From positions 124,001 through 188,000 of the forward strand of contig NZ_JAGGPU010000005.1 of NCBI RefSeq assembly GCF_018613605.1: a DNA stretch of 64,000 nucleotides, read 5' to 3'. Shown one piece after another: positions 1 through 64,000 of this stretch. The position numbers and the translations under genes are program-made. Numbering within the stretch: position 1 is the first letter of the stretch; every line of letters begins with the position of its first letter. Origin of the DNA: Pedobacter sp. ISL-64 (GTDB lineage: Bacteria > Bacteroidota > Bacteroidia > Sphingobacteriales > Sphingobacteriaceae). The notes below the pieces were generated by a model that worked only from the letters and a program-made list of their open reading frames with translations, had not been told where the DNA came from and ran no database searches.

Positions 1-320
1 AAGGTTTTGCCTGCGATGGTCATGATGTTGCCATCAACCGTCCTGTTTTTTTTAGGTATGCCCCAGCCCTGTGTAGCTGGGCTGAGATCCAGTTGATCTA
101 ACCAAACAGTTTGTGCGGAAAGAGTGCCTATGCTTACTAAACTTAAGACAATAGCGAAGACAAGCGTAAATATGCTTTTACTTGCTGCATTCATTTTTAA
201 TTTATAATTGATAGGATGCGCTGGATCGGCTGTATAAATGGTTTGTATAGTCGGGTTTTGAGCCTGTGCCCCCGCTGCAAAAAGAGCTGTTACCTGTAAA
301 ACTATCTTTCTGATATTCAT
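1..320 (-). CDS. N-terminal part of an NPCBM-domain glycosidase (GH27-like), preceded in frame by a GH43 leader stump; runs off the window
   Basis: The gene is cut by the window edge. Translation from 194 gives an ordinary signal peptide ending in LSAQ, followed by TVWLDQLDLS and a G-W-G-x-PKKN stretch, the opening I associate with NPCBM domains of secreted alpha-galactosidase-type enzymes. The frame stays open upstream to an ATG at 320, adding 42 codons. Those encode a second complete signal peptide (ending AGAQAQ) and NPTIQTIYTADPA, the typical mature start of a secreted GH43. The last codons before the inner ATG look like a normal untranslated leader. I read this as the 5' end of a deleted GH43 gene joined to an intact gene whose own start is 194. 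Which start is used cannot be decided here. Family assignment beyond NPCBM is an inference. Confidence 0.6.
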   Translation of the reverse strand, partial: MNIRKIVLQVTALFAAGAQAQNPTIQTIYTADPAHPINYKLKMNAASKSIFTLVFAIVLSLVSIGTLSAQTVWLDQLDLSPATQGWGIPKKNRTVDGNIMTIAGKT

Positions 321-365
321 TGTTAATCTAAATCTGTGTGTGTAAGTTTCAATTTTCGTTTTTTT

Positions 366-2000
366 TTAGAACATAAGTTTAATACTAAACTTGTTTCCTT
401 TTTTAAGAATTAGTAATTCCTGCTTAGTTTCATTGTACTTCCATTCATCTGCGTTAATCACTTTAATGGGTTTTTTAGCAACTTGTTGAATTAAAAATGC
501 ATATGGAAGTTTATTTTTACCTTCTACAATTAATTCATTTAATTGACCATCATGAGTAATCCGTATAGAATCAAACTCAATACCCTCTCCTAACGGTCGA
601 TAATATTGATATACAGTTTTCTCTCTGTTTGGAACAATGTATATAGCTTGTTTGCCAGTTAAAGTTGAATCGCCGATACCCGAATAGCTATTTGTGATAT
701 TCATTGGAATAATTGACCCTTGCTTAATAAATAAAGGAAATTGGTTAAGTGGATATGTTTTACTAATATTTGTACCTCCGTCAATAATAGTTCTTGCCCA
801 AAAATCCATCCATTTACCTTCCTTTGGAAGACTAAAATTTACAGAATCGTTTGCCGATGTAATAGCTTTTGTAAATAAATAATTACCAACCGTGTGGCTT
901 TCTTGTTTGTACGATACATTTTTAATTAACGAACCACTTGTTTTATGTACATCTACTATGGTGCTGAATAAATAAGGAATTAACTGACTATGCAACCACA
1001 CCGCCTGTTGGTAACATAAAGTTGCCTCATTGCCATGATACCAGGGTAAATGATTTGTAAACGCACCATTTTCGCCTCCATTTATCATGCTGGCAGTTAA
1101 AGCACCAAACTGGGCATAACGTATCAGTTCTTTTTTATCGGCACGGGCTCCAAAAAAGCCACCTATTTCGCATCCGGGAGCACCGTATCCGAGTTCTGCA
1201 CTTTTATATATATTGTTTATCTGAAGTTTTAAACCTGCCCAAGAACCTTCGAAATCGCCACACCATCCAAGGCTTAATTTTTCTACCGATGCTTCTACAC
1301 CTCCCTGATGTGAGAATGGTCGTCCAACTATTGCTCCTTCAGCTTTGCGACTAGTAATGTATTGAAACATACTATTGTAATAATATGGACGAAATTCAGT
1401 GTTCGTTAACTTCCCAATTGATGTTTGAATGGTATCGCCAAAATATATTTCACCTTGATCCACTTTAAATCCATACACTCCATCAATTAAAACTTTATCA
1501 AGTTGCGAATTCCACCATTTTACGGCATCCTTGTTTGTAAAATCTATGTGCAAGCCATCACCTTTCCACCAATGTGATATTTTGCCATTGTTTACTGCAT
1601 ATTTTTTTTCAACAACCTCATCAAATGAAGGGTGTTTTTGAATCGGCATATCTGTAGCTGTACTATTTACACATCCGGTTAACCACAGTATCACTTTTAC
1701 ATTGCGTTTATTGAAGCCATGGATCATCTCTGTTGAATTTGGATAACGTTTTGTATTCCAATCAAAGTTATTATATGCTGTTGACCACGGACTATCAATA
1801 ATAATAGCCCCCACGGGCATTTTATGCGCTAAATATAAGTTTACAAGTCTTTCCGAGGAAACTTGGTTGTTGGCACTATCCTCCCAAACAATATGTTCCA
1901 ATGCCCACCTTGGAGTAATAGGCGCAAATTTTAAGTTTTGAGAAAATAAATTTGTTTGGATAAAAAGACAAATACTAAAACACAAGATGATTTTTTTCAT
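366..2000 (-). CDS. GH31 family glycosidase (alpha-xylosidase/alpha-glucosidase type), short form
   Basis: Secreted glycoside hydrolase that probably removes alpha-linked xylose or a related sugar from oligosaccharides in the periplasm. The start at 2000 is preferred because it gives a clean signal peptide (MKKIILCFSICLFIQ, cleavage near FSQ); the frame extends 18 codons upstream to 2054 with no signal-like sequence. From this start the protein is 544 residues. The GH31 nucleophile motif FKVDQGE has its Asp near residue 181, and the acid/base motif WCGDFEGSW has its Asp near 249. The catalytic barrel begins almost straight after the signal, so the N-terminal beta-sandwich of typical 650-800 residue GH31 enzymes is missing. 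The gene looks visibly more A+T-rich than its neighbours, which may mean separate acquisition. Substrate is inferred from the PUL and is not certain. Confidence 0.85.
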   Translation of the reverse strand: MKKIILCFSICLFIQTNLFSQNLKFAPITPRWALEHIVWEDSANNQVSSERLVNLYLAHKMPVGAIIIDSPWSTAYNNFDWNTKRYPNSTEMIHGFNKRNVKVILWLTGCVNSTATDMPIQKHPSFDEVVEKKYAVNNGKISHWWKGDGLHIDFTNKDAVKWWNSQLDKVLIDGVYGFKVDQGEIYFGDTIQTSIGKLTNTEFRPYYYNSMFQYITSRKAEGAIVGRPFSHQGGVEASVEKLSLGWCGDFEGSWAGLKLQINNIYKSAELGYGAPGCEIGGFFGARADKKELIRYAQFGALTASMINGGENGAFTNHLPWYHGNEATLCYQQAVWLHSQLIPYLFSTIVDVHKTSGSLIKNVSYKQESHTVGNYLFTKAITSANDSVNFSLPKEGKWMDFWARTIIDGGTNISKTYPLNQFPLFIKQGSIIPMNITNSYSGIGDSTLTGKQAIYIVPNREKTVYQYYRPLGEGIEFDSIRITHDGQLNELIVEGKNKLPYAFLIQQVAKKPIKVINADEWKYNETKQELLILKKGNKFSIKLMF

Positions 2001-2082
2001 AAAATAGTTAAGTAAGAAATTATTTATTACAATTAATTTTAAGTTTAAATTCATGGTTTCAGTAACATTACCTATATGTAGT

Positions 2083-2112
2083 AAATCTGTGACTCCTAAA
2101 AGTCACAGATTT
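2083..2112. terminator. Perfect 12-bp stem-loop between GH31 and BACON-GH5
   Basis: Arms AAATCTGTGACT and AGTCACAGATTT are perfect inverted copies around a 6-base loop. The T-run follows the stem on the plus strand. Read on the minus strand it would lie downstream of the GH5 gene and just upstream of GH31. It is probably a terminator or transcript-stabilising hairpin separating the two genes. Confidence 0.55.
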
Positions 2113-2166
2113 TTTAAATTCAATCCTATACATAAACCTCTACAAAACTGTATTCTATTTAGTTAT

Positions 2167-2357
2167 AACCTGAGTTCGATAATTATTTGCTGAAAATCAT
2201 ATCTTATGTACGCCTAATCTTGCTTTATCGTCCTGCTGAATTTATTTCAGCATCTTTTTAGTGTGAAAGACCCTGAAATAAATTCAGGGTGACGCCCCCT
2301 TAACAGAAAACTTGATTAAAACGTCACAAAATGAGATTTAATAATCGAACTCAGGTT
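2167..2357. repeat. Non-coding element bounded by 14-bp inverted repeats
   Basis: AACCTGAGTTCGAT at 2167-2180 is repeated exactly in inverted orientation at 2344-2357. Between them lie two further hairpins: one around CTGAATTTATTTCAG, and one at CCCTGAAATAAATTCAGGG. There is no open reading frame. The layout resembles a small non-autonomous dispersed element or a REP-type repeat; it ends about 20 bases from the stop codon of the BACON-GH5 gene. Confidence 0.5.
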
Positions 2358-2375
2358 TATAGTATCTCTTACTAT

Positions 2376-3863
2376 TTACTTACCTCCTGCAATAAGGGCA
2401 TCTAACATAGGTTGGTCCTTTACCACATTATTAGCTCTGTCTAACATAAAACCTATCTCCCAATAGAATGGCAGAATACCATTCGCTTTAGCCTGTTTGG
2501 TTAGATAATATGTCCAGTCATTTACAGACTTGTTGTGCATAGCCAGATCTTTAGGAAGATAATTCGGGTTGTTAATCGCATTCCTTCTCCAGGCTGCATA
2601 TTCACCCAACATCACAGGGATTCCTTTATCAACAAACTTCTGTTTAATATTTTTGAATTCAGTATCGATCACATCCTCTTCTCCATAGGTAGCGTTGCGT
2701 TCTGGCTCAATAGTAGAGTGATTCCCTTTCCCCCAGTAGTAAACCATTTTGCCCCAACTTACATCTCCATCTGTTAGTATCGTAAATGTAGAAGGCGTGT
2801 AGTCATGCACCTCGACCATCAACTTATTAGGAATTTCGTCTTTTGGCATCGTATTCATCAAAGTAAAAGTTTTGGTAGGGTCAGTGCTGGGGCCCTGCAC
2901 AACCAGCACCCGGTAACTGTTCCTGCCTCCTGTAGAACGAACCGCCTTGATGAATGTTTCGTGATAACTATTGAGTATGGCCATCTGCTCAGCATTTTCA
3001 ACCGCAGGTTCATTCGTGCCGGCAAAAATAAGGTGCTCGTCAAAATCACGCATGGTTGTAGCAATCTGCTCCCAAAGTGCTTTTAGTCTCGCATTAATTT
3101 CCTCTTGCTTGGCCGCATTGACATTATTTTCGAGCCAGCCATTATCTCCGTGCGTATTTAGCATCACATACATATCGTTAGCTACACACCATCCAACTAC
3201 TTCTTTCACACGGTTAAGCCATGCGGGGTCAATTTCTACTTTATCGGGATTACTTAAATGAGTCCAATTCCAGTTACAGGGAATCCGCACCGTATTGAAT
3301 CCCTTTTGCTTTACAAATTTCACATACGATTCGGTCAGTTTACTATTCTGCCACTCACCTTCTTTTGGGGATTCCATGGTATTGCCAAAATTTATTCCCA
3401 AATGCATTTTTGCCGCCAGTTGTACAGCCGTACTGCTCATCCCGGTTGCATCGGGTGCTTTTGGCGATAAATTATATGTTGGATATAAATTACCTACTTG
3501 TGTAATCTTAATTCTCCTGGCCTGGCCATTACCGGATGTAACCGTAACCACACCATAGCGCGATGCACCTGTACCATTACCGGAAAATTTTAGCTGTAAC
3601 TGTGTAGCACCTGCTCCGCCCGCTGTGCGACCTATCTCTATCCAAGGCACCGCATCATTGATAGCTGCTGTCCATGCGTCGTTGCTGGTAATCGTCACTT
3701 CTGTACGCTCGCCATCTGCCTGCGCTTTAATATCCAATGCAGAAACTTCCAGTTCTGCTGCAACCTCCGACTTCTTACAGGATGAGGAGAATAAGGCGAT
3801 AACGATCAGGAAACCTAAAAATATCCCGTAACTTCTATTTTTCATATTTATAATATTGTTCAT
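2376..3863 (-). CDS. BACON-GH5 endo-beta-1,4-glucanase lipoprotein (endo-xyloglucanase type)
   Basis: Surface lipoprotein endoglucanase expected to cut the beta-1,4-glucan backbone of xyloglucan. A lipobox (LFSSSC, Cys29) follows a hydrophobic signal; Met7 (3845) is an equally good start. Residues 37-124 form a BACON-type domain, and a GH5 catalytic domain runs from about 146 to the end. The acid/base Glu is E285 (GTNEPA) and the nucleophile E421 (LGEYAAW); the entry motif is GINFGNTMES. This domain order matches the Bacteroides ovatus xyloglucan enzyme BoGH5A. It is one of three GH5 paralogues here. Its NTHGDNGW stretch (236-243) differs from NIHWDGGW in the other two, so a Trp near the active site is replaced by Gly. 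Activity on xyloglucan is inferred from context. Confidence 0.9.
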   Translation of the reverse strand: MNNIINMKNRSYGIFLGFLIVIALFSSSCKKSEVAAELEVSALDIKAQADGERTEVTITSNDAWTAAINDAVPWIEIGRTAGGAGATQLQLKFSGNGTGASRYGVVTVTSGNGQARRIKITQVGNLYPTYNLSPKAPDATGMSSTAVQLAAKMHLGINFGNTMESPKEGEWQNSKLTESYVKFVKQKGFNTVRIPCNWNWTHLSNPDKVEIDPAWLNRVKEVVGWCVANDMYVMLNTHGDNGWLENNVNAAKQEEINARLKALWEQIATTMRDFDEHLIFAGTNEPAVENAEQMAILNSYHETFIKAVRSTGGRNSYRVLVVQGPSTDPTKTFTLMNTMPKDEIPNKLMVEVHDYTPSTFTILTDGDVSWGKMVYYWGKGNHSTIEPERNATYGEEDVIDTEFKNIKQKFVDKGIPVMLGEYAAWRRNAINNPNYLPKDLAMHNKSVNDWTYYLTKQAKANGILPFYWEIGFMLDRANNVVKDQPMLDALIAGGK

Positions 3864-3880
3864 TTTGGTTAGATTATAAT

Positions 3881-3913
3881 TTATTTTTTCACGACCCTCA
3901 AATTGTCGAAGGC
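3881..3913 (-). pseudogene. Last codons of a lost SGBP gene (relic)
   Basis: On the minus strand this reads AFDNLRVVKK followed by TAA, almost the same as the end of the intact glycan-binding protein at 33285 (AVDNLRVVKIK). The TAA lies 17 bases before the GH5 start at 3863. The relic suggests that an SGBP gene once directly preceded this GH5, the order used in xyloglucan PULs, and that its body was deleted. Confidence 0.6.
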
Positions 3914-3949
3914 TTTTTTTATTACCAGTCTTTTGAAAATTTATTTCAA

Positions 3950-4140
3950 CTCACGTATTGTCAAAAACCTGATTTCTTTTCACTTCATGCTGAAGCGCTG
4001 CCGTATTGCTGTTGGCCATATAGATCCCAGGAGCAAGGAATTCGAATGGTGTTGAAACCACTTTCTTTAGCCAGATTGACATATGCCTGGGTAACCAGCA
4101 TTCACTGCTTTTGCAATAGATTGTTTCCCGGCCGGACTTC
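3950..4140 (-). pseudogene. Frameshifted fragment of a GH5 gene
   Basis: In one minus-strand frame the segment reads VTQAYVNLAKESGFNTIRIP then CSWD. After a 2-base deletion it continues in another frame as YMANSNTAALQHEVKRNQV. Both pieces align with the intact GH5 at 40573 (residues about 95-143: VSQALIDQVKRSGFTAVRIP, then YMANSATAELQ and VKQVVQYC). Nucleotide similarity to that gene continues to the relic's end. It has no start, signal or catalytic part. It lies between the BACON-GH5 gene and the DUF1080 gene in a 402-bp gap. The left end adjoins the SGBP relic. Confidence 0.7.
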
Positions 4141-4265
4141 CGAGTTCTTGTTTTTGGCACCTCGTAAACATAGGGATGACTACGATGCCGAAAGGATAAT
4201 TTACTATTCTCATATAGGTATATAATTGGTTTCTATTAAAAAATCGATCAACAGAGGGGTACTTG

Positions 4266-5036
4266 CTACAATTTTCTTAACCAGATATTGCGATAGCTGA
4301 TCGGTTCACTTTTATCTCCATGACTCTGTAATTTAATTGGTGAGGCGCCATGTTTTCTGTAGGTTGGCTGGCCAATATAAGGGGTGTCCCCTTTGAGTAT
4401 GGTCGCATTCTGCACGAGAATGCCATTTTGAAAAACTGTTGCTACAGCTGGTGACTTTACAGAACCGTCCTCATTAAAACGGGGAGCTGTCCAGGCTACA
4501 TCATAGGTTTGCCACTCTCCTGGTTTTAAACAGGCATTTACCATCGGCGGCGATTGTTTGTAGAGACTACCAGCCTGCCCGTTTACATAGGTTTTATTGT
4601 CGTAATTGTCCAGCACCTGCAATTCGTATCCGCCAGCACCCCAGGGAAGAGCAGCCAGAAAAATACCGCTGTTACCTCGGCCCTGACCACTTCCGCTTAT
4701 ATTTTCTGGTATCCTGTATTCAATGTGAAGCTGAAAATCCATGAACTTCTCTTTTGTCTGGATATCACCCACGGATTTATCTACTGTCATGATCCCATCA
4801 GATAACTTCCATTTTTTTGCTGAAGCAGTATCGCCGGAATTTACCCACTGATCCAAATCTTTTCCGTCAAAAAGAAGTATGGCATCTGAAGGTGCTCCTC
4901 CAGACACTTTAGCCGGACTTACCTTTGCGGGTACCGGGGTCCATACTTCCGTATCTTCTGGCTTAGCAGGTTGCTGTGCCTGAACGAGCAGTGCATTTGT
5001 TATGAGTATCCCAACAATTAATATTGATCGTTTCAT
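4266..5036 (-). CDS. Secreted DUF1080 / 3-keto-disaccharide hydrolase family protein
   Basis: Exported protein of 256 residues with a signal peptide (cleavage near VQAQ, residue 21) and a concanavalin-like DUF1080 domain from about 50 to the end. Family marks are ILLFDGKDLDQW, the WKLSDGIMTV strand, GNSGIFL, YELQVLDNY, GEWQTYDV and the closing ISYRNIWLRKL. Members of this family have been described as 3-keto-disaccharide or 3-keto-glycoside hydrolases/lyases, acting on sugars first oxidised at C3. It is the last gene of a tight three-gene minus-strand unit with the propeller-cytochrome c protein (33-bp gap) and the 249-residue protein. That context suggests a periplasmic oxidise-then-cleave step for disaccharides released by the PUL. 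The chemistry is an inference from family and neighbours. Confidence 0.8.
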   Translation of the reverse strand: MKRSILIVGILITNALLVQAQQPAKPEDTEVWTPVPAKVSPAKVSGGAPSDAILLFDGKDLDQWVNSGDTASAKKWKLSDGIMTVDKSVGDIQTKEKFMDFQLHIEYRIPENISGSGQGRGNSGIFLAALPWGAGGYELQVLDNYDNKTYVNGQAGSLYKQSPPMVNACLKPGEWQTYDVAWTAPRFNEDGSVKSPAVATVFQNGILVQNATILKGDTPYIGQPTYRKHGASPIKLQSHGDKSEPISYRNIWLRKL

Positions 5037-5069
5037 ATTATTGATTGATTTTCTTTAGCTATTGATGTA

Positions 5070-7010
5070 TTATTTATTTAATGATTTGATCCAGTTCGCA
5101 ATTTTTGCAACCTCATCTTTTGGAACATTGGTCATTGGCGGCATCGGTGTGGAATAACCCGGCCAATGCTCTGGTTTAGGCGTATAAATCAGGCTTATTA
5201 GTTCCCCAACCGTATACTTTTTGGTGGAAATCTCTTTAAAAGAGGGGCCAACTTGTCGTTTATCCGGATTGTGGCAGGCCAGACAAGTATTTTTAGTTAG
5301 CAGCCCTTTCACCTGCTCATAAGTTGGAATTTTCACTACCGATGTTTTTCCACCTGATGAAGACTTTTTGCTTTGTGCCAAAGGCAGCGTTTTAGTTGAG
5401 GCCGAATTTTTGGTACTTACTTCTGCAAGGCTAAGCGCTTTGCCTTCCGGAATATTATTTAAAGTATAATATGCTGTTGGATGTACCAGACTATAGTAGT
5501 TCTCTTGTGATCGAATACCATCCAAAGTAATGTTGTGAATATATCCTTTGCGCAGGTTGGCTACGATAATTCGGGCAGTGAGGCCATCAGCTGAAACGCG
5601 AACGCCCTTTACATTGCATTTTTGACTATTTACCGGCGGACTTCCATACACACTATGGTATTTATAAATAAAGCTTTCCACTGAATAAGAAGCAAGATCT
5701 AAGGCGTATTTCTTATCAACAGGTTTGGTGAACGCTATTTCAAACCCATCAGGCATGGCTTTGATGCTGCGCATTTCAAAAGGAATTTTATTGTTCCACA
5801 CCAGCCGCTGAATCCCTTCTGTGGCCTCACCGGCCGAACCCCATCCCCTGTTGGTCTCGCCGGCGAACAATGATCCATCCTTCCCCCAAGCCAGACGCAC
5901 AATACCCGACTGAAATCCGCTTCTGAAGGGCCATGCGGCCCCTTGATATTCTCCGTTTATCTTTTCCATAAACAAGCGGCTAACCATACTCTGTCCCTGA
6001 TCACCCACCAGAAGCTGGCCAGCAAAAGGGCCAAAGGAGCCTTGAGGAATTTTTACTATCTCAGAATTTGAAATACCCAGAATTCCGTGAGGCAGCCACA
6101 CCGCGGGTATTTGCAGTTCAGGAAAGTTCTTCTTCATATCCATCTCAGTTACCACCTTTGCATTCACATCGTTCTCTGGCTTTACACTGTTTCCCTTGCT
6201 GTCGTAAATCATCTTTGTCTCATTCTTAGCAAAGAACTGTTCTGTGGTCAATTTTATTGGAGACTGTGGCAGATTAGCCCACACCAAGCTGGCCGGATGC
6301 CCCATAAATGCGCCCTTTTTCACTTGCATAATACTTCCAGAGCCAACCCAATCGCCTTGATTATCAGTATAAAAAAGCTGATCATCAATCATACTAATTC
6401 CGCAGGGTGAGCGCATACCTGCAGCCCAAGGCTCTACTCTTCCATCTTCAAAAATATGGAGTGCCCAGCCTCTCCATGGAACCATACTTGTCGGGTTCCA
6501 CCAGGTTGGCGGAAATCCAAGATTCAGGGTTACAAAAAAAGATCCATCTGCAGCTAGCTTAGGGCCAAAACTATACTCATGGTAATTTCCAGACAACGGC
6601 CAGGCATAAACGGTCTCAAAATCGTCAGCCATGCCGTCGTTGTCCGTATCTGTCATTTTGGTCAGCTCCCCACGCTGAACACAGTACAGTGATCCGTCTT
6701 TATAGGCAAGTCCCAGTACTTCATGAAGGCCCGAAGCAAACTTTTGAAATGTTGGTTTCAGTGAAGACGGATTTTTCACAATGAAAACATCTCCCCTCCT
6801 GGTGGTGACACCCAGATCGCCGTTAGGCAACGTACAGAGTCCGCCCACTTCGAGGATTGCTCCTTCGGGTGCGGGGACTTTCATGATCTTAAAATAATCT
6901 TCTTCCTTTGGCGATTCTGCCTGGGCAAAGCAGCATATTGACATCAATATAGCTGTCATTGTCAACAGGCACGAAATACCGTTTTTATAATAATTGAAAT
7001 AAATACTCAT
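5070..7010 (-). CDS. Secreted beta-propeller dehydrogenase-like protein with C-terminal cytochrome c domain
   Basis: A 646-residue exported protein. A hydrophobic signal segment ends near CCFAQA (about residue 31). Residues 40-430 look like a six-bladed propeller of the sugar/sorbosone dehydrogenase type, with recurring GDLGVTTRRGDVF, GLAYKDGSLY and AWGKDGSLFAGETNRGWG blades. A linker of about 60 residues rich in Ser/Lys/Thr leads to a cytochrome c domain with the haem motif C576-LAC-H580 and candidate axial Met at 623 or 626. It starts 4 bp after the preceding gene, so the two are surely co-transcribed. The likely role is periplasmic sugar oxidation passing electrons to haem; the substrate is unknown. 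Alternative: a haem-binding scaffold without catalytic activity. Confidence 0.75.
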   Translation of the reverse strand: MSIYFNYYKNGISCLLTMTAILMSICCFAQAESPKEEDYFKIMKVPAPEGAILEVGGLCTLPNGDLGVTTRRGDVFIVKNPSSLKPTFQKFASGLHEVLGLAYKDGSLYCVQRGELTKMTDTDNDGMADDFETVYAWPLSGNYHEYSFGPKLAADGSFFVTLNLGFPPTWWNPTSMVPWRGWALHIFEDGRVEPWAAGMRSPCGISMIDDQLFYTDNQGDWVGSGSIMQVKKGAFMGHPASLVWANLPQSPIKLTTEQFFAKNETKMIYDSKGNSVKPENDVNAKVVTEMDMKKNFPELQIPAVWLPHGILGISNSEIVKIPQGSFGPFAGQLLVGDQGQSMVSRLFMEKINGEYQGAAWPFRSGFQSGIVRLAWGKDGSLFAGETNRGWGSAGEATEGIQRLVWNNKIPFEMRSIKAMPDGFEIAFTKPVDKKYALDLASYSVESFIYKYHSVYGSPPVNSQKCNVKGVRVSADGLTARIIVANLRKGYIHNITLDGIRSQENYYSLVHPTAYYTLNNIPEGKALSLAEVSTKNSASTKTLPLAQSKKSSSGGKTSVVKIPTYEQVKGLLTKNTCLACHNPDKRQVGPSFKEISTKKYTVGELISLIYTPKPEHWPGYSTPMPPMTNVPKDEVAKIANWIKSLNK

Positions 7011-7014
7011 CTGG

Positions 7015-7764
7015 CTATTGGTTAAAAAGAATGGAGTAGATGATTTTACGTTGAAATGGAACCAGGAGTTCCTGAGTTCCCTGTACGGTTCTGATGACAG
7101 GTTTCAATGCTGTTTCCTCCTCAACTGTAATGGAATAAGCTTTATCTACAATAACATATTTACCATTCTCCTTCGGCTCGATTCTATCTGCCTTGGCGAG
7201 ACATAGGTATAAATCATTGGCATTTCCCCCTAGCTCAATTTCACGTCGAATGCCCTGGCCACCATCAATGACCCTCGTCGCATCCTTAACAGTCAATCCA
7301 TAGGTGCGGTATTTAAATACTGGCAGACCCGACGCATCAAGCGTATAACCCTTCGGTTTGAAGCCTGACCCGGTTGTGTCTTTTTTAAACTCACTTTGTA
7401 GTGTTGCCAACTGCTGAATCTGGGGCATGGCATCGCCGACCTGGATTGCCTTTCCGAGTGGCCGCGAAGAACCGTCGCCCCTATCATGCCACATTGGTGT
7501 CGCATCCAGAAATCCTCCTTTCCACAATAGCACCAATTGGCCATTGTCGGCATCGTAGGTATAGTGCACTTGCAACGGACTACCTATGCTAATGGCATGC
7601 GTAACCCGTTTACCACCATTAAGATCAATAAAGCTCCTGAGCAGGATATTGCGTTCAGCCTTAATGATTATTGGCTCAACTTTGGTCTCCTGTGCAATAG
7701 CCGACCCGCCCGTCAAACAAAAGGCCGATGCACAGGCAATAAAAAAATAAGAATATAAATTCAT
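7015..7764 (-). CDS. Exported protein of unknown function, partner of the propeller-cytochrome c
   Basis: A 249-residue protein with a signal peptide (cleavage near AIAQ, residue 25) and mixed beta-type sequence. It contains LWKGGFLDATPMWHDRGDG and a V-Q-G-T-Q-E stretch near the C-terminus. Segments of this kind occur in large secreted propeller/cytochrome proteins of other phyla, so I suspect it is a detached module of the same complex, but I do not recognise a named family. It is the first gene of the three-gene unit ending with DUF1080. No promoter motif could be picked out in the relic-rich DNA upstream. Confidence 0.55.
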   Translation of the reverse strand: MNLYSYFFIACASAFCLTGGSAIAQETKVEPIIIKAERNILLRSFIDLNGGKRVTHAISIGSPLQVHYTYDADNGQLVLLWKGGFLDATPMWHDRGDGSSRPLGKAIQVGDAMPQIQQLATLQSEFKKDTTGSGFKPKGYTLDASGLPVFKYRTYGLTVKDATRVIDGGQGIRREIELGGNANDLYLCLAKADRIEPKENGKYVIVDKAYSITVEEETALKPVIRTVQGTQELLVPFQRKIIYSILFNQ

Positions 7765-7889
7765 GCTTATCTGTATAATATTTGGTTAATTAAGTGTGTT
7801 GTGTTGGTTTCGCATTATCTTTAAAATTGGGCTACTGACTGGTTCATAACTTATCAACAGTATACCCGTTTCTTTCCTTTTATCGCCAT

Positions 7890-8050
7890 GCACTATTTAA
7901 CAGCGATCTTCGGCTTTTGAGAAATATGGCCTGCGGAGTTTCACTGTCGAAACATAAAGTCTCCTGCCTAGATGTTCCAGTCTTTTCCCCGTCATCATAT
8001 AAGCAAAATCAGCAACTTTTACGTCTAACTCAACCGTCTTCGTTTCTTCT
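7890..8050 (-). pseudogene. Decayed C-terminal fragment, possibly of a GH3 beta-glucosidase
   Basis: One minus-strand frame reads KPEETKTVELDVKVADFAYM and ends after LRRPYFSKAEDRC. The pattern (charged turn, TKTV, alternating hydrophobic strand, D-F-A-Y, then a Gly-containing strand) resembles the fibronectin-like C-terminal domain of GH3 enzymes, which xyloglucan loci usually carry and this window otherwise lacks. There is no start or catalytic part. Family assignment is weak. Confidence 0.3.
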
Positions 8051-8145
8051 GGCTTGGCCATTACCGGATTTAACCGTAACCACACCATAACGCGATGCAC
8101 CTGTACCATTACCGGAAAATTTTAGCCTTTTGTGTGGATATCACC
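8049..8145 (-). pseudogene. Scar joining a BACON-domain fragment to a DUF1080 fragment
   Basis: Positions 8049-8126 repeat 3517-3594, the end of the BACON domain of the GH5 gene, with only a few mismatches. Positions 8127-8145 then match the DUF1080 gene near 4750 (CTTTTGTnTGGATATCACC) with one mismatch. The two source sites are over 1 kb apart and in different genes. This is a recombination scar, not a gene. Confidence 0.65.
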
Positions 8146-8660
8146 TTACTCCTTTTCTTTGTATTTCTCATATAAATAAGAGGCCTGAATGAGCTTCTTT
8201 TGGATAATTGGTTATTAACATCGAAGTTAAGTCAGAGATACGTTTTAGAATAGATCAGATCTTTCAATTTCCGCTAAAAATGTTGCAAAAGCTTTATATC
8301 GGCAGCTCAAAACCCTTTTTTGCTAAATAATAGCATTGAATTGGAAATATTTGTATCCGATTTTTTTCCTTGATCCGTAAAATTGGTAAGCACTAATTGG
8401 CGCGTTTTTTTATGGTAAACCCAGACAGATGCAGGCCTACAAAACAATGTGAAGTTGTAAAAAAATACTGGGCAGAATGCAATACCGGTAGGCGACATTA
8501 GACAACCATCGGGCATAGGTAAAATAGCGGTTTTTCTGGCTTCTGAGGATGCTCAGTTGATGATTGGTATAATCTTATTGTCGTCAGCTAAATAATTGAC
8601 TCTACGCTGGCGCAAGTCGTAACAAAAACATGTGTCTTTCGAGAGGCTATCAATGATAGA
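8146..8660. other. About 500 bp with no recognisable gene
   Basis: Only short frames are present. One minus-strand frame of 69 codons (8307-8516) has no signal peptide, domain or family resemblance that I can see. Given the relics next to it, this is probably further decayed sequence. Confidence 0.4.
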
Positions 8661-8670
8661 TATTAAAGGG

Positions 8671-8771
8671 ATCGTCATTGCGAGGAGGAACGACGAAGCA
8701 ATCTTTCATGCTAGTGATCCTTGCCATAAAGATTGCTTCGTCGGCTGAAAAAGCCTTCTCGCAATGACGAT
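8671..8771. repeat. Long hairpin repeat, type A
   Basis: Outer arms ATCGTCATTGCGAG and CTCGCAATGACGAT and inner arms CGACGAAGCAATCTTT (8691-8706) and its exact complement (8728-8743) form a strong imperfect hairpin. A degraded copy of the right half lies near 61600-61642. It looks like a member of a dispersed non-coding repeat family. Confidence 0.7.
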
Positions 8772-8798
8772 TCCTACCATTGACAGATTCCTAAAGAA

Positions 8799-8896
8799 AG
8801 GTCGTCATCTCGACTGGAGCACAGCGAAACGGAGAGATCTTTGGACTAAAGATTTCTCCACTACGGTCGAAAGGACGATACTTCGAGACCATTTAT
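8799..8896. repeat. Hairpin repeat, type B, copy 1
   Basis: Begins GGTCGTCATCTCGACTGGAG, passes through GGAGAGATCTTTGG and ends with GACGATACTTCGAGACCATTTA. The left part is closely repeated at 8975 and the right part at 61690. The right arm has decayed relative to copy 2. Confidence 0.65.
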
Positions 8897-8974
8897 TATA
8901 CTTAAAATACCCTGTCATTTATATTGTTTTTTATACAATAAATTAACCTTACCATTGACAGGTTCCAATACAAG

Positions 8975-9101
8975 CGTCGTCATCTCGACTGAAGTGCAAT
9001 CCCGAACTTTCGGGAGAGAGATCTTTGAAGCAAATTATTGAAACCAAATTTAAAAGATCTCTCCACTAAGGTCGAGATGACGATACTTCGAGATCATTTA
9101 A
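8975..9101. repeat. Hairpin repeat, type B, copy 2
   Basis: CGTCATCTCGAC at 8978-8989 pairs exactly with GTCGAGATGACG at 9071-9082. Inside, GAGAGATCTTT pairs with AAAGATCTCTC. It ends 18 bp before the stop of the GH51 gene and could act as its transcript end. Together with the other copies it shows a repeat family specific to this genome or its relatives. Confidence 0.7.
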
Positions 9102-9118
9102 CGTGCTTTTATTTGGTT

Positions 9119-11692
9119 TTACAGTTCAAATACGGTAAAGGAATAAGGTTTTAGTTCGAGAGATTTAAGATTCGAAAAATCCATAGCTGTTTTTATAGGT
9201 TGGATTTTGTAATCGCCTGGAAGACCTGATATTTCTTTTTTAATTACTTGTTTGTTTACTGAACTTAACTTGGACAGATCAATATTAGTCTTAACTGCGA
9301 CTGGAAGCATATTTACAATTTTGATGAATAATTTTCCTGATTTTTGGTCGCGGGTAATTGAGTACGCCACCCGCTTAATTACATCTTCTCTCTTCACTGA
9401 AAAATCAACTTGTGCAGGAATGAATTCATCTCCAACGTTTTGACCGTAAAGCTGTTGCACGTAATATCCAATGGTGGGCTTAACTTCTGTATTATTAAAA
9501 TAGATCAGATCAGGATTCCATTGTGTATGTTTTTCCTTTGCCAACAATGGCGCATAAGAGGCCATAGATACTACATCTCCATTGCGCTCCAGGGAGGTGA
9601 GATACAGCGCTTCAGATAAAGCGGTTTCCAGGTTTGTCCTATTTCCCACAGGGAGGCTTGCCGCATACTCTCCCAGATATACCTTTGATTTACTGCGGTC
9701 ATATTTGTCATAAAAATCCTGATTGTTTATAAACCAGCCTGGTGGACGATAATAATGTTCGTCTATCATGTCAATCTTCATTTCGTTGGCAAAGGCCCAA
9801 CCTTCTTCATAATCTGTGCCTTCAAAAAATGGCCCTGAAGTTCCAATAATGGTTATTTCAGGATGCGCTTTTTTAAGCGCTTTATAGATCATGGCGAAAT
9901 GCTCACGAAAGACGTCTGTTATCTGGTCTTCATTGCCGATACCGATATATTTTAAATTAAATGGTTTCGGATGCCCTGCTGCCGCACGTTCCTTACCCCA
10001 TTTTGTATTTGTGGCTCCATTACAGTATTCAACTAAATCAATAATATCCTGAATATATGCAGGCATATCTGCCATCGGGATTCCACCCTGTTGCCCTCCC
10101 CCATTGGCTCCTGAGTTTTGGCAGGGCACCCCAGCGGCGATAACAGGCACTGGTGCTGCGCCAATATCTTCACAAAACTGAAGGTACTCAAAGTATCCCA
10201 AGCCCATACTCTGGTGATAGCCCCACAAATTGCGGTCAGGAACCCGGGCCTGTAAGGCCCCAATTGTATTTTTCCATCTGTAAATGTTATGGATTCCATC
10301 TCCGTGGGCCACACATCCCCCGGGAAAACGCACAAAACGCGGTTTTATCGCTGCAATTGTATCTGCAAGATCTGCTCTAAGGCCATTTCGGCGATTTTTG
10401 AAGGTATTTTGGGGAAATAGTGAAATCATGTCGAGATCGATACGGCCATTTTGTAATGGCCACAATTGCAAGCTCACATCCGAGGCTGAAACCGATGATT
10501 TGAGCGTTGTTTTTATTTCCTTCCAGGATTTTGAACTGCAACTGATCAATCCTTTCGAAAGCAAGCCATATTTTTCACTAACAAGCCTTACTTCAAACGA
10601 TTTCTTTCCTTCTGGAACCCGGACAAAAGTGGAGAACAGGTAGTTTTCCCCCTTTTTTAGTGCAATGCCGTCATAACCAGAATTCGATAATGAACTACCA
10701 TCGACCGTTAAATTTAGTGCCGCATAATGTGGGTTGTTCGGATGTAGTGGCTGCGCTGTTCGAATTGCAAAATCCCCTTCTTTGCCTTTGAATGTCCAGG
10801 AATGATTGCTGTTCCATTTTGTATCATGGTTTTCTTTATCTGATGGCTGATATTCGAAGTCACGATTTTGGATCAGTTCACCATAAAGTCCGCCATCTGC
10901 TGCATAGTTGATATCTTCGAAAAATATCCCTGTTAACAGCTTACTGATTGCTTTAGCTTTTTCAGGCTCGGCCGAAATATACAGCTCCGGCTTTGTTAAG
11001 TTTGCAAAACGTACCGGATCTTCTTTGGTTGTCTCCGCATCTTGCCGCGCCTTGAAATTCCTGAGCTCTGCAGTTTTATTCAACTCTTCAACCACCGCCC
11101 ATTTAACACGATGTAACTGCCCACTCACCGGATTGTTTTGAATGGTAGTGGTGATGGTATTGCTTTTGTAGGCAGAGCGGGGTACCTCCTTTGCCGGACT
11201 ATAGGTTTTGAAGTCTTTTGTTTCTGTCTGAAAATAGGCGCCCTCACTATCTGTGTATACAATCTGATAAATGTCGAGATCTTTACGGTAACTAATCACA
11301 GGACGAAGGATATTCTTGCCTTTTTCAAAAAAGGGATAACCTTGCGGTCCCCAGTCAATCAGATTTCTTGTTTGAGCATGGGCAAACTGCCTTACCCGAT
11401 CATTTAAGCTCCATACACATTGCCAAACTCCTCCACGCCCCTGAATCACATATGGAGCAAACATTTTTTTATCTGATCCCCAGCGGCCAAAGTCCGAGCG
11501 AAGATAAACCTGTCCTGTTCCAACAGGTGTCCAATTATTTCGGTCATCGCTCCATGCAAACCGTAATCCATCAGTCGCGTATGAAAACAGGTAAACAGAA
11601 TCTGTTGCAGCATGTTGCGTTGGTTCTGTTGCAAATGAGTTTCTGCTAAACAACAGAAACACCAGCACTATAGATAGCTTACTTAATTTCAT
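9119..11692 (-). CDS. GH51 alpha-L-arabinofuranosidase with N-terminal propeller-like and carbohydrate-binding-like regions
   Basis: An 857-residue secreted enzyme (signal peptide to about FATE, residue 23). Residues 30-190 resemble part of a five-bladed GH43-like propeller (WSDDRNNW, MFAPYVIQG, ILRPVISYRKD). Residues 235-450 contain a jelly-roll region of the CBM4 kind found in GH51 enzymes, and the rest is the GH51 barrel. The acid/base is E588 (GIGNEDQ) and the nucleophile E675 (YLGEYAA), with VRFPGGCVAHGDG upstream. It likely removes arabinofuranosyl side groups. The start codon lies inside the end of the GH27 gene (14-bp overlap), so the two are translationally linked. The N-terminal propeller fragment is unusual for GH51. 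Confidence 0.88.
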   Translation of the reverse strand: MKLSKLSIVLVFLLFSRNSFATEPTQHAATDSVYLFSYATDGLRFAWSDDRNNWTPVGTGQVYLRSDFGRWGSDKKMFAPYVIQGRGGVWQCVWSLNDRVRQFAHAQTRNLIDWGPQGYPFFEKGKNILRPVISYRKDLDIYQIVYTDSEGAYFQTETKDFKTYSPAKEVPRSAYKSNTITTTIQNNPVSGQLHRVKWAVVEELNKTAELRNFKARQDAETTKEDPVRFANLTKPELYISAEPEKAKAISKLLTGIFFEDINYAADGGLYGELIQNRDFEYQPSDKENHDTKWNSNHSWTFKGKEGDFAIRTAQPLHPNNPHYAALNLTVDGSSLSNSGYDGIALKKGENYLFSTFVRVPEGKKSFEVRLVSEKYGLLSKGLISCSSKSWKEIKTTLKSSVSASDVSLQLWPLQNGRIDLDMISLFPQNTFKNRRNGLRADLADTIAAIKPRFVRFPGGCVAHGDGIHNIYRWKNTIGALQARVPDRNLWGYHQSMGLGYFEYLQFCEDIGAAPVPVIAAGVPCQNSGANGGGQQGGIPMADMPAYIQDIIDLVEYCNGATNTKWGKERAAAGHPKPFNLKYIGIGNEDQITDVFREHFAMIYKALKKAHPEITIIGTSGPFFEGTDYEEGWAFANEMKIDMIDEHYYRPPGWFINNQDFYDKYDRSKSKVYLGEYAASLPVGNRTNLETALSEALYLTSLERNGDVVSMASYAPLLAKEKHTQWNPDLIYFNNTEVKPTIGYYVQQLYGQNVGDEFIPAQVDFSVKREDVIKRVAYSITRDQKSGKLFIKIVNMLPVAVKTNIDLSKLSSVNKQVIKKEISGLPGDYKIQPIKTAMDFSNLKSLELKPYSFTVFEL

Positions 11693-13022
11693 ACAAAACG
11701 CAGCTATGAGGTTTAAGATTTACGGTTATTTGTTTTCCATCATTCTGAACAATTTTCCCTGTCCAGCTATCTGTAACTTTAGCTATTTTAGTTATTCCTA
11801 AATCTGAGCATTTTACAGAAATTTCCTTTAGATCTGGTTCATCAGAAAGATTGAACAGGGCGAGATAGTGTTGTCCGGTTTTAGCATTCGTTGAGGTTAC
11901 CGCAACTTTCTTGCGATCGTTAAAAAGAAATTTTACATCCGTACTTTCTCTATGCATCTTAAGCACAGCTTTATTGGTAAGCAGCGAAGTGGTAAAGGGA
12001 TCCAAACTCGGCATATCACCACCAAACATCAAGGGCGAGCGGAATATGGTGAAGAAGGTCATCAGCACTTGCTGCTCATCCTTGGTCAATCTGCTCGCAC
12101 GGTCGCCGCCTCTTTCTCCGCGAATGGAAATTCTACCCAAAGGAATCATATCGCAATCAGGCCAGGTTCCGGGCTTAATATAAGGCGCCCATGGTTGGGC
12201 AACATTAATCAGGTGAGTAATATGTGGCCAGGTATCCCATACATCATCCACCATTCTCCACATATTTGCATGTTGTTGAACGTGTTCTGCTTTTTCTATC
12301 GGCGTTTCGCCTGGTGAGGTGCTCAGCACAATCGGGCGACCGGTTTTATCGATTGCTTTTCTGATGAGCTCTATTTCTCCCTGATGATAAGGACGGGAGA
12401 GATCATCTATTTTAATAAAGTCGACACCCCAACTGGCGTAAAGTTCCATTATTGAATCATAATATTCCTGTGCACCGGGTTTTGTAGCATCTATCGTATA
12501 ATTATCAGTAAGCCATTTGCATTGCAAAGCAGTGCTATAGATCTGATCGGCAGTGTATTTTGTACCCTTAATTGGCATCTTTTCTTTAACGGCAAGCGTA
12601 GGGATGCCGCGCATAATATGAATACCAAATTTTAATCCCTTAGCATGTATATATTTTGCCAGGTTTTTAAAGCCCTGTCCGTCTGCTGCCGACGGGAACC
12701 GGTTCAAAGCAGGCAGATAACGGCCAAATTTATCAATTACATATTTTGGATCCGTTTGGTTATACCCTCCTGCTTTATCATTTTCCACAAACCAGCGGAT
12801 ATCTACAACGATATATTCCCATCCGAAAGATTTCAATTTGGAAGCCATGTAATCTGTATTGGCTTTTACTTCGGCTTCTGTAACTGAAGAGCCGTAACAG
12901 TCCCAGCTATTCCAACCCATTGGAGGAGTCTTCGCCCAATTCTTAAAATTCTGTTGTGCGTAAGTTTGATCAATTGTGAACATTGAACAAAGTAAAAGCA
13001 ACACTAATGCTATTCTTTTCAT
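11679..13022 (-). CDS. GH27 alpha-galactosidase
   Basis: Secreted GH27 enzyme that would hydrolyse terminal alpha-galactose (or beta-L-arabinopyranose in some members). The start at 13022 is chosen because it opens a good signal peptide (MKRIALVLLLLCSM, cleavage near TYAQ); the frame continues 20 codons upstream without signal features. Family motifs are PPMGWNSWDCYG at the mature N-terminus, FIKIDD with nucleophile near D206, and the acid/base region WRMVDDVWDTW, followed by FRSPLMFGGDMP and an all-beta C-terminal domain. Mature length of about 425 residues fits GH27. The stop overlaps the GH51 start. Substrate within this PUL is inferred. Confidence 0.9.
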   Translation of the reverse strand: MKRIALVLLLLCSMFTIDQTYAQQNFKNWAKTPPMGWNSWDCYGSSVTEAEVKANTDYMASKLKSFGWEYIVVDIRWFVENDKAGGYNQTDPKYVIDKFGRYLPALNRFPSAADGQGFKNLAKYIHAKGLKFGIHIMRGIPTLAVKEKMPIKGTKYTADQIYSTALQCKWLTDNYTIDATKPGAQEYYDSIMELYASWGVDFIKIDDLSRPYHQGEIELIRKAIDKTGRPIVLSTSPGETPIEKAEHVQQHANMWRMVDDVWDTWPHITHLINVAQPWAPYIKPGTWPDCDMIPLGRISIRGERGGDRASRLTKDEQQVLMTFFTIFRSPLMFGGDMPSLDPFTTSLLTNKAVLKMHRESTDVKFLFNDRKKVAVTSTNAKTGQHYLALFNLSDEPDLKEISVKCSDLGITKIAKVTDSWTGKIVQNDGKQITVNLKPHSCVLYEIK

Positions 13023-13137
13023 GCGTTTTATATTTGGTCTTTCACAAATATAAATAATAAACGTTAAAACAACGATTATCATCGGGTCATTTAGAGCGTA
13101 TCAAGAATAATATTACTCAAGTCGCAACACCGATATC

Positions 13138-13262
13138 GTTAAGTTAAGGCTTTTAACTACAGATGCACAGAGATAAACACGGATCTTCATACCTGTGTGC
13201 ATCCTTTCTACCTGTGATTAAATTATTTTTGCTTGTGCCGAATGGCTTAACTTAATGACATT
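13138..13262. repeat. Inverted-repeat-bounded non-coding element, copy 1
   Basis: TTAAGTTAAG at 13139-13148 pairs exactly with CTTAACTTAA at 13246-13255. The inside carries CTTTTAACTACAGATGCACA and a TGTGTGCATCCTTTCTA stretch. Copy 2 is 400 bp away in the same orientation. Confidence 0.65.
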
Positions 13263-13540
13263 TTGGTAACGCTACAACCGGGGCTAAGCAGCTCAAACAA
13301 TGTTTCTTTTTTTGGCTTGCAGGGTGCACCTGCCTTTGTGCTTAAACCCGACAGCAGCGGCAGTCCCGATTTAAGCACTTTTTTTTTATTTTTTTATGGT
13401 GTGCTTGCTTGTTTCACAGGTTCTATCGGGGCTATAGCGAATGGCGGGACTGAGAGCCCCCAAGAACCACTGGTCATTCATTTCCTAATAAGAATATCTT
13501 TTATTTCGGTCGGTAAGACACCAACCAATAGGATAAATGT
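13263..13540. other. Non-coding spacer between the two repeat copies
   Basis: Contains AAACCCGACAGCAGCGGCAG and a long T-tract, sequence of a kind that looks repetitive and not coding. A plus-strand frame of 126 codons crosses it but runs through copy 2, so I do not call it a gene. Confidence 0.4.
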
Positions 13541-13541
13541 C

Positions 13542-13682
13542 GTTAAGTTAAGGGCTTTTAACCACAGATGCACACAGATAACGGATTTTCATATCTGTGT
13601 ACATCCTTTCTATCTCCCGAAAATCGGGACAAGTCGTGGTTAAATTATTTTGCTTGTACCTAATGAATTAACTTAATAACAT
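13542..13682. repeat. Inverted-repeat-bounded non-coding element, copy 2
   Basis: TTAAGTTAAG at 13543-13552 pairs with ATTAACTTAA at 13667-13676 (one mismatch). The interior matches copy 1 over most of its length, with an extra CCCGAAAATCGGG palindrome near 13617. It lies 80 bp beyond the end of the regulator gene. Confidence 0.65.
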
Positions 13683-13763
13683 TGAGCAGCAACACAGCTG
13701 TGTTTTTATTTAATTCAACACCATCAATCAATTATCCTTTCCGAAAGGCACAAAGAGCTGTTT

Positions 13764-16700
13764 TTAATCCGAATCCTTTTTTTTCGCTCTATATTCTGAA
13801 GGAAGTAACTGGTATTTTTCCCTGAATGCCTTTGCAAAATAGTTAGGGGTGCTAAAACCGACCATATAACAGATTTCAGAAATGGTTTTACTACTTTTCT
13901 CCAATAAAACCGCGGCTTTCTCGAGCTTAACAGACCTGATAAAATCAACAGGGGTTTTACCGGTAACCCGTAAACACCTTCTGTACAACGATACCCTACT
14001 GATCATCATATGTTTGCTTAGATCTTCCACTGATAATTGAGGCTTATGGAGATTGTCTTCAATGTAAAGCAATGCGGTATTCAGGAATTTCACATCATCG
14101 GATTCTATTTCCATTTCTGGCGACGCCATGCTCACCTGCCTGGAATAGGTTTTTTTAAAGGTTTGGTGCAGCGTGAGGAGATTTTTGATCTTTGAATGTA
14201 AAATTTCGAAATTGAAAGGCTTGGTCATATAATCGTTTGCTCCCGTTTCCAATCCTTTCAGTTGCTCCTCCTCGGCAGTTAAAGCTGTTAACAGGATAAT
14301 CGGAATATGTTTTGTCCGCTCGTCTGATTTTAATTTCGTGCACAGTTCTGTACCGCTCATTTCGGGCATACTGATATCGGAAACGATCAAATGCGGATGC
14401 AACGCCAGTGCTTTTTGCCAACCTTCCTTGCCGTTTGAGGCCTCTACTATCTTATAATAAATGCTCAGGTTATCTTTAAGATAAAATCTAAAATCCTCAT
14501 TATCTTCTACCAACAAAATCACAGGTACATTTTTTGTCGTCACATGTTTATCGGCTGGCTCTTTTCCTGTTTTTTCTTTGTCATCAATATCGTATTGAAC
14601 AGACAGATCTTCAGCACTGCTCCGAACCAGATCTTCTTCTACAACAGGCGATAACAGGAGTTGTAGTGTAAAACAGGTTCCCTGACCAGGTTCACTTTCT
14701 ACAGCTATTTCACCACCCTGCATTTTCACAAATTCTTTGGTAATTGAAAGACCAATTCCAGATCCCTGATTAAGAATGGATGCGGAAGTTTCATGTTGAA
14801 AAAAGCGATCAAAAATTTGTGCCTGTTTATCTGCCGGAATGCCTATTCCGGAATCCTGAATCTTTAATTCCAATAAAATTTTACCATCTTCAGTTTTGTT
14901 TAACCGCTTATGTAGCATAACATCTACTTTTCCGCCAGGTGGAGTAAATTTAAATGCGTTCGAGAGTAGATTAAATATGATACGCTCCACTTTATCCTGA
15001 TCGAAATAAGCATACAAACTTTCGATCGGGCTGGCGAAAGTCAGTTTTATCTGTTTACGTTCGGCCAGGTCATAGAAAGAATCTGTGGCATCCTTAATAA
15101 AAGATACCACTTCGCCCTCGGTATTGTTTAATCGCAATTCCTGTTCCTCCATTTTACGGAAATCGAGTAACTGATTTACCATGTTTAATAAACGCCTTGC
15201 ATTTCTTTTAATCATCGCCAACTGCCCATACCGCTCATTTTCTTTAGCAGCAATTAACAGCTTATCAACCGGGGCAAGAATTAAGGAAATGGGCGTCCTG
15301 AATTCATGACTGAGGTTGGTTAAAAATTTAATCTTTAGTAAATCAAGTTCCCGTAATCTTTCTGCCTCTTTACGGTCTTGCTCCCGCAGTTGTTTTGCCT
15401 CAGCCCTTTCCTGTGCCAATGCAAACTCCTGTTTAAGTTTATTAATGCCTCGGCTACGTATATACAGTAATGCAAATCCTATTATTGCCAGGTATAGGAT
15501 GTATGCCCAGATGGTTCTCCAGAAAGGGGGAGAAATGGTGATATTTAACTGCGACTCTGCGATGGGAGCCGAATCATTTTCGTAAAAAGCTCTTACATGA
15601 AGGATATATTTTCCTGGATCAAGATTGGTAAAAGTAGCTTTCCGCAGTTCAGACGAAACAGTAAGCCAGCGTTTATCAAACCCTTCGAGGTTATATTTAT
15701 AGATTATCTTGCTTGGATTAAAATAATTAAGCAATGCAAACTGGATTGAAAAGATATTTTCCTTGTAAGTGAGATTTAAGTTCTTGAGCGAGGTGATGGC
15801 TTCTGGCAAAACAATGTGCCCATTGATAGGCTCTCCTACACGAACTTTATGGTAAAACACTTCCAGGTCTGTCATTACTAAGGCAGCAGGGAACTTGCTG
15901 TTTTTAATTTCGCTGGCCTTGAATACATTAAACCCGCTTGGGCCGCCAAAAATCAGTTCACCCGCTTTAGTTTTGCCTGCAGCATTGATATTAAACTGTG
16001 TACTTTCAAGACCATCCGATTGACTGTATTTGCTATATCTGAATTGATACTTTTTTCCGTTAGGGATTACAGAAATCTTATAAAGGCCTTTCCGTGAACT
16101 ATACCATATATGGTGATCTTCATCTTCCAGTAGTTCAAACACCATATCTTCAGGGAGGCCAACAGTTTCGTTCAGGTTATTAAATATGCCGGTAACCGGA
16201 TCGTATATACTGATTCCTTCTTTTGTACCAATCCACATCCATCCGCGCACATCTTGCAATATCGAACTTACATCATTCAGTATGAGGCTGTTGCTATCTG
16301 TAGATTTGCTTGTGAGATATTTAAAGGTAGCGCTTTTATGATCAAATATATTTACGCCCCCAGTAGTGCCAATCCAGATATTTTTATTTCTATCTTCATA
16401 CAAACAGGAAACAACAAAAGAATTCAGTGTATTTTTAACATTTGGATTAAAATGTTTAAATGTTCCGGTCTGGCGGTCCAATAAATCGAGTCCGCCATTT
16501 AAGGTGCCAACCCAAAGTCTGTTATAAGAATCTTCTAACAATGCATAAATACGGTTATCAGACAAACTTGCAGGATCGCGACTCGGCTTAAAATGCCTGA
16601 AATTTTTTCCATCAAAAGCATCGAGACCACCCAAATAAGTGCCAATCCACAATATACCTTCATGGTCTATCTCAAGACTGACCACAATGTCACTACTTAA

Positions 16701-17936
16701 AGAAGTATTGTTGTCGGGGTTATTGCGGTAAGTTGTAATCTCGCCAGTTGTTTTGTTTAAACACAACAAGCCTTCCCCATTGGTACCAAACCATAGATTG
16801 CCATAGTTATCTTCTGCAAAACAATTAACATCCTTCTTTATTGGTTTTTTTCCGGCCAGATACTGGTTAGCGGGAAACTTATAAACACTTTTATGATAGA
16901 AACAGATTCCTTTTTTAAAGGTGCCGATCCAGATAATATTATTGTTATCCTTGTACAATGCAGAAATACTGTTATCGCTTAAGCTTCGTGGATCGCTCTC
17001 TTTGTTTAATATATAGGTTAATCGTTTGGTTTTTTTATCCAGGATATTAATCCCCCCGTGATCGGTACCAATCCAAATATTTCCATCTTCCCCTTCAATT
17101 ACGCGGCTTACATTTTTGGAGCTTAAACCTGTATGGTCTTGTTTTTTTCCAAAATAATGAAACTCCCCACTTGCTACGTGGAGATAAAACAGGCCAAAGG
17201 GATTTGGCGCACTAAAAATATAGATATCACCTACAGCATCATGACTGAGGCTGTACACGCTTGTTTGGCCAGAAAAGCGCTCATTCACCGCATTAAACCG
17301 ATGGGTTACCCGATGTTGTTTTAAATCAAACTTATCCAGTACACCATTAGCGTAAATAATCCATACATTACCCTTTAAATCATCAATAAAATCACTTATA
17401 TCATTATTCCTCAGCGCACTAATCTGCTCGCCCTTTAACTCATATTTTAGAGTTGTATTCGTTTTCGAATCATAACAATAAATACCCTGGTTTTGAATGT
17501 TAAAATATAACTTTCCCCGACCATCTGTTTTTACTTCCCGAATGTACCCGCCGGGAATTTTGTATTTCTTAAAATGTTTTTGCTGAAAGCGCTCAAACTT
17601 TTCGCAGGTATGGTCATAAATACTAAAACCTTCGTTTGATTTAATCCACAACTCCTGCTGTGGTCCTTCAAAGATACCGATAACGTTACCATTTGGCAGA
17701 CTTGAACTATCTTTTGAATTGTGCCTGAAAATTTTAAAATCATGCCCGTCGAATCTACTCAGTCCGGACATCGTTCCAAACCACATAAATCCTTTATGAT
17801 CTTTATATATCGCATTTATTTGGTTATCTGATAAACCATTAGTAATATCAATACGGGAAAACCGATAACTATCATCTTGGGCATAAAGCGCATTACACCA
17901 TATCAACGCACAGATCAGGGCTAAAAACCTAAACAT
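13764..17936 (-). CDS. Hybrid two-component system regulator (HTCS) of the PUL
   Basis: A 1390-residue one-protein sensor-regulator. Order: signal peptide (cleavage near LYAQ, residue 20); a periplasmic double propeller of about 14 repeats with recurrent D-x-x-G-x-[ILM]-W-[IF]-G-T motifs (50-700); a Y_Y_Y-type domain (710-790); one membrane helix (about 803-825); HisKA with phospho-acceptor H877 (NLSHEFRTP); HATPase (985-1100); receiver with D1187 (VSDISMPEMSG); and a C-terminal AraC-type helix-turn-helix (1295-1390). HTCS proteins bind an oligosaccharide in the periplasm and switch on the adjacent susCD operon. It lies between the GH42 and GH27 genes on the same strand, 136 bp below GH42. 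The ligand here is presumably a xyloglucan-derived oligosaccharide. Confidence 0.95.
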   Translation of the reverse strand: MFRFLALICALIWCNALYAQDDSYRFSRIDITNGLSDNQINAIYKDHKGFMWFGTMSGLSRFDGHDFKIFRHNSKDSSSLPNGNVIGIFEGPQQELWIKSNEGFSIYDHTCEKFERFQQKHFKKYKIPGGYIREVKTDGRGKLYFNIQNQGIYCYDSKTNTTLKYELKGEQISALRNNDISDFIDDLKGNVWIIYANGVLDKFDLKQHRVTHRFNAVNERFSGQTSVYSLSHDAVGDIYIFSAPNPFGLFYLHVASGEFHYFGKKQDHTGLSSKNVSRVIEGEDGNIWIGTDHGGINILDKKTKRLTYILNKESDPRSLSDNSISALYKDNNNIIWIGTFKKGICFYHKSVYKFPANQYLAGKKPIKKDVNCFAEDNYGNLWFGTNGEGLLCLNKTTGEITTYRNNPDNNTSLSSDIVVSLEIDHEGILWIGTYLGGLDAFDGKNFRHFKPSRDPASLSDNRIYALLEDSYNRLWVGTLNGGLDLLDRQTGTFKHFNPNVKNTLNSFVVSCLYEDRNKNIWIGTTGGVNIFDHKSATFKYLTSKSTDSNSLILNDVSSILQDVRGWMWIGTKEGISIYDPVTGIFNNLNETVGLPEDMVFELLEDEDHHIWYSSRKGLYKISVIPNGKKYQFRYSKYSQSDGLESTQFNINAAGKTKAGELIFGGPSGFNVFKASEIKNSKFPAALVMTDLEVFYHKVRVGEPINGHIVLPEAITSLKNLNLTYKENIFSIQFALLNYFNPSKIIYKYNLEGFDKRWLTVSSELRKATFTNLDPGKYILHVRAFYENDSAPIAESQLNITISPPFWRTIWAYILYLAIIGFALLYIRSRGINKLKQEFALAQERAEAKQLREQDRKEAERLRELDLLKIKFLTNLSHEFRTPISLILAPVDKLLIAAKENERYGQLAMIKRNARRLLNMVNQLLDFRKMEEQELRLNNTEGEVVSFIKDATDSFYDLAERKQIKLTFASPIESLYAYFDQDKVERIIFNLLSNAFKFTPPGGKVDVMLHKRLNKTEDGKILLELKIQDSGIGIPADKQAQIFDRFFQHETSASILNQGSGIGLSITKEFVKMQGGEIAVESEPGQGTCFTLQLLLSPVVEEDLVRSSAEDLSVQYDIDDKEKTGKEPADKHVTTKNVPVILLVEDNEDFRFYLKDNLSIYYKIVEASNGKEGWQKALALHPHLIVSDISMPEMSGTELCTKLKSDERTKHIPIILLTALTAEEEQLKGLETGANDYMTKPFNFEILHSKIKNLLTLHQTFKKTYSRQVSMASPEMEIESDDVKFLNTALLYIEDNLHKPQLSVEDLSKHMMISRVSLYRRCLRVTGKTPVDFIRSVKLEKAAVLLEKSSKTISEICYMVGFSTPNYFAKAFREKYQLLPSEYRAKKKDSD

Positions 17937-18072
17937 ATTTTTTTATTAAATCGGGTATGTCTATTTAGAAGGAATTACTTACAACTAAAAACACAAGTTC
18001 ATAATCGTTTGGTTAACGTTAATATTGCTAATTTACAATAAAATCGGGGATATACTTAGCATTCCTGCATGT

Positions 18073-20157
18073 TTATTCGGTCCAAACCAGTATACCTGCC
18101 GGCCCCAGGGTTTTCTTTCCGATAATAAGCTGTGCAGTTTTAGGGAGATTAAAAGTATAATCAGTTGAAGAATAATTAACAGCGATATAATATCCATCTC
18201 TCCAATATACGTAAATCCCTTTGGGATAATTTTCAGTTGTAGCTCCTCCATCGGTGTAAGTGCGGGCTAAAATATCTTTTTCCAATTCAAAATCTGCTGT
18301 AGCCACCCCGATATAAGTTACTTCTCCTTTGCCAATTTTATGCTTCACTACAGCTGATTTACCTTTGTAAAACTGGTCCTGATAAGTGCCGATAACCGCT
18401 GAATTTTCTCCAGTCTGAAGCAGGTCTGCCCAACTGTTCCAGTTGTAATGCTTTGAACCGATCTGAACGTCACCTTTGGCATGCCCCGAAAGCATGTCTG
18501 TCGCCAGGATTTCAGCCCCGATAAGACCAGCTATTGGCGCAGCAGTTTTGCCCTCCCAGAAATGCCCCATCCTATTTTTGGTTGCGGTACGGCAGGTGAT
18601 AATTAAGTGCCCTCCGCTAGCAACGTAGTTCTCCCACTTTTTAACCAAAGCAGCATCTGCCATTTCATAGGCAGGTACAATTACAACCTTATATTTAGAA
18701 AAATCAGTTTTTTCATTGATGATATCGACCGGAGCTCCCAGCGATTTTGCGATCTCCATAAATTTAACGGGATAACCCCAGGTATCCCATTGGTTGGTTT
18801 GCTTTTGCCTGTCGATGGTCCAGTAATTTTCCAGGTTCCAGAGAATGGCTGTAGATCGCCCTGCCAGTTTTTCGGGCATTGCTGTACCAGGTTTATATAA
18901 TTTACGTAATAACTTAATCTCTTTATTAAACTGAATATAATCCTCTCCCCCTTGTGAAGGTGTTACACCATCAGTTTGTATAACGCCCGAATGGTATTGT
19001 TCTGCACTATATAATATCTGTCTGAAACGGTAAGAACAGGCCAGTTTCCCGCCTGCGGCAAAGGTATGGTATAACCACATGCGCACTGTTCCGGGTAAAA
19101 GCAGCGGATTATAGTTTCCCCAGTTTACAGGGCCGGGTTGAATCTCCATCACTCCTGACATTCCTCCTAACTGTTGATAGTATGCTGATGCAAATAATAA
19201 TACCCGGCTATCACCCAGCCTGAAGCCAAGCTCGCCGATATTATCGCTACCTCCGTTAGGATAGGCTGTGTATGCTGCAAAATCAACTTTTTTCGTTCTG
19301 CCAGGATCAGCCCCGGTAGAAACAGCAGTGTAGTTGGTGGTAATGTATTGTACTTTCGAAATGTTTTCTCTTAACAGCCCGGCCTGGAAATCAAGAAAAT
19401 CTGCCTGTGCATCGGCGCAATAGCGTTTAAAATCGAGCAATGCATGTGGGTTATTCCCCCACCATCCCACCAGGTTGGTATTGTGGATCATAACCTGGTC
19501 AAAATTGTTATACCATTGACTCCAGAAAGCTGTTCCCCAGGCGTCGTTTAAGGCGTTAATCGTTTTATATTTGTTTTTTAACCAGTTTCTGAATGCTTGC
19601 TGCGATGACGGACTATAATCGGGTTTGGCATCCGGCTCATTATCAAGCTGCCATCCTGTTACCTGACTATTCTTCCCATAACGTTTTCCCATTTCACGAA
19701 CTATTTTTCCAACAAACAAGCGGTATTTCTGATTAACAATTGATGCCAATCCGCGTGTACCATGCTCAGCACGGATATAGTGCCCATCCATAATAAAAGT
19801 CTCGGGGTAATTTACGCGCATCCATGCTGGTGTTGTTGCCGATGGGGTACACATCACAACTTTAAGCTTATATTTTGAACATAAACCTACCACCTTATCG
19901 AGCCAGGCAAAATCAAACCGCCCTTCTTCTGGTTCCATTTTAAACCAGGCAAATTCTGCAAGGTGCACAAACTCGTAACCCATATCCGAAATCTTTTTGA
20001 TATCCCGCTCCCATTGGCTTTCTTTCCAGTGTTCGGGATAATAGTATATTCCTGTGGTGATCAGGTCTTTTTCAGGAAAATATGGATTGGCATTTTGAGA
20101 TTTCGCGGTAGTTCCGTAGATCACAATTAACATAAATGCCATTAAATACTTCTTCAT
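18073..20157 (-). CDS. GH42 beta-galactosidase, secreted
   Basis: A 694-residue exported enzyme (signal peptide to about AKSQ, residue 21) expected to remove beta-galactose from side chains. The GH42 start motif YYPEHW, acid/base E174 in QLDNEPDAK and nucleophile E338 in GVMEIQPGPVNW are all present. A trimerisation-type Rossmann-like domain (about 410-600; VVIVPAYEMAD, HLIITCRTATKNRMG) and a small beta C-terminal domain follow. Length is normal for the family. Most GH42 enzymes are cytosolic, so the signal peptide marks this as a periplasmic form working with the GH2 two genes upstream. Confidence 0.9.
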   Translation of the reverse strand: MKKYLMAFMLIVIYGTTAKSQNANPYFPEKDLITTGIYYYPEHWKESQWERDIKKISDMGYEFVHLAEFAWFKMEPEEGRFDFAWLDKVVGLCSKYKLKVVMCTPSATTPAWMRVNYPETFIMDGHYIRAEHGTRGLASIVNQKYRLFVGKIVREMGKRYGKNSQVTGWQLDNEPDAKPDYSPSSQQAFRNWLKNKYKTINALNDAWGTAFWSQWYNNFDQVMIHNTNLVGWWGNNPHALLDFKRYCADAQADFLDFQAGLLRENISKVQYITTNYTAVSTGADPGRTKKVDFAAYTAYPNGGSDNIGELGFRLGDSRVLLFASAYYQQLGGMSGVMEIQPGPVNWGNYNPLLLPGTVRMWLYHTFAAGGKLACSYRFRQILYSAEQYHSGVIQTDGVTPSQGGEDYIQFNKEIKLLRKLYKPGTAMPEKLAGRSTAILWNLENYWTIDRQKQTNQWDTWGYPVKFMEIAKSLGAPVDIINEKTDFSKYKVVIVPAYEMADAALVKKWENYVASGGHLIITCRTATKNRMGHFWEGKTAAPIAGLIGAEILATDMLSGHAKGDVQIGSKHYNWNSWADLLQTGENSAVIGTYQDQFYKGKSAVVKHKIGKGEVTYIGVATADFELEKDILARTYTDGGATTENYPKGIYVYWRDGYYIAVNYSSTDYTFNLPKTAQLIIGKKTLGPAGILVWTE

Positions 20158-20230
20158 AATTTTATGTTTGTTATTTTTTTACTTTAAAGAATCAAACGAT
20201 TAGTAACTTGTTTAATCCATCAGTTAACCT

Positions 20231-22211
<1,981 letters not shown>

Positions 22212-24752
22212 TTACTCCTGCTCAACGGTTTTAATGGTTAAAATTTGCGCGAGTAAATCAGGCGAGGTAACCGTTAGTTTGATATTGCCAGCTTCATGTT
22301 TGCTCTTTATCACAACTAAAGCCTTACCTTTCCATGCCTTACGCGCATTACCCACATACTGTTCAAAATCTTTCAGATCAGCATTATCCACTCCTGCAAT
22401 TACGCCTGGGCCTTCGATCTTGAAATGCAAACGGTTGGTAGCATTAGGCTGAACTGTTCCCTCTTTATCGGTTAGCTCGATCGTGATGTACGATAAATCC
22501 TGCCCGTTGGCCAAGATCTCTTTCCTGTCTGCCCTTAGATTTATTTTTGCAGCATCGCCAGCAGTTTTCAGGATGGCTGATCCCGTTTCTTTATCATCTT
22601 CTACCCCTACAGCTTTAATCAAACCCGCAGCATACGGCACCTGAAAAGTAGCTTTAAACTGTTGTTCGCGTGCAGTTGCCTGTTCACCGATCAGTTTCTC
22701 ATTAAGGTAAAGCCTCACTTTCGGATATTTGGAATACACTTCAACCTGAACTGTTTTTCCTTCAAAACCTGGCCATGTCCAGCTTTCCCATGTTGGCCAT
22801 ACCGACCACCAGGTTTCTTTGATTTCTAAAGGTTCAGGAGCAGGTTCACGAACGGCCATATAGAGTTTTTCGTTATTATTGTACAACATGCTTCGGTAAT
22901 GGGAAATAGGTTTTCTCCATCCGGTCAGATCGATATCACCACAATAAGCGCCATGCCATGGAAAAAAATTATTTTCCCAGTGTTCACCAGGTGTATCCCC
23001 GGAATAATACCAACGACCGATGCCTGACTCGCCCAGATAATCCATCGCTGTCCAAACAAAATCACCGATTACGTAATTGTTTTCCTGTACCAGTTTCCAA
23101 TTATTAAAAGCATCTTTCGGATAGGATTCGGTCTGAACGATGATACGGGAAGGCACTCTTTTATGATCGTCTGGCGCAGTATGCAGGTTGTAATTATAAC
23201 CGGCAATATCGTGTACACCTATCAAAGAATCCAGGTTTTCCCATTTGTTTAAATTCACAACTGCAGAAGTTACAGGCCTTGTAGTGTCTATTTTTTTTAC
23301 TTCCTGCAAAAGCATTTTAGCCGTTTCAACAGCCTCGGGTTTCCCCCGTTCTACAATTTCATTACCTATGCTCCACATGAAAACCGAAGGGTGGTTGCGA
23401 TCTCTCAAAATCATTGCCTGCAAATCTTTTTTCCACCACTGGTTGAAATATTTTGCATAATCGTTACTATTTTTTCCAATTTTCCAGCAGTCGAAAGATT
23501 CATCCATTACGAGAAGACCTAGTCTGTCGCATGCTTCAAGAAATGCTTCGGAAGGTGGATTGTGAGAAGTTCTCACCGCATTGAACCCACCGGCTTTGAG
23601 CAGTTCAACTTTACGCTCTTCGGCACGGTCAAAAGCAGCAGCGCCCAGGCAGCCATTATCATGATGCACGCAACCGCCGTTTATTTTTACTGTTTTCCCA
23701 TTCAATTGAAACCCATTTTCGGTAGTAAATTTTAGGGAACGGATACCAAAATTGGTTTTTGTACCGTCCAGTACTTTTTTATCTTTTACTACCTGAACTT
23801 GCGCCTGATATAAATACGGTGTTTCAGGTGTCCAGAGCATAGGATCTGGCACCTGTATGGTCTGGCTGATTTCCTTTTCGCTATTAGCAGGAAGTACAAC
23901 TTCCATCTGGCCATTACCAGTATTTTTAGAATTTTTATTCCAAAGAAGGGTTTTTACGGTAATTTTCCGGGCAGATGCTGTTTCGTTTTTCACCTTGGTT
24001 TTCACCAGTACAGTTGCTTTTTTTGAAGATACGTCAGGAGTTGAAATATCAACACCCCAATGTGCAACATGTATAGGATCGGTAACCATCATCCAAACAT
24101 GGCGATAGATTCCCGAACCACTGTACCAGCGACTGTTCATCTGTTGTGAATTATCAACACGTACGGCAATAACATTCTCTTTTCCGAAATTCAGGTAAGG
24201 TGTAAGGTCATAACTGAACGAGGTGTAACCATAAGGATATACACCCAGCGATTTTCCGTTGATAAAAACTTCGGAATTCATATAAATACCTTCAAAATAA
24301 ATAGCTGTTTTTCTTACCTTCCAGCTATCAGGCACCTGAAAGGTTTTTCGATACCAGCCCATCCCTGACGGAAAAAATCCGCCACCTCCGCCTGCAGCAT
24401 TTTTAGGATGAGTTTTTCCTTCGATACTCCAATCGTGCGGCAGATCAAGTTTACGCCAACCTGAATCATTAAAATCCTTTGCTGTAGCTTCTGGCGTATC
24501 ACCTAAAAAAAATTTCCAGTTATAATCAAATAACTGTATGCGCTCGCCATTATCCTTACCCTGAGCATTTCCCAGCGTGCAGTTTACAAAAACCAAAAAC
24601 AGCATGGTTAAAATCCCAGGAGATAAGCTGATATCATTCCGGGTATTATTCTTACTAAAATTGTTTCTATACAGGATCCTTGATCTCCTGCCAATTATTG
24701 GCGTTCTAAATATTTGGCACATAAAAAATGCTAATGTTTTATCATTTATCAT
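22212..24752 (-). CDS. GH2 beta-galactosidase
   Basis: Large exported GH2 enzyme. It has the sugar-binding N-terminal domain (LPHDWSIEG, GWYRKTF), Ig-like domain, TIM barrel with acid/base E465 (SIGNEIVERG) and nucleophile E542 (VQTESYPKD), and C-terminal Ig-like/DUF4982-type domains. INGGCVHHDNGCLG and RTSHNPPS are typical barrel-entry motifs. The start is uncertain: the frame opens at 24752, but the hydrophobic export segment (GILTMLFLVFVNCTLGNAQ) comes only at residues 46-64, so a later start or an unusual long N-region is possible. It lies 38 bp after the GH43 gene. Likely role: removing beta-galactose from xyloglucan side chains, as GH2 does in the B. ovatus xyloglucan locus. Confidence 0.88.
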   Translation of the reverse strand: MINDKTLAFFMCQIFRTPIIGRRSRILYRNNFSKNNTRNDISLSPGILTMLFLVFVNCTLGNAQGKDNGERIQLFDYNWKFFLGDTPEATAKDFNDSGWRKLDLPHDWSIEGKTHPKNAAGGGGGFFPSGMGWYRKTFQVPDSWKVRKTAIYFEGIYMNSEVFINGKSLGVYPYGYTSFSYDLTPYLNFGKENVIAVRVDNSQQMNSRWYSGSGIYRHVWMMVTDPIHVAHWGVDISTPDVSSKKATVLVKTKVKNETASARKITVKTLLWNKNSKNTGNGQMEVVLPANSEKEISQTIQVPDPMLWTPETPYLYQAQVQVVKDKKVLDGTKTNFGIRSLKFTTENGFQLNGKTVKINGGCVHHDNGCLGAAAFDRAEERKVELLKAGGFNAVRTSHNPPSEAFLEACDRLGLLVMDESFDCWKIGKNSNDYAKYFNQWWKKDLQAMILRDRNHPSVFMWSIGNEIVERGKPEAVETAKMLLQEVKKIDTTRPVTSAVVNLNKWENLDSLIGVHDIAGYNYNLHTAPDDHKRVPSRIIVQTESYPKDAFNNWKLVQENNYVIGDFVWTAMDYLGESGIGRWYYSGDTPGEHWENNFFPWHGAYCGDIDLTGWRKPISHYRSMLYNNNEKLYMAVREPAPEPLEIKETWWSVWPTWESWTWPGFEGKTVQVEVYSKYPKVRLYLNEKLIGEQATAREQQFKATFQVPYAAGLIKAVGVEDDKETGSAILKTAGDAAKINLRADRKEILANGQDLSYITIELTDKEGTVQPNATNRLHFKIEGPGVIAGVDNADLKDFEQYVGNARKAWKGKALVVIKSKHEAGNIKLTVTSPDLLAQILTIKTVEQE

Positions 24753-24790
24753 CGAATTCAGAATTGCTGTCTGGCAGGTGCCTAAACACC

Positions 24791-26302
24791 CTATTTTACC
24801 GGGGTATATTTAAAATTTTTAAACGTTACCTTTCCTTCTCCTATTGAGCAAAGGCCGATCCGTAAGCTCAAAAATCCGCTAAGTACATTATGGTGCATGC
24901 CCGAAACCTCAAAGGAATTTTCAATTTTGTTCCATTTCACACCATCTTTACTGTAATAGAGATCTACCGTGTTTTCTATATTTTTGAGACGTAGGAACAC
25001 ATGGTTGTTCACTACATTTTTTTCAGCCGGAGCTCGCCAGCCACGCAAATCGGCAACGATGTCTTCATTGTTGGCAAGTATCCCGGAAGATGCAGTGCTG
25101 TTATAAAAAAGAGCCAGCCCGGCAGTTGCTTTTCCTTCAATTAATACCTCAACATCAACGGTGTAGGAATGGTCTTCGGGGATGCATAATAAGGGAGAAC
25201 TATTGCCTATAGCATTTCCTTTTGCTTTTACTGACAAGCTGTTATTGGCCAATTTAAACCTGTTGGTATCCAGTTCTTCAAAGAATTGCCATTGAGATTT
25301 TAACTTATTACCTGCAAAATTGTCGTTCAAGTTAAAATTGGTTTTTGAGGGGGTTAAATCCGGCTTTTTAATCGGTTTACTGTCGATTACACCTGTGGGT
25401 ACTTTGTACCAGCCGTCTTTTGTCCATTCTATGGGCAGCAGCATGGTTTGGCGGCCTTTATTGTAAAAATCTTTTTCATAAGCGTGAAACACCATCCACC
25501 AGTTTCCTTTTACATCATCGATTATGGTAGCATGCCCTTTTGATCTCCATTTTTCAGATTTTTCTGTTGTTCTGACAATCGGGTTATAAGGTGAATTTTC
25601 CCATGGGCCTAACAGCGATTTTGACCTTGCAGATACGACCATGTGACCGGTTATCGGGCCTGCTGTTCCGCCTTCGGCCACAGTAATATAGTAATATTCT
25701 CCCCTTTTTATCAATTTAGGGCCCTCCAGGCAAAAACACTCAATAGACCAGTTTCTAGGGATGGGCCAGCCTTTGTATGAACTCTTTTGGTTTCCTGTGG
25801 TGGAAAGGCCATCATCAGATAAAGGCACAAATCCTCCGTCGCTGAAGAATAAATACCTTTTGCCCTGCTCATCTGTAATGTGTCCGGGGTCGATGTTGCC
25901 GATTTTCAGGTCAACCGGTTCACTCCATTGACCACCGATCGAATCTGCGGTTACCACATAATTGGTACCGTTTGCTGGGAAATAGATATAAAACTTATTT
26001 TTATACTTCACCAGATCGGGTGCATACACCGAACCCACTTTTTTGTGCAAAGCGTGAGCTAGGGGTTTCCAGTTGATCAGATCTTTTGAATGCCAGATCA
26101 ATAAACCTGGATAATATTCGAAAGATGAATGGACCATGTAATAATTGTCCCCATCGCGTAATATACTAGGGTCGGGATAATCCCCCGCGAAAATTGGATT
26201 CGTATAGAAGCCCGGCGTCTTCGGGTTCTGAGCTACCTGGTATTGCGCTGTTGCGCAAATGCTAAACTGCAGCAAAAAAATTGTGATTATAAATTTATTC
26301 AT
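24791..26302 (-). CDS. GH43 beta-xylosidase/arabinofuranosidase with C-terminal beta-sandwich
   Basis: A 503-residue exported enzyme (signal peptide to ATAQ, residue 19). The five-bladed GH43 domain runs to about 310: catalytic-base region FAGDYPDPSILRDGDNYYMV, pKa-modulator region IDPGHITDEQGKRYLFF, and acid region CLEGPKL. A concanavalin-like C-terminal domain (345-503) is typical of the xylosidase/arabinofuranosidase branches. It probably trims arabinose or xylose from oligosaccharides in the periplasm. It sits between the CE20-like and GH2 genes with 38-54-bp gaps, so it is operonic. Confidence 0.88.
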   Translation of the reverse strand: MNKFIITIFLLQFSICATAQYQVAQNPKTPGFYTNPIFAGDYPDPSILRDGDNYYMVHSSFEYYPGLLIWHSKDLINWKPLAHALHKKVGSVYAPDLVKYKNKFYIYFPANGTNYVVTADSIGGQWSEPVDLKIGNIDPGHITDEQGKRYLFFSDGGFVPLSDDGLSTTGNQKSSYKGWPIPRNWSIECFCLEGPKLIKRGEYYYITVAEGGTAGPITGHMVVSARSKSLLGPWENSPYNPIVRTTEKSEKWRSKGHATIIDDVKGNWWMVFHAYEKDFYNKGRQTMLLPIEWTKDGWYKVPTGVIDSKPIKKPDLTPSKTNFNLNDNFAGNKLKSQWQFFEELDTNRFKLANNSLSVKAKGNAIGNSSPLLCIPEDHSYTVDVEVLIEGKATAGLALFYNSTASSGILANNEDIVADLRGWRAPAEKNVVNNHVFLRLKNIENTVDLYYSKDGVKWNKIENSFEVSGMHHNVLSGFLSLRIGLCSIGEGKVTFKNFKYTPVK

Positions 26303-26356
26303 ATATTTTATGTGGTAAAAAGTATTGTTAACCTGTTATTATAGGCTGATGATTTA

Positions 26357-28309
26357 TTATTTTTGTGTAATTCCTTTCCAATTATCTGTTCTGAAAGGGA
26401 TGGCAGGCAAACCTTCAGCATTTATCAGGTTACATTCTGGATTATCAGCCCAGGCATAACGTACAGCTTGCGGATCCCGCACCTGATCAGCATAAACCAC
26501 CACATATTTTCCCTTTATGGTGGCTTTAGCCCAGTAAAACTGTTGATCATTACCCGCTATCGAGAACCCTGTTATTTCTTTGGCATCTTTGGTTTGAAGG
26601 CCAGCTGAAATATTGGCAAAACTGATGTAGATACGGTTTGCTTCTTTCCGGTAACTTTTATACAAAGGCCCCGATGCTGTGAGGTTTTGTTTATACACCA
26701 GTTTATTGGCATTTAATGCCAGGCGTCGGCCAACCTCCTGTTTGTTCACTGGATGGATATTATCTGCTTCACCGATATCGATGATACAGGCCATACCAGT
26801 ATTGGGTTGCGATAATGTTAACGTTTGAGCTTCCCTTAATTCGGCCCATTCACTTTCGAAAGGAAGCGGCTTTGTTTTTTTGAAATTTGCAAGCTGAACA
26901 TACAGAAATGGCAGATCGCCTTGTTTCCAACGTTTTCGCCAGTCGTCAATCAGCATGGGAAATAACTTTCGGTAGTTATAGGCCTCGGCCCCATTGGCTT
27001 CTCCCTGATACCAGAGAAATCCTTTGATACCAAAAGGAATAACCGGATTGATCATTGCATTGAACAGCAATGAGGGATAATTTTGATAATTCTTTATTTT
27101 GGGCAAGCCTGGTTCAAGGTCTTTTTGATACCGCCATATTCCGGCTAAGGAAACTTTAACAGTACCATCAGTGATATTAATTCCCTCTGTAGGAGGATTT
27201 AAGCCACCGCCACCCCATAACATTGCTATCCTGAGGCTAATCGTATTTTCGCCTTTTCTAATTAATTTAGCTGGAATAGTATAGGATTGTTTCGGATCAC
27301 TGTTCCATATGGTTTTACAGATTTCTTCGCCATTGAAATACATCGAATAGTTTATCTCCGGGTGCCCGAGATGCAGGGTTAAATCTTTTCCGAAAAAGGA
27401 TTCGGGCAAGATTATCTTTTTACGCAGCCATACCATCCCTTCATAAGGCCCGATGCCAAAATCTTTGATCAGTCGGGGCATTTCTACAGTGGGCCAGCCA
27501 GAATCATCATATCCGGTTGCTGGTATTGTTTTATCTGTATTATTTTGCGGATGATATACGATATCCCAGAAACGGATCAGACTAAGGCTATCATTTACAA
27601 AACTTTGTTCACTTAACGTATCGTTGGCAGCGATATTTGTTTTGGTAATCGGCGAAGTTAGCAATTGCTCCCGGCTTGTCCACGATTCTATAGGCGTGCC
27701 TCCCCAGGTGCTTTGGATAATACCAATGGGAACATGCTGACCACGATGTATTTTTCGGGAAAAATAATAGGCAACAGCCGAAAACTGCGGCACATTTACA
27801 GGATTACAAACTGCCCATGTTCCCCCAGGGATATTGTACTGTGGTGTTAATTTCTTATCGTGCCCTACCTGAAGGAAACGTATTTGTGAAAAATCGGCAT
27901 TTGCAATTTCCTTAGTAGCATCCTGAGACTGCTGTACCGACCATTCCATATTGGATTGCCCGGAAGCCAGCCATACATCGCCGATAAGGATTCCTTTCAG
28001 TTTAATTTCGGCATTTGGTTTTCCTACTTCAGAAATGCTGAGCTCGTATGGGCCCCCTGCTTTTAATACCGGAAAGAGAAGTTTCCATTGCCCTGCATGA
28101 TCTGCTATTGCAGTTGCTCTGAATTTCCCAAGTGCTGCTATGATATGCTGCCCAGGTGCAGCGCTTCCCCAAACGGGAATTTTAATACCTCGCTGTAAAA
28201 CCATGCTATCTCCAAACACTTTTGGCAGTGTAATCTGAGCATGCCCCTCATGGATAAAAAAGAACAGCATAAAAAATATAAACCAGGCTTGTATCTGTAT
28301 TCTCATCAT
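26357..28309 (-). CDS. Sialate-O-acetylesterase-like carbohydrate acetylesterase (CE20-like)
   Basis: A 650-residue secreted SGNH-type esterase. After the signal peptide (cleavage near GHAQ, residue 25) it has the opening DSMVLQRGIKIPVWG, the nucleophile S119 in ASGQSNMEW, QSTWGGTPIESW, a jelly-roll insert (about 235-385), GFLWYQGEANG, and the catalytic Asp/His pair in DIGEADNIHPVNKQ. This is the architecture of the sialate O-acetylesterase family. A related family (CE20) includes a xyloglucan acetylesterase from a Xanthomonas PUL, and sialic acid genes are absent here, so removal of acetyl groups from xyloglucan galactose is the more likely role. The specificity is inferred from context. Confidence 0.82.
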   Translation of the reverse strand: MMRIQIQAWFIFFMLFFFIHEGHAQITLPKVFGDSMVLQRGIKIPVWGSAAPGQHIIAALGKFRATAIADHAGQWKLLFPVLKAGGPYELSISEVGKPNAEIKLKGILIGDVWLASGQSNMEWSVQQSQDATKEIANADFSQIRFLQVGHDKKLTPQYNIPGGTWAVCNPVNVPQFSAVAYYFSRKIHRGQHVPIGIIQSTWGGTPIESWTSREQLLTSPITKTNIAANDTLSEQSFVNDSLSLIRFWDIVYHPQNNTDKTIPATGYDDSGWPTVEMPRLIKDFGIGPYEGMVWLRKKIILPESFFGKDLTLHLGHPEINYSMYFNGEEICKTIWNSDPKQSYTIPAKLIRKGENTISLRIAMLWGGGGLNPPTEGINITDGTVKVSLAGIWRYQKDLEPGLPKIKNYQNYPSLLFNAMINPVIPFGIKGFLWYQGEANGAEAYNYRKLFPMLIDDWRKRWKQGDLPFLYVQLANFKKTKPLPFESEWAELREAQTLTLSQPNTGMACIIDIGEADNIHPVNKQEVGRRLALNANKLVYKQNLTASGPLYKSYRKEANRIYISFANISAGLQTKDAKEITGFSIAGNDQQFYWAKATIKGKYVVVYADQVRDPQAVRYAWADNPECNLINAEGLPAIPFRTDNWKGITQK

Positions 28310-28402
28310 TTGTGTGTATTGTTATTCTCTCGGAGATGGAGGTTTTCCATCCATCAATAGCTAAGCTTCCATTTAACCGAGAGATCTTCTATATTTACCA
28401 AA

Positions 28403-28434
28403 ATCTACGATCCATAAAAGAACCGTAGATTTAC
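28403..28434. terminator. Stem-loop after the second GH5 gene
   Basis: AAATCTACG and CGTAGATTT are exact inverted copies with a 14-base loop, 32 bp beyond the GH5 stop. The T-run is weak, so it may be a processing or stability hairpin within the operon and not a full stop. Confidence 0.4.
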
Positions 28435-28465
28435 TTACTTTTTACGGTATAAACCGCATTTGCTT

Positions 28466-29713
28466 TTACTTAGATCCAGCAATAAGGGCATTTACAACCC
28501 CTTGATCGAGGACTTTATTATTTCTGCGGTCTAAAACAGTACCCTGTTCCCAAAAGAAGGGCTTAAGGCCAAATTTAATGGCCTGTTGGGTTGAGTAAGC
28601 TGTCCAATAATCTATCGACTCATTGTGTTTTGCCACATCCGAAGGCAGATAATTGGGATTTGCTCTCCTGAAAGCTGCATATTCACCCATGATTACCGGG
28701 ATGCCTTTGTCTACAAATTTAGCTTTCATCAATCCGTATATCCTCAGTATTTCGCTTTCTTCTCCCCAGGTCGCATTTCGGCCCGGATCGGTAACCGAAT
28801 GATGACCCATTCCCCAGTAGTAGAACATTTTACCCCAGTTGGCATCACCATCCATCAATATTGTAAATTGAGATGGGGTATAATTATGCACTTCAACCAT
28901 CATTCGATTGGCAACCTGATCTGTAGGAAGGGTATTCATCAGATTATTTGTTTTTTCGAAATCGGTACCCGGCCCCTGAACAACCAGCACCCGGTAGCTG
29001 TTTCTGCCACCTGTAGCGCGAACGGCATTTATAAATGTTTGGTGGTAACTGTTTAATATTGCCATCTGTTCTGCATTTTCGGCTGGAGGTTCATTCGCGC
29101 TGGCAAACATCAGGTGCTCATCAAAATCTCTCATGGTTGTAGCAATCTGCTCCCATAATGCTTTTTGCTTAGCATTAACAGCGTCTTTCTTTGTTGAATT
29201 AATGTTTTTATCAAGCCAACCGCCATCCCAGTGGATATTCAGCAGTACGTACATATCGTTGTCAACGCAATATTTAACTACTTCTTTAACACGGTTAAGC
29301 CATGCAGGATCAATTGTAGCCTTTTGCTCGTCGCTCAAATGTTTCCAGTCCCAGGCGCAGGGAATGCGTATTGCATTAAAACCTGTCTGTTTTACAAATT
29401 TCACGTACGATTCGGTAATCTGGGGATTACCCCAGCCACTTTCACCACCCGGCGATTCCATTGTATTACCGATGTTTATGCCCAAATTCATTTTGGCAGC
29501 CAGTTGCACAGCCGTGCTGCCCATACCTGTTTGGTCTGGTGCTTTTGGCGATGTATTATACGATGGATATAAAGCACTTACTTCAGGTAAAGAAACGCTG
29601 AGCTGAGACTGAACATCCTCCTTTTTTTTGCAAAAAGCAGTAAGCAGTGTAAATATCAACAGTACTAAGATGTAATGTTGTCTTCTAATTTTTATATTTC
29701 TGAACAGATCCAT
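28466..29713 (-). CDS. GH5 endoglucanase lipoprotein without BACON domain
   Basis: Second GH5 paralogue, 415 residues. The lipobox LLTAFC (Cys28) follows a membrane-spanning signal, then a short linker and the catalytic domain from about 66. Motifs: GINIGNTMES, NIHWDGGW (159-166), acid/base E208 (ASANEPP) and nucleophile E344 (MGEYAAF). It is close in sequence to the BACON-GH5 at 2376, sharing long identical stretches such as ALWEQIATTMRDFDEH. Lacking a BACON or lectin module, it should stand nearer the membrane. It lies 43 bp after the GH43 gene. Endo-action on beta-1,4-glucan or xyloglucan is inferred from family and PUL. Confidence 0.9.
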   Translation of the reverse strand: MDLFRNIKIRRQHYILVLLIFTLLTAFCKKKEDVQSQLSVSLPEVSALYPSYNTSPKAPDQTGMGSTAVQLAAKMNLGINIGNTMESPGGESGWGNPQITESYVKFVKQTGFNAIRIPCAWDWKHLSDEQKATIDPAWLNRVKEVVKYCVDNDMYVLLNIHWDGGWLDKNINSTKKDAVNAKQKALWEQIATTMRDFDEHLMFASANEPPAENAEQMAILNSYHQTFINAVRATGGRNSYRVLVVQGPGTDFEKTNNLMNTLPTDQVANRMMVEVHNYTPSQFTILMDGDANWGKMFYYWGMGHHSVTDPGRNATWGEESEILRIYGLMKAKFVDKGIPVIMGEYAAFRRANPNYLPSDVAKHNESIDYWTAYSTQQAIKFGLKPFFWEQGTVLDRRNNKVLDQGVVNALIAGSK

Positions 29714-29756
29714 TAATTTTATATATCAGCTGTGCTATAACCCCCGTTATATATTA

Positions 29757-31376
29757 TCACTTGTCATTAATATGGAAGTAATCAAAGTCTGCATAACCTC
29801 CAATGTTTTTAGTCGCATAATTAAACAGCGCAAAACGATAGCCCATGAAATGTGGAATGTCGTATTTCATCTTTAAAGGTTGCCCTATTGCTTTCCAAAC
29901 TTTTCCATCAAGACTGTAAAAGAAATTCGCTTCATCTTTCCCATTAAGCGCGTAAAGGTTATTAGCTTCATCGTTCTTGCCGGTAAAATCGCAATCGATT
30001 CTGAAGTAAATTTGGTTTTGATCCAATGGAATTCGCTTTACTTCGACAGGCTTATCATGATCAGTAGTGATCATTACTATCGACTTTTGCCCCGCATCAA
30101 TTTTAACGCCCACTGATCCATACTTTTTTTGGAAAGCTGAAAACCCGGCAAAATCGCCGTCTTTCATTTTGGAAACATCCAGGGCAACAGATGCTGAGCT
30201 GGTTGGTCCAATAGTACGTTGTGTAAGTGTGTTTCTGGCCTGAAAAAAATCAGTGTCGATTCTTCCTGTTTTGAGGCGTAGAAATCCTTTTCTTTCAGTT
30301 ACAGACCACAGCGCATTATCCGGATTATGATTCCATTGCCAAGCCAGCGGCAAAGCAGGTTCGCCTTTTTTACGGGTAAATTCATCAGAAGACACAATGC
30401 CCGGAATTAAACCTTTACTGGCTGGCAGGTCTAGGTGTTCCGGGACTTTACCATTTTCTCCTAATACAGGCCATCCATCTTCCCACTTTACAGGAACCAG
30501 ATAGGGTGTACGGCCCACCGCGCCATAATCACGAAAAAGATAAGAGAACCAACGTCCATCGGGAGTATTGATCAGTCCGCCTTGAGCAATTCCTCTATCC
30601 AGTAAGCCAACTTTTCCTTCCCAAGGGCCGTTAATATGATCTGCCCTATGTATAATTACAGTACGCATTCCACCGCGTGGTGCGCAAATATTAAATAAAT
30701 AATATTTGCCTTTTACTTTAAATAATTGAGATCCTTCAGCGCCAAGGCCTACTTCTTTTCCTGTTGGTGCGCTGGCGTGCTCGATGAGCACTCGCTCCGG
30801 AACGCCTTGTTTAATTCCTGTTAGATCATCATTTAATTCAACAATTTTAAGCCGCTCTGCGTCATAAATTAAATATACCTTGCCATCATCATCAAAGAAC
30901 AAAGAATGGTCATGATACGCTGGTTTAAAGGAAATTCTTTGCCAATTTCCTTTTTCTATATCTTTTGTTTTAAAAATATAGGTTTCACCTGTGGTTTGTG
31001 CAAAAGTGGTTACATAATACGTCCCGTTGTGGTAGCGCAAGCTACTTGCCCATGAACCTTTACTATAGGTATTTTTTCCTTCTGTCAAATTTAGCTCCGG
31101 CATATCTGCCAAAGTATCATAGGCATAGTTGATCAGCTTCCAATTGACGAGATCTGTAGATTTCATAATGGGCACACCAGGGTTCATGTGCATTGTTGTA
31201 CTGCTCATGTAATAGCTATTGCCTACACGTATTATTGAAATATCCGGTACATCTGCATAAATAATGGGATTGGTGGCTTTTTGTGCGTATAAACACGGCA
31301 CTATAAGGGTGATCATTAAGGCTATCATGCATAACCTGTAAATCGCATTTTTCATATTTTCATTTGGCTTTTTCAT
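29757..31376 (-). CDS. GH43 (arabinofuranosidase/xylosidase type) with C-terminal beta-sandwich
   Basis: A 539-residue exported protein. Either Met1 or Met8 (31355) opens the signal peptide, which ends near LYAQ. The GH43 catalytic domain (to about 330) begins with YADVPDISIIRVGNSYYM and SSTTMHMNPGVPIM, close to what I recall of the B. ovatus xyloglucan-locus arabinofuranosidases. Further motifs are HDHSLFFDDDGKVYLIYD and LGAEGSQLFK. A concanavalin-like domain occupies about 335-539. It probably removes arabinofuranose from arabinosylated xyloglucan. The gene lies between GH43-CBM6 and GH5 with 43-50-bp gaps. Confidence 0.88.
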   Translation of the reverse strand: MKKPNENMKNAIYRLCMIALMITLIVPCLYAQKATNPIIYADVPDISIIRVGNSYYMSSTTMHMNPGVPIMKSTDLVNWKLINYAYDTLADMPELNLTEGKNTYSKGSWASSLRYHNGTYYVTTFAQTTGETYIFKTKDIEKGNWQRISFKPAYHDHSLFFDDDGKVYLIYDAERLKIVELNDDLTGIKQGVPERVLIEHASAPTGKEVGLGAEGSQLFKVKGKYYLFNICAPRGGMRTVIIHRADHINGPWEGKVGLLDRGIAQGGLINTPDGRWFSYLFRDYGAVGRTPYLVPVKWEDGWPVLGENGKVPEHLDLPASKGLIPGIVSSDEFTRKKGEPALPLAWQWNHNPDNALWSVTERKGFLRLKTGRIDTDFFQARNTLTQRTIGPTSSASVALDVSKMKDGDFAGFSAFQKKYGSVGVKIDAGQKSIVMITTDHDKPVEVKRIPLDQNQIYFRIDCDFTGKNDEANNLYALNGKDEANFFYSLDGKVWKAIGQPLKMKYDIPHFMGYRFALFNYATKNIGGYADFDYFHINDK

Positions 31377-31426
31377 TCTTAACCGATTTTAATTTATAAT
31401 TAGCATCAATAAACCTGCAGCCAGAA

Positions 31427-32959
31427 TTAACGAATGAATTTCCATTCATCGAACAAAAAACCCGCTCCATTAAACACGAAATAGATATTCTCTACTCCTT
31501 TATCTATTTTCAGGTCTATTTTCTTTGAAAGTGTAGTCCATTCCTTCTCATCACATGTAAGGGAAACAAGAGGAGTACCTTTAAGATTATTGACATAGAC
31601 ATCAATTCTGCCTTTTCCTTTTGCCCTGGCTTCGAATTTGGAAGGGATCTGTTTGCTAAAATCGGCTCCCCTCACCATAAGACATTGTTGATCTGCTTTT
31701 CCTTTGGCGACCATATTGCCCGGATTACCAACAGCTTCGAACTGGACTTGCCCTGAAGTACTTGCAGTGGTTTCTGCCTGCTGAAGAACGAATGGATTTA
31801 ATGGGTTAAGTTGTGAAGTACCTTTAAAGGTTGCGTTGACCATGGGGATATTTACATTCTTTTCATCTACCTCTATTGGTTCTATACCCACATTACGAAA
31901 ACCACCCTTAGTACCAAAATAATCCTGTAAATACATGGCATGGTAAGCAAGATAATATTTCTCTTTAAATTTGAACAGGTGAGTGTGATTGTTTGTCAAA
32001 GGCCCCACGTTAACATCGCCAGTATTCTTAAAATAATTATCGCGATACTTCCAGCTATCCGGATCTAACGGTGTTTTACTCGTCATATAAGATATGTTGC
32101 ATTTGGTTGGTTTGTCGATATTGCTATAAGGCCATTCCGTGCGTTCATCCCAACTCGTACAATAGCTATAAACCCAGGTTCCATTGATAAAGTTAAGATC
32201 GCTGGCCTCATTAAAATAAGGAGCGGGTATCTTAGCTATATTGCTGGCCAAACTGATCATATCTGCTCCTAATTTGACGATTCTGGCATTATCTGGCATA
32301 TATTTCGTTTTAGGCGTTCCGGCTCCAAAACTCAGCCAGCCTGTACCCTGGTCGTCAATAAGAACACCGGGATCGAATGGAGATCCGACATCCACACCGG
32401 GGACAGAACGGTCGACTATGTTCTTTCCCAGTGGGTCTTTCCATGGGCCAACCGGAGAGGTGGAAGTAAGCATGGCTGAGCCACCACCGCCATTGGAGTA
32501 ATACAGATAGAAGTGTGTCTTACCATCTTCTTCCAGCCTGGATGTAATGGAAGGTGCCCAGGAATTCTGGCTCCATGGTGCCAGCTCGGCAGTATTGATG
32601 AGACCATGATAGGTCCAGTTTACCATATCATCGGAAGACATCATCACCAGTGTACGGATATGCTCGTATGTATTTTTCCCATCTTTTCCTACCTTCTCAT
32701 ACTGTTGATGATCATTAGTGGCATACACATAAATTCTTCCATTGTATTCTACAGCTGTTGGATCGGCCGTAAACATAAAATCTAATAAAGGATTGGCATT
32801 ATTGGAGGTAAGTTTTGGCGAAACATTTGCGAATTTTTCTGCCAGTTTTTCATTAACTACTTTCGGTTTACCCACCTTAATCTGGGCTTCTACAACTTGT
32901 TTACATCCTAGAAAAGAGATAACAAGGGCCGTACTTAACAACACTTTTTTTTTAAACAT
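31427..32959 (-). CDS. GH43 lipoprotein with C-terminal CBM6-like domain
   Basis: A 510-residue protein with lipobox SFLGC (Cys19), so probably membrane anchored, unlike the two soluble GH43s downstream. GH43 features are FMFTADPTAVEYNGRIYVYA, NSWAPSI, DVGSPFDPGVLIDDQGTG and FNEASDLNFINGTWVYSY. Residues about 385-510 form a CBM6-type jelly roll (FVLQQAETTASTSG at its start, VYFVFNG-like strand near the end). Enzymes of this layout act on arabinoxylan or related chains. It is the first enzyme gene after the susCD-SGBP unit but is separated from it by a hairpin and a GH5 relic, so it may have its own promoter. Confidence 0.85.
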   Translation of the reverse strand: MFKKKVLLSTALVISFLGCKQVVEAQIKVGKPKVVNEKLAEKFANVSPKLTSNNANPLLDFMFTADPTAVEYNGRIYVYATNDHQQYEKVGKDGKNTYEHIRTLVMMSSDDMVNWTYHGLINTAELAPWSQNSWAPSITSRLEEDGKTHFYLYYSNGGGGSAMLTSTSPVGPWKDPLGKNIVDRSVPGVDVGSPFDPGVLIDDQGTGWLSFGAGTPKTKYMPDNARIVKLGADMISLASNIAKIPAPYFNEASDLNFINGTWVYSYCTSWDERTEWPYSNIDKPTKCNISYMTSKTPLDPDSWKYRDNYFKNTGDVNVGPLTNNHTHLFKFKEKYYLAYHAMYLQDYFGTKGGFRNVGIEPIEVDEKNVNIPMVNATFKGTSQLNPLNPFVLQQAETTASTSGQVQFEAVGNPGNMVAKGKADQQCLMVRGADFSKQIPSKFEARAKGKGRIDVYVNNLKGTPLVSLTCDEKEWTTLSKKIDLKIDKGVENIYFVFNGAGFLFDEWKFIR

Positions 32960-33144
32960 GCTTTTTTATTTTCCTTAAAAAATGGATAGTCTTTAAGGGT
33001 TTTTTTCAATTGGTTAATTATTCTTTAAGCTAAGCAACAAAAGGTGAACCCTTCCGCGGGAATGGCGAACGTTAATCCATCTCAGGGAGGGAATAACCTT
33101 ATGCTATAATTGACACTATATTATTTACTTATAATCCTGCAAGA

Positions 33145-33236
33145 GCACACACTGTATTAATAAATGTCTGGTGGTTACTATTGAGTATGGCCATCTGCTA
33201 GGCATTATCAGCAGCAGGTACATTCGCACTGGCAAA
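33145..33236 (-). pseudogene. Fragment of a GH5 gene around the acid/base residue, with stop codon
   Basis: Minus-strand translation FASANVPAADNA-stop-QMAILNSNHQTFINTV aligns with residues about 203-231 of the GH5 at 28466 (FASANEPPAENAEQMAILNS). The catalytic Glu codon has become GTA (33219-33221) and a TAG (33198-33200) interrupts it. No other part of the gene is visible. It is a third GH5 copy in decay within a 325-bp gap. Confidence 0.8.
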
Positions 33237-33247
33237 TTTTAATCAGT

Positions 33248-33281
33248 AAAGCCCTACGGCAGCATACTGCCGTAGGGCTTT
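33248..33281. terminator. Strong terminator hairpin after the SGBP gene
   Basis: Arms AAAGCCCTACGGCAG and CTGCCGTAGGGCTTT are a perfect 15-bp inverted repeat around CATA, 4 bp beyond the SGBP stop. It most likely ends or attenuates the susC-susD-SGBP transcript, keeping the transport genes more strongly expressed than the enzymes. Confidence 0.8.
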
Positions 33282-33284
33282 AGT

Positions 33285-34733
33285 TTATTTAATTTTTACA
33301 ACTCTCAAATTATCAACAGCGCCATAAAAGCTGGCTGCCGAAAGCGTGTAGTTATGTATATACATGATGCATGAGGTATTTCCGGATGCACCTGTTAAAT
33401 CGGCAATTTTGGTTAGTGGATCCCCCATCCCCTCGCCAAGCTCAGGATGTGATGCACGGAAAGATGTTAATGGAATAGTTACGGTTACCCATCCTTTTGT
33501 ACTGTACGGTACCGTGGTCGTGGCGTTTATTCGCCATGGCTCCCATCGGGCTACATGGCCATTTACTCCACTTACAATATCAACTGTAGTACCCTTCCAA
33601 GCTTTTGGGATATTTACTTCAAATTTAAATGCCCAATCGCTAGCCGCATCTGCAATATTGGTTTGAGGTACCCATTGTGCTGCATTCATGGGTATGTTTG
33701 TAGACCAAGGCCATCCGTCGCTACTGGACAAGCCATTAATATCCAACACAAAATAGGTGCTTGAATTGCCAGTGAAATTAGAATCGCCTTTAGTTTGTTT
33801 ACCAGCGCCCCAGTATTGCCAGTTAAAATTACTGTCCCAGTTTGATATAGAGCCTGTTACTACATCATTAACCTGGTACACAGTAGTAGCCGTGCCAAAC
33901 GGTGTAGTAACTGAAACCGGTCCGCTTTGCGTTAGTGTTGGCAAAATGAATCCAACAGAACTCCCATTCTTGGATGATACAAATGAAGTAACCGGGGTAC
34001 CTGCAAACGTCAGCGTTTGAATATCTTTAAGATAGACACCATAAACATACACCGAATCACCTGGGTTTGCATTTTCATTGGTAATACCTGCTATAACCGG
34101 GGTCGCAATTATTTTATGATTCAACGTACCGCTTTTGGTGATGATTGATATCTGATCGTTGGTCGTTACAGCCGGCATCAAAAATCCAATAGAATTCCCC
34201 GCAGTGTCTAATTTAAAGGATTGGATTGGGGTGCCCCTATACGAAAAGCGTTGAATGAAAAATAAGCCTGAGCCATAAACATAAACAGAATCGCCTGGGT
34301 TGGCATATAAATTGGAAATTCCGGCAAAGGTAGGTGCTGCCGGACCTAATTTAAAAGAAAACCTTGTGGAACCTGCTTTTGTAGTATACTCTACCATATA
34401 GAGTTTAGCAGTATCAATTTTTGAAAACTGCATGTCGGGTATTCGCACCACGGCGCTGTTAGGCGCAAATAAAGCGCTGTTAAAAGAAGCAGGCACACCA
34501 TTAAAACTTATTTGTGTAGCATTCTGCAAATTATCTCCGGTTATCACCACATATTGCCCGTTTGGCGCAGCACTATGCAAAACGGTATCATTAGGTGAGG
34601 CTGCATAATTCTTGATACTCAGAATAACTGGAGCAGAACTGTTTTCTCTATCTTTTTTACACGCAGGTAATACAGCCGCTATCATTAAGAAAAGCAGCAA
34701 AGAGTAGAAGGTTAGATATGATTTTATTTTCAT
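33285..34733 (-). CDS. Surface glycan-binding lipoprotein (SGBP-B-like, xyloglucan-binding type)
   Basis: A 482-residue lipoprotein (lipobox VLPAC, Cys25) in the SusE/F position after susD. Residues 33-280 contain three TIG/IPT-like Ig repeats; the second and third share the wording NPGDSVYVYG. The C-terminal domain (about 290-482) is Trp-rich (NWDSNFNWQYWG, DGWPWSTN, ARWEPWRIN) and ends AVDNLRVVKIK. It resembles the xyloglucan-binding domain of SGBP-B in the B. ovatus xyloglucan locus. Expected role: holding the polysaccharide at the cell surface for the GH5 enzymes and SusCD. It is followed by a strong terminator. The xyloglucan specificity is inferred. Confidence 0.87.
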   Translation of the reverse strand: MKIKSYLTFYSLLLFLMIAAVLPACKKDRENSSAPVILSIKNYAASPNDTVLHSAAPNGQYVVITGDNLQNATQISFNGVPASFNSALFAPNSAVVRIPDMQFSKIDTAKLYMVEYTTKAGSTRFSFKLGPAAPTFAGISNLYANPGDSVYVYGSGLFFIQRFSYRGTPIQSFKLDTAGNSIGFLMPAVTTNDQISIITKSGTLNHKIIATPVIAGITNENANPGDSVYVYGVYLKDIQTLTFAGTPVTSFVSSKNGSSVGFILPTLTQSGPVSVTTPFGTATTVYQVNDVVTGSISNWDSNFNWQYWGAGKQTKGDSNFTGNSSTYFVLDINGLSSSDGWPWSTNIPMNAAQWVPQTNIADAASDWAFKFEVNIPKAWKGTTVDIVSGVNGHVARWEPWRINATTTVPYSTKGWVTVTIPLTSFRASHPELGEGMGDPLTKIADLTGASGNTSCIMYIHNYTLSAASFYGAVDNLRVVKIK

Positions 34734-34757
34734 TACAATATCTTTTAATTTTTTTAA

Positions 34758-36356
34758 TTAATAATATGGTACCGGTGGTTCTGCCAATTTAGGGGCGGTG
34801 GTTAGCTCAGATGACGGAATTGGCAATGTAAATGAAGAGATAGTTGCCGGAAGCGTAAGTGGTGGAGCAATAGTATCCCTTGTTGCTATCTTCGTTACAG
34901 GATCATAAGTAAACGAAATCCGACCGTGAGTAACATCCTGATCATTAAGAAACTTCACAGCATTAGCCGGATCATAATAAGAATACCTCACCAGATCTGT
35001 CCAGTATTGTCCTTCAAAAGCAAGTTCAACCCTTCTTTCCGTGCGCAGTAAAGCCGGAGTTATCGCAGTTACAATATCCACGCCGGCCCTTGTCCGCACA
35101 GCATTGAAATACTTTAGCGCATCAGCATCGCTCGTAGTACTATTATTGCCCAAAATGGCTTCGGCATATACCAAATACACATCGGCCAATCTAAGCATTG
35201 CATTATGTTCAGGAGATGACCACATATCCATTGTTGGCGAATTGTTGTCTTTTTCGTTCCCGATAATGTGCTTTTTCAGGCCGGTACCGGTCGCCTTATA
35301 ACCACCGGAGGCTTGAAGTAATTCGGGATAAAGATCTCCTCTGAGCATAATAGTGGCCTTGCGCCTTACCGTATCCTTAGCAGAATACATCCGGTATAAA
35401 TCATAAGTTGGTTGTAAGCTTTGCCATCCACCTTGCTGTTGAGGAACAAGAGTGTTGCTTGGTGAAAAATAACCCTGTAAAGCATTGCCATTTCCATAAC
35501 CTACTCCTGCGGCCCATTGAAGCGCGAACAATGACTCAGGGTTATCGTTGTTTTGCACCTTGAAAAGGTCATAATAGCTAGGAAACAATGCCAGCGCGCT
35601 ATTTTTACACACATTGCCCGCATACTTTTTGGCACTGTCAAGCAAGGCCTGGTCGCGTACACCGCCACTTTTGCCTACACCCGCCATCGTCAAATATACC
35701 TTGCCCAACATTCCTTGCGCCGACCATGTAGTTACCCGGCCTTTTTGATCTGTTTTGGGAAGGTGTTGAGCTGCGTAAGTCAGGTCTTTAGCAACGAATT
35801 TATACACATCCGAAACAATGTTGCGGTTAAGCAGCGGATCTTTTATCAGTTTACTGTTATCTTCAATAATTGGCACGGCACCCCAATATATCGCCAAATT
35901 ATAATAAGCCATGGCACGAACAAATTTTGCCTCGGCTGTGGCAGCATTTTTATCTGCTTCCGAAATAGACGGATCAGCCTGCTGTTGTATGGCACTGATA
36001 ACCGTATTGCATTGTGCTACAGTATTGTATAACCCAACCCAACCATTTGTCACAAGACCATTTTGTGGGGTAACGGTGCGTGTAAAAAGCTGTACTATAT
36101 CGCCGCTATACTGAAAGCTGCCGGTACCGCTCAATATATCGCCAAGCGGTATCAAGGCGCCATTGTTCCATTGCCACCAGTGTGCACCGCCGTAAAGGCT
36201 TGCCGTAGCCAATCGTACATCAGCGGTGGTTTTATAAAAATTGTTAGAACTTATCTGTGAGTTGGACGGACGGTCCAAAAAACTCTTTTTACATCCGACA
36301 ATTGCTGCTGCACATAGCAGGATGATGAAAATTTTGTTAATTAATTTCATAAACAT
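34758..36356 (-). CDS. susD: SusD-like outer-membrane glycan-binding lipoprotein
   Basis: A 532-residue RagB/SusD family lipoprotein (lipobox AIVGC, Cys22). The mature N-terminus reads FLDRPSNSQISSNNFYKT, with helical TPR-like pairs (NAATAEAKFVRAMAYYNLAI) and the usual late motif TRAGVDIVTAITPALLRTERRVELAFEG. It forms the lid of the SusC transporter and delivers oligosaccharides to it. It lies 25 bp after susC and 24 bp before the SGBP gene. Trp pairs near HWWQWNN could contribute to glycan binding. Confidence 0.95.
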   Translation of the reverse strand: MFMKLINKIFIILLCAAAIVGCKKSFLDRPSNSQISSNNFYKTTADVRLATASLYGGAHWWQWNNGALIPLGDILSGTGSFQYSGDIVQLFTRTVTPQNGLVTNGWVGLYNTVAQCNTVISAIQQQADPSISEADKNAATAEAKFVRAMAYYNLAIYWGAVPIIEDNSKLIKDPLLNRNIVSDVYKFVAKDLTYAAQHLPKTDQKGRVTTWSAQGMLGKVYLTMAGVGKSGGVRDQALLDSAKKYAGNVCKNSALALFPSYYDLFKVQNNDNPESLFALQWAAGVGYGNGNALQGYFSPSNTLVPQQQGGWQSLQPTYDLYRMYSAKDTVRRKATIMLRGDLYPELLQASGGYKATGTGLKKHIIGNEKDNNSPTMDMWSSPEHNAMLRLADVYLVYAEAILGNNSTTSDADALKYFNAVRTRAGVDIVTAITPALLRTERRVELAFEGQYWTDLVRYSYYDPANAVKFLNDQDVTHGRISFTYDPVTKIATRDTIAPPLTLPATISSFTLPIPSSELTTAPKLAEPPVPYY

Positions 36357-36381
36357 ATATTTTTAATCGCTGATCGTTTTA

Positions 36382-39300
36382 TTATCTCAAGGCTATGTTT
36401 GCACCAATAGTAAATACTCTTGGCTGCGGATAATAACCGCTGTCCCAACCTGCCTGAAGTGGATCCCATGAACCAATTTCAGGATCCATACCTTTATATT
36501 TTGTAATTATAAATGCATTGGATACATTGGCATACACCCTAACAGAACGCACAGATATTTTTGATAAAAATTTTTCTGACAAACGGTAACCTAAAGTGAT
36601 ATTTTTACACCTCAGGAATGAACCATCCTCAATCATTAAACTATTAGGACGGTTATTACCGTTGGTATTATCGTTTCTCAACCCAGCAATAGTTGTATTA
36701 GGGTTGGTAACGTATACGTTGTTAACATCGGATGAAGAGCCTTTAGGATCTACCAGAGCCAAGTTTGCATAATCTAATACCGATGTAAAATAGGCAGCCC
36801 CATTTTGCGGATTGGTTTGCTGTATAGCCATTTGATTGAATACCTTGCCGCCATAACTGCCACTGAAGAAAATATTCAGGTCAAAATTTTTGTAGTTAAA
36901 TGTATTATTGATACCAAATTGGAATTTGGGGATCGGGGAACCCAAAAAGGTTTGATCTTTTGAATCGATAATACCGTCGCCATTCAAATCCTTGAACATA
37001 CGGTCACCGTACCAAATACCACCGCCTGCTGGAGAGATCGGATAAGGTTTACCGCTTGGATCAGCAGGCCGTGCATGGTTTTTAAAATCTGCTGGAGTTG
37101 AGAAAATACCATCAAATACATAGCCATAAAATTCGCCAATGGGCCGGCCCACCGTCGTTTTTTGAATGATATCGTTAATCACATAAGATTTCTTACTTAA
37201 GTTAGCATCAGCTCCACCTGCACCTAAGTAGGTCACTTTATTAATATTCCGCGATACAGTAAAACTAGTTTTCCAACCGAAATTTTTAGCATTAATATTG
37301 GTAGAATTGATTTGAATATCAAACCCTTTGTTGGTTAACGAGCCAACATTGGCAAAAGGCGCTTGCATAGATCCTGGCCCATAACCCGCTACAGAACCAG
37401 AGTATCCTGGAAGCGGCACCTGTAATAAAAGGCCTTTTGTTAAGCGGCTGTAAGCTTCTAACGTAAAACTTAAGCGCCCCTTAAAAAGCGTTCCGTCAAG
37501 CCCTGCACTGTAATAATCAGTTTTTTCCCAGGTCACATCTGCATTTGCCAAATTGACTTGAAACTGAGCTATACCTGATAGACCATTGGCTATTGTTTGA
37601 AGCTGGGTTACAAATGTATTGCCCGGTATGCCCTGGTTGTTGGTAAGCCCGTAACCGAGCCTCAGCTTCAAGTCATTTATAGCTTTTATATCTTTTAAAA
37701 ATGCCTCGTTTTTAATTTTCCAGGCAAATCCACCCGAGTAGGTAGTCACCCAACGGTTGTAGGACGGAAAATTTGAAGAACCATCGTTACGTATATTGCC
37801 GGTGAGCAGATATTTATCATTCCATGAAAAATTGACACGGCCGAAATAAGATTCCTGTGCAGAGCCTCCCGTAGGGTCTGATAATGAATTGTTGCCGAAG
37901 TTTGTGGCCGTGGTAGCATCCCCGCCACTAATCGCCTGCACATTGTCTGAAGCAAAATTCCTTCGCGCACCGCCAAGATTCTGAAAAGTGCTTTCTTGCG
38001 ATTCATGCCCTGCTAAAGCATCAAAACGAAATTTTTTGAAATTATGGTTATAAGTTAGAAAATTGCGTATTACTATATTAAAATTTTGACCGGCGCTAGA
38101 GGAACCGGAGTTAGGGTTTACATTACCTTTGCCAAAACTATAAATTGGCGAATACCTATCTTCTGTATTAAAATCGAAATTACCAGATAGCTCATTTCGC
38201 AGCGATAACCCCTTAGCCAATTGTATTTCGGCATACACATTGCCAAATACTTGATTTCGCTTTCTTAAGTGTTTGATAATTTCTGCCAATGCCACCGGGT
38301 TGGCAACAGGTGGCACCCAACCGTTGGGATCGATAACCCCTCCCCAGGAGCCATCAGAGTTGGTTACCGGAACATCAGGAGTAAGGCTTAGTGCAGTAGC
38401 AATTACATTACTGGAGGTTGAGTTTACTTTTTCATCAATATGCGACAACTGAAGGCTCGTCCCTATTTTTAGCCAATTAGTGGTTTTATTGTCTAAATTC
38501 AGCCTTAACGAGTATCTGCTAAAATCAGATCCAATGGCTATCCCTTCCTGGTTAAAATACGAGGTTGACAATAAATATTGGGTTCTGTCATCCCCACCGC
38601 TTACAGTAAGTGTGTGATTCATCTGCGGGGCTTTCCTAAATAATTCTTCTTGCCAGTTAGTGCCCTTACCTAAATATTGAGGATTGGCAAATAGGGGCCT
38701 TTTATCAAAGGACCAGCCCGAAGCAGCAGACCGGGCATTAATAAAAGTAGCAAATTGTTGCAAATCTACTGTGGGAAGTCGCTTAAGTATTTCCTGGTAA
38801 CCGGCATAGAAATCATAAGTTATCTGCGGTGCCCCGGCTTTCCCCCTTTTTGTAGTGATTACAACAACTCCATTGGTTGCCTGCGAACCGTATATGGCTG
38901 TTGCCGAAGCATCTTTCAATACATCTATTGATTCAATTTCGGCAGGATTGATGGCATTTAACGGATTAGAACCACTCCCGGGGTCGTTTACCGGTGGGAT
39001 AATAATCCCGTCTATAACGAACAGTGGCGAATTAGAGCCACTTATTGAAGATACGCCACGGATTTGGATAGATACACCACCACCTGGCTGGCCCGATACC
39101 TGTTGAACCACTACCCCAGCAACTTTGCCTTGCAGGGCCTGGTCAAAAGTAGTTGGCTGGGTTTGGCGTAAATCGTCTCCTTTGATTGAGCTTATTGAGC
39201 CTGTAACATCTTTTCTTGCTACCTTAGCATAGCCAATAACAACAACTTCATCTAATTTTGTAGTTTCGATCTTTAAGGTAACATTGATGACACTGCCATC

Positions 39301-39594
39301 ACCGATCGTTATTTCCTGTGGTTGGAAACCGACCATTTTGAAAGCAAGTACATCCCCGGTATTTCCCTTTATAGAATACTGTCCCTGTTCATTTGTTGAT
39401 ACAACCGTGTTCTTGGGATTGTTCTTAGCCTTGAGTAGCACGATTACTCCGCGCAGCGGTGCGGGGTTGTCGCTCCCCACAACCTTTCCTGTAATCTGCC
39501 TCTCCTGGGCATAACCTTTTAAGTGCAGGAGCACTAAGAAAATTACCACCAGCAAAAAAGCCGGTAATTTCCGAATAGAAATTGTTTGGTTCAT
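36382..39594 (-). CDS. susC: SusC-like TonB-dependent outer-membrane transporter
   Basis: A 1070-residue SusC/RagA transporter. Signal peptide (cleavage near GYAQ, residue 29), a carboxypeptidase-D regulatory-like domain (33-110), a TonB-box-like LDEVVVIGY (about 113-121), plug domain with QIRGVSSISGSNSPLFVIDG and SATAIYGSQATNGVVVITTKRG, and a long beta-barrel ending in FTIGANIALR. No STN domain, so no anti-sigma signalling; control comes from the HTCS. It imports oligosaccharides cut at the surface. First gene of the susC-susD-SGBP unit. Confidence 0.96.
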   Translation of the reverse strand: MNQTISIRKLPAFLLVVIFLVLLHLKGYAQERQITGKVVGSDNPAPLRGVIVLLKAKNNPKNTVVSTNEQGQYSIKGNTGDVLAFKMVGFQPQEITIGDGSVINVTLKIETTKLDEVVVIGYAKVARKDVTGSISSIKGDDLRQTQPTTFDQALQGKVAGVVVQQVSGQPGGGVSIQIRGVSSISGSNSPLFVIDGIIIPPVNDPGSGSNPLNAINPAEIESIDVLKDASATAIYGSQATNGVVVITTKRGKAGAPQITYDFYAGYQEILKRLPTVDLQQFATFINARSAASGWSFDKRPLFANPQYLGKGTNWQEELFRKAPQMNHTLTVSGGDDRTQYLLSTSYFNQEGIAIGSDFSRYSLRLNLDNKTTNWLKIGTSLQLSHIDEKVNSTSSNVIATALSLTPDVPVTNSDGSWGGVIDPNGWVPPVANPVALAEIIKHLRKRNQVFGNVYAEIQLAKGLSLRNELSGNFDFNTEDRYSPIYSFGKGNVNPNSGSSSAGQNFNIVIRNFLTYNHNFKKFRFDALAGHESQESTFQNLGGARRNFASDNVQAISGGDATTATNFGNNSLSDPTGGSAQESYFGRVNFSWNDKYLLTGNIRNDGSSNFPSYNRWVTTYSGGFAWKIKNEAFLKDIKAINDLKLRLGYGLTNNQGIPGNTFVTQLQTIANGLSGIAQFQVNLANADVTWEKTDYYSAGLDGTLFKGRLSFTLEAYSRLTKGLLLQVPLPGYSGSVAGYGPGSMQAPFANVGSLTNKGFDIQINSTNINAKNFGWKTSFTVSRNINKVTYLGAGGADANLSKKSYVINDIIQKTTVGRPIGEFYGYVFDGIFSTPADFKNHARPADPSGKPYPISPAGGGIWYGDRMFKDLNGDGIIDSKDQTFLGSPIPKFQFGINNTFNYKNFDLNIFFSGSYGGKVFNQMAIQQTNPQNGAAYFTSVLDYANLALVDPKGSSSDVNNVYVTNPNTTIAGLRNDNTNGNNRPNSLMIEDGSFLRCKNITLGYRLSEKFLSKISVRSVRVYANVSNAFIITKYKGMDPEIGSWDPLQAGWDSGYYPQPRVFTIGANIALR

Positions 39595-39720
39595 ATTTGG
39601 TTTATTTTGGTTTGTTTAGCCCTTAATTAACGACACCTCCAGGAGCAGCGAGAAATAAGAGTTTATTCTTCCCTAACACTGACCCTAGTTGTTTGCCATT
39701 AATTATTGGCTTTGAATATT

Positions 39721-39728
39721 CAAATATA
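39721..39728 (-). promoter_or_regulatory. Candidate -7 element of the susC promoter
   Basis: On the minus strand these bases read TATATTTG, an exact fit to the Bacteroidota -7 consensus TAnnTTTG, about 127 bp before the susC start. TTTG sequences lie upstream (nearest suitable at 39755-39758), but the 26-bp spacing is longer than usual, so only the -7 match is firm. Confidence 0.4.
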
Positions 39729-40572
39729 GTTTCAAGTCAAACTGACGAATGCCTCAAATGATACAAAGAAGGATATTTTTGTTACATGGCTATCGGTTGC
39801 ATTTTGATTAGAAAGCTAAACAAAACACCTGTTAAGCACTGAAAAACAGACAAATAACTAAAAAACAACATAATTTTGCCTTATAAAAACATCTCTCCCT
39901 TATGTAACATTTTATCAATTTTTAGGCTTTATCTTGAAATGATTATGTTAACTAAAGTCACATAAATCCCCTAAAAACCATTTATGTTTTAACGGATAAT
40001 TGTAAGCAACCCTTGCCTGTAAAATACTAAAATTAACAGGCAACATTTGTTACCTATTTAGTAACATATATACCCCGTGTACAAATTACCTATAGTTACT
40101 TTTAATTGTTGGCATGCAGATCCTATAACCCATGGACCGGCCTTACTTTTTATAATCAGCGTGATTGCTGGTTCGAATCAGTATTACCGTCTATTGCAGG
40201 TTTATCAGTTTCAGCCTGCTAATAATAACTATATCTAACCAAAAAAAATTATGAGCATGAAAATCATCAATCTAACAAGGCTGTTAGAACCAACAAGACT
40301 GTGGCTCCGGCTAATGTCGGGAAGTGCATGGCCCGTCAGCATACAAGCAATCGAAAACCGAAAAAACACAACATCAACTGATGGTAACAAACCGTTTTCC
40401 TGTATTAACTCAATAAAAAGGAAAACAAACCACATTACCTGCATCAATGGTTTCCCTATCCGATCAATAAAAAAAACTATCTGTAAAAAGCTAGTCATTT
40501 AACCTATTATTAGCTGTTATTAGATCAAATATCAATCTAATACAGTTTACTAACCAAATCATCTACAACAAT
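39729..40572. promoter_or_regulatory. Long divergent control region between susC and the GH5-ricin gene
   Basis: About 850 bp, A+T rich, with no convincing gene. It carries a repeated motif: TTGTTACAT at 39779-39787, ATGTAACA at 39902-39909, and the inverted pair TGTTAC/GTAACA at 40048-40053 and 40061-40066. There is also an ACATAAAT/ATTTATGT palindrome (39960-39987). These are candidate binding sites for the HTCS or a global regulator. A plus-strand frame at 40251-40502 shows no family features and is opposed by an equal antisense frame. Confidence 0.4.
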
Positions 40573-42270
40573 ATGAGAACCTTAAAATATTTTATGGGCA
40601 TCTTCCTGTTCCTTTTGGTAACAAGATGCCAAAAACCGGAAGTTGCCCTTCCAGAATCGGACACAACTAATAAAACAACTGCCAGAACGTTAACCGCAAC
40701 CAGTTATCCAAGTTATAACCTATCACCTCTTCCACCCGATCAATCGGGAGTAAACAGCACGGCGATGCAGCTCTCGGCAAAATTCACACTGGGCTGGAAT
40801 ATAGGCAACACACTTGAGGCAATTGGCGGTGAAACAAACTGGGGCAATCCTATGGTGAGCCAGGCGCTTATCGATCAGGTTAAAAGAAGCGGTTTTACTG
40901 CAGTTCGGATCCCTTGCTCATGGAACCAATATATGGCCAACAGTGCTACGGCAGAGCTTCAGCAATCATGGCTAAACAGGGTAAAGCAGGTTGTGCAATA
41001 CTGTGTTAACGATGGCCTGTATGTAATCTTAAATATCCATTGGGACGGAGGCTGGCTGGAGAACAACTGCACCACAGCTCAACAGGCCGCGGTTAACGCC
41101 ATGCAAAAAGCTTTTTGGGAGCAGATTGCTACACAGATGCGTGATTTTGACGAACATGTTATGTTTGCCAGTGCTAATGAACCTGCGGTATCAGATGCAA
41201 CCGGAATGGGTGTTCTGCTTTCCTATCATCAAACCTTTGTGAATGCCGTCAGATCAACTGGTGGCCGAAATAGTTACAGGGTGTTGGTTATTCAGGGACC
41301 CACAACCAGCATTGAATACACCAATAATTTAATGAATACCTTACCCACCGATCCTGCAGCCAATCGCCTGATGGTTGAAGTACACCATTATACTCCCTTT
41401 AATTTTGCCGGTCTAACCCAGGATGTAAGTTGGGGCAATATGTTTTATTATTGGGGCGATGGATATCATTCTACTACTGATGCTTCACGGAATGCCACTT
41501 ATGGTGAGGAATCAAATGCTGGAGCAGATTTTTCGCTGATGAAGACCAAGTATATTGATAAGGGCATTCCGGTTATATTGGGAGAATATGGAGCAATCCG
41601 GCGGTCGACAACGCTTTCTGGAGATGCGTTGACACTCCATCTGGCCAGCAGGGCATACTATATAAATCATGTTACCCATCAGGCACTCTTAAATGGCTTA
41701 CTTCCATTTTATTTCGATGATGGGTCAAGTGGAAACAATGCATTTAGAATCATTGACAGGCAGACAAACGGAGTTGCTGATCAGCAAGGCCTTGCTGCAT
41801 TGGTACAGGGCGCACAAAATAATACCACTTCAACCATCCAGGTGGGACAAGTTTACCAGATTGTAAACAGATACAGTTTTAAGGCATTGGAAATTGGAGG
41901 ATGGGGTACTGCCAATCAAACACCCGCTCAGCAATGGGCTTATGTAGCGGGGGCAAACCAGCAGTTCAAAGTGGAAGATGCGGGAGGTGGATATTACAGG
42001 TTAACACCAATGCATGCTACCGGAAAGTGTTTAGAAATTAATGGCTGGAGCACCGCTGATGGCGGCCAGGTAGCTTTATGGGATTACAGTGGTGGTGCAA
42101 ATCAAAAATGGTCAATTCAGATTACCACTAACGGATATTATAGGATCATTAATGTAAATAGCGGAAAGGCTTTGGATATTAATGGATCTTCACTCAACAA
42201 TGGCGGCACTGCTATTCAATGGTCTTATACCGGTGGGCGTAACCAGCAGTGGGCATTTTTGAAAATATAG
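40573..42270 (+). CDS. GH5 endoglucanase lipoprotein with C-terminal ricin-type lectin domain
   Basis: Third GH5 paralogue, 565 residues, divergent from the rest of the PUL. Lipobox LVTRC (Cys19); GH5 domain about 62-410 with GWNIGNTLEA, NIHWDGGW, acid/base E203 (ASANEPA) and nucleophile E338 (LGEYGAI). A ricin B / CBM13-like trefoil follows (about 425-565), with three repeats each carrying a Q-x-W-type end (QQWAY, QKWSI, QQWAFL) and G-K-x-L-[ED]-I-[ND]-G. The lectin module should hold galactose- or xylose-bearing glycan near the active site. The frameshifted relic at 3950 resembles this copy most. It has its own promoter region shared with susC. Confidence 0.92.
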   Translation: MRTLKYFMGIFLFLLVTRCQKPEVALPESDTTNKTTARTLTATSYPSYNLSPLPPDQSGVNSTAMQLSAKFTLGWNIGNTLEAIGGETNWGNPMVSQALIDQVKRSGFTAVRIPCSWNQYMANSATAELQQSWLNRVKQVVQYCVNDGLYVILNIHWDGGWLENNCTTAQQAAVNAMQKAFWEQIATQMRDFDEHVMFASANEPAVSDATGMGVLLSYHQTFVNAVRSTGGRNSYRVLVIQGPTTSIEYTNNLMNTLPTDPAANRLMVEVHHYTPFNFAGLTQDVSWGNMFYYWGDGYHSTTDASRNATYGEESNAGADFSLMKTKYIDKGIPVILGEYGAIRRSTTLSGDALTLHLASRAYYINHVTHQALLNGLLPFYFDDGSSGNNAFRIIDRQTNGVADQQGLAALVQGAQNNTTSTIQVGQVYQIVNRYSFKALEIGGWGTANQTPAQQWAYVAGANQQFKVEDAGGGYYRLTPMHATGKCLEINGWSTADGGQVALWDYSGGANQKWSIQITTNGYYRIINVNSGKALDINGSSLNNGGTAIQWSYTGGRNQQWAFLKI

Positions 42271-42307
42271 ACATTACAAATCAATAATCTAATACCGTTG
42301 CTCCGCA

Positions 42308-42427
42308 ATGGTGCCTGTTTACCATGCGCTATATGATGAAACGGGGCAGGCAACAGGATATTGGCTAACTAATATGCTATTCCAAGAGGAAGCCAAAGCG
42401 GTCGCCAGAAAGATCGAAATCCAATAA
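42308..42427 (+). CDS. Possible 39-residue protein or gene remnant before a terminator
   Basis: A short frame begins MVPVYHALYDETGQATGYWL and ends AVARKIEIQ, with natural-looking amphipathic composition. Its stop codon runs straight into a strong terminator. No start region or family is recognised. It could be a small real gene or the last piece of a lost one. Confidence 0.35.
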   Translation: MVPVYHALYDETGQATGYWLTNMLFQEEAKAVARKIEIQ

Positions 42428-42457
42428 AAAATGCCGCATACAGCGGCATTTTTTTTT
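42426..42457 (+). terminator. Rho-independent terminator
   Basis: AAAAAATGCCGC, loop ATACA, then GCGGCAT followed by a run of nine T. It closes the GH5-ricin transcript (and the small frame) on the plus strand. The A-run on the other side may let it work for the convergent direction too. Confidence 0.85.
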
Positions 42458-42610
42458 ACATAATCTCGATCAATAGACTTAAAAAAAGAGCTGATGGCAG
42501 CTGGAAGATCAATGCATTACCCCCTAAGCTGGAAAAGAGTTTTAACATCCTGACCAATTAACCAGTTAATAAATGTGCGAGAATAAAAGATACATCTGCC
42601 GGCTTTCGTA

Positions 42611-44380
42611 CTAAAAGCGCTTTGCTGGATTAATTAATGGTAAACTGAAATAAAAAACCGAGCCCTTTGTTAACTGGCTTTCTGCCCATATCTTTCCGCC
42701 ATGTCTCTGTATAATCTCGGCAGATAGATAAAGTCCTATTCCAAAACCGGCAACAGTACTCATCCGATTGTTTTCTACCCGGTAAAACCGTTCGAATAGT
42801 TTTGGGATATCGTTTTCATCTATTCCCATGCCATGATCCATTATGCGGAATACAGCTGTACCGTTCTCAAGATAACTGTCAATAGTTATTTCACTATCGG
42901 CCGGCGAATATTTCACCGCATTGCTGATCAGATTATTGACCACATGGCCAAGTTTGTCTCTGTCTGCGTTCACAAAAAAACCTGGCTGGAATGTGAACTT
43001 TATATTATGGTTGTTTACCGTTGCAATATATTCCTCTACCACTTCCTTAAGCAGGACAGACATTTCTATGGGCTGAAAATCCGTCAGCATTTTTCCCGAT
43101 TCCAAACGCGAGAGGTTGAGAAAACCATTGATCATGCCAGTCATTTTATTGATCTGACGCTCAGCGCCCTGGAGGGCCTTGTCTGCAAAGCCGTTCATTG
43201 TACCCTTGGCTTTCAGCTGCATAACCTGAATATAACCTTTCATGGAAGTAAGCGGTGTCTTGAGTTCGTGACTGACCATTGCAATAAAATCATTCTTCCG
43301 CTGTTCATCCCTTTTCTGATCTGTCACGTCCATTAAAACAGCATAAAAGCTATCAAAATCGCCATAGCTGCCTTTTTTTAACTTGCCTACGATCCTCATC
43401 CAACGGTTCTCACCAGAAATAAGATGTTTGATCGGATAGGTATAATCCAGAGGCTTTCCAAGATTGATACAGTCATGAACGACCCCTTGGAGCGCTGATA
43501 GGTATTCGGCACCAACACTGCTCAGCACCATTGCCCAGCTTATCTCCCCCTCAAAGGGCAGACCACAGAGTTTCCTGAACCGCTCTGATACTTCAACCCG
43601 TCCTGTTTTGATATCCAGGTTACAACTACCCAGCTCTGCGGCGTCGAAGGCCGACTGTAAGTTATCTTCGCTCTCCCTCAGCGCATCGAGTGCGTCTTTA
43701 AGCTGAGCGTTCACTTCTTTCTGAAGATCATTGACCGCTGCGAGTTTTTCATTGATAGTTTCGAGCTCCTGTGTTCTTAGCCTGACTATATTTTCAAGGT
43801 TTTCATTGAGTTCATCTGCATTTTTTCTTGCCGCTTCAAGTTCCCTGTGCCTGGTTTCCAAAAGCAACTGGTTTTTCTTCAGCTCGCTCAGATCGGTAAT
43901 AATGACGCTTAGTGAAGTGCCTTCATCAAGGTTAAGCGCCTTTAGAGAGAGCTGAGCCGCCAAGGAAGTTCCCGAGCTGTTCATGATATCGACTTCTGCC
44001 CTGGTGTCCACTTCCCAAGCGCCATCGATTGTCTCTCTGACAAAGGCCTGATCTTCTGTTGAAAAAAATGCCAAAAAGTTTAGACCGATAACTTTTTCTA
44101 AAGGTAGCCCCAAAAGCCGTGCGAGTTGTGAGTTGCAATACAGTACCCTATAGGATTCATCGAGCGTAAGTGCGCTTTCGGTCATCTGTTCGATAAAGAT
44201 CCTGTAGGTATGATCAGCACTCTTAAGCGTAAAAAGCTGATGACCATCCTGACCATTTACAATCAGGGCATCAACTTCTCCAGAGCGGATTGCATGGATA
44301 ATATCGTTGGCTTCCTCGAGCTGGATACGAAGTTCTTCATAGGCCCGCTCGAGCCTGATATGTTCACTTGACTTCTGCAT
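42611..44380 (-). CDS. PAS-domain histidine kinase of the kai operon
   Basis: A 589-residue cytosolic sensor kinase without membrane segments. An N-terminal coiled helix leads to a PAS domain (about 55-165; YRVLYCNSQLARLLGLPLEKVIG), a long coiled coil (170-245), a second PAS-type domain (about 248-355), then HisKA with H371 (AMVSHELKTP) and an HATPase domain (N-box NNLISNAVKYSP, G-box GFGIGLYLSAEI). No receiver is attached. It lies 3 bp after the second kaiB gene, so it is the last gene of a kaiC-kaiB-kaiB-kinase unit. By analogy with SasA-type kinases it may read out the KaiC/KaiB state, though the typical KaiB-like sensor domain of SasA is absent here. Confidence 0.88.
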   Translation of the reverse strand: MQKSSEHIRLERAYEELRIQLEEANDIIHAIRSGEVDALIVNGQDGHQLFTLKSADHTYRIFIEQMTESALTLDESYRVLYCNSQLARLLGLPLEKVIGLNFLAFFSTEDQAFVRETIDGAWEVDTRAEVDIMNSSGTSLAAQLSLKALNLDEGTSLSVIITDLSELKKNQLLLETRHRELEAARKNADELNENLENIVRLRTQELETINEKLAAVNDLQKEVNAQLKDALDALRESEDNLQSAFDAAELGSCNLDIKTGRVEVSERFRKLCGLPFEGEISWAMVLSSVGAEYLSALQGVVHDCINLGKPLDYTYPIKHLISGENRWMRIVGKLKKGSYGDFDSFYAVLMDVTDQKRDEQRKNDFIAMVSHELKTPLTSMKGYIQVMQLKAKGTMNGFADKALQGAERQINKMTGMINGFLNLSRLESGKMLTDFQPIEMSVLLKEVVEEYIATVNNHNIKFTFQPGFFVNADRDKLGHVVNNLISNAVKYSPADSEITIDSYLENGTAVFRIMDHGMGIDENDIPKLFERFYRVENNRMSTVAGFGIGLYLSAEIIQRHGGKIWAESQLTKGSVFYFSLPLINPAKRF

Positions 44381-44383
44381 AAC

Positions 44384-44698
44384 TTAATAACTGATACCCA
44401 AACCTTTCAATACTTTCGCACGGTCAGAGCAGTCTCCTATCAGTTTTTTGATAGGAACTGGCGATTTTTTGATCAACATCGGGATGGCCGTCACATCTTC
44501 CTGCTGCACTAATAAGGGCTGCTGATGTGCATCAATGATATCCAGCTCGTACCTGCCAGCAATAAATTCCTCACATATTGCACGGATGTTGACAACTGCC
44601 CTTGCGGAAACTGGTGATGCACCTGCAATAAAAAGCCTAAGCGAAAAAAAATCAGCGCTTTGAGTACTATCTGGATGATCGGGGTTTCCTATAGGCAT
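44384..44698 (-). CDS. kaiB: KaiB-family protein, second copy
   Basis: A 104-residue KaiB domain with a 16-residue N-terminal extension. Core features: FSLRLFIAGASPVSARAV, an IRAICEEFIAG helix, YELDIIDAHQQPLL, the cis-Pro-type ITAIPMLIKKSPVP-like strand, and the closing IGDCSDRAKVLKGLGI. KaiB is a thioredoxin-like protein that in cyanobacteria switches fold and binds KaiC. It is divergent from the first copy, which suggests the two have different partners or states. The gene sits 2 bp after the first kaiB and 3 bp before the kinase. Confidence 0.88.
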   Translation of the reverse strand: MPIGNPDHPDSTQSADFFSLRLFIAGASPVSARAVVNIRAICEEFIAGRYELDIIDAHQQPLLVQQEDVTAIPMLIKKSPVPIKKLIGDCSDRAKVLKGLGISY

Positions 44699-44700
44699 AA

Positions 44701-44988
44701 CTAATTATTAATCTTTGTACGTATGTCCAGCCCCACAAGAACTTTTTCCTCATTTGAAAGGTCGCCTATAATTTTACGGACCGGTTCAGGCACCTTTTTT
44801 ACCAGTGTCGGAATGGCAAATATCTGATCACCTTCAGCCAGCTGTGGTTTTTCCAAAAGATCGATCACCTCAATACTATATTCTCCTTTCAGATGCTCCT
44901 CGCAGAGTTTTTTCAGGTTTTCCAGTGCGACTACCGATTTATTGGTTTTACCGGCCACATATAGCCGGAGTTCATATGCTTTCCCCAC
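44701..44988 (-). CDS. kaiB: KaiB-family protein, first copy
   Basis: A 95-residue KaiB. Core features: [71 protein letters not shown] and LVGLDI. The start codon is GTG and overlaps the TAG stop of kaiC by one base (TAGTG), indicating coupled translation. Length and motif spacing are close to cyanobacterial KaiB. Confidence 0.92.
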
Positions 44989-46736
44989 TATTTATTTTTT
45001 TTGTTTACATTTTTTTCTTTCCCACTTTCATCTCCCCTGCGCAGATCAGCAATTTTGTTTATCGTTTCGCCCATGATCTGTTTTTTTAAGGCCTCTTCAA
45101 CATAAACTTTATTGAGTTCCTCTTCTGCTGATTCATATTCGGATCTTAAACTTTCGATCTTTGATTCTAAAATTTTCCGTTTTCGCTCAAGTTCACGGTC
45201 CTTACGGCTGACAGCTTGGGCATGGATGACCTCGCCAGTCTGCGCCATAAGCATCCTTGCCTCCCGCGCCGAGCCGGTTAGCACGCCATCCTCGGTCAGA
45301 TATACATCCACCAGATCTAATCCCTTATCGGTAATCACAAATTCGCGTATCTGGTTTGAATGTTTCATTCCTCTTGACTTCATGATATACATTCCACGAT
45401 TCCGCTCACCGTTGCTCTCTATATCACGGATTAAAAGCCAGGCATCAACAAGCGAAGAAACCCCTTCATCGGTCTGTTCATTAACTATATTATTAAGGGT
45501 GAGAGCTGTAAACATTACCGTAATCTGTTCAGCCTGCAGAAAATCGATCAGGCGCACGAGCATGGTTTTCACATCACTGACCGATCCTATCGTGATCAGA
45601 TTGGTGATCGGATCAAGTATAACAACAGATGGCTTGGACTTTCTAATTGCCTTATGGATCGCTACCAGATGCATCTCCAGTCCGTACAAAGTAGGGCGTG
45701 AGGCGTAAAATTCAAGCGTTCCTTCCTTAAGGTGTTTTTGAAGATCTAAGCCTATAGAACGCATATTTCTGATGATCTGTTTTGGGGATTCTTCGAAAGC
45801 AAAAAAAAGGCATTTCTCTCCCCTCAGGCAGGCCGCATTGGCAAATGTTGCTGCTATACTGGTCTTACCCGTGCCGGCCGTCCCTGAAACCAGGATACTG
45901 CTCCCTTTATAAAAGCCAGAATTTCCCAGCATTTTGTCCAGCGCGGCAATACCTGAGGGCAAGCTTTTTGTGGAGACCTCATGATTCAGCTCCAGGGAGG
46001 TAACGGGAAGCACAGAGATGCCCTCATCGTCGATCAGAAAGGGATATTCATTGGTTCCATGGACCGATCCCCGGTATTTTACAACCCTGAGCCTCCTAGT
46101 GGAGATCTGGTTGATAATCCTGTGATCAAGTAAAATTACACAATCTGACACGTACTCTTCAAGGCCCTGGCGGGTAAGGCCATTCCCTCCACGTTCACCT
46201 GTTATGACGGCTGTAACGCCTTTCGATTTTAAAAACTGAAAAAGTCTCCTGATCTCTGCCCGCAGCACTGCTGTATTATTTAAGCCCGCGAAAAGGTTTT
46301 CGATGGTATCAAGTGCTACCCTTTTTGCGCCTATACTGTCAATTGCATAGCCAAGCCGGATAAAAAGCCCCTCTAGGTCATACTCTCCGGTCTCCTCAAT
46401 TTCTGAGCGGTCAATATGCACGTAATCCAACCTTATCTTCTTATCCTTTTCTAATTGTTCCAGATCAAATCCAAGTGATGCTACGTTCGCTTTAAGTTCT
46501 TCGGCCTTTTCCTCAAAAGCCATAAATACTCCTGGTTCACCGTAATCCATGGCTCCTTTTACAATGAACTCTATGGAAAAAAGTGTTTTTCCAGAACCGG
46601 CCTCACCACAAACAAGTGTGGGTCTTCCCGAGGGCAGCCCGCCTAATGTAATCTCATCAAGTCCGGAAATACCAGTAAGTGTTTTAGGAATTGTACCAGT
46701 TGAGCGCCTTTCCAGCTGATTTTTTGATTTAGCCAT
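44988..46736 (-). CDS. kaiC: KaiC-family ATPase
   Basis: A 582-residue tandem RecA-like ATPase. First domain: Walker A GEAGSGKT (44-51), catalytic Glu pair E75/E76. Second domain: Walker A GTAGTGKT (285-292), Glu pair E315/E316. In cyanobacterial KaiC the phosphorylated pair is Ser-Thr in a HISTITD segment; here the matching segment is GVSSLVD with S427-S428, so autophosphorylation is plausible. The tail after about 500 is a charged coiled coil of 70 residues, longer than the cyanobacterial tail. No kaiA is visible. It heads a tight operon with two kaiB genes and a histidine kinase. Such KaiC homologues outside cyanobacteria are mostly linked to stress responses, not proven clocks. Confidence 0.93.
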
Positions 46737-46974
46737 TTATCTTTTTTTAACGCTTAAACCTTTTATAATAATATCGATCGTTCTTTCTAAACAAACAGGG
46801 AATATTAAAAAATGTTTGCAATAAGCGCATATATCAATGCCAGAATTCACTTTATTTAACTTGAACAACAGCCATACATCCGTTGCAGGCCAACAAAAAA
46901 ACAGAGAAACATCTTACCCCCATCCGTTCATCCAACATCAAAGGTCATTCCGCATCTATCCGGCAGAACATATA

Positions 46975-47007
46975 AAAAGCGGGCATCCCATACCGCTGCC
47001 CGCTTTT
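46975..47007. terminator. Terminator hairpin after the small acidic gene
   Basis: AAAAGCGGGCA and TGCCCGCTTTT are exact inverted copies with an 11-base loop, 7 bp beyond the minus-strand stop at 47014. It is symmetrical and could also serve plus-strand transcripts. The remaining 46737-46974 holds only the A+T-rich upstream region of kaiC. Confidence 0.75.
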
Positions 47008-47013
47008 AAAGTG

Positions 47014-47202
47014 CTAGGCATTTCCGCCCGCATTTCCGGCAAGATCTCCCCCAACATCATCTTCATCATCAGTTTCACCGGTAAGCCCCCGTTGAACCTC
47101 GTTATCATCAGCTTCTTTTTCTTCGTTGGGACTTATCCTCGACTGTTCATTGCCATTTTCATCTTCGTGGTCTTCTTCTTTTGGATCGATGTAATTTTTC
47201 AT
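47014..47202 (-). CDS. Small acidic hydrophilic protein
   Basis: A 62-residue protein very rich in Glu, Asp, Asn and Gly (begins MKNYIDPKEEDHEDENGNEQ, ends in a D-E-D-D / G-G-D-L-A-G-N-A-G-G-N-A stretch). No membrane segment or cysteine. A clear terminator directly after the stop supports it as a real gene. Function unknown; it resembles other small charged proteins in this region, possibly stress-related. Confidence 0.6.
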   Translation of the reverse strand: MKNYIDPKEEDHEDENGNEQSRISPNEEKEADDNEVQRGLTGETDDEDDVGGDLAGNAGGNA

Positions 47203-47291
47203 AGTATCTGTTTTTATTGTAAAACAGATACTTTATACTATAGTTTCAAAAAATTAACAAAGTGGCACTAAATGGTTGCCTGTTCAATAAC

Positions 47292-47368
47292 TGGTCGGGA
47301 TAGGAAGATTCGAACTTCCGACCTCCAGCACCCCATGCTGGCGCGATACCTGGCTACGCTATATCCCG
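47292..47368 (-). tRNA. tRNA-Pro (anticodon GGG)
   Basis: Minus-strand 77-nt cloverleaf: acceptor CGGGATA pairs with TATCCCG, anticodon stem CCAGC/GCTGG encloses loop ATGGGGT giving anticodon GGG, the T-arm is GGAAG-TTCGAAT-CTTCC, and CCA is encoded. The acceptor, D-arm (GTAGCCAGGTATCGC) and T-arm are all normal. No integrase or attachment repeat is seen beside it. Confidence 0.95.
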
Positions 47369-47533
47369 TTCGCCGGATTCCCTTTAGGGAACACGAAAAT
47401 TGGTACAAAGATATATCACATTGCGCTTTTGACAGAAAAATTTTTAAAAAAGGTTGAAGGATTATTGAATTTTCAACAGAAAATGAACAGCTCTTTACCT
47501 TAAACTTTTTAACAATGCGAATGTTATATAAAA

Positions 47534-48040
47534 ATGGAAAACATCGAACAACTCATTATACCTGCCGCAAGAAAAGGCGATACAGAAGTTTTAAAAGAAC
47601 TAATACGCAGAGGAGCGGATATAAATTTTCAGGACGATAAAGGTTATACCGCTTTGATTATTGCCTGCTACAACAACCAGCTGGAAGCGGCAGCATACCT
47701 GATTGCTTCGGGAGCAGACCTAAATCTTGGAGATCAGGGAGGCAACACAGCTTTAATGGGTGCAGCATTTAAAGGCTATACCGATATTGCAAAACTATTG
47801 ATCGAAAGTGGGGCAGACATTAATCTTCAGCACGGAAACGGTGGAACTGCATTGATGTTTGCTGCAATGTTTGGCCGCAATGAGGTATTAAAACTACTTT
47901 TAACGCATGGCGCAAAAACTGGACTCCGGGATATCAGGGGGCAGCACGCATTAGATTTAGCCATTTTACAGGGGAACGAAGCTGGAGCAGAACTGCTTGA
48001 ATTATACAGCAAAAATGTTAATCTTGCAAAAGCGCCTTAA
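47534..48040 (+). CDS. Ankyrin-repeat protein
   Basis: A 168-residue cytosolic protein made of about four ankyrin repeats: recurring G-x-T-A-L-[IM]-x-A-[AC] turns (YTALIIACYN, NTALMGAAFK, GTALMFAAMF) and L-L-I-E-S-G-A-D-I-N helices. No signal peptide. The 3' end overlaps the end of the convergent 48018 gene by 23 bp. Ankyrin proteins are often paired with catalase genes (AnkB-KatB in Pseudomonas aeruginosa), and a catalase lies two genes away here, so a protective role toward catalase or haem is possible. Confidence 0.88.
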   Translation: MENIEQLIIPAARKGDTEVLKELIRRGADINFQDDKGYTALIIACYNNQLEAAAYLIASGADLNLGDQGGNTALMGAAFKGYTDIAKLLIESGADINLQHGNGGTALMFAAMFGRNEVLKLLLTHGAKTGLRDIRGQHALDLAILQGNEAGAELLELYSKNVNLAKAP

Positions 48041-48623
48041 CCAGCCCTTTCCACTGCGGATATGAAAAACCCAGTTTGGCGGCCATACCCACCATAAAAT
48101 TCCTTCCCTTATCATAAAGACTGCCATTATCCGTATTTGGAACTTCATTTCTGGCATGTTCTTCTGCACTAACACATCTTCTAATCTGCGTAATGATAAA
48201 GCTTGATGTAGCCTCACTTTTTAAAAAGTGGGCAGTTTCCTTTTTTCGCGACAAAGGGTGTGCACAGGGCCTTACTCTCATGGATAATGTTTGCTTTTTA
48301 TCGTCGCTTTCAGTTGTGATCTCCTCGATTTGAACCCAATCATAGCCCATTCCGGCCTGCGTTCCAGGACCGGGGATATCGATCCTGATATAATCATTTA
48401 ATTGCGCCAGCCTATCTGCACGGATGCCTTGAGGATCGATTAATTGGAAAGCAGATATACCTGCATAACGTCCCCATTCGTTTACTGACAATAATCTGGT
48501 ACACGCTCGTTCAAAAACCTTTACCGCTTCTGCCAGGGTGCTACAGTTCCTGCGCTCTATTACATCCATCTCGCTACCGGTATATTGGGTAGGCACGGTT
48601 TCTAAGTTGTTTTTATTTTCCAT
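48018..48623 (-). CDS. Conserved-looking hypothetical protein next to catalase
   Basis: A 201-residue soluble protein from the Met at 48623. The open frame reaches 48728, but that part overlaps the catalase coding end, so the later start is preferred; it lies 53 bp after the catalase stop. No signal or membrane segment. It contains a VFERACTRLLSVNEWGRYAG helix region, and a central beta region (YIRIDIPGPGTQAGMGYDWV). I do not recognise a family. Position suggests co-transcription with the catalase. Confidence 0.6.
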   Translation of the reverse strand: MENKNNLETVPTQYTGSEMDVIERRNCSTLAEAVKVFERACTRLLSVNEWGRYAGISAFQLIDPQGIRADRLAQLNDYIRIDIPGPGTQAGMGYDWVQIEEITTESDDKKQTLSMRVRPCAHPLSRKKETAHFLKSEATSSFIITQIRRCVSAEEHARNEVPNTDNGSLYDKGRNFMVGMAAKLGFSYPQWKGLVKALLQD

Positions 48624-48675
48624 AGCCAATAAATTTGGTGAAGGCCAACAGCCTTCACCTGGTTTGTACCTTAAA

Positions 48676-50868
48676 CTATGCTGGTATTTTTCTTTGAATT
48701 TCACGGTCCCAAAAGCGGTGCAGCGCAATCATTTCTGTAAAAGTCTTTGTAAGGGCATCAATATCCTCAGTAATCAAAATCCCTTCACGTATTGCGGTAC
48801 CGTCGGCGTATTCTGCCGGTAGCTTTTTAGCGAAATAAGTAGATTCCAATACTTGGAGCGCCTGTTTGTCGGCAGCAATTGCCTTACAATGCTTAAAAGC
48901 CTCATTTAAGAAATGAATGGCATTGGCTTCTCCACTAAGTGCATTAACTGAATCGACTCCTCCAGGCACGTATACTGCATCGTAAAGAACGGATGCTGCT
49001 GTTAGAAGACTTTCATCTACTGTAATATTTTTACCACCGGCTGAAATAATTTCACCCAACCTTGGCGCTATAATATGCACAACCGCTCCCTGTGCAACAA
49101 GGAAATCTTTAACTTTGCTAAGTGTCTGTTCATTTACTCCATCTGCAGCAAGTATTGCAATTTTTCTTGACTTGATGGTATCTTTGATCGTTGTAGCCAT
49201 ACTTAGCGCTATAGACCTTGCAAGGCTTCCTTTAGGGTTTACAGAAGCATAATCCTTCCTTTTGCCATCAGCTGGCAGGCTATTGTTTAGGTCTGCCAAC
49301 GGGATTTTTGGAATCTGCAGGCCAAGTGCCTGCGCAACTGCCTCAGCCAGGCCCTTATCTATCTGGGTTAATACAGCCAGCATACGCTCGCGGACCGGAA
49401 TAGCTTTTACTTTGCCGAGTTCAAAACTAAGGGCATCAATAAGGTGGTTTTTTTCGGCATTGCTCTGTGAATTGAAGAACAAACGGGCCTGCGAAAAATG
49501 ATCAAAAAAACTTCTGCTCCTTGCCCGGATCTTTCTGGCATCAATTACTTCATTATGACTTACAAAGCCACCCTGTGCAGCAGGTGCCTGCCTTGGGTCG
49601 TTTGCGCCGAGTCCGTTCGGACCATAACTGGTTTTACCCCTGTTAATTGTTTGGCGCATATGGCCATCGCGTTGGTTATTATGTACGGGAATTACAGGTC
49701 TGTTAATCGGGATTTCATGAAAATTTGGGCCACCCAATCGGATTAGCTGGGTATCGGTATAAGAAAACAATCTGCCTTGTAATAGCGGATCGTTAGTAAA
49801 ATCGATACCTGGCACAACATGACCAACATGGAAAGCGACCTGCTCCGTTTCAGCGAAAAAGTTATCGGGATTTCTGTTAAGTGTCATCTTACCAATACGC
49901 TGCACAGGAACAAGTTCTTCAGGGATCAGCTTGGTAGGATCCAACAGATCAAATTCAAACTTAAACTCATCAGCTTCAGGAACGATCTGCACACCGAGTT
50001 CCCATTCTGGAAAGGCGCCGGCCTCAATAGCATCCCAAAGATCCCTTCTATGAAAATCAGGGTCTTTGCCCGAAATATTCTGTGCCTCATCCCAAGCTAC
50101 CGAATGAACACCCAAAAGTGGCTTCCAGTGGAATTTAACAAAACTGGCTTCACCATTGGCATTCACAAACCTGAAGGTATGTACGCCAAAGCCCTCCATC
50201 ATGCGGTAGCTCCTTGGTATGGCGCGATCACTCATCAACCACATAATCATATGCGACGACTCTGGCATCTGAGAAATAAAATCCCAGAAAGTATCGTGAG
50301 CCGAAGCGGCCTGTGGCATTTCGTTATCAGGCTCTGGTTTTACTGCGTGAACAAGGTCTGGAAATTTAACCGCATCCTGAATAAAAAATACTGGCATGTT
50401 ATTACCCACAAGATCAAAGTTCCCCTGTTGGGTATAAAATTTTACTGCAAAGCCCCTTACATCACGTGCCAGGTCTGTCGATCCCCTGGAACCTGCTACT
50501 GTTGAAAACCTAACAAACACCGGAGTTTCTGCTCCCGGATCGCATAAAAATGCAGCCCTGGTTAACTTAGACATGTCTTCGTATACCTTAAAAACTCCAT
50601 GTGCAGCCGAACCCCTGGCATGCACTACCCTTTCGGGTATGCGTTCATGATCGAAATGTGTAATTTTCTCCCTAAGGATAAAATCCTCTAAAAGTGTTGC
50701 TCCTCTTTCTCCGGCTTTGAGCGAATTCTGATCATCGTTAATACCGACCCCATGGTTAGTTGTTAAAAATTCGCCTGTCGAATCTGCTACGAAAGATTCG
50801 AGATTAGCCGTCTTATCATTTTCCGGCTGGGCAGGTTTAGTTTTTCTTTTTGGTGCTTTCTTGTCCAT
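48676..50868 (-). CDS. katE: Large-subunit catalase (HPII/KatE type)
   Basis: A 730-residue monofunctional haem catalase that dismutates hydrogen peroxide. The N-terminal arm is Lys-rich; the core has active-site H83 (RVVHARGSAAHG), the Asn of LVGNNMPVFF (about N156) and the haem-ligand Tyr in RLFSYTDTQLIRLGG. The extra C-terminal 150 residues form the flavodoxin/class-I-amidotransferase-like domain of clade-2 catalases (KIAILAADGVNEQ, YDAVYVPGGVDSVNAL). Length fits E. coli HPII (753). No signal peptide, so cytosolic. Neighbours are a hypothetical protein and an ankyrin protein. Confidence 0.95.
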   Translation of the reverse strand: MDKKAPKRKTKPAQPENDKTANLESFVADSTGEFLTTNHGVGINDDQNSLKAGERGATLLEDFILREKITHFDHERIPERVVHARGSAAHGVFKVYEDMSKLTRAAFLCDPGAETPVFVRFSTVAGSRGSTDLARDVRGFAVKFYTQQGNFDLVGNNMPVFFIQDAVKFPDLVHAVKPEPDNEMPQAASAHDTFWDFISQMPESSHMIMWLMSDRAIPRSYRMMEGFGVHTFRFVNANGEASFVKFHWKPLLGVHSVAWDEAQNISGKDPDFHRRDLWDAIEAGAFPEWELGVQIVPEADEFKFEFDLLDPTKLIPEELVPVQRIGKMTLNRNPDNFFAETEQVAFHVGHVVPGIDFTNDPLLQGRLFSYTDTQLIRLGGPNFHEIPINRPVIPVHNNQRDGHMRQTINRGKTSYGPNGLGANDPRQAPAAQGGFVSHNEVIDARKIRARSRSFFDHFSQARLFFNSQSNAEKNHLIDALSFELGKVKAIPVRERMLAVLTQIDKGLAEAVAQALGLQIPKIPLADLNNSLPADGKRKDYASVNPKGSLARSIALSMATTIKDTIKSRKIAILAADGVNEQTLSKVKDFLVAQGAVVHIIAPRLGEIISAGGKNITVDESLLTAASVLYDAVYVPGGVDSVNALSGEANAIHFLNEAFKHCKAIAADKQALQVLESTYFAKKLPAEYADGTAIREGILITEDIDALTKTFTEMIALHRFWDREIQRKIPA

Positions 50869-51321
50869 AGTTTTTTGCTTGCGCCTCTTTTTGGGCTATT
50901 AACAATTAATTTTCTTCTGTGATTAATGCATTACTGGTTGAGGGAAAAACTATCGGCCAATGTGCCGTTGGCACGGACAAAGTTTATCTTTGCCAATGTA
51001 TTTTCATCAACAATCTCTGATATTTTTTATGGCACCGGATGTATTTTCGGTGGCATATAGAAAACCTGCAAAAACAACAAATGGTTTTAACAATTTGCCC
51101 TACCATGTTAAGTACCAACTTTGGGCAACGCTTTTAAAAACTCTGCTTAGGGATAACTAAGTACTTACACTATTAGCGTCCGTAAAGTTCGGTTTCTGAT
51201 TTCAACCATTTTCGAAGCGCTTTGTTTGCTTCATTTTTTAACTAACCAAAAGTTGTATTGTTGTCGTGGGTTCCGGTATAGATAATAAAAGTGTTTATTG
51301 AATTATACGCTTTCAAAAAAA
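50869..51321. other. About 450 bp upstream of the catalase, no gene seen
   Basis: Presumed catalase promoter region. One plus-strand frame (50960-51160) has no family features and no credible start context. Nothing else is recognised. Confidence 0.4.
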
Positions 51322-51516
51322 TTAATCCTGATGAGGAGTTCCGTAATCTTCTGCGCGGTCTGCATCCGAATCCGATTTTGCTGCCTGTTTTGATAATTCC
51401 CTGGCAGATGCCTCATCCTGGTAAGCACTATCTGCATCACTAGCCTCAATCTGTGAATGCGGTACAATACCAACCGTATTTTCATTGTCCTGTTGATCTG
51501 TTTTTTTGTTTTCCAT
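51322..51516 (-). CDS. Small hydrophilic protein
   Basis: A 64-residue protein starting MENKKTDQQDNENTVG and ending AEDYGTPHQD; rich in Asp, Ser, Ala and Gln. The start at 51516 is preferred over 51534, which adds only MFKLKT. It is probably disordered, with no recognised family. It faces the iron-permease-like gene across a palindromic region. Confidence 0.5.
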   Translation of the reverse strand: MENKKTDQQDNENTVGIVPHSQIEASDADSAYQDEASARELSKQAAKSDSDADRAEDYGTPHQD

Positions 51517-51656
51517 TGTTTTAAGTTTAAACATTCAAAATTATTTCCTGCAAGAAGCGCAAACCTTTGTTTTAAAGCATGTACTTCATTAAATAAACAA
51601 GGTAAACTGTTACAGGTTTGATTTATTTAACGGTTAAAGTATTTGGTTACAACACC

Positions 51657-51683
51657 GGTTAACATTTCAATTAAATGTTAACC
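51657..51683. promoter_or_regulatory. Perfect 27-bp palindrome, candidate operator
   Basis: Arms GGTTAACATTT and AAATGTTAACC are exact complements around CAATT. It lies between the divergent genes at 51516 (minus) and 51844 (plus). No T-run follows, so an operator is more likely than a terminator. The regulator is unknown. Confidence 0.5.
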
Positions 51684-51843
51684 AGCAGACACAGTACCAA
51701 CATGTGTTTAATAACTTAAAAAAGGAACGCCCAGGTATTTATATCCCCAAAGCCAGCAAGAGAAAACAAAAACTGAAAACCATCTGAAATTTTCACCTGT
51801 TTATATAACCAAAAACAACCCCTTAGACTTAATACTAAAGAAT

Positions 51844-52323
51844 ATGACAAACAAGCAAAACTTTTTTGAGCGTATATCTGACAGGATTACTTATTGGACC
51901 GGAAGTGCAAGCGCCTTCACCATAGCTGTCGGCATTATCGTAATCTGGGGCATTAGCGGACCTATTTTTAACTATTCGGATACCTGGCAACTGGTTATTA
52001 ATACCGGAACAACAATTATTACTTTTTTAATGGTATTTCTGATCCAAAAAACCCAGAATAAGGACTCGAAAGCCATACAATTAAAACTTAATGAGTTATT
52101 GGCAGCCAGCAGACATGCCAGTAACCGCATGGTTGATATAGAAGATCTTTCGGAAGCAGAACTGGATGTACTGCACAAATACTATGCGAAACTTTCTGAT
52201 GTGGCAGAAAAAGAAGAAGATATCCACCATTCCCATTCAATTGATTCTGCAAAGAAACGTTCAGAAGAAAAATTAACAGGTGAACCCAGATTAGTTAAAA
52301 ATAAAAAAATGGTTAAACCTTAG
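51844..52323 (+). CDS. Low-affinity iron permease-like membrane protein
   Basis: A 159-residue protein with two membrane helices (about 22-40 and 52-70, ISGPIFNYSDTWQL between them) and a cytosolic tail. The region TGSASAFTIAVGIIVIWGIS and FLIQKTQNKDSKAIQLKLNELL, together with DIEDLSEAEL, matches the bacterial low-affinity iron permease family. The last 40 residues are charged and His/Lys-rich. Actual iron transport by bacterial members is not well established; a stress role is possible. Confidence 0.8.
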   Translation: MTNKQNFFERISDRITYWTGSASAFTIAVGIIVIWGISGPIFNYSDTWQLVINTGTTIITFLMVFLIQKTQNKDSKAIQLKLNELLAASRHASNRMVDIEDLSEAELDVLHKYYAKLSDVAEKEEDIHHSHSIDSAKKRSEEKLTGEPRLVKNKKMVKP

Positions 52324-52479
52324 TTGTTTCATTTATAATTTAATAGCACATTAATTAATAAGCTAAGCTTATATTTCTGCTATGAAAAATAAAAACAACC
52401 CGAACCAACACTGCTTTTTTATTGTTTATTACTTAAATACAGCAATAAGCAATCAACTTTAAATTATGATAAAACAAAT

Positions 52480-52776
52480 ATGAGCAACCTACCCTTAAAT
52501 AACAACCAAGAAGATCTGCATAAGTTAAAGAAAAAATTTGATGATGGGTTAATTGAATCATCATGGAGCGAAAATGGAGAATTGACCTATATTATCAACG
52601 ATGGATTGGATTTAAATGAATATGCTAACCTGGCCAAACAGATTCTGGAAAGTGAAGGCGATATTGCCCATGATTTTACCGGCAAGGTTACCAATAAATC
52701 AGGAACTTCATCCGCAAGATTCGAATACAGGTCTGGCTGGTTTTTAGATGGCATGGCTGATGGAGAAATTGAATAA
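52480..52776 (+). CDS. Hypothetical protein, 98 residues
   Basis: A soluble acidic protein with no signal or Cys. It has alternating charged helix (EDLHKLKKKFDDGLIESSW) and strand (ELTYIINDGLDLNEYANLAK) and ends GWFLDGMADGEIE. I do not recognise a family. It lies 38 bp before the DUF72 gene on the same strand and may be co-transcribed with it. Confidence 0.6.
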   Translation: MSNLPLNNNQEDLHKLKKKFDDGLIESSWSENGELTYIINDGLDLNEYANLAKQILESEGDIAHDFTGKVTNKSGTSSARFEYRSGWFLDGMADGEIE

Positions 52777-52814
52777 CCGGTAGCAGCAATGTGCAAACAT
52801 ACTGATAACGAAAT

Positions 52815-53567
52815 ATGAAATTAGGGAAAGCATACATCGGCACATCGGGATGGAAATACCGCCATTGGGAAGGCAATTTTTATCCTGATGATCTTAAAAA
52901 GAAAGATCAGTTTAAATATTTTACCGAACATTTCGATACTGTAGAGCTGAATAATTCATTTTATCGCCAACCAAGTATTGATAACTTTAAGCAATGGCAA
53001 TTGCAAAGCCCGAAAAATTTCACTTATACTGTTAAAGCCAATAGATATTTTACACATCTCAAAAAATTGAATGTGGAAAAGGCCGAAATCCTGGATTTTT
53101 TAAAAGCCAGTGAAGGGCTGGAAAACAAACTGGGACCTATGCTTTTTCAGCTCCCGCCTAAATGGAAATTAAATACCGAAAGGCTGGAAAGGTTTTTAGA
53201 ATTGCTTCCTAAAAAGCACCGATACACTTTCGAATTTAGAAATCCAAGTTGGTATCATGATGATGTATTTATGCTGCTCGCCAAACATAACTGTGCTTTT
53301 TGCATTTATGAGCTGGCCGGGCATCAATCTCCCATTTTGAGCACAGCAGATTTTGTGTATATCAGACTACACGGACCTGAAGGAAAATATCAGGGAAGTT
53401 ACAACGAGCATAGCTTAACAAAATGGAACAACATGTTAATTTCGTGGATCAAAGAAGGAAAAGACGTGTACCTCTATTTCGATAATGACCAGGCTGGTTA
53501 TGCTGCTTTTAATGCGCTCGAAATAAAAAAGATGATCGGTCCAGCGTATCAAAAATTTGGCAAGTAA
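52815..53567 (+). CDS. DUF72 family protein
   Basis: A 250-residue TIM-barrel-like DUF72 (YecE-type) protein. Marks: GTSGWKYRHWEGNFYPDD near the start, FDTVELNNSFYRQPS, FTYTVKANRYFTHLKKL, GPMLFQLPPKW, YTFEFRNPSWY, and VYIRLHGPEGKYQGSY, with a final YLYFDNDQAGYAAFNAL. No signal peptide. Biochemical role is not established for the family; an intramolecular phosphatase or nuclease-like fold has been suggested. Length is typical. Confidence 0.92.
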   Translation: MKLGKAYIGTSGWKYRHWEGNFYPDDLKKKDQFKYFTEHFDTVELNNSFYRQPSIDNFKQWQLQSPKNFTYTVKANRYFTHLKKLNVEKAEILDFLKASEGLENKLGPMLFQLPPKWKLNTERLERFLELLPKKHRYTFEFRNPSWYHDDVFMLLAKHNCAFCIYELAGHQSPILSTADFVYIRLHGPEGKYQGSYNEHSLTKWNNMLISWIKEGKDVYLYFDNDQAGYAAFNALEIKKMIGPAYQKFGK

Positions 53568-53670
53568 AAAAATTAGGCTAAAATACCCAAGCTTATGTTG
53601 GTTAATTTTTCGCTTTGCTTAAAACTTTTAATCTGATGGTTCTGTTTATTTTAACAAAGTAAACCGCATT

Positions 53671-53946
53671 ATGGCAAATACGAAAAACGACAGAAAAGAC
53701 CTTGAGAAAGGTAATCAAAGGAAAAACCAGGAACAGCTAAATCAAATTGCTTTGGGCAATACTGAAATAAAAAACACGCCGTTAACCAATAACAACGATC
53801 TTTTAAGTTTGCCCAAAACCTCTGGCACAGGTGCGAACCCTGCCGCGGCCTCCCCCCATTCGCTTATTGTACACGAAGATGAAAAGGATAAAGACAGGTA
53901 TGAAGAAGGCAACAATAAAGATCAAAAAAATGCCACTACAAAATAA
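53671..53946 (+). CDS. Small hydrophilic, Asn/Lys-rich protein
   Basis: A 91-residue polar protein, starting MANTKNDRKDLEKGNQRKN and ending in a K-D-Q-K-N-A-T-T-K tail, with a central S-L-P-K-T-S-G-T-G stretch. Probably disordered. The start is supported by an A-rich upstream region and lack of overlap with neighbours. Family unknown. Confidence 0.55.
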   Translation: MANTKNDRKDLEKGNQRKNQEQLNQIALGNTEIKNTPLTNNNDLLSLPKTSGTGANPAAASPHSLIVHEDEKDKDRYEEGNNKDQKNATTK

Positions 53947-54004
53947 CCCGAAAACGCAAATGGTATTTTTAATGAACAAATTTTAGTGTACAAACTATTT
54001 ATTT

Positions 54005-54385
54005 ATGAGTAAACTGATCTGTATACTTGAGGATGATGCAGGGATAAGAGATATATTACAGTTCCTGCTTTTAGAAGAAGGCTACCAGGTAGCATGTTAT
54101 ACTACCGTTAATGAGTTTTTGAGCAGAAAAAATATCAATCCAGACCTTTATTTATTAGATGTAATGCTGCCCGACGGCAACGGCATGGCGGTATGTAAAC
54201 TGCTTAAGGCTGACCCTCAAACCGCTGCGACACCAGTAATTATGATGAGTGCCCATGCCGATATAAAACAAATGACCAGCGGATGTAATGCCGAAGAATT
54301 TGTGGTAAAACCCTTTGATATCTTTGTATTACTAAAAAAGATTGTCAATCTATTAAATTTAAAAAGTGCTGCAAAGGATACATAA
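54005..54385 (+). CDS. Single-domain response regulator
   Basis: A 126-residue CheY-like receiver with no output domain. Acidic pair E9-D10-D11, phospho-acceptor D52 in YLLDVMLPDGNG, switch region MMSAHAD, and Lys in EFVVKPFD. It has no kinase beside it; the nearest is the kai-operon kinase at 42.6 kb, which lacks a receiver and is a conceivable but unproven partner. It would act by protein-protein contact. Confidence 0.92.
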   Translation: MSKLICILEDDAGIRDILQFLLLEEGYQVACYTTVNEFLSRKNINPDLYLLDVMLPDGNGMAVCKLLKADPQTAATPVIMMSAHADIKQMTSGCNAEEFVVKPFDIFVLLKKIVNLLNLKSAAKDT

Positions 54386-54484
54386 GTGGTTAATTAAACT
54401 TCAGCCAGGTTAGATTAAAACTTTGTATAATTATAGCGCGAACACCAGAACAATAAAAACTGGGGGCGGTAACATCAGCTTTGC

Positions 54485-54988
54485 TTATTTTTTTAAGCCT
54501 TGGATTTCATTCAGGTCTGCCGTCCAATGGGCAATTTTTGCTTCAGCCCAGGCCCTCAAATCAGGGTTGAGCAATCCTGCAGAACCAGTAGCTTTTACGT
54601 GAAAACCAATCATTTTTTGGTCTGAATCTATGAGAAGTGAATGTAACTGTTCAAATTGGACCGGATTATGTTGACGCAATAGCGTTAGTTTTTGTAAGTG
54701 TTCTGCTTTGAGCGAAGTTTGTAAAAATTGATCCTTTGTATTTGTATTTGCTACTAACTGCTGAATATAGGCTTGATTTTCATCCCCTCTCCTGATGCCT
54801 AAATTCTTAATTTCTGGCGCATCAGCCATCTTTTGTAGTTCAAGGTTCAACTGCTGCTGATATTGCATTTCAGGATACACCGAGTCGGTAAATTCGCGAT
54901 CGTGCATGGTAAATTCGGTCTGATCATGCTTACAGCCAAGCAAAAACAGCGCAACGATTAGAAATAGACAAAACTGAGGATATTTCAT
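54485..54988 (-). CDS. DUF4142-like lipoprotein
   Basis: A 167-residue helical lipoprotein. The start at 54988 gives a signal with lipobox LLGC; the frame runs 60 codons further but that part has no credible domain. A helical region with QMQYQQQ-like heptads, NLGIRRGDENQAYIQQLV and GFHVKATGSAGLLNPDLR fits the ferritin-like DUF4142 family loosely. The expected metal-binding His pattern is weak. Function unknown; probably in the envelope. Confidence 0.6.
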   Translation of the reverse strand: MKYPQFCLFLIVALFLLGCKHDQTEFTMHDREFTDSVYPEMQYQQQLNLELQKMADAPEIKNLGIRRGDENQAYIQQLVANTNTKDQFLQTSLKAEHLQKLTLLRQHNPVQFEQLHSLLIDSDQKMIGFHVKATGSAGLLNPDLRAWAEAKIAHWTADLNEIQGLKK

Positions 54989-55260
54989 GATTTTAATGCT
55001 TTTACTAAATATTAATTTACCTATTAATAAACCAGCACAATTGTTCCCCATACTTATCTGGTTTTTCACCATAAAACAAAATAAGAACAGAGATAGTTTT
55101 ATAAAATAATTGTTGATCGTGCAGAAAAGCATAAAAAATACCAATGGTTGTGCAGTAAATAATTGCACGGACTAAAAAGAAACTGAAAAGAAAAATTCGT
55201 AAAACTTTCACAAAAGCGCAATTGTTTTATTACCAGTATTTTAACACTAATTCTATTCTT

Positions 55261-55461
55261 ATGAAAAAACTTATGATTATGATGCTGGCCTGCTCAATCT
55301 GCCTGGCATCAGTTGCTCAAACACGGCAAGACACCACCAAAAAAAAGACAGAAAAAACAAAGCCTGCAAAGAAAAGCAAAGAATGGCCGTCTAAAAAAGA
55401 CACCACCAAACGTGACACGCTCAAACGTGACACCATGTACAAAACCAATCCAGTACATTAA
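55261..55461 (+). CDS. Small secreted basic protein
   Basis: A 66-residue protein whose start at 55261 gives a clean signal peptide (MKKLMIMMLACSICLASVAQ). The mature part of about 46 residues is Lys/Thr/Asp-rich with repeated K-[KR]-D-T units (KKDTTKRDTLKRDTMYK). A terminator follows the stop at once. Function unknown; it could be a surface or periplasmic disordered peptide. Confidence 0.6.
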   Translation: MKKLMIMMLACSICLASVAQTRQDTTKKKTEKTKPAKKSKEWPSKKDTTKRDTLKRDTMYKTNPVH

Positions 55462-55463
55462 GC

Positions 55464-55486
55464 AAGGGCCCTCACGGGCCTTTTTT
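55464..55486 (+). terminator. Rho-independent terminator
   Basis: Stem AAGGGCCC, loop TCAC, GGGCC and a run of six T, directly after the small secreted protein gene. It also separates it from the convergent surE. Confidence 0.8.
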
Positions 55487-55517
55487 AATGCATCAACAAT
55501 TTTTCTAAAAATTTAAG

Positions 55518-56246
55518 TTATTTAGACATCAAGTGGCTTACAAGCTCAACCTCATTGGTCAAATCTAACCGCAACGGCGTAATAGAAACATAACCATGAT
55601 CAATAGCCCAACGGTCGGTGTCTTCTTCGGCCGGCTCAAGCGGAGTTACAGTAATCCAAAAATGTTTCCGTCCCATCGGATCTTCTCCTGGAACAACATT
55701 TCCATCATACAGGCGTACAGACTGCCGCGTCCACTTAATGCCCTTAGGTTCTGGCGGAAAATTAACATTATACAGGGCAAGCTCGTTGTTTATAAATAAT
55801 TCCTCGAGTGAACTGACCACAAAGGATTTTAGTTTTTCGAAATCAGGTTCGGTACGGCCAACCGGCGTACTTAAAGCAATGCCTTTTACGCCCAAAAGAA
55901 CAGCTTGTTTTGCCGCGGCTAATGTTCCCGAATGCCACATGGAATTGCCTAAATTTGGTCCCATATTAATCCCCGAAAGCACCACATTGGTATCAGGGTA
56001 TAAGTGCAGGCCAAGTGCAACACAATCGGCCGGTGTACCGTTTACACGAAAGGCATCTATACCCTCAAAAGCAATCGGCGATTTTTTGTAGCTCAAAGGC
56101 CGTGAATGTGTTATTGCATGGCCCATAGATGACTGTTCTACATCAGGGGCAACAATTCTTACTGAGCCAAAAGTTTTGGCAATGTTGGCAAGTGCTGCTA
56201 TTCCGGGGCTATAAATGCCATCGTCATTGGTGATCAAGATATTCAT
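55518..56246 (-). CDS. surE: 5'/3'-nucleotidase SurE
   Basis: A 242-residue SurE phosphatase that dephosphorylates nucleoside monophosphates. The family opening MNILITNDDG includes metal ligands D8 and D9, followed by VRIVAPDVEQSSMGHAIT, GTPADCVALG and VLSGINMGPNLGNSMWHSGT. Length is normal. It is divergent from the lipid kinase gene with a 66-bp gap. Confidence 0.95.
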   Translation of the reverse strand: MNILITNDDGIYSPGIAALANIAKTFGSVRIVAPDVEQSSMGHAITHSRPLSYKKSPIAFEGIDAFRVNGTPADCVALGLHLYPDTNVVLSGINMGPNLGNSMWHSGTLAAAKQAVLLGVKGIALSTPVGRTEPDFEKLKSFVVSSLEELFINNELALYNVNFPPEPKGIKWTRQSVRLYDGNVVPGEDPMGRKHFWITVTPLEPAEEDTDRWAIDHGYVSITPLRLDLTNEVELVSHLMSK

Positions 56247-56312
56247 TTCTATTTTTTTTACTGTTTATACCTCTTAATAAAACTAAGTCTGGCCTGTATT
56301 GTTCAAATAAAG

Positions 56313-57233
56313 ATGAAAAAGCCAGCGCCTTTAGTTCATGTAATCCATAATCCTGGAGCGGGACAGCAGAAACATTCAGAAAAAAAACTCTCGTCAGCCA
56401 TTGAGCGTCATGGCTTTTCGATAGATTACGCGTCTTCTGAAAAACGTTCGTTAAAAGATATCCGCCCCGAAACTTCATTTATTGCCATTGCCGGCGGCGA
56501 TGGAACCATAAAAAAAACGATTATCAAACTTCTTGATAAAAAATTGCGTTACAAACGGCCGGTAGCCCTTCTCCCTTTCGGTACTGCAAATAATATTGCA
56601 ACCTCTCTTGGTATTTCAGACGATCTGGACCGTAATATAGCTTCCTGGTCTAATTACATTCTGCGAAAATTTGATATTGGACAGGTTACCGGAACAACAG
56701 AACCACTCTTTTTTATCGAATCTTTTGGCTTTGGCATTTTTCCTAAACTGATGCAAAAGCTCGAAGGCATGGATACAACAGCAATCAAAACGGCTGAGGA
56801 TGAATTCAAAATTGCACTGGATACGCTATTAGCCATCACCGAAACCTATGCTGCTCACACCTGTAGCATAGAGGTAGAGGATGAAAAAATAAGGAAAAAA
56901 TGTATCATGATCGAAATCATGAATATTTCGCGCCTTGGTCCCAATTTGAGGTTAAGTGAACATGCCGATCCCAGCGATGGTTTTTTTGATGTGGTAATTG
57001 TAGAAGAAAACCAAAGGGAAATTCTAAAAAACTATGTCGCAGAAATTGCAAAAGGAAAAGATGTAGTGTTTCCTATACCCCCGATAAGAACAAAACACTT
57101 AAAGATAAAATGGAACGGAAAAGATGCGCACGTTGATGACCAACTGATAAATGACATAAAAAAGAGCCGTTTAAAAGTAAACCTCATGCACAGCCTTTTA
57201 GAAATAATGGTGGAAAGTGACAAACTCAAATAA
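56313..57233 (+). CDS. Diacylglycerol/lipid kinase family protein (YegS-like)
   Basis: A 306-residue kinase of the diacylglycerol-kinase catalytic family. It has the nucleotide loop GGDGTIKK (61-68), IHNPGAG near the start, LPFGTANNIATSLGI, a FGFGIFPKL motif, and the C-terminal DPSDGFFDVVIVEE and WNGKDAHVDDQ. No membrane helix. The lipid or sphingosine-type substrate is not deducible, though Sphingobacteriaceae make sphingolipids. Confidence 0.88.
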   Translation: MKKPAPLVHVIHNPGAGQQKHSEKKLSSAIERHGFSIDYASSEKRSLKDIRPETSFIAIAGGDGTIKKTIIKLLDKKLRYKRPVALLPFGTANNIATSLGISDDLDRNIASWSNYILRKFDIGQVTGTTEPLFFIESFGFGIFPKLMQKLEGMDTTAIKTAEDEFKIALDTLLAITETYAAHTCSIEVEDEKIRKKCIMIEIMNISRLGPNLRLSEHADPSDGFFDVVIVEENQREILKNYVAEIAKGKDVVFPIPPIRTKHLKIKWNGKDAHVDDQLINDIKKSRLKVNLMHSLLEIMVESDKLK

Positions 57234-57419
57234 ATTTGTTTTGCGCTATTTAAAACTACTGTTACTGATCATCCTACTTATCAAAGATTGTAGAAGTTAA
57301 CACGGCTTTTTTATCCAAAAAGAACATTCATAGGTTTAGGTAAAAAATAAGTCAAGGAAAATCGCCAATAATTCAAAAACCTTTGCGCTTTGCTTCCTGT
57401 TTTAACATAAAAACAGCTT

Positions 57420-58973
57420 ATGAAAAACAGTAATGACCTTACGTCCACCAGGGACGAAAAAAATGAAAGTCTTTGGCAGGTTTCGCATCCTAGCCTGGAA
57501 ATCAAACCGCTCAAAGAAAATACAGTTTACGATGTAGTAATCGTTGGAGGAGGAATTACCGGCGTAACCACCGCACTTGAACTACAGCGAAAGGGTAAAA
57601 AATGTCTTTTGATAGAAGCGCAAAACCTGGGCTTCGGCACAACAGGAGGCACGAGCGCACACCTGAATACCTTTTTGGATGCCACTTATCCGGAGGTTGA
57701 TAGCGATTTTGGAAAAGAAGCCTCTGCCCAGCTTGCCCGTGCTACAAAAGAAATAATCGAAATGATCCATCGTAATATCAAAGCACTCGAAATCGATGCA
57801 GACTTTGAATACAAGGATGCTTTCCTTTTTTCTCAGAACCAGGAAGAGACCGAGCAGCTTAAATCTATCCTTTCCTCTTCACAGCAGGCTGGTGTTAAAG
57901 TAAGTGAAGTATTTGAAAACGGCATTCAAATCGATTTCCAACACGTATTATTATTTAAAGAGCAAGCGCAATTCCATCCCATAAAATATATACTTGGCCT
58001 CGCCAGAGAATTCCTTAAATTGGGCGGAGATATCCTGGAGCATACCTTTGTTGAAAACAGTGAATATAAAGACGACATCCACTATATAAGTGCAGGAAAT
58101 ATAACCGTTCAGGGCAGGCGTTTGGTATGGGCTACACACATTCCACCTGGAATTAATATCCTCTCGCTCAGAAATGCACCTTACCGAAGTTATGTACTGG
58201 CCGCTAAACTTAAAAACGGAGATTACCCCAACTGCCTGGCCTACGATATGCAAGAGCCTTATCACTACTTCCGAAGTCACGAAATAGATGGAGATCAATA
58301 CCTGTTAATTGGTGGCGCTGACCATAAGACGGGGCACGATGATCCGGAAAAGGCCTTTTCGGCGCTAGAGCAATATGCAATGGAAAACTTTGACATTAGT
58401 TCCATTGATTATCGGTGGTCATCACAATATTATGTTCCCGTAGATGGCCTACCCTATATTGGACAGTTTCCGGGTGGCGATGCAAACAGCTTTGTAGCAA
58501 CGGGTTTTAACGGGAACGGAATGATCTTCGGCAGCCTTTCGGCCATTATCTTAACCGATCTGATATTGGGTATTGAAAACGATCTTGCAAAACTGCTCAG
58601 CCCGTCGCGATTGAAACCTATTTCTGGTTTTATGGATTTTGTGCAAGAAAATGCAGATGTGGCCTATCATTTCATTGCTGACCGGTTTGGAACAGAAATT
58701 ATCCAGTCAACAAATGAACTAAAAAACGATGAAGGCAAAATAGTAGAGTTAGAAGGCAAAAAGCTCGCTTTATATAAAGATATAAACGGCAAGGTTATCG
58801 CATTAAACCCTGTGTGCACACATGCCGGTTGCATTGTTAACTGGAACGCCAGTGAAAAGAGCTGGGACTGTCCTTGTCATGGGGGAAGATTCGCTACTGA
58901 TGGTCGTGTTCTTACAGGGCCGCCAAGGAAAGCGTTGGAGAGAATAGAAATCCATAAGACTGGAGAAGCCTGA
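57420..58973 (+). CDS. FAD-dependent oxidoreductase with C-terminal Rieske domain
   Basis: A 517-residue fusion. The N-terminal DAO-type flavoprotein has the dinucleotide loop VIVGGGITGVT (41-51) and GTTGGTSAHLN, with GLPYIGQFPGGDAN and ATGFNGNGMIFG near the end of the FAD domain (about 30-410). The C-terminal Rieske domain has C466-T-H468 and C484-P-C-H487 as [2Fe-2S] ligands and C471/C486 as a likely disulfide pair. Oxidoreductases of this layout are frequent in bacteria, with substrates mostly unknown. No signal peptide, so cytosolic. No linked pathway genes. Confidence 0.92.
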   Translation: MKNSNDLTSTRDEKNESLWQVSHPSLEIKPLKENTVYDVVIVGGGITGVTTALELQRKGKKCLLIEAQNLGFGTTGGTSAHLNTFLDATYPEVDSDFGKEASAQLARATKEIIEMIHRNIKALEIDADFEYKDAFLFSQNQEETEQLKSILSSSQQAGVKVSEVFENGIQIDFQHVLLFKEQAQFHPIKYILGLAREFLKLGGDILEHTFVENSEYKDDIHYISAGNITVQGRRLVWATHIPPGINILSLRNAPYRSYVLAAKLKNGDYPNCLAYDMQEPYHYFRSHEIDGDQYLLIGGADHKTGHDDPEKAFSALEQYAMENFDISSIDYRWSSQYYVPVDGLPYIGQFPGGDANSFVATGFNGNGMIFGSLSAIILTDLILGIENDLAKLLSPSRLKPISGFMDFVQENADVAYHFIADRFGTEIIQSTNELKNDEGKIVELEGKKLALYKDINGKVIALNPVCTHAGCIVNWNASEKSWDCPCHGGRFATDGRVLTGPPRKALERIEIHKTGEA

Positions 58974-59079
58974 TAAAGCAAGATCAGATATTAACCTGAA
59001 CAAGATTTCAACCTTTACTAAAAGGTGCTAAAAAAGATCAATGTCCAAACAAATCCATCAACATTAGGGTTGTAATTTC

Positions 59080-59361
59080 ATGGCTTCATTTAATATCCAG
59101 ATCGATCATGGTGATGATAAAATTACCCTGACAATTATTCCAAAGGAAGATTATTATATAATCGTTTATCTAGGCAGTATACTCGGTGCCATCCGAAAAA
59201 TGGGGCTGGACTGGATACTGCTTCAACAGGAAGAGATTGATCCCGGAATGCCAGAATATTCCGATCATAAACTGAATTCCGAAGCGACACAGGTATCATT
59301 AGGCATTCATGAAATTAACCTCATTGCAGGCGAAATTGAAAATCACCTTGCAAATCAGTAA
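59080..59361 (+). CDS. Hypothetical protein, 93 residues
   Basis: A soluble acidic protein beginning MASFNIQIDHGDDKITLTII, with mixed strand/helix and closing IHEINLIAGEIENHLANQ. No signal, Cys or known motif. The frame is clean and placed with a normal spacing between oxidoreductase and cinA-type genes. Function unknown. Confidence 0.55.
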   Translation: MASFNIQIDHGDDKITLTIIPKEDYYIIVYLGSILGAIRKMGLDWILLQQEEIDPGMPEYSDHKLNSEATQVSLGIHEINLIAGEIENHLANQ

Positions 59362-59547
59362 TAACAGAAGCTTAGCCAGATCTTCATTTTTATTATCAGA
59401 GAAGTTCCGTTCTTACTCCCTATTGCATAAAACCATTTATCCATAAAGGTTGTTATTTAGGCCAAGGACTCCATATTACCGGCATCAGGACTGTAGAGAC
59501 CTGCAAAACTGATCTGTTTATGTGGGGGCCAATAGTTAGATTTTACA

Positions 59548-60036
59548 ATGAATGAAAAGATGAAAAGTGTAGGCAAAATGCTCATTGGCAGAAACCTCAC
59601 AATTGCTTTTGCTGAAAGCGCAACGGCAGGCCGGCTTTCAGCAGATTTTTCAATGATAGATGATGCAGGTAAATTCCTTAAAGGAGGCATTACCTGTTAT
59701 GATGCCTGCTTAAAGGAAGATCTTTTACAGGTTGACGCTTCGTTGATCAAGATGTATACACCTGAATCAATGGAGGTTACACAGGCCATAACCCTGGGAC
59801 TGTCAAAATTGATAGATGCTGACATCCATATCGGCATTACCGGACTTACAGCTCCCGGAGGAAGTGAAACCCAGGAAAAACCGGTAGGCACCATTTTCAT
59901 CTACGCTACCCACCACCACGAACTGGCTTTTTCAGAAAGGCTTAATTTTACCGGAAGTCGTGAGGAAATTGTTACAGCAACCGTATTGGCTTGCGCAACC
60001 ATGTTAGAAGATTACATCATCTCTTTAGATAACTAA
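59548..60036 (+). CDS. CinA C-terminal-domain nicotinamide-nucleotide amidase (PncC-like)
   Basis: A 162-residue stand-alone CinA C-terminal domain. Family marks: FAESATAGRLSADFS, GGITCYDACLKE, THE switch GITGLTAPGGSETQEKPVGT and FIYATHHHE. PncC enzymes deamidate nicotinamide mononucleotide in NAD recycling. The usual GVDP..V motif is replaced by VDASLIKMYTPES. The next gene (DUF6766) starts 10 bp after the stop, so they are co-transcribed. Confidence 0.88.
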   Translation: MNEKMKSVGKMLIGRNLTIAFAESATAGRLSADFSMIDDAGKFLKGGITCYDACLKEDLLQVDASLIKMYTPESMEVTQAITLGLSKLIDADIHIGITGLTAPGGSETQEKPVGTIFIYATHHHELAFSERLNFTGSREEIVTATVLACATMLEDYIISLDN

Positions 60037-60045
60037 TAAATAGAT

Positions 60046-60723
60046 ATGAAAGCAAAGAAAGTATTTCCAAAAAAGACCTGGCTGTACCGGAACGGACTTT
60101 CGGTAACTTTTATCAGCCTATTTGTTTTTACACTCCTCGCACAGGCAATTACCGGCTGGAAAGAACACAATGGCGAACTGAGCGACCAGGGAGCTTCGCC
60201 GATCTCTTTTAATAATTACCTTCATACCGGGCATTTTATTTCAGCCACTTTCGAAAATTTTGAAAGCGAGTTCCTGCAGATGGTTCTTTATGTGCTGCTA
60301 ACCGTAAAATTACGTCAGATCGGTTCGGCCGAATCTAAAAAACTTGATGAAGAAGAAGCGGTAGACCGCGAGCCTGTCGCCTCGAAGGATGCCCCATGGC
60401 CTGTACGCAAGGGCGGGCTGATTTTGAAACTGTATTCGAACTCGCTTTCTATTACTTTCAGCATACTTTTTCTGTTAAGCTGGTACCTCCATTTTTATGG
60501 TAGCTGGCGAGATCACAACGCTGAGCAAATATTAAAAGGTAAAGCAACAGATACGATGACTGCCTATCTTGGCCAGGCCAACTTCTGGTTTGAAACCTTT
60601 CAAAACTGGCAGAGCGAATTTCTTTCAGTAGCTGCTATTGTCGTATTAACCATTTTCTTAAGGCAGAAAGGCTCTCCTGAATCTAAACCCGTAGATGCGC
60701 CGCATATGGAAACGGGAAAATAA
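60046..60723 (+). CDS. DUF6766-family membrane protein with internal duplication
   Basis: A 225-residue protein with four membrane helices arranged as two similar halves. Half 1 has LYRNGLSVTFISLFVFTLLA, GWKEHNGEL and FENFESEFLQMVLYVLL. Half 2 has LYSNSLSITFSILFLLSWYL, SWRDHNAEQ and FQNWQSEFLSVAAIVVL. A charged linker (about 105-125) joins them. Function is unknown; the family is often found in stress-related neighbourhoods. Confidence 0.8.
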   Translation: MKAKKVFPKKTWLYRNGLSVTFISLFVFTLLAQAITGWKEHNGELSDQGASPISFNNYLHTGHFISATFENFESEFLQMVLYVLLTVKLRQIGSAESKKLDEEEAVDREPVASKDAPWPVRKGGLILKLYSNSLSITFSILFLLSWYLHFYGSWRDHNAEQILKGKATDTMTAYLGQANFWFETFQNWQSEFLSVAAIVVLTIFLRQKGSPESKPVDAPHMETGK

Positions 60724-60849
60724 AAAGATCAGAATATTAAAATTGACAATGATTAATAGATTAATAGCAAGAATTTAAATAAAAAACATAAAACCATTTG
60801 AAATTTCAGCTTGTTCTATAAATATCAAAAACCTATTAAAATTATAATT

Positions 60850-61407
60850 ATGGCAACTACAAAAACAGCGGGCAATAAAGCCTCAAAATCTACATCAAAA
60901 ACAGGAAAAATAGAAAATTCTGAATTCCATGATTTTTTTATTGATGAATTAAAGGATATTTATTGGGCAGAAAAACACCTTGCTAAAGCGCTTCCAAAAA
61001 TGCAGAAAGCAGCCACTAGCCCTGAGCTTGCAGCAGCTTTTGAAAAGCACACCACGGAAACTCAACAACATGTAAGCACACTGGAAGAAGTTTTTGGGCT
61101 TTTAGGTGAAAAACCGGTAGCTAAAAAGTGTGATGCAATGGCAGGTTTACTGGAAGAAGCCGATGGAATTATCGCTGATACCGATAAAGGTACAATGATA
61201 AGAGATGCAGGACTTATCCTGGCAGCTCAAAAAGTGGAACATTATGAAATTGCAACCTATGGTACCCTAAGGGTATTTGCCGAAAATATTGGACATAGCG
61301 ACGTGGCCGAACTGCTTTCTCAGACCCTTGACAATGAAAAGGCAACCGATGTGGCACTTACTGAAATTGCTGTCAACGCGGTTAATGAAGAGGCCGTTGC
61401 AGAATAA
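60850..61407 (+). CDS. DUF892 ferritin-like protein (YciF/YciE family)
   Basis: A 185-residue four-helix protein. The start at 60850 follows a stretch of A-rich leader; an earlier frame start at 60811 adds 13 unlikely residues. A Ser/Thr/Lys-rich tail of about 20 residues precedes the DUF892 core: FFIDELKDIYWAEKHLAKAL, the carboxylate-rich helices KHTTETQQHVSTLEEVF and QKVEHYEIATYGTLR, and LSQTLDNEKATDVALTEIA. YciF-type proteins bind a di-metal centre and are induced by osmotic stress. It is followed by a terminator. Confidence 0.9.
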   Translation: MATTKTAGNKASKSTSKTGKIENSEFHDFFIDELKDIYWAEKHLAKALPKMQKAATSPELAAAFEKHTTETQQHVSTLEEVFGLLGEKPVAKKCDAMAGLLEEADGIIADTDKGTMIRDAGLILAAQKVEHYEIATYGTLRVFAENIGHSDVAELLSQTLDNEKATDVALTEIAVNAVNEEAVAE

Positions 61408-61475
61408 AAAGAGTTTGTATCATAAAGGCATTTTACCTCAGATGTTGTCCTGTTGTCCAAAGGACTCCTATGAAG

Positions 61476-61516
61476 GGCCTGTTTAAATACTCTTAAGGAG
61501 GTTTAAACAGGCCTTT
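61476..61516 (+). terminator. Terminator hairpin after the DUF892 gene
   Basis: GGCCTGTTTAAA and TTTAAACAGGCC are exact inverted copies with a 14-base loop, followed by TTT. It ends the DUF892 transcript. Confidence 0.7.
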
Positions 61517-61548
61517 CGACAGGCTACCGTTGATAGCTTGCAAAAAAC

Positions 61549-61720
61549 AGTCGTCTTTCCCGCGCAGGCGGGAATCTTAAAGCGCTGGTAGCGATCGTTG
61601 TAAGATTGCTTCGTCGGCGGAAAAGCCTTCTCGCAATAACGATTCTTGGAAGATTTCTCCTCAGAAGGAGTTCCTTTGGAACACTACGATCGAAATGACG
61701 ATACTTCGAGACCATTTAGT
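61549..61720. repeat. Composite copy of the type A/B hairpin repeats
   Basis: Opens with CGTCTTTCCCGCGCAGGCGG (a CCCGC/GCGGG hairpin), then carries the right half of type A (AAGATTGCTTCGTCGG, CTTCTCGCAATAACGATTC) and the right end of type B (GACGATACTTCGAGACCATT). It lies between the stress region and the GH43 gene and has no coding content. Confidence 0.65.
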
Positions 61721-61740
61721 GTTATTATTATGCAAATGAT

Positions 61741-62622
61741 ATGATCAACGCAGGAAATCCCATATTCAGCCACAAATTCACTTCTGATCCAACTGTTTTG
61801 TTATACGATCAGAAAGTATATTTATATACCGGGCATGATGAAGCACCACCAGGGGTACAAAGCTATATCATGCGCAACTGGCTCTGCTTTTCTTCCACTG
61901 ACCTGATCCACTGGGAAGAACATCCGATACCACTACGGGCAAAAGATTTTAGCTGGGCTAGTGGGGATGCATTTGCATCCTGTGTGGTTTTTAACAAACA
62001 GCACTTTTATTGGTTTGCTGCAGTCTCCCATCGTGATATACCAGGCAAAGCAATTGCACTTGGAATATCAGAAACACCAACAGGTCCTTTCCGTGATCCA
62101 ATCGGATCGGCACTGATCACTGGAAATGATATCCCTTTCGACAAAAATCCGATGGCGAACCTCGACCCTTCTGTAATCATTGACACAGACGGCCAGGCTT
62201 ATATCTTTTGGGGTAACCAACAGTGCTATTTCGCTAAGCTAAGTGACGATATGCTCAATTTGCAGGGCAAAATCAATACGATTGAGCTACCTGGTTTCTC
62301 TGAAGGTGCCCATGTTTTTAAACGCAACGACTGGTACTATCTAACATACGGTTATGGCAACCCGGAAAAGGTAGCCTATGCCATGAGCCCCAGCATACGT
62401 GGGCCATGGGTATTCAAAGGAATATTAAACGAACTGGCCGGAAACTGCGAAACAAACCGTCCAGCCATTGTCGAATTCAATGGAAGGAACTACTTCTTTT
62501 ATCATAGCGGCGCATTAAAAGGCGGAGGCAGTCACAGGCGTTCGGTCTGCGTTGATTATCTTTATTATAATCCAGATGGGACAATCAAGCGGGTGCTAAT
62601 GACCAGCGAAGGGTTAGGCTAG
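61741..62622 (+). CDS. GH43 glycosidase without signal peptide
   Basis: A 293-residue single-domain GH43, short for the family and with no export signal, so probably cytosolic. The catalytic propeller begins NPIFSHKFTSDPTVLLYDQK and VYLYTGHDEA; the later motifs ANLDPSVIIDTDGQAYIFWG and FSEGAHVFKRNDWYYLTYGY supply the pKa-modulating Asp and acid Glu. It ends YLYYNPDGTIKRV, where many relatives continue into a CBM6. It likely hydrolyses arabino- or xylo-oligosaccharides taken up by the cell. A GH10 xylanase follows on the same strand. Confidence 0.88.
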   Translation: MINAGNPIFSHKFTSDPTVLLYDQKVYLYTGHDEAPPGVQSYIMRNWLCFSSTDLIHWEEHPIPLRAKDFSWASGDAFASCVVFNKQHFYWFAAVSHRDIPGKAIALGISETPTGPFRDPIGSALITGNDIPFDKNPMANLDPSVIIDTDGQAYIFWGNQQCYFAKLSDDMLNLQGKINTIELPGFSEGAHVFKRNDWYYLTYGYGNPEKVAYAMSPSIRGPWVFKGILNELAGNCETNRPAIVEFNGRNYFFYHSGALKGGGSHRRSVCVDYLYYNPDGTIKRVLMTSEGLG

Positions 62623-62855
62623 CACTCCCAGCTTAGACCGCCTGACCAACAAAAAACACCATCCTAATATACTCCAGCAATGATTTATAGTTCTAATCCA
62701 GATCGCTGCAATTGCATTTACCAGGGAAGCACAAAACAAACAGGTATTATGAAAAAAACACCCGATTATTCAAATGTACTAGTAAAAATGACGAAATAAA
62801 CTATTCTCATAGCCACAATCCGAATAATTTAGCCTGCTGATCATCAAACCAGATT
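62623..62855. promoter_or_regulatory. Spacer upstream of the GH10 gene
   Basis: About 230 bp of A+T-rich DNA with no gene or clear hairpin. It probably holds the GH10 promoter, since the gap is too wide for tight operon spacing, but no consensus could be placed. Confidence 0.3.
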
Positions 62856-63935
62856 ATGAGCCGAAAGCCGAACAAATTACTAGCGATTCTGCTATTCCTT
62901 TTCTTAGGGGTCCTAACCTTAAGTGCATACAAAAGAGCCAGCGGGCTTAAAGATTACTATAAAAATTATTTCCCCATAGGTGTTGCCGTTAAGCCGAGCG
63001 ACCTCCATAATCAAGAAAAGTCGTTGATCTTAACACATTTTAATAGTATCACGGCAGAAAATGCAATGAAAATGGGTCCAATACACCCTTTTGAAAATAG
63101 ATTTTTCTGGAAAATTGCAGATTCAATTGTTCAATTTGGATTACAGAATAAGATAAAAGTAAGGGGCCACTGCTTAGTTTGGTATGCCCAAACACCAAGA
63201 TGGTTATTTAAAGACTCTACAGGAAACCAGGTAACGAAAGAAGTGTTGCTTTCCAGGATCAAAAACCATATTAACACCGTTGTATCACGCTACCGTGGGA
63301 AAATTTATGCCTGGGATGTAGTAAATGAGGTGATTGCAGATGACACCAGCACTTTCCGAAAATCTCAGCTGTATAATATTGCCGGAGAGGAATTTATTGA
63401 ACAAGCATTTAGGGATGCACATGCAGCAGATCCAAAAGCATTGTTGTTTTATAACGATTACAATACGGAAAATCCCATCAAACGGGATAAGATATATCGG
63501 ATGCTTAAAAAGCTATTAGCCAAAGGAGTTCCCATCCATGGCATTGGATTACAGGCGCATTGGTCTATCAGTAACCCTACCCGCTTCGAACTTGAAAAAT
63601 CTATTGAATTATTTTCATCACTAGGTCTTCAGATCCAATTTACCGAACTGGATATTTCCGTGTATTCGGGAAGACAGGGCGGCCAGATGATTACAGGCGA
63701 AAAAGGCATTAATGCAGCTGTTTTTACACCAGAAATGGAACAGCAGCAATTGGAAAAATACAAGATGGTTTTTGAGGTGTTCAGAAAATATAAAAAGAAC
63801 ATTACAGGTGTTACTTTTTGGAACCTCTCCGACCGTTATAGCTGGCTCGATGCCAGGGGTAGGAAAAACTTTCCATTACTATTTGATACCGATTTAAAAC
63901 CCAAAAAAGCATACTACGAGGTTACAAAGTTTTAA
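62856..63935 (+). CDS. GH10 endo-1,4-beta-xylanase
   Basis: A 359-residue GH10 enzyme with an N-terminal hydrophobic segment (residues 7-24; signal peptide or anchor). The catalytic barrel has acid/base E158 (WDVVNEVI) and nucleophile E264 (FTELDIS). Other family marks are TAENAMKMGPIHP, RGHCLVWYAQTPRW, LFYNDYNTEN, GIGLQAHW and TFWNLSDRYSWL. It lacks the carbohydrate-binding modules seen in many xylanases. It cleaves xylan backbone; with the GH43 upstream this forms a small xylan-degrading pair separate from the main PUL. Confidence 0.95.
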   Translation: MSRKPNKLLAILLFLFLGVLTLSAYKRASGLKDYYKNYFPIGVAVKPSDLHNQEKSLILTHFNSITAENAMKMGPIHPFENRFFWKIADSIVQFGLQNKIKVRGHCLVWYAQTPRWLFKDSTGNQVTKEVLLSRIKNHINTVVSRYRGKIYAWDVVNEVIADDTSTFRKSQLYNIAGEEFIEQAFRDAHAADPKALLFYNDYNTENPIKRDKIYRMLKKLLAKGVPIHGIGLQAHWSISNPTRFELEKSIELFSSLGLQIQFTELDISVYSGRQGGQMITGEKGINAAVFTPEMEQQQLEKYKMVFEVFRKYKKNITGVTFWNLSDRYSWLDARGRKNFPLLFDTDLKPKKAYYEVTKF

Positions 63936-64000
63936 ACAAGCAACCATTTGATGATCAAAGACAATATCTACTGCTAAATCATCAGCTATTAAGCGTAACA

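Follow-up and report, generated by a model that had tools for sequence, protein, structure and literature searches.

Gene content of the locus

The window, that is, the whole stretch of 64,000 nucleotides analysed here, contains three open reading frames on the minus strand, between positions 7764 and 4266. The order is C-B-A, with a gap of 4 nt from C to B and of 33 nt from B to A, in agreement with the initial annotation, which described three tightly packed exported genes. Sec-type leaders are apparent by eye at the N-termini of all three products. The features of the trio and of its surroundings are as follows.

7015-7764, minus strand: gene C, ORF of 249 aa; exported protein, predicted beta-super-sandwich
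5070-7010, minus strand: gene B, ORF of 646 aa; exported propeller with C-terminal cytochrome c
5787-6908, minus strand: predicted six-bladed propeller of B, residues 35-408 (structure matches of the predicted model and profile-profile match to GSDH)
5079-5309, minus strand: class I cytochrome c domain of B, residues 568-644 (PF00034; phmmer matches to cytochromes c-551/c-552)
5271-5285, minus strand: haem motif C576-x-x-C579-H580 (ORF translation and alignment)
4266-5036, minus strand: gene A, ORF of 256 aa; separate exported DUF1080 (PF06439) protein
9119-11692, minus strand: neighbouring alpha-L-arabinofuranosidase (profile match)
2376-3863, minus strand: neighbouring BACON-GH5 (profile match)
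366-2054, minus strand: neighbouring GH31 (PRK10658, alpha-xylosidase-like, under the cut-off of that model)
33285-39594, minus strand: SGBP-B xyloglucan-binding protein, SusD and SusC-like receptor of the same PUL (PF18329, SusD and TonB-dependent receptor matches)

The alpha-L-arabinofuranosidase, presumably of the GH51 type, and a melibiase-type gene adjoin C, and the BACON-GH5 and GH31 genes directly follow A. Upstream PUL genes encode the SusC-like receptor, SusD, SGBP-B, GH5, GH2, GH43, GH42 and an HTCS-type regulator. The combination of a SusC/SusD pair with a xyloglucan-binding SGBP, which marks a xyloglucan PUL, is thus found in the window together with glycoside hydrolase genes, and the xyloglucan-type setting proposed for the trio is borne out.

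Propeller and electron carrier domains of B

The six top PDB matches to the predicted model of B are all PQQ-type (aldose or glucose) sugar dehydrogenases, from 2ISM (Z 28.4, 2.5 A over 285 residues) down to 2G8S (Z 26.0), and the other propellers rank lower (Z 23.8 and below). Profile-profile comparison of the propeller family with 24 GSDH (PF07995) proteins gave a probability of 97.9 (E 5e-13, 276 columns). The description of B as a propeller dehydrogenase-like protein therefore holds for the predicted fold, but not for family membership: B scores 11.8 bits against the PF07995 curated cut-off of 25 and is accordingly counted as a relative of this family rather than a member. B also falls below the curated cut-offs of TIGR02604 (13.7 vs 122.2, E 0.03) and DUF7133 (16.2-17.1 vs 27). 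A search of solved-structure sequences with the propeller profile was uninformative, nearly all matches being short repeat units (Pizza designs, PknD).

Across all architecture types, 84 distinct propellers were compared; every one has R200 and W390, 83 have N217, and H144 and R372 occur in 80 each. H144 is replaced by Ala in two type III propellers, by Cys in one other and by Arg in one. In the alignment with GSDH, R372 and H144 miss the corresponding Arg and His columns by one residue, the B family has no Lys where sGDH has K377, and the Asn that follows the conserved Arg is replaced by Ser. By this alignment, the B family retains only part of the PQQ site. PqqE was detected above the cut-off in none of 101 family genomes (61 with weaker matches) and in none of 14 control genomes, which likewise gave only sub-cut-off matches; lacking a positive control, this is a weak test, by which PQQ would need to be scavenged. 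Taken together, the profile match and the model point to a relationship between B's propeller and the PQQ-type sugar dehydrogenases, with a putative cofactor.

The C-terminal region of B is a class I cytochrome c domain, scoring 25.4 against the PF00034 cut-off of 21.3. C576, C579, H580 and M623 are invariant in an alignment of 50 sequences, confirming the covalent haem domain that had been proposed around this motif. In the phylum sample (see below), the 44 close matches have as carrier either a CxxCH-type domain (16) or a cupredoxin (28, 26 recognised by motif and two by Pfam). Such an exchange between cytochrome c and cupredoxin is hard to explain otherwise than by electron transfer, and we favour this role for the domain. 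In one relative, L260, CxxCH is present, but PF00034 reaches only 20.0 vs the cut-off of 21.3.

A two-gene module in Bacteroidota

Conservation was assessed in two sets of loci, the best 80 of 574 confirmed loci of relatives and a separately drawn phylum sample, with some genomes included in both. The locus counts relied on profiles for C, DUF1080, SusC and SusD that had been built from sequences of the present analysis; Pfam scans covered every protein of types IV, V and VI, the C proteins of all six type III loci and part of the 44 close matches.

Among the best 80 of 574 loci, a DUF1080-(PA14)-C gene directly precedes B in 76, the other four being cut by contig ends; in the phylum sample, 39 of the 44 close matches have a DUF1080-C gene in this place. 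DUF1080, a C-like part and the propeller thus recur together, which contradicts the refuting case named in the initial annotation, a trio without co-occurrence elsewhere, but the trio is not the conserved form: judged by gene order, what is conserved is a pair of genes, the DUF1080-C gene plus B. A separate DUF1080 gene directly after B occurs in 14 of the best 80 of 574 loci.

In 45 of 62 informative phylum cases (63 matches minus L262, where the contig ends), DUF1080 shares a chain with, or adjoins, a member of the propeller family, compared with a chance level of about 1.5% for each 6 kb place (P about 1e-67, with shared ancestry ignored). It was not recognised alongside the propeller in 18 of the 63 matches, one of these cut by a contig end. 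Six type III loci have no DUF1080 nearby, and one of them, L280, has a Laminin_G_3 domain instead. Five of the 63 phylum matches (L281, L283, L285, L286 and L287), all from two genera only, combine C-like, cytochrome c, PA14, propeller and DUF1080 parts in a single chain of about 1220 residues (1226 aa in L283). In these five, PF00034, PA14 and PF06439 all score over the cut-off; the C-like and propeller parts were assigned by purpose-built profiles, with Pfam DUF7133 below the cut-off in each. Co-occurrence and single-chain fusion both tie DUF1080 to the propeller. On the sequence evidence, the module is widespread in Bacteroidota, and we found no description of it in the open-access literature searched.

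Gene C and the window copy

The initial annotation treated C as an unknown partner. The gene is there, but its product usually is not an independent protein: from about residue 26 to the end, C aligns with the C-terminal part of the DUF1080-C fusions, which rules out an unrelated new protein. Based on this alignment, the C protein of the window is a shortened DUF1080-(PA14)-C partner, with the DUF1080 half missing. A tblastn search of positions 6900-9300 for a hidden DUF1080 remnant, with eight related proteins (six of them fusions), recovered only C. The sole domain match of C is to DUF6797, below the cut-off (14.9 vs 24.9). The best fold matches of the C model (Z 10.9) are the YidC periplasmic domain and the C-terminal domains of GH38 and of lyases, mutarotases scoring lower, and Foldseek with this model gave no match at E 0.001 or better; C is predicted to be a super-beta-sandwich that fits no single family.

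Fragments of GH5 genes flank the trio on both sides.

8044-8126, minus strand: BACON fragment upstream of the trio, with 95% identity to 3512-3594, the matching BACON stretch in the intact GH5 gene
4024-4095, minus strand: GH5-type catalytic fragment downstream of the trio, 24 codons, 54% to the neighbouring GH5 and 58% to the GH5 at 28466

Because of these fragments, the position of the trio in the PUL looks secondary. The window copy appears to be a derived one, which has lost the fused DUF1080 and kept a separate one between GH5 remnants.

A SusC-SusD pair was found in the flanks of 16 of the best 80 of 574 loci (15 of the 61 with full flanks) and of 9 of 62 phylum loci, counts that are limited by flanks of ~9 and ~6 kb, respectively, given that SusC/SusD of the window PUL lie ~27 kb from the trio. 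The profile recount that gave these 16 loci found SusC-like genes in 28 and SusD-like genes in 17 of the best 80 of 574; a first clustering had found SusC-like genes in 17 of these 80. The count of 16 argues against a trio confined to PULs. A GH92 cluster accounts for 15 loci among the best 80 of 574. The suggestion of a PUL strategy, then, fits the window, where the trio does lie within a PUL, but the module at large is not clearly PUL-bound.

Whichever chemistry is chosen, rearrangement could have brought the window copy into the PUL as a passenger that has no function there. The GH5 fragments, the missing DUF1080 half of C and the small number of SusC-SusD pairs all fit this scenario. However, the three frames are open and conserved, and a comparison of codon positions (used alone, as dS is saturated in the window comparisons) shows more differences at third than at second positions: 0.58 vs 0.14 for A (against L098), 0.57 vs 0.13 for B (against L078) and, a weaker excess, 0.67 vs 0.30 for C (against L078). 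The trio is also on the PUL strand. We consider a passenger unlikely.

DUF1080 proteins and the proposed mechanism

A is a DUF1080 protein, as had been claimed: it matches PF06439 (3-keto-disaccharide hydrolase) with 150.5 bits against a cut-off of 26.8 and belongs to the same subfamily as PDB 4QHZ. The polar residues of the family are kept, N122, S123, E138, Q140, D143, N204, Q237 and H239 being invariant across 13 A-type proteins, and the C-terminal Q-x-H-G motif also occurs in five aligned solved structures. In the fused DUF1080 domains (115 copies, 114 distinct), the family residues N, S, E, Q, D, Y, W, N, Q and N are kept in 94-100%, and the family His is found in 111 of the 115 copies, shifted by one column. 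Three positions that are invariant in A-type proteins have changed: Leu replaces the counterpart of A's E174 in 107 of the 115 copies, and L55 and G58 near the N-terminus have disappeared. The two fused domains scanned score 79 and 92 bits against PF06439, vs 150 for A; the domain is unrecognised in L269 and sub-threshold in L265.

The best explanation, and a reasonably probable one, is that a propeller dehydrogenase passes electrons to a one-electron carrier and that cleavage of the keto-sugar follows. C-B-A would be a periplasmic oxidise-then-cleave unit, in which B's propeller would oxidise a hydroxyl group on a glycosidic sugar, with C3 the likeliest site given the DUF1080 partner. Electrons would pass singly to the cytochrome c domain that B itself carries and from there enter the respiratory chain; A would break the resulting keto-glycoside bond by elimination/hydration, and C may contribute a domain that handles sugar or acts as a scaffold in this complex. 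In the window, such a unit would act in the periplasm on oligosaccharides imported by the PUL. An oxidase-like propeller with a carrier, tied to the 3-keto-glycoside hydrolase family, supports the oxidise-then-cleave scheme of the initial annotation in outline, whereas C3 oxidation and elimination stay conjectural. Redox activity, cofactor, C3 regiochemistry, cleavage chemistry and substrate, with xyloglucan as the candidate, are what we infer from these associations.

Alternative functions

Aldose and glucose dehydrogenases act on C1. As these are the closest folds to B, B could be an ordinary aldose (C1) dehydrogenase that makes aldonolactones from free or reducing-end sugars, with the DUF1080 parts merely binding sugar. 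The lower scores of the fused domains, including the unrecognised and sub-threshold copies, their loss of E174, the absence of DUF1080 from the window C and from the surroundings of the six type III loci, with Laminin_G_3 in L280, all agree with a binding role, and PF06439 is reported to overlap CBM66 (PMC5673643). Against it, most polar family residues are retained in the fused copies to a greater extent than a free binding module needs, and a full separate DUF1080 lies next door where the window C lost its own. We judge this combination unlikely.

DUF1080 might also be a plain glycosidase that needs no prior oxidation, next to a propeller-cytochrome with an unrelated job; according to a review, a Thermogutta DUF1080 enzyme hydrolyses native xanthan, lichenan and, weakly, xyloglucan (PMC10881899). 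The one-chain fusions with propeller and cytochrome c, the adjacency far above chance and the reported genetic link between DUF1080 and LacABC (PMC9007349) make this improbable. That the propeller itself cleaves glycosides, as claimed for the PVC-type propeller-HEAT-cytochrome protein Lac161_ORF7 (TIGR02604, HEAT, cytochrome c), a reported beta-galactosidase that released glucose from lactose when purified (Km 1.8 mM, kcat 13.2 per s; PMC5342196), is highly improbable: B, compared through the TIGR02604 model, matches far below the cut-off, Lac161_ORF7 was made in E. coli BL21(DE3)pLysS with IPTG (PMC5342196), so that LacZ carry-over may have occurred, and the glucose release would also fit oxidation followed by cleavage.

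Relationship to known systems and implications

Several known systems resemble C-B-A in part. LacABC is a GMC flavoprotein with a cytochrome. The lactose route of Caulobacter and Pedobacter, which involves LacABC and DUF1080, resembles the C-B-A proposal in that 3-dehydrogenation takes place in the periplasm and a DUF1080 protein is proposed to act next (PMC9007349). It differs in the oxidase, which is the three-component LacABC complex there and, as a candidate, the propeller here; none of A, B and C has a GMC oxidoreductase match at E up to 0.1, which places them outside LacABC. The genome of the window has a GMC cluster resembling LacABC elsewhere (L069).

The Bacteroides BT2156-BT2160-type route, in which the oxidase is reportedly a Gfo/Idh/MocA enzyme, consists of oxidation, elimination with a DUF1080-family protein, hydration and reduction, a course that the C-B-A proposal resembles; it operates without a haem or copper carrier, whereas B has a cytochrome c. 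A four-step non-hydrolytic route including a Bacteroides lyase has been reported (PMC13273386), and BT2157 has been named as a DUF1080-family protein (PMC9007349).

The PQQ aldose sugar dehydrogenases (GSDH, PF07995; 2ISM, 3A9G, 3DAS, 2G8S) share with B the six-bladed propeller, profile homology and an Arg motif; B differs in falling under the Pfam cut-off, in missing several PQQ ligands, in its cytochrome c and in its tie to DUF1080. The AA12 pyranose dehydrogenase of Coprinopsis, like B, joins a propeller (in AA12, one of the PQQ type) and a haem domain in one secreted protein and also has no equivalent of sGDH Lys377, but it is fungal, has an N-terminal haem b (AA8) domain and a CBM1, and DUF1080 is not among its described domains (PMC6881789). 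PVC-type haem-binding proteins (TIGR02604, DUF7133, DUF6797) combine a propeller and cytochrome c with a DUF6797-like domain, as in B and C; the window B and C stay below the cut-offs of these three models, unlike those proteins, whereas some relatives of B exceed the cut-off for DUF7133 (L266, L268, L064, L282, L289) or DUF6797 (L290-L293, L066). Our search of the open-access literature found no published function for the PVC-type haem-binding proteins except that of Lac161_ORF7.

NAD-type and flavin-type oxidases are already known to take part in oxidative glycoside cleavage. What is new here is probably another oxidase type for DUF1080 pathways, an electron-passing propeller; we found no earlier tie between the two in the literature. 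More tentatively, and with somewhat less than even confidence, we propose a further unrecognised oxidase class, a quinoprotein-like propeller whose exchangeable carrier is either cytochrome c or blue copper. In some Bacteroidota, this propeller would be fused into an 'oxido-glycosidase' that oxidises and then cuts within one chain, and in the window it would have been recruited to a xyloglucan PUL.

The pattern of fusion and carrier swap suggests a role for the 'propeller plus cytochrome' family of unknown function. If the proposal is true, each of the single-chain relatives L281, L283, L285, L286 and L287 should, as one protein, both reduce an electron acceptor and release sugar, and glycan depolymerisation in the periplasm would be linked without intermediary to respiratory electron flow, even inside a classical hydrolytic PUL.

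Gene content and genomic setting of the trio

The initial annotation proposed a trio in which B could oxidise a sugar and a DUF1080 protein break the glycosidic bond. The three genes have the stated order and strand, C-B-A, separated by 4 and 33 nt:

7764-7015, minus strand, gene C, first of the trio
7010-5070, minus strand, gene B, 4 nt after C
5036-4266, minus strand, gene A, 33 nt after B

Pfam profiles support both family assignments, with a clear PF06439 (DUF1080) match for A by profile score and a cytochrome c domain, the haem domain, at the C-terminal end of B; for C, the Pfam scan gave no family above the cut-off. The xyloglucan-type PUL setting was confirmed: one side of the trio holds a SusC-like receptor, SusD, an SGBP-B xyloglucan-binding protein, GH2, GH5, GH42, GH43, an HTCS-type regulator, an alpha-L-arabinofuranosidase and a melibiase-type gene, and the other BACON-GH5 and GH31. 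SusC-SusD pairs occur within the fetched flanks of 16 of the best 80 of 574 relatives and 9 of 62 phylum loci, a test that longer PULs like this one would escape. Directly left of the window (L077, 104001-124000 of contig C39) is another PUL-like run with GH127, two GH43, a melibiase-type gene and its own HTCS-type regulator. A KaiC-family ATPase (44988-46736) near a PAS histidine kinase (42611-44380) lies beside the PUL. GH92 genes are found near the module, in most cases in Pedobacter (L045:4403-6691, in the window's own genome, and a cluster at 15 of the best 80 of 574 loci).

Separate and fused DUF1080

C, originally described as an unknown partner, still matches no family above the cut-off, but in relatives it forms the C-terminal end of a longer protein with DUF1080 at its N-terminus and, in many cases, a PA14-like stretch between the two. 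A profile search detected the fused DUF1080-C gene in 76 of 80 loci (the best 80 of 574 relatives); the remaining four (L126, L139, L142, L146) have B near the edge of a contig, with the upstream gene truncated or absent. Both the DUF1080 and the PA14 part are missing from the window C, and a search upstream recovered no trace of them. The model of C (pLDDT 89) shows a super-beta-sandwich, similar to domains of GH38, polysaccharide lyases and mutarotases and to the periplasmic domain of YidC (best Z 10.9). A separate, A-like DUF1080 gene directly follows B in 14 of these best 80 of 574 loci. A is 67-75% identical to four such separate proteins of Mucilaginibacter and Segetibacter with which it was compared; therefore, the window retained its separate enzyme, whereas the fused one was lost.

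Module architectures across the phylum

A phylum-wide sample of 395 genomes yielded 63 matches in 43 genomes, all of which were classified (62 loci and the window). Of these matches, 44 are close to B. The C-terminal domain carries CxxCH in 16 of them and is a cupredoxin in the other 28, two of which (L266 and L268) were recognised by Pfam and 26 by motif; L046-L050, L059-L062 and many phylum loci have cupredoxin where this propeller otherwise ends in cytochrome c. The DUF1080-C gene adjoins the propeller in 39 of the 44. Of the five exceptions, L257 has no partner, L262 lies at a contig end, and in L265 and L269 the N-terminal part of the partner was not recognised as DUF1080 above the cut-off; the fifth is the window. 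Type III (n = 6) comprises propeller-only proteins next to a C protein with cupredoxin (PF00127 above cut-off in five, weak in L275), and no DUF1080 was found nearby; one such C protein (L280:4254-5933) combines cupredoxin with a Laminin_G_3 domain in place of DUF1080. Type IV (n = 5, two genera; L281, L283, L285, L286 and L287, for example L283:4720-8400) consists of single chains of ~1220 aa with a C-like part, cytochrome c, PA14, propeller and DUF1080, with PF00034, PF07691 and PF06439 above cut-off in all five. Type V (n = 4) has the C-like part, cytochrome c, PA14 and propeller, without DUF1080, and type VI (n = 4) comprises cytochrome-DUF6797-propeller proteins.

The expected co-occurrence elsewhere was recovered: DUF1080 is in the same chain or adjoining in 45 of 62 informative matches. 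The 43 genomes contain 487 DUF1080 matches (mean 11.3), and the chance of one per 6 kb span is ~1.5%, shared ancestry ignored.

History of the window copy

In a tree of 98 propeller proteins, the window B groups with sequences from Mucilaginibacter, Segetibacter, Ferruginibacter and two Pedobacter MAGs (28 rows, support 99), its exact placement being unsure owing to a long branch; the second propeller of the same genome (L045) lies apart, among other Pedobacter. An 83-nt segment before the trio (8044-8126) shares 95% identity with the neighbouring BACON-GH5 gene, and after the trio comes a GH5 fragment of 24 codons (4024-4095). Because GH5-type fragments lie on both sides, the trio appears to have been brought to its present site by rearrangement. 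Divergence is third-position-rich in A and B, and more weakly in C, so that all three look to be under selection, with weaker support for C. Short direct and inverted repeats occur at 8775-9100, within the gap preceding the trio, and recur at 61602-61729.

Fold and putative cofactor site of B

Structure prediction, suggested initially as a check, yielded a six-bladed propeller (AlphaFold2, 50 relatives; mean pLDDT 84.5, pTM 0.82) predicted to be nearest to PQQ-type sugar dehydrogenases, which provide the six best matches among solved structures (2ISM, 3A9G, 7CGZ, 7CDY, 3DAS and 2G8S; Z 28.4 to 26.0); other six-bladed propellers match at Z 23.8 or less. When compared profile to profile with 24 GSDH proteins from relatives, the propeller family matched with a probability of 97.9% (E 5e-13). 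B is below the cut-offs of the GSDH, DUF7133 and TIGR02604 profiles and hence is not filed under them; DUF7133 is passed by some relatives, both close (L266, L268) and more distant (L064, L282, L289).

The anticipated cofactor site is partly retained. In the GSDH alignment, R200 is the Arg of the 'RNP' motif, but the next Asn is Ser, H144 and R372 are one column away from the GSDH His and Arg, and sGDH Lys377 has no Lys counterpart in the propeller family, a lack shared with AA12 enzymes (PMC6881789). R200 and W390 are conserved throughout a set of 84 propellers that spans all architectures, N217 in 83 of them, and H144 and R372 in 80 each, with Ala at H144 in two type III members. B is probably a dehydrogenase related to PQQ enzymes, with a putative cofactor.

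Conservation of the fused DUF1080

The fused DUF1080 could be a binding domain, a less likely reading that draws on its lower profile scores than A and its loss in a few copies. However, the polar residues invariant in A-type proteins (N122, S123, E138, Q140, D143, Y159, W175, N204, Q237 and N250) are kept at 94-100% in 115 fused copies (114 distinct); on balance, the domain seems to be more than a mere binding one. His is present in 111 of the 115, shifted one column. Counting the other way, E174 of A is Leu in 107, although the five single chains and roughly two thirds of the DUF1080 copies in the window's own genome retain it; fused copies also lack the N-terminal L55 and G58.

Proposed mechanism

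We propose that B would oxidise one unit of an imported oligosaccharide, passing the electrons to its own haem, that A would then cut the keto-glycoside, and that C would place the substrate or the partners. By analogy, C3 is the inferred position because of the known DUF1080 partners, namely LacABC in Caulobacter and Pedobacter (PMC9007349) and, as a further precedent, the non-hydrolytic route (PMC13273386). The former also reports that the DUF1080 genes of Pedobacter GW460 themselves had no lactose phenotype, with redundancy given as the cause. A protein cluster near the module in 9 of the best 80 of 574 loci, the one scanned member of which is a ThuA-GSDH-cytochrome c fusion (L137:4796-7282, 828 aa), is a further hint of keto-sugar chemistry.

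Alternatively, and less probably, DUF1080 enzymes may act on the native glycan without prior oxidation: one acting on native polysaccharides is reported in PMC10881899. We count this report against the oxidise-then-cleave mechanism, along with the partial PQQ site, the 18 of the 63 matches that are not accompanied by a recognised DUF1080, and the lack of any sign of PQQ synthesis in the family genomes, a weak test.

Open-access literature searches found no description of an oxidase-propeller/DUF1080 module. A PVC-type propeller-HEAT-cytochrome protein, likened to B by description, released glucose from lactose according to PMC5342196, which would fit oxidation followed by cleavage; as it was made in E. 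coli BL21(DE3), LacZ carry-over is possible. Because the window's own genome already has a LacABC-like keto-sugar cluster of GMC, Gluconate_2-dh3, Gfo/Idh, a CxxCH protein and DUF1080 (L069:7888-15253), B would be an additional oxidase type in this genome.
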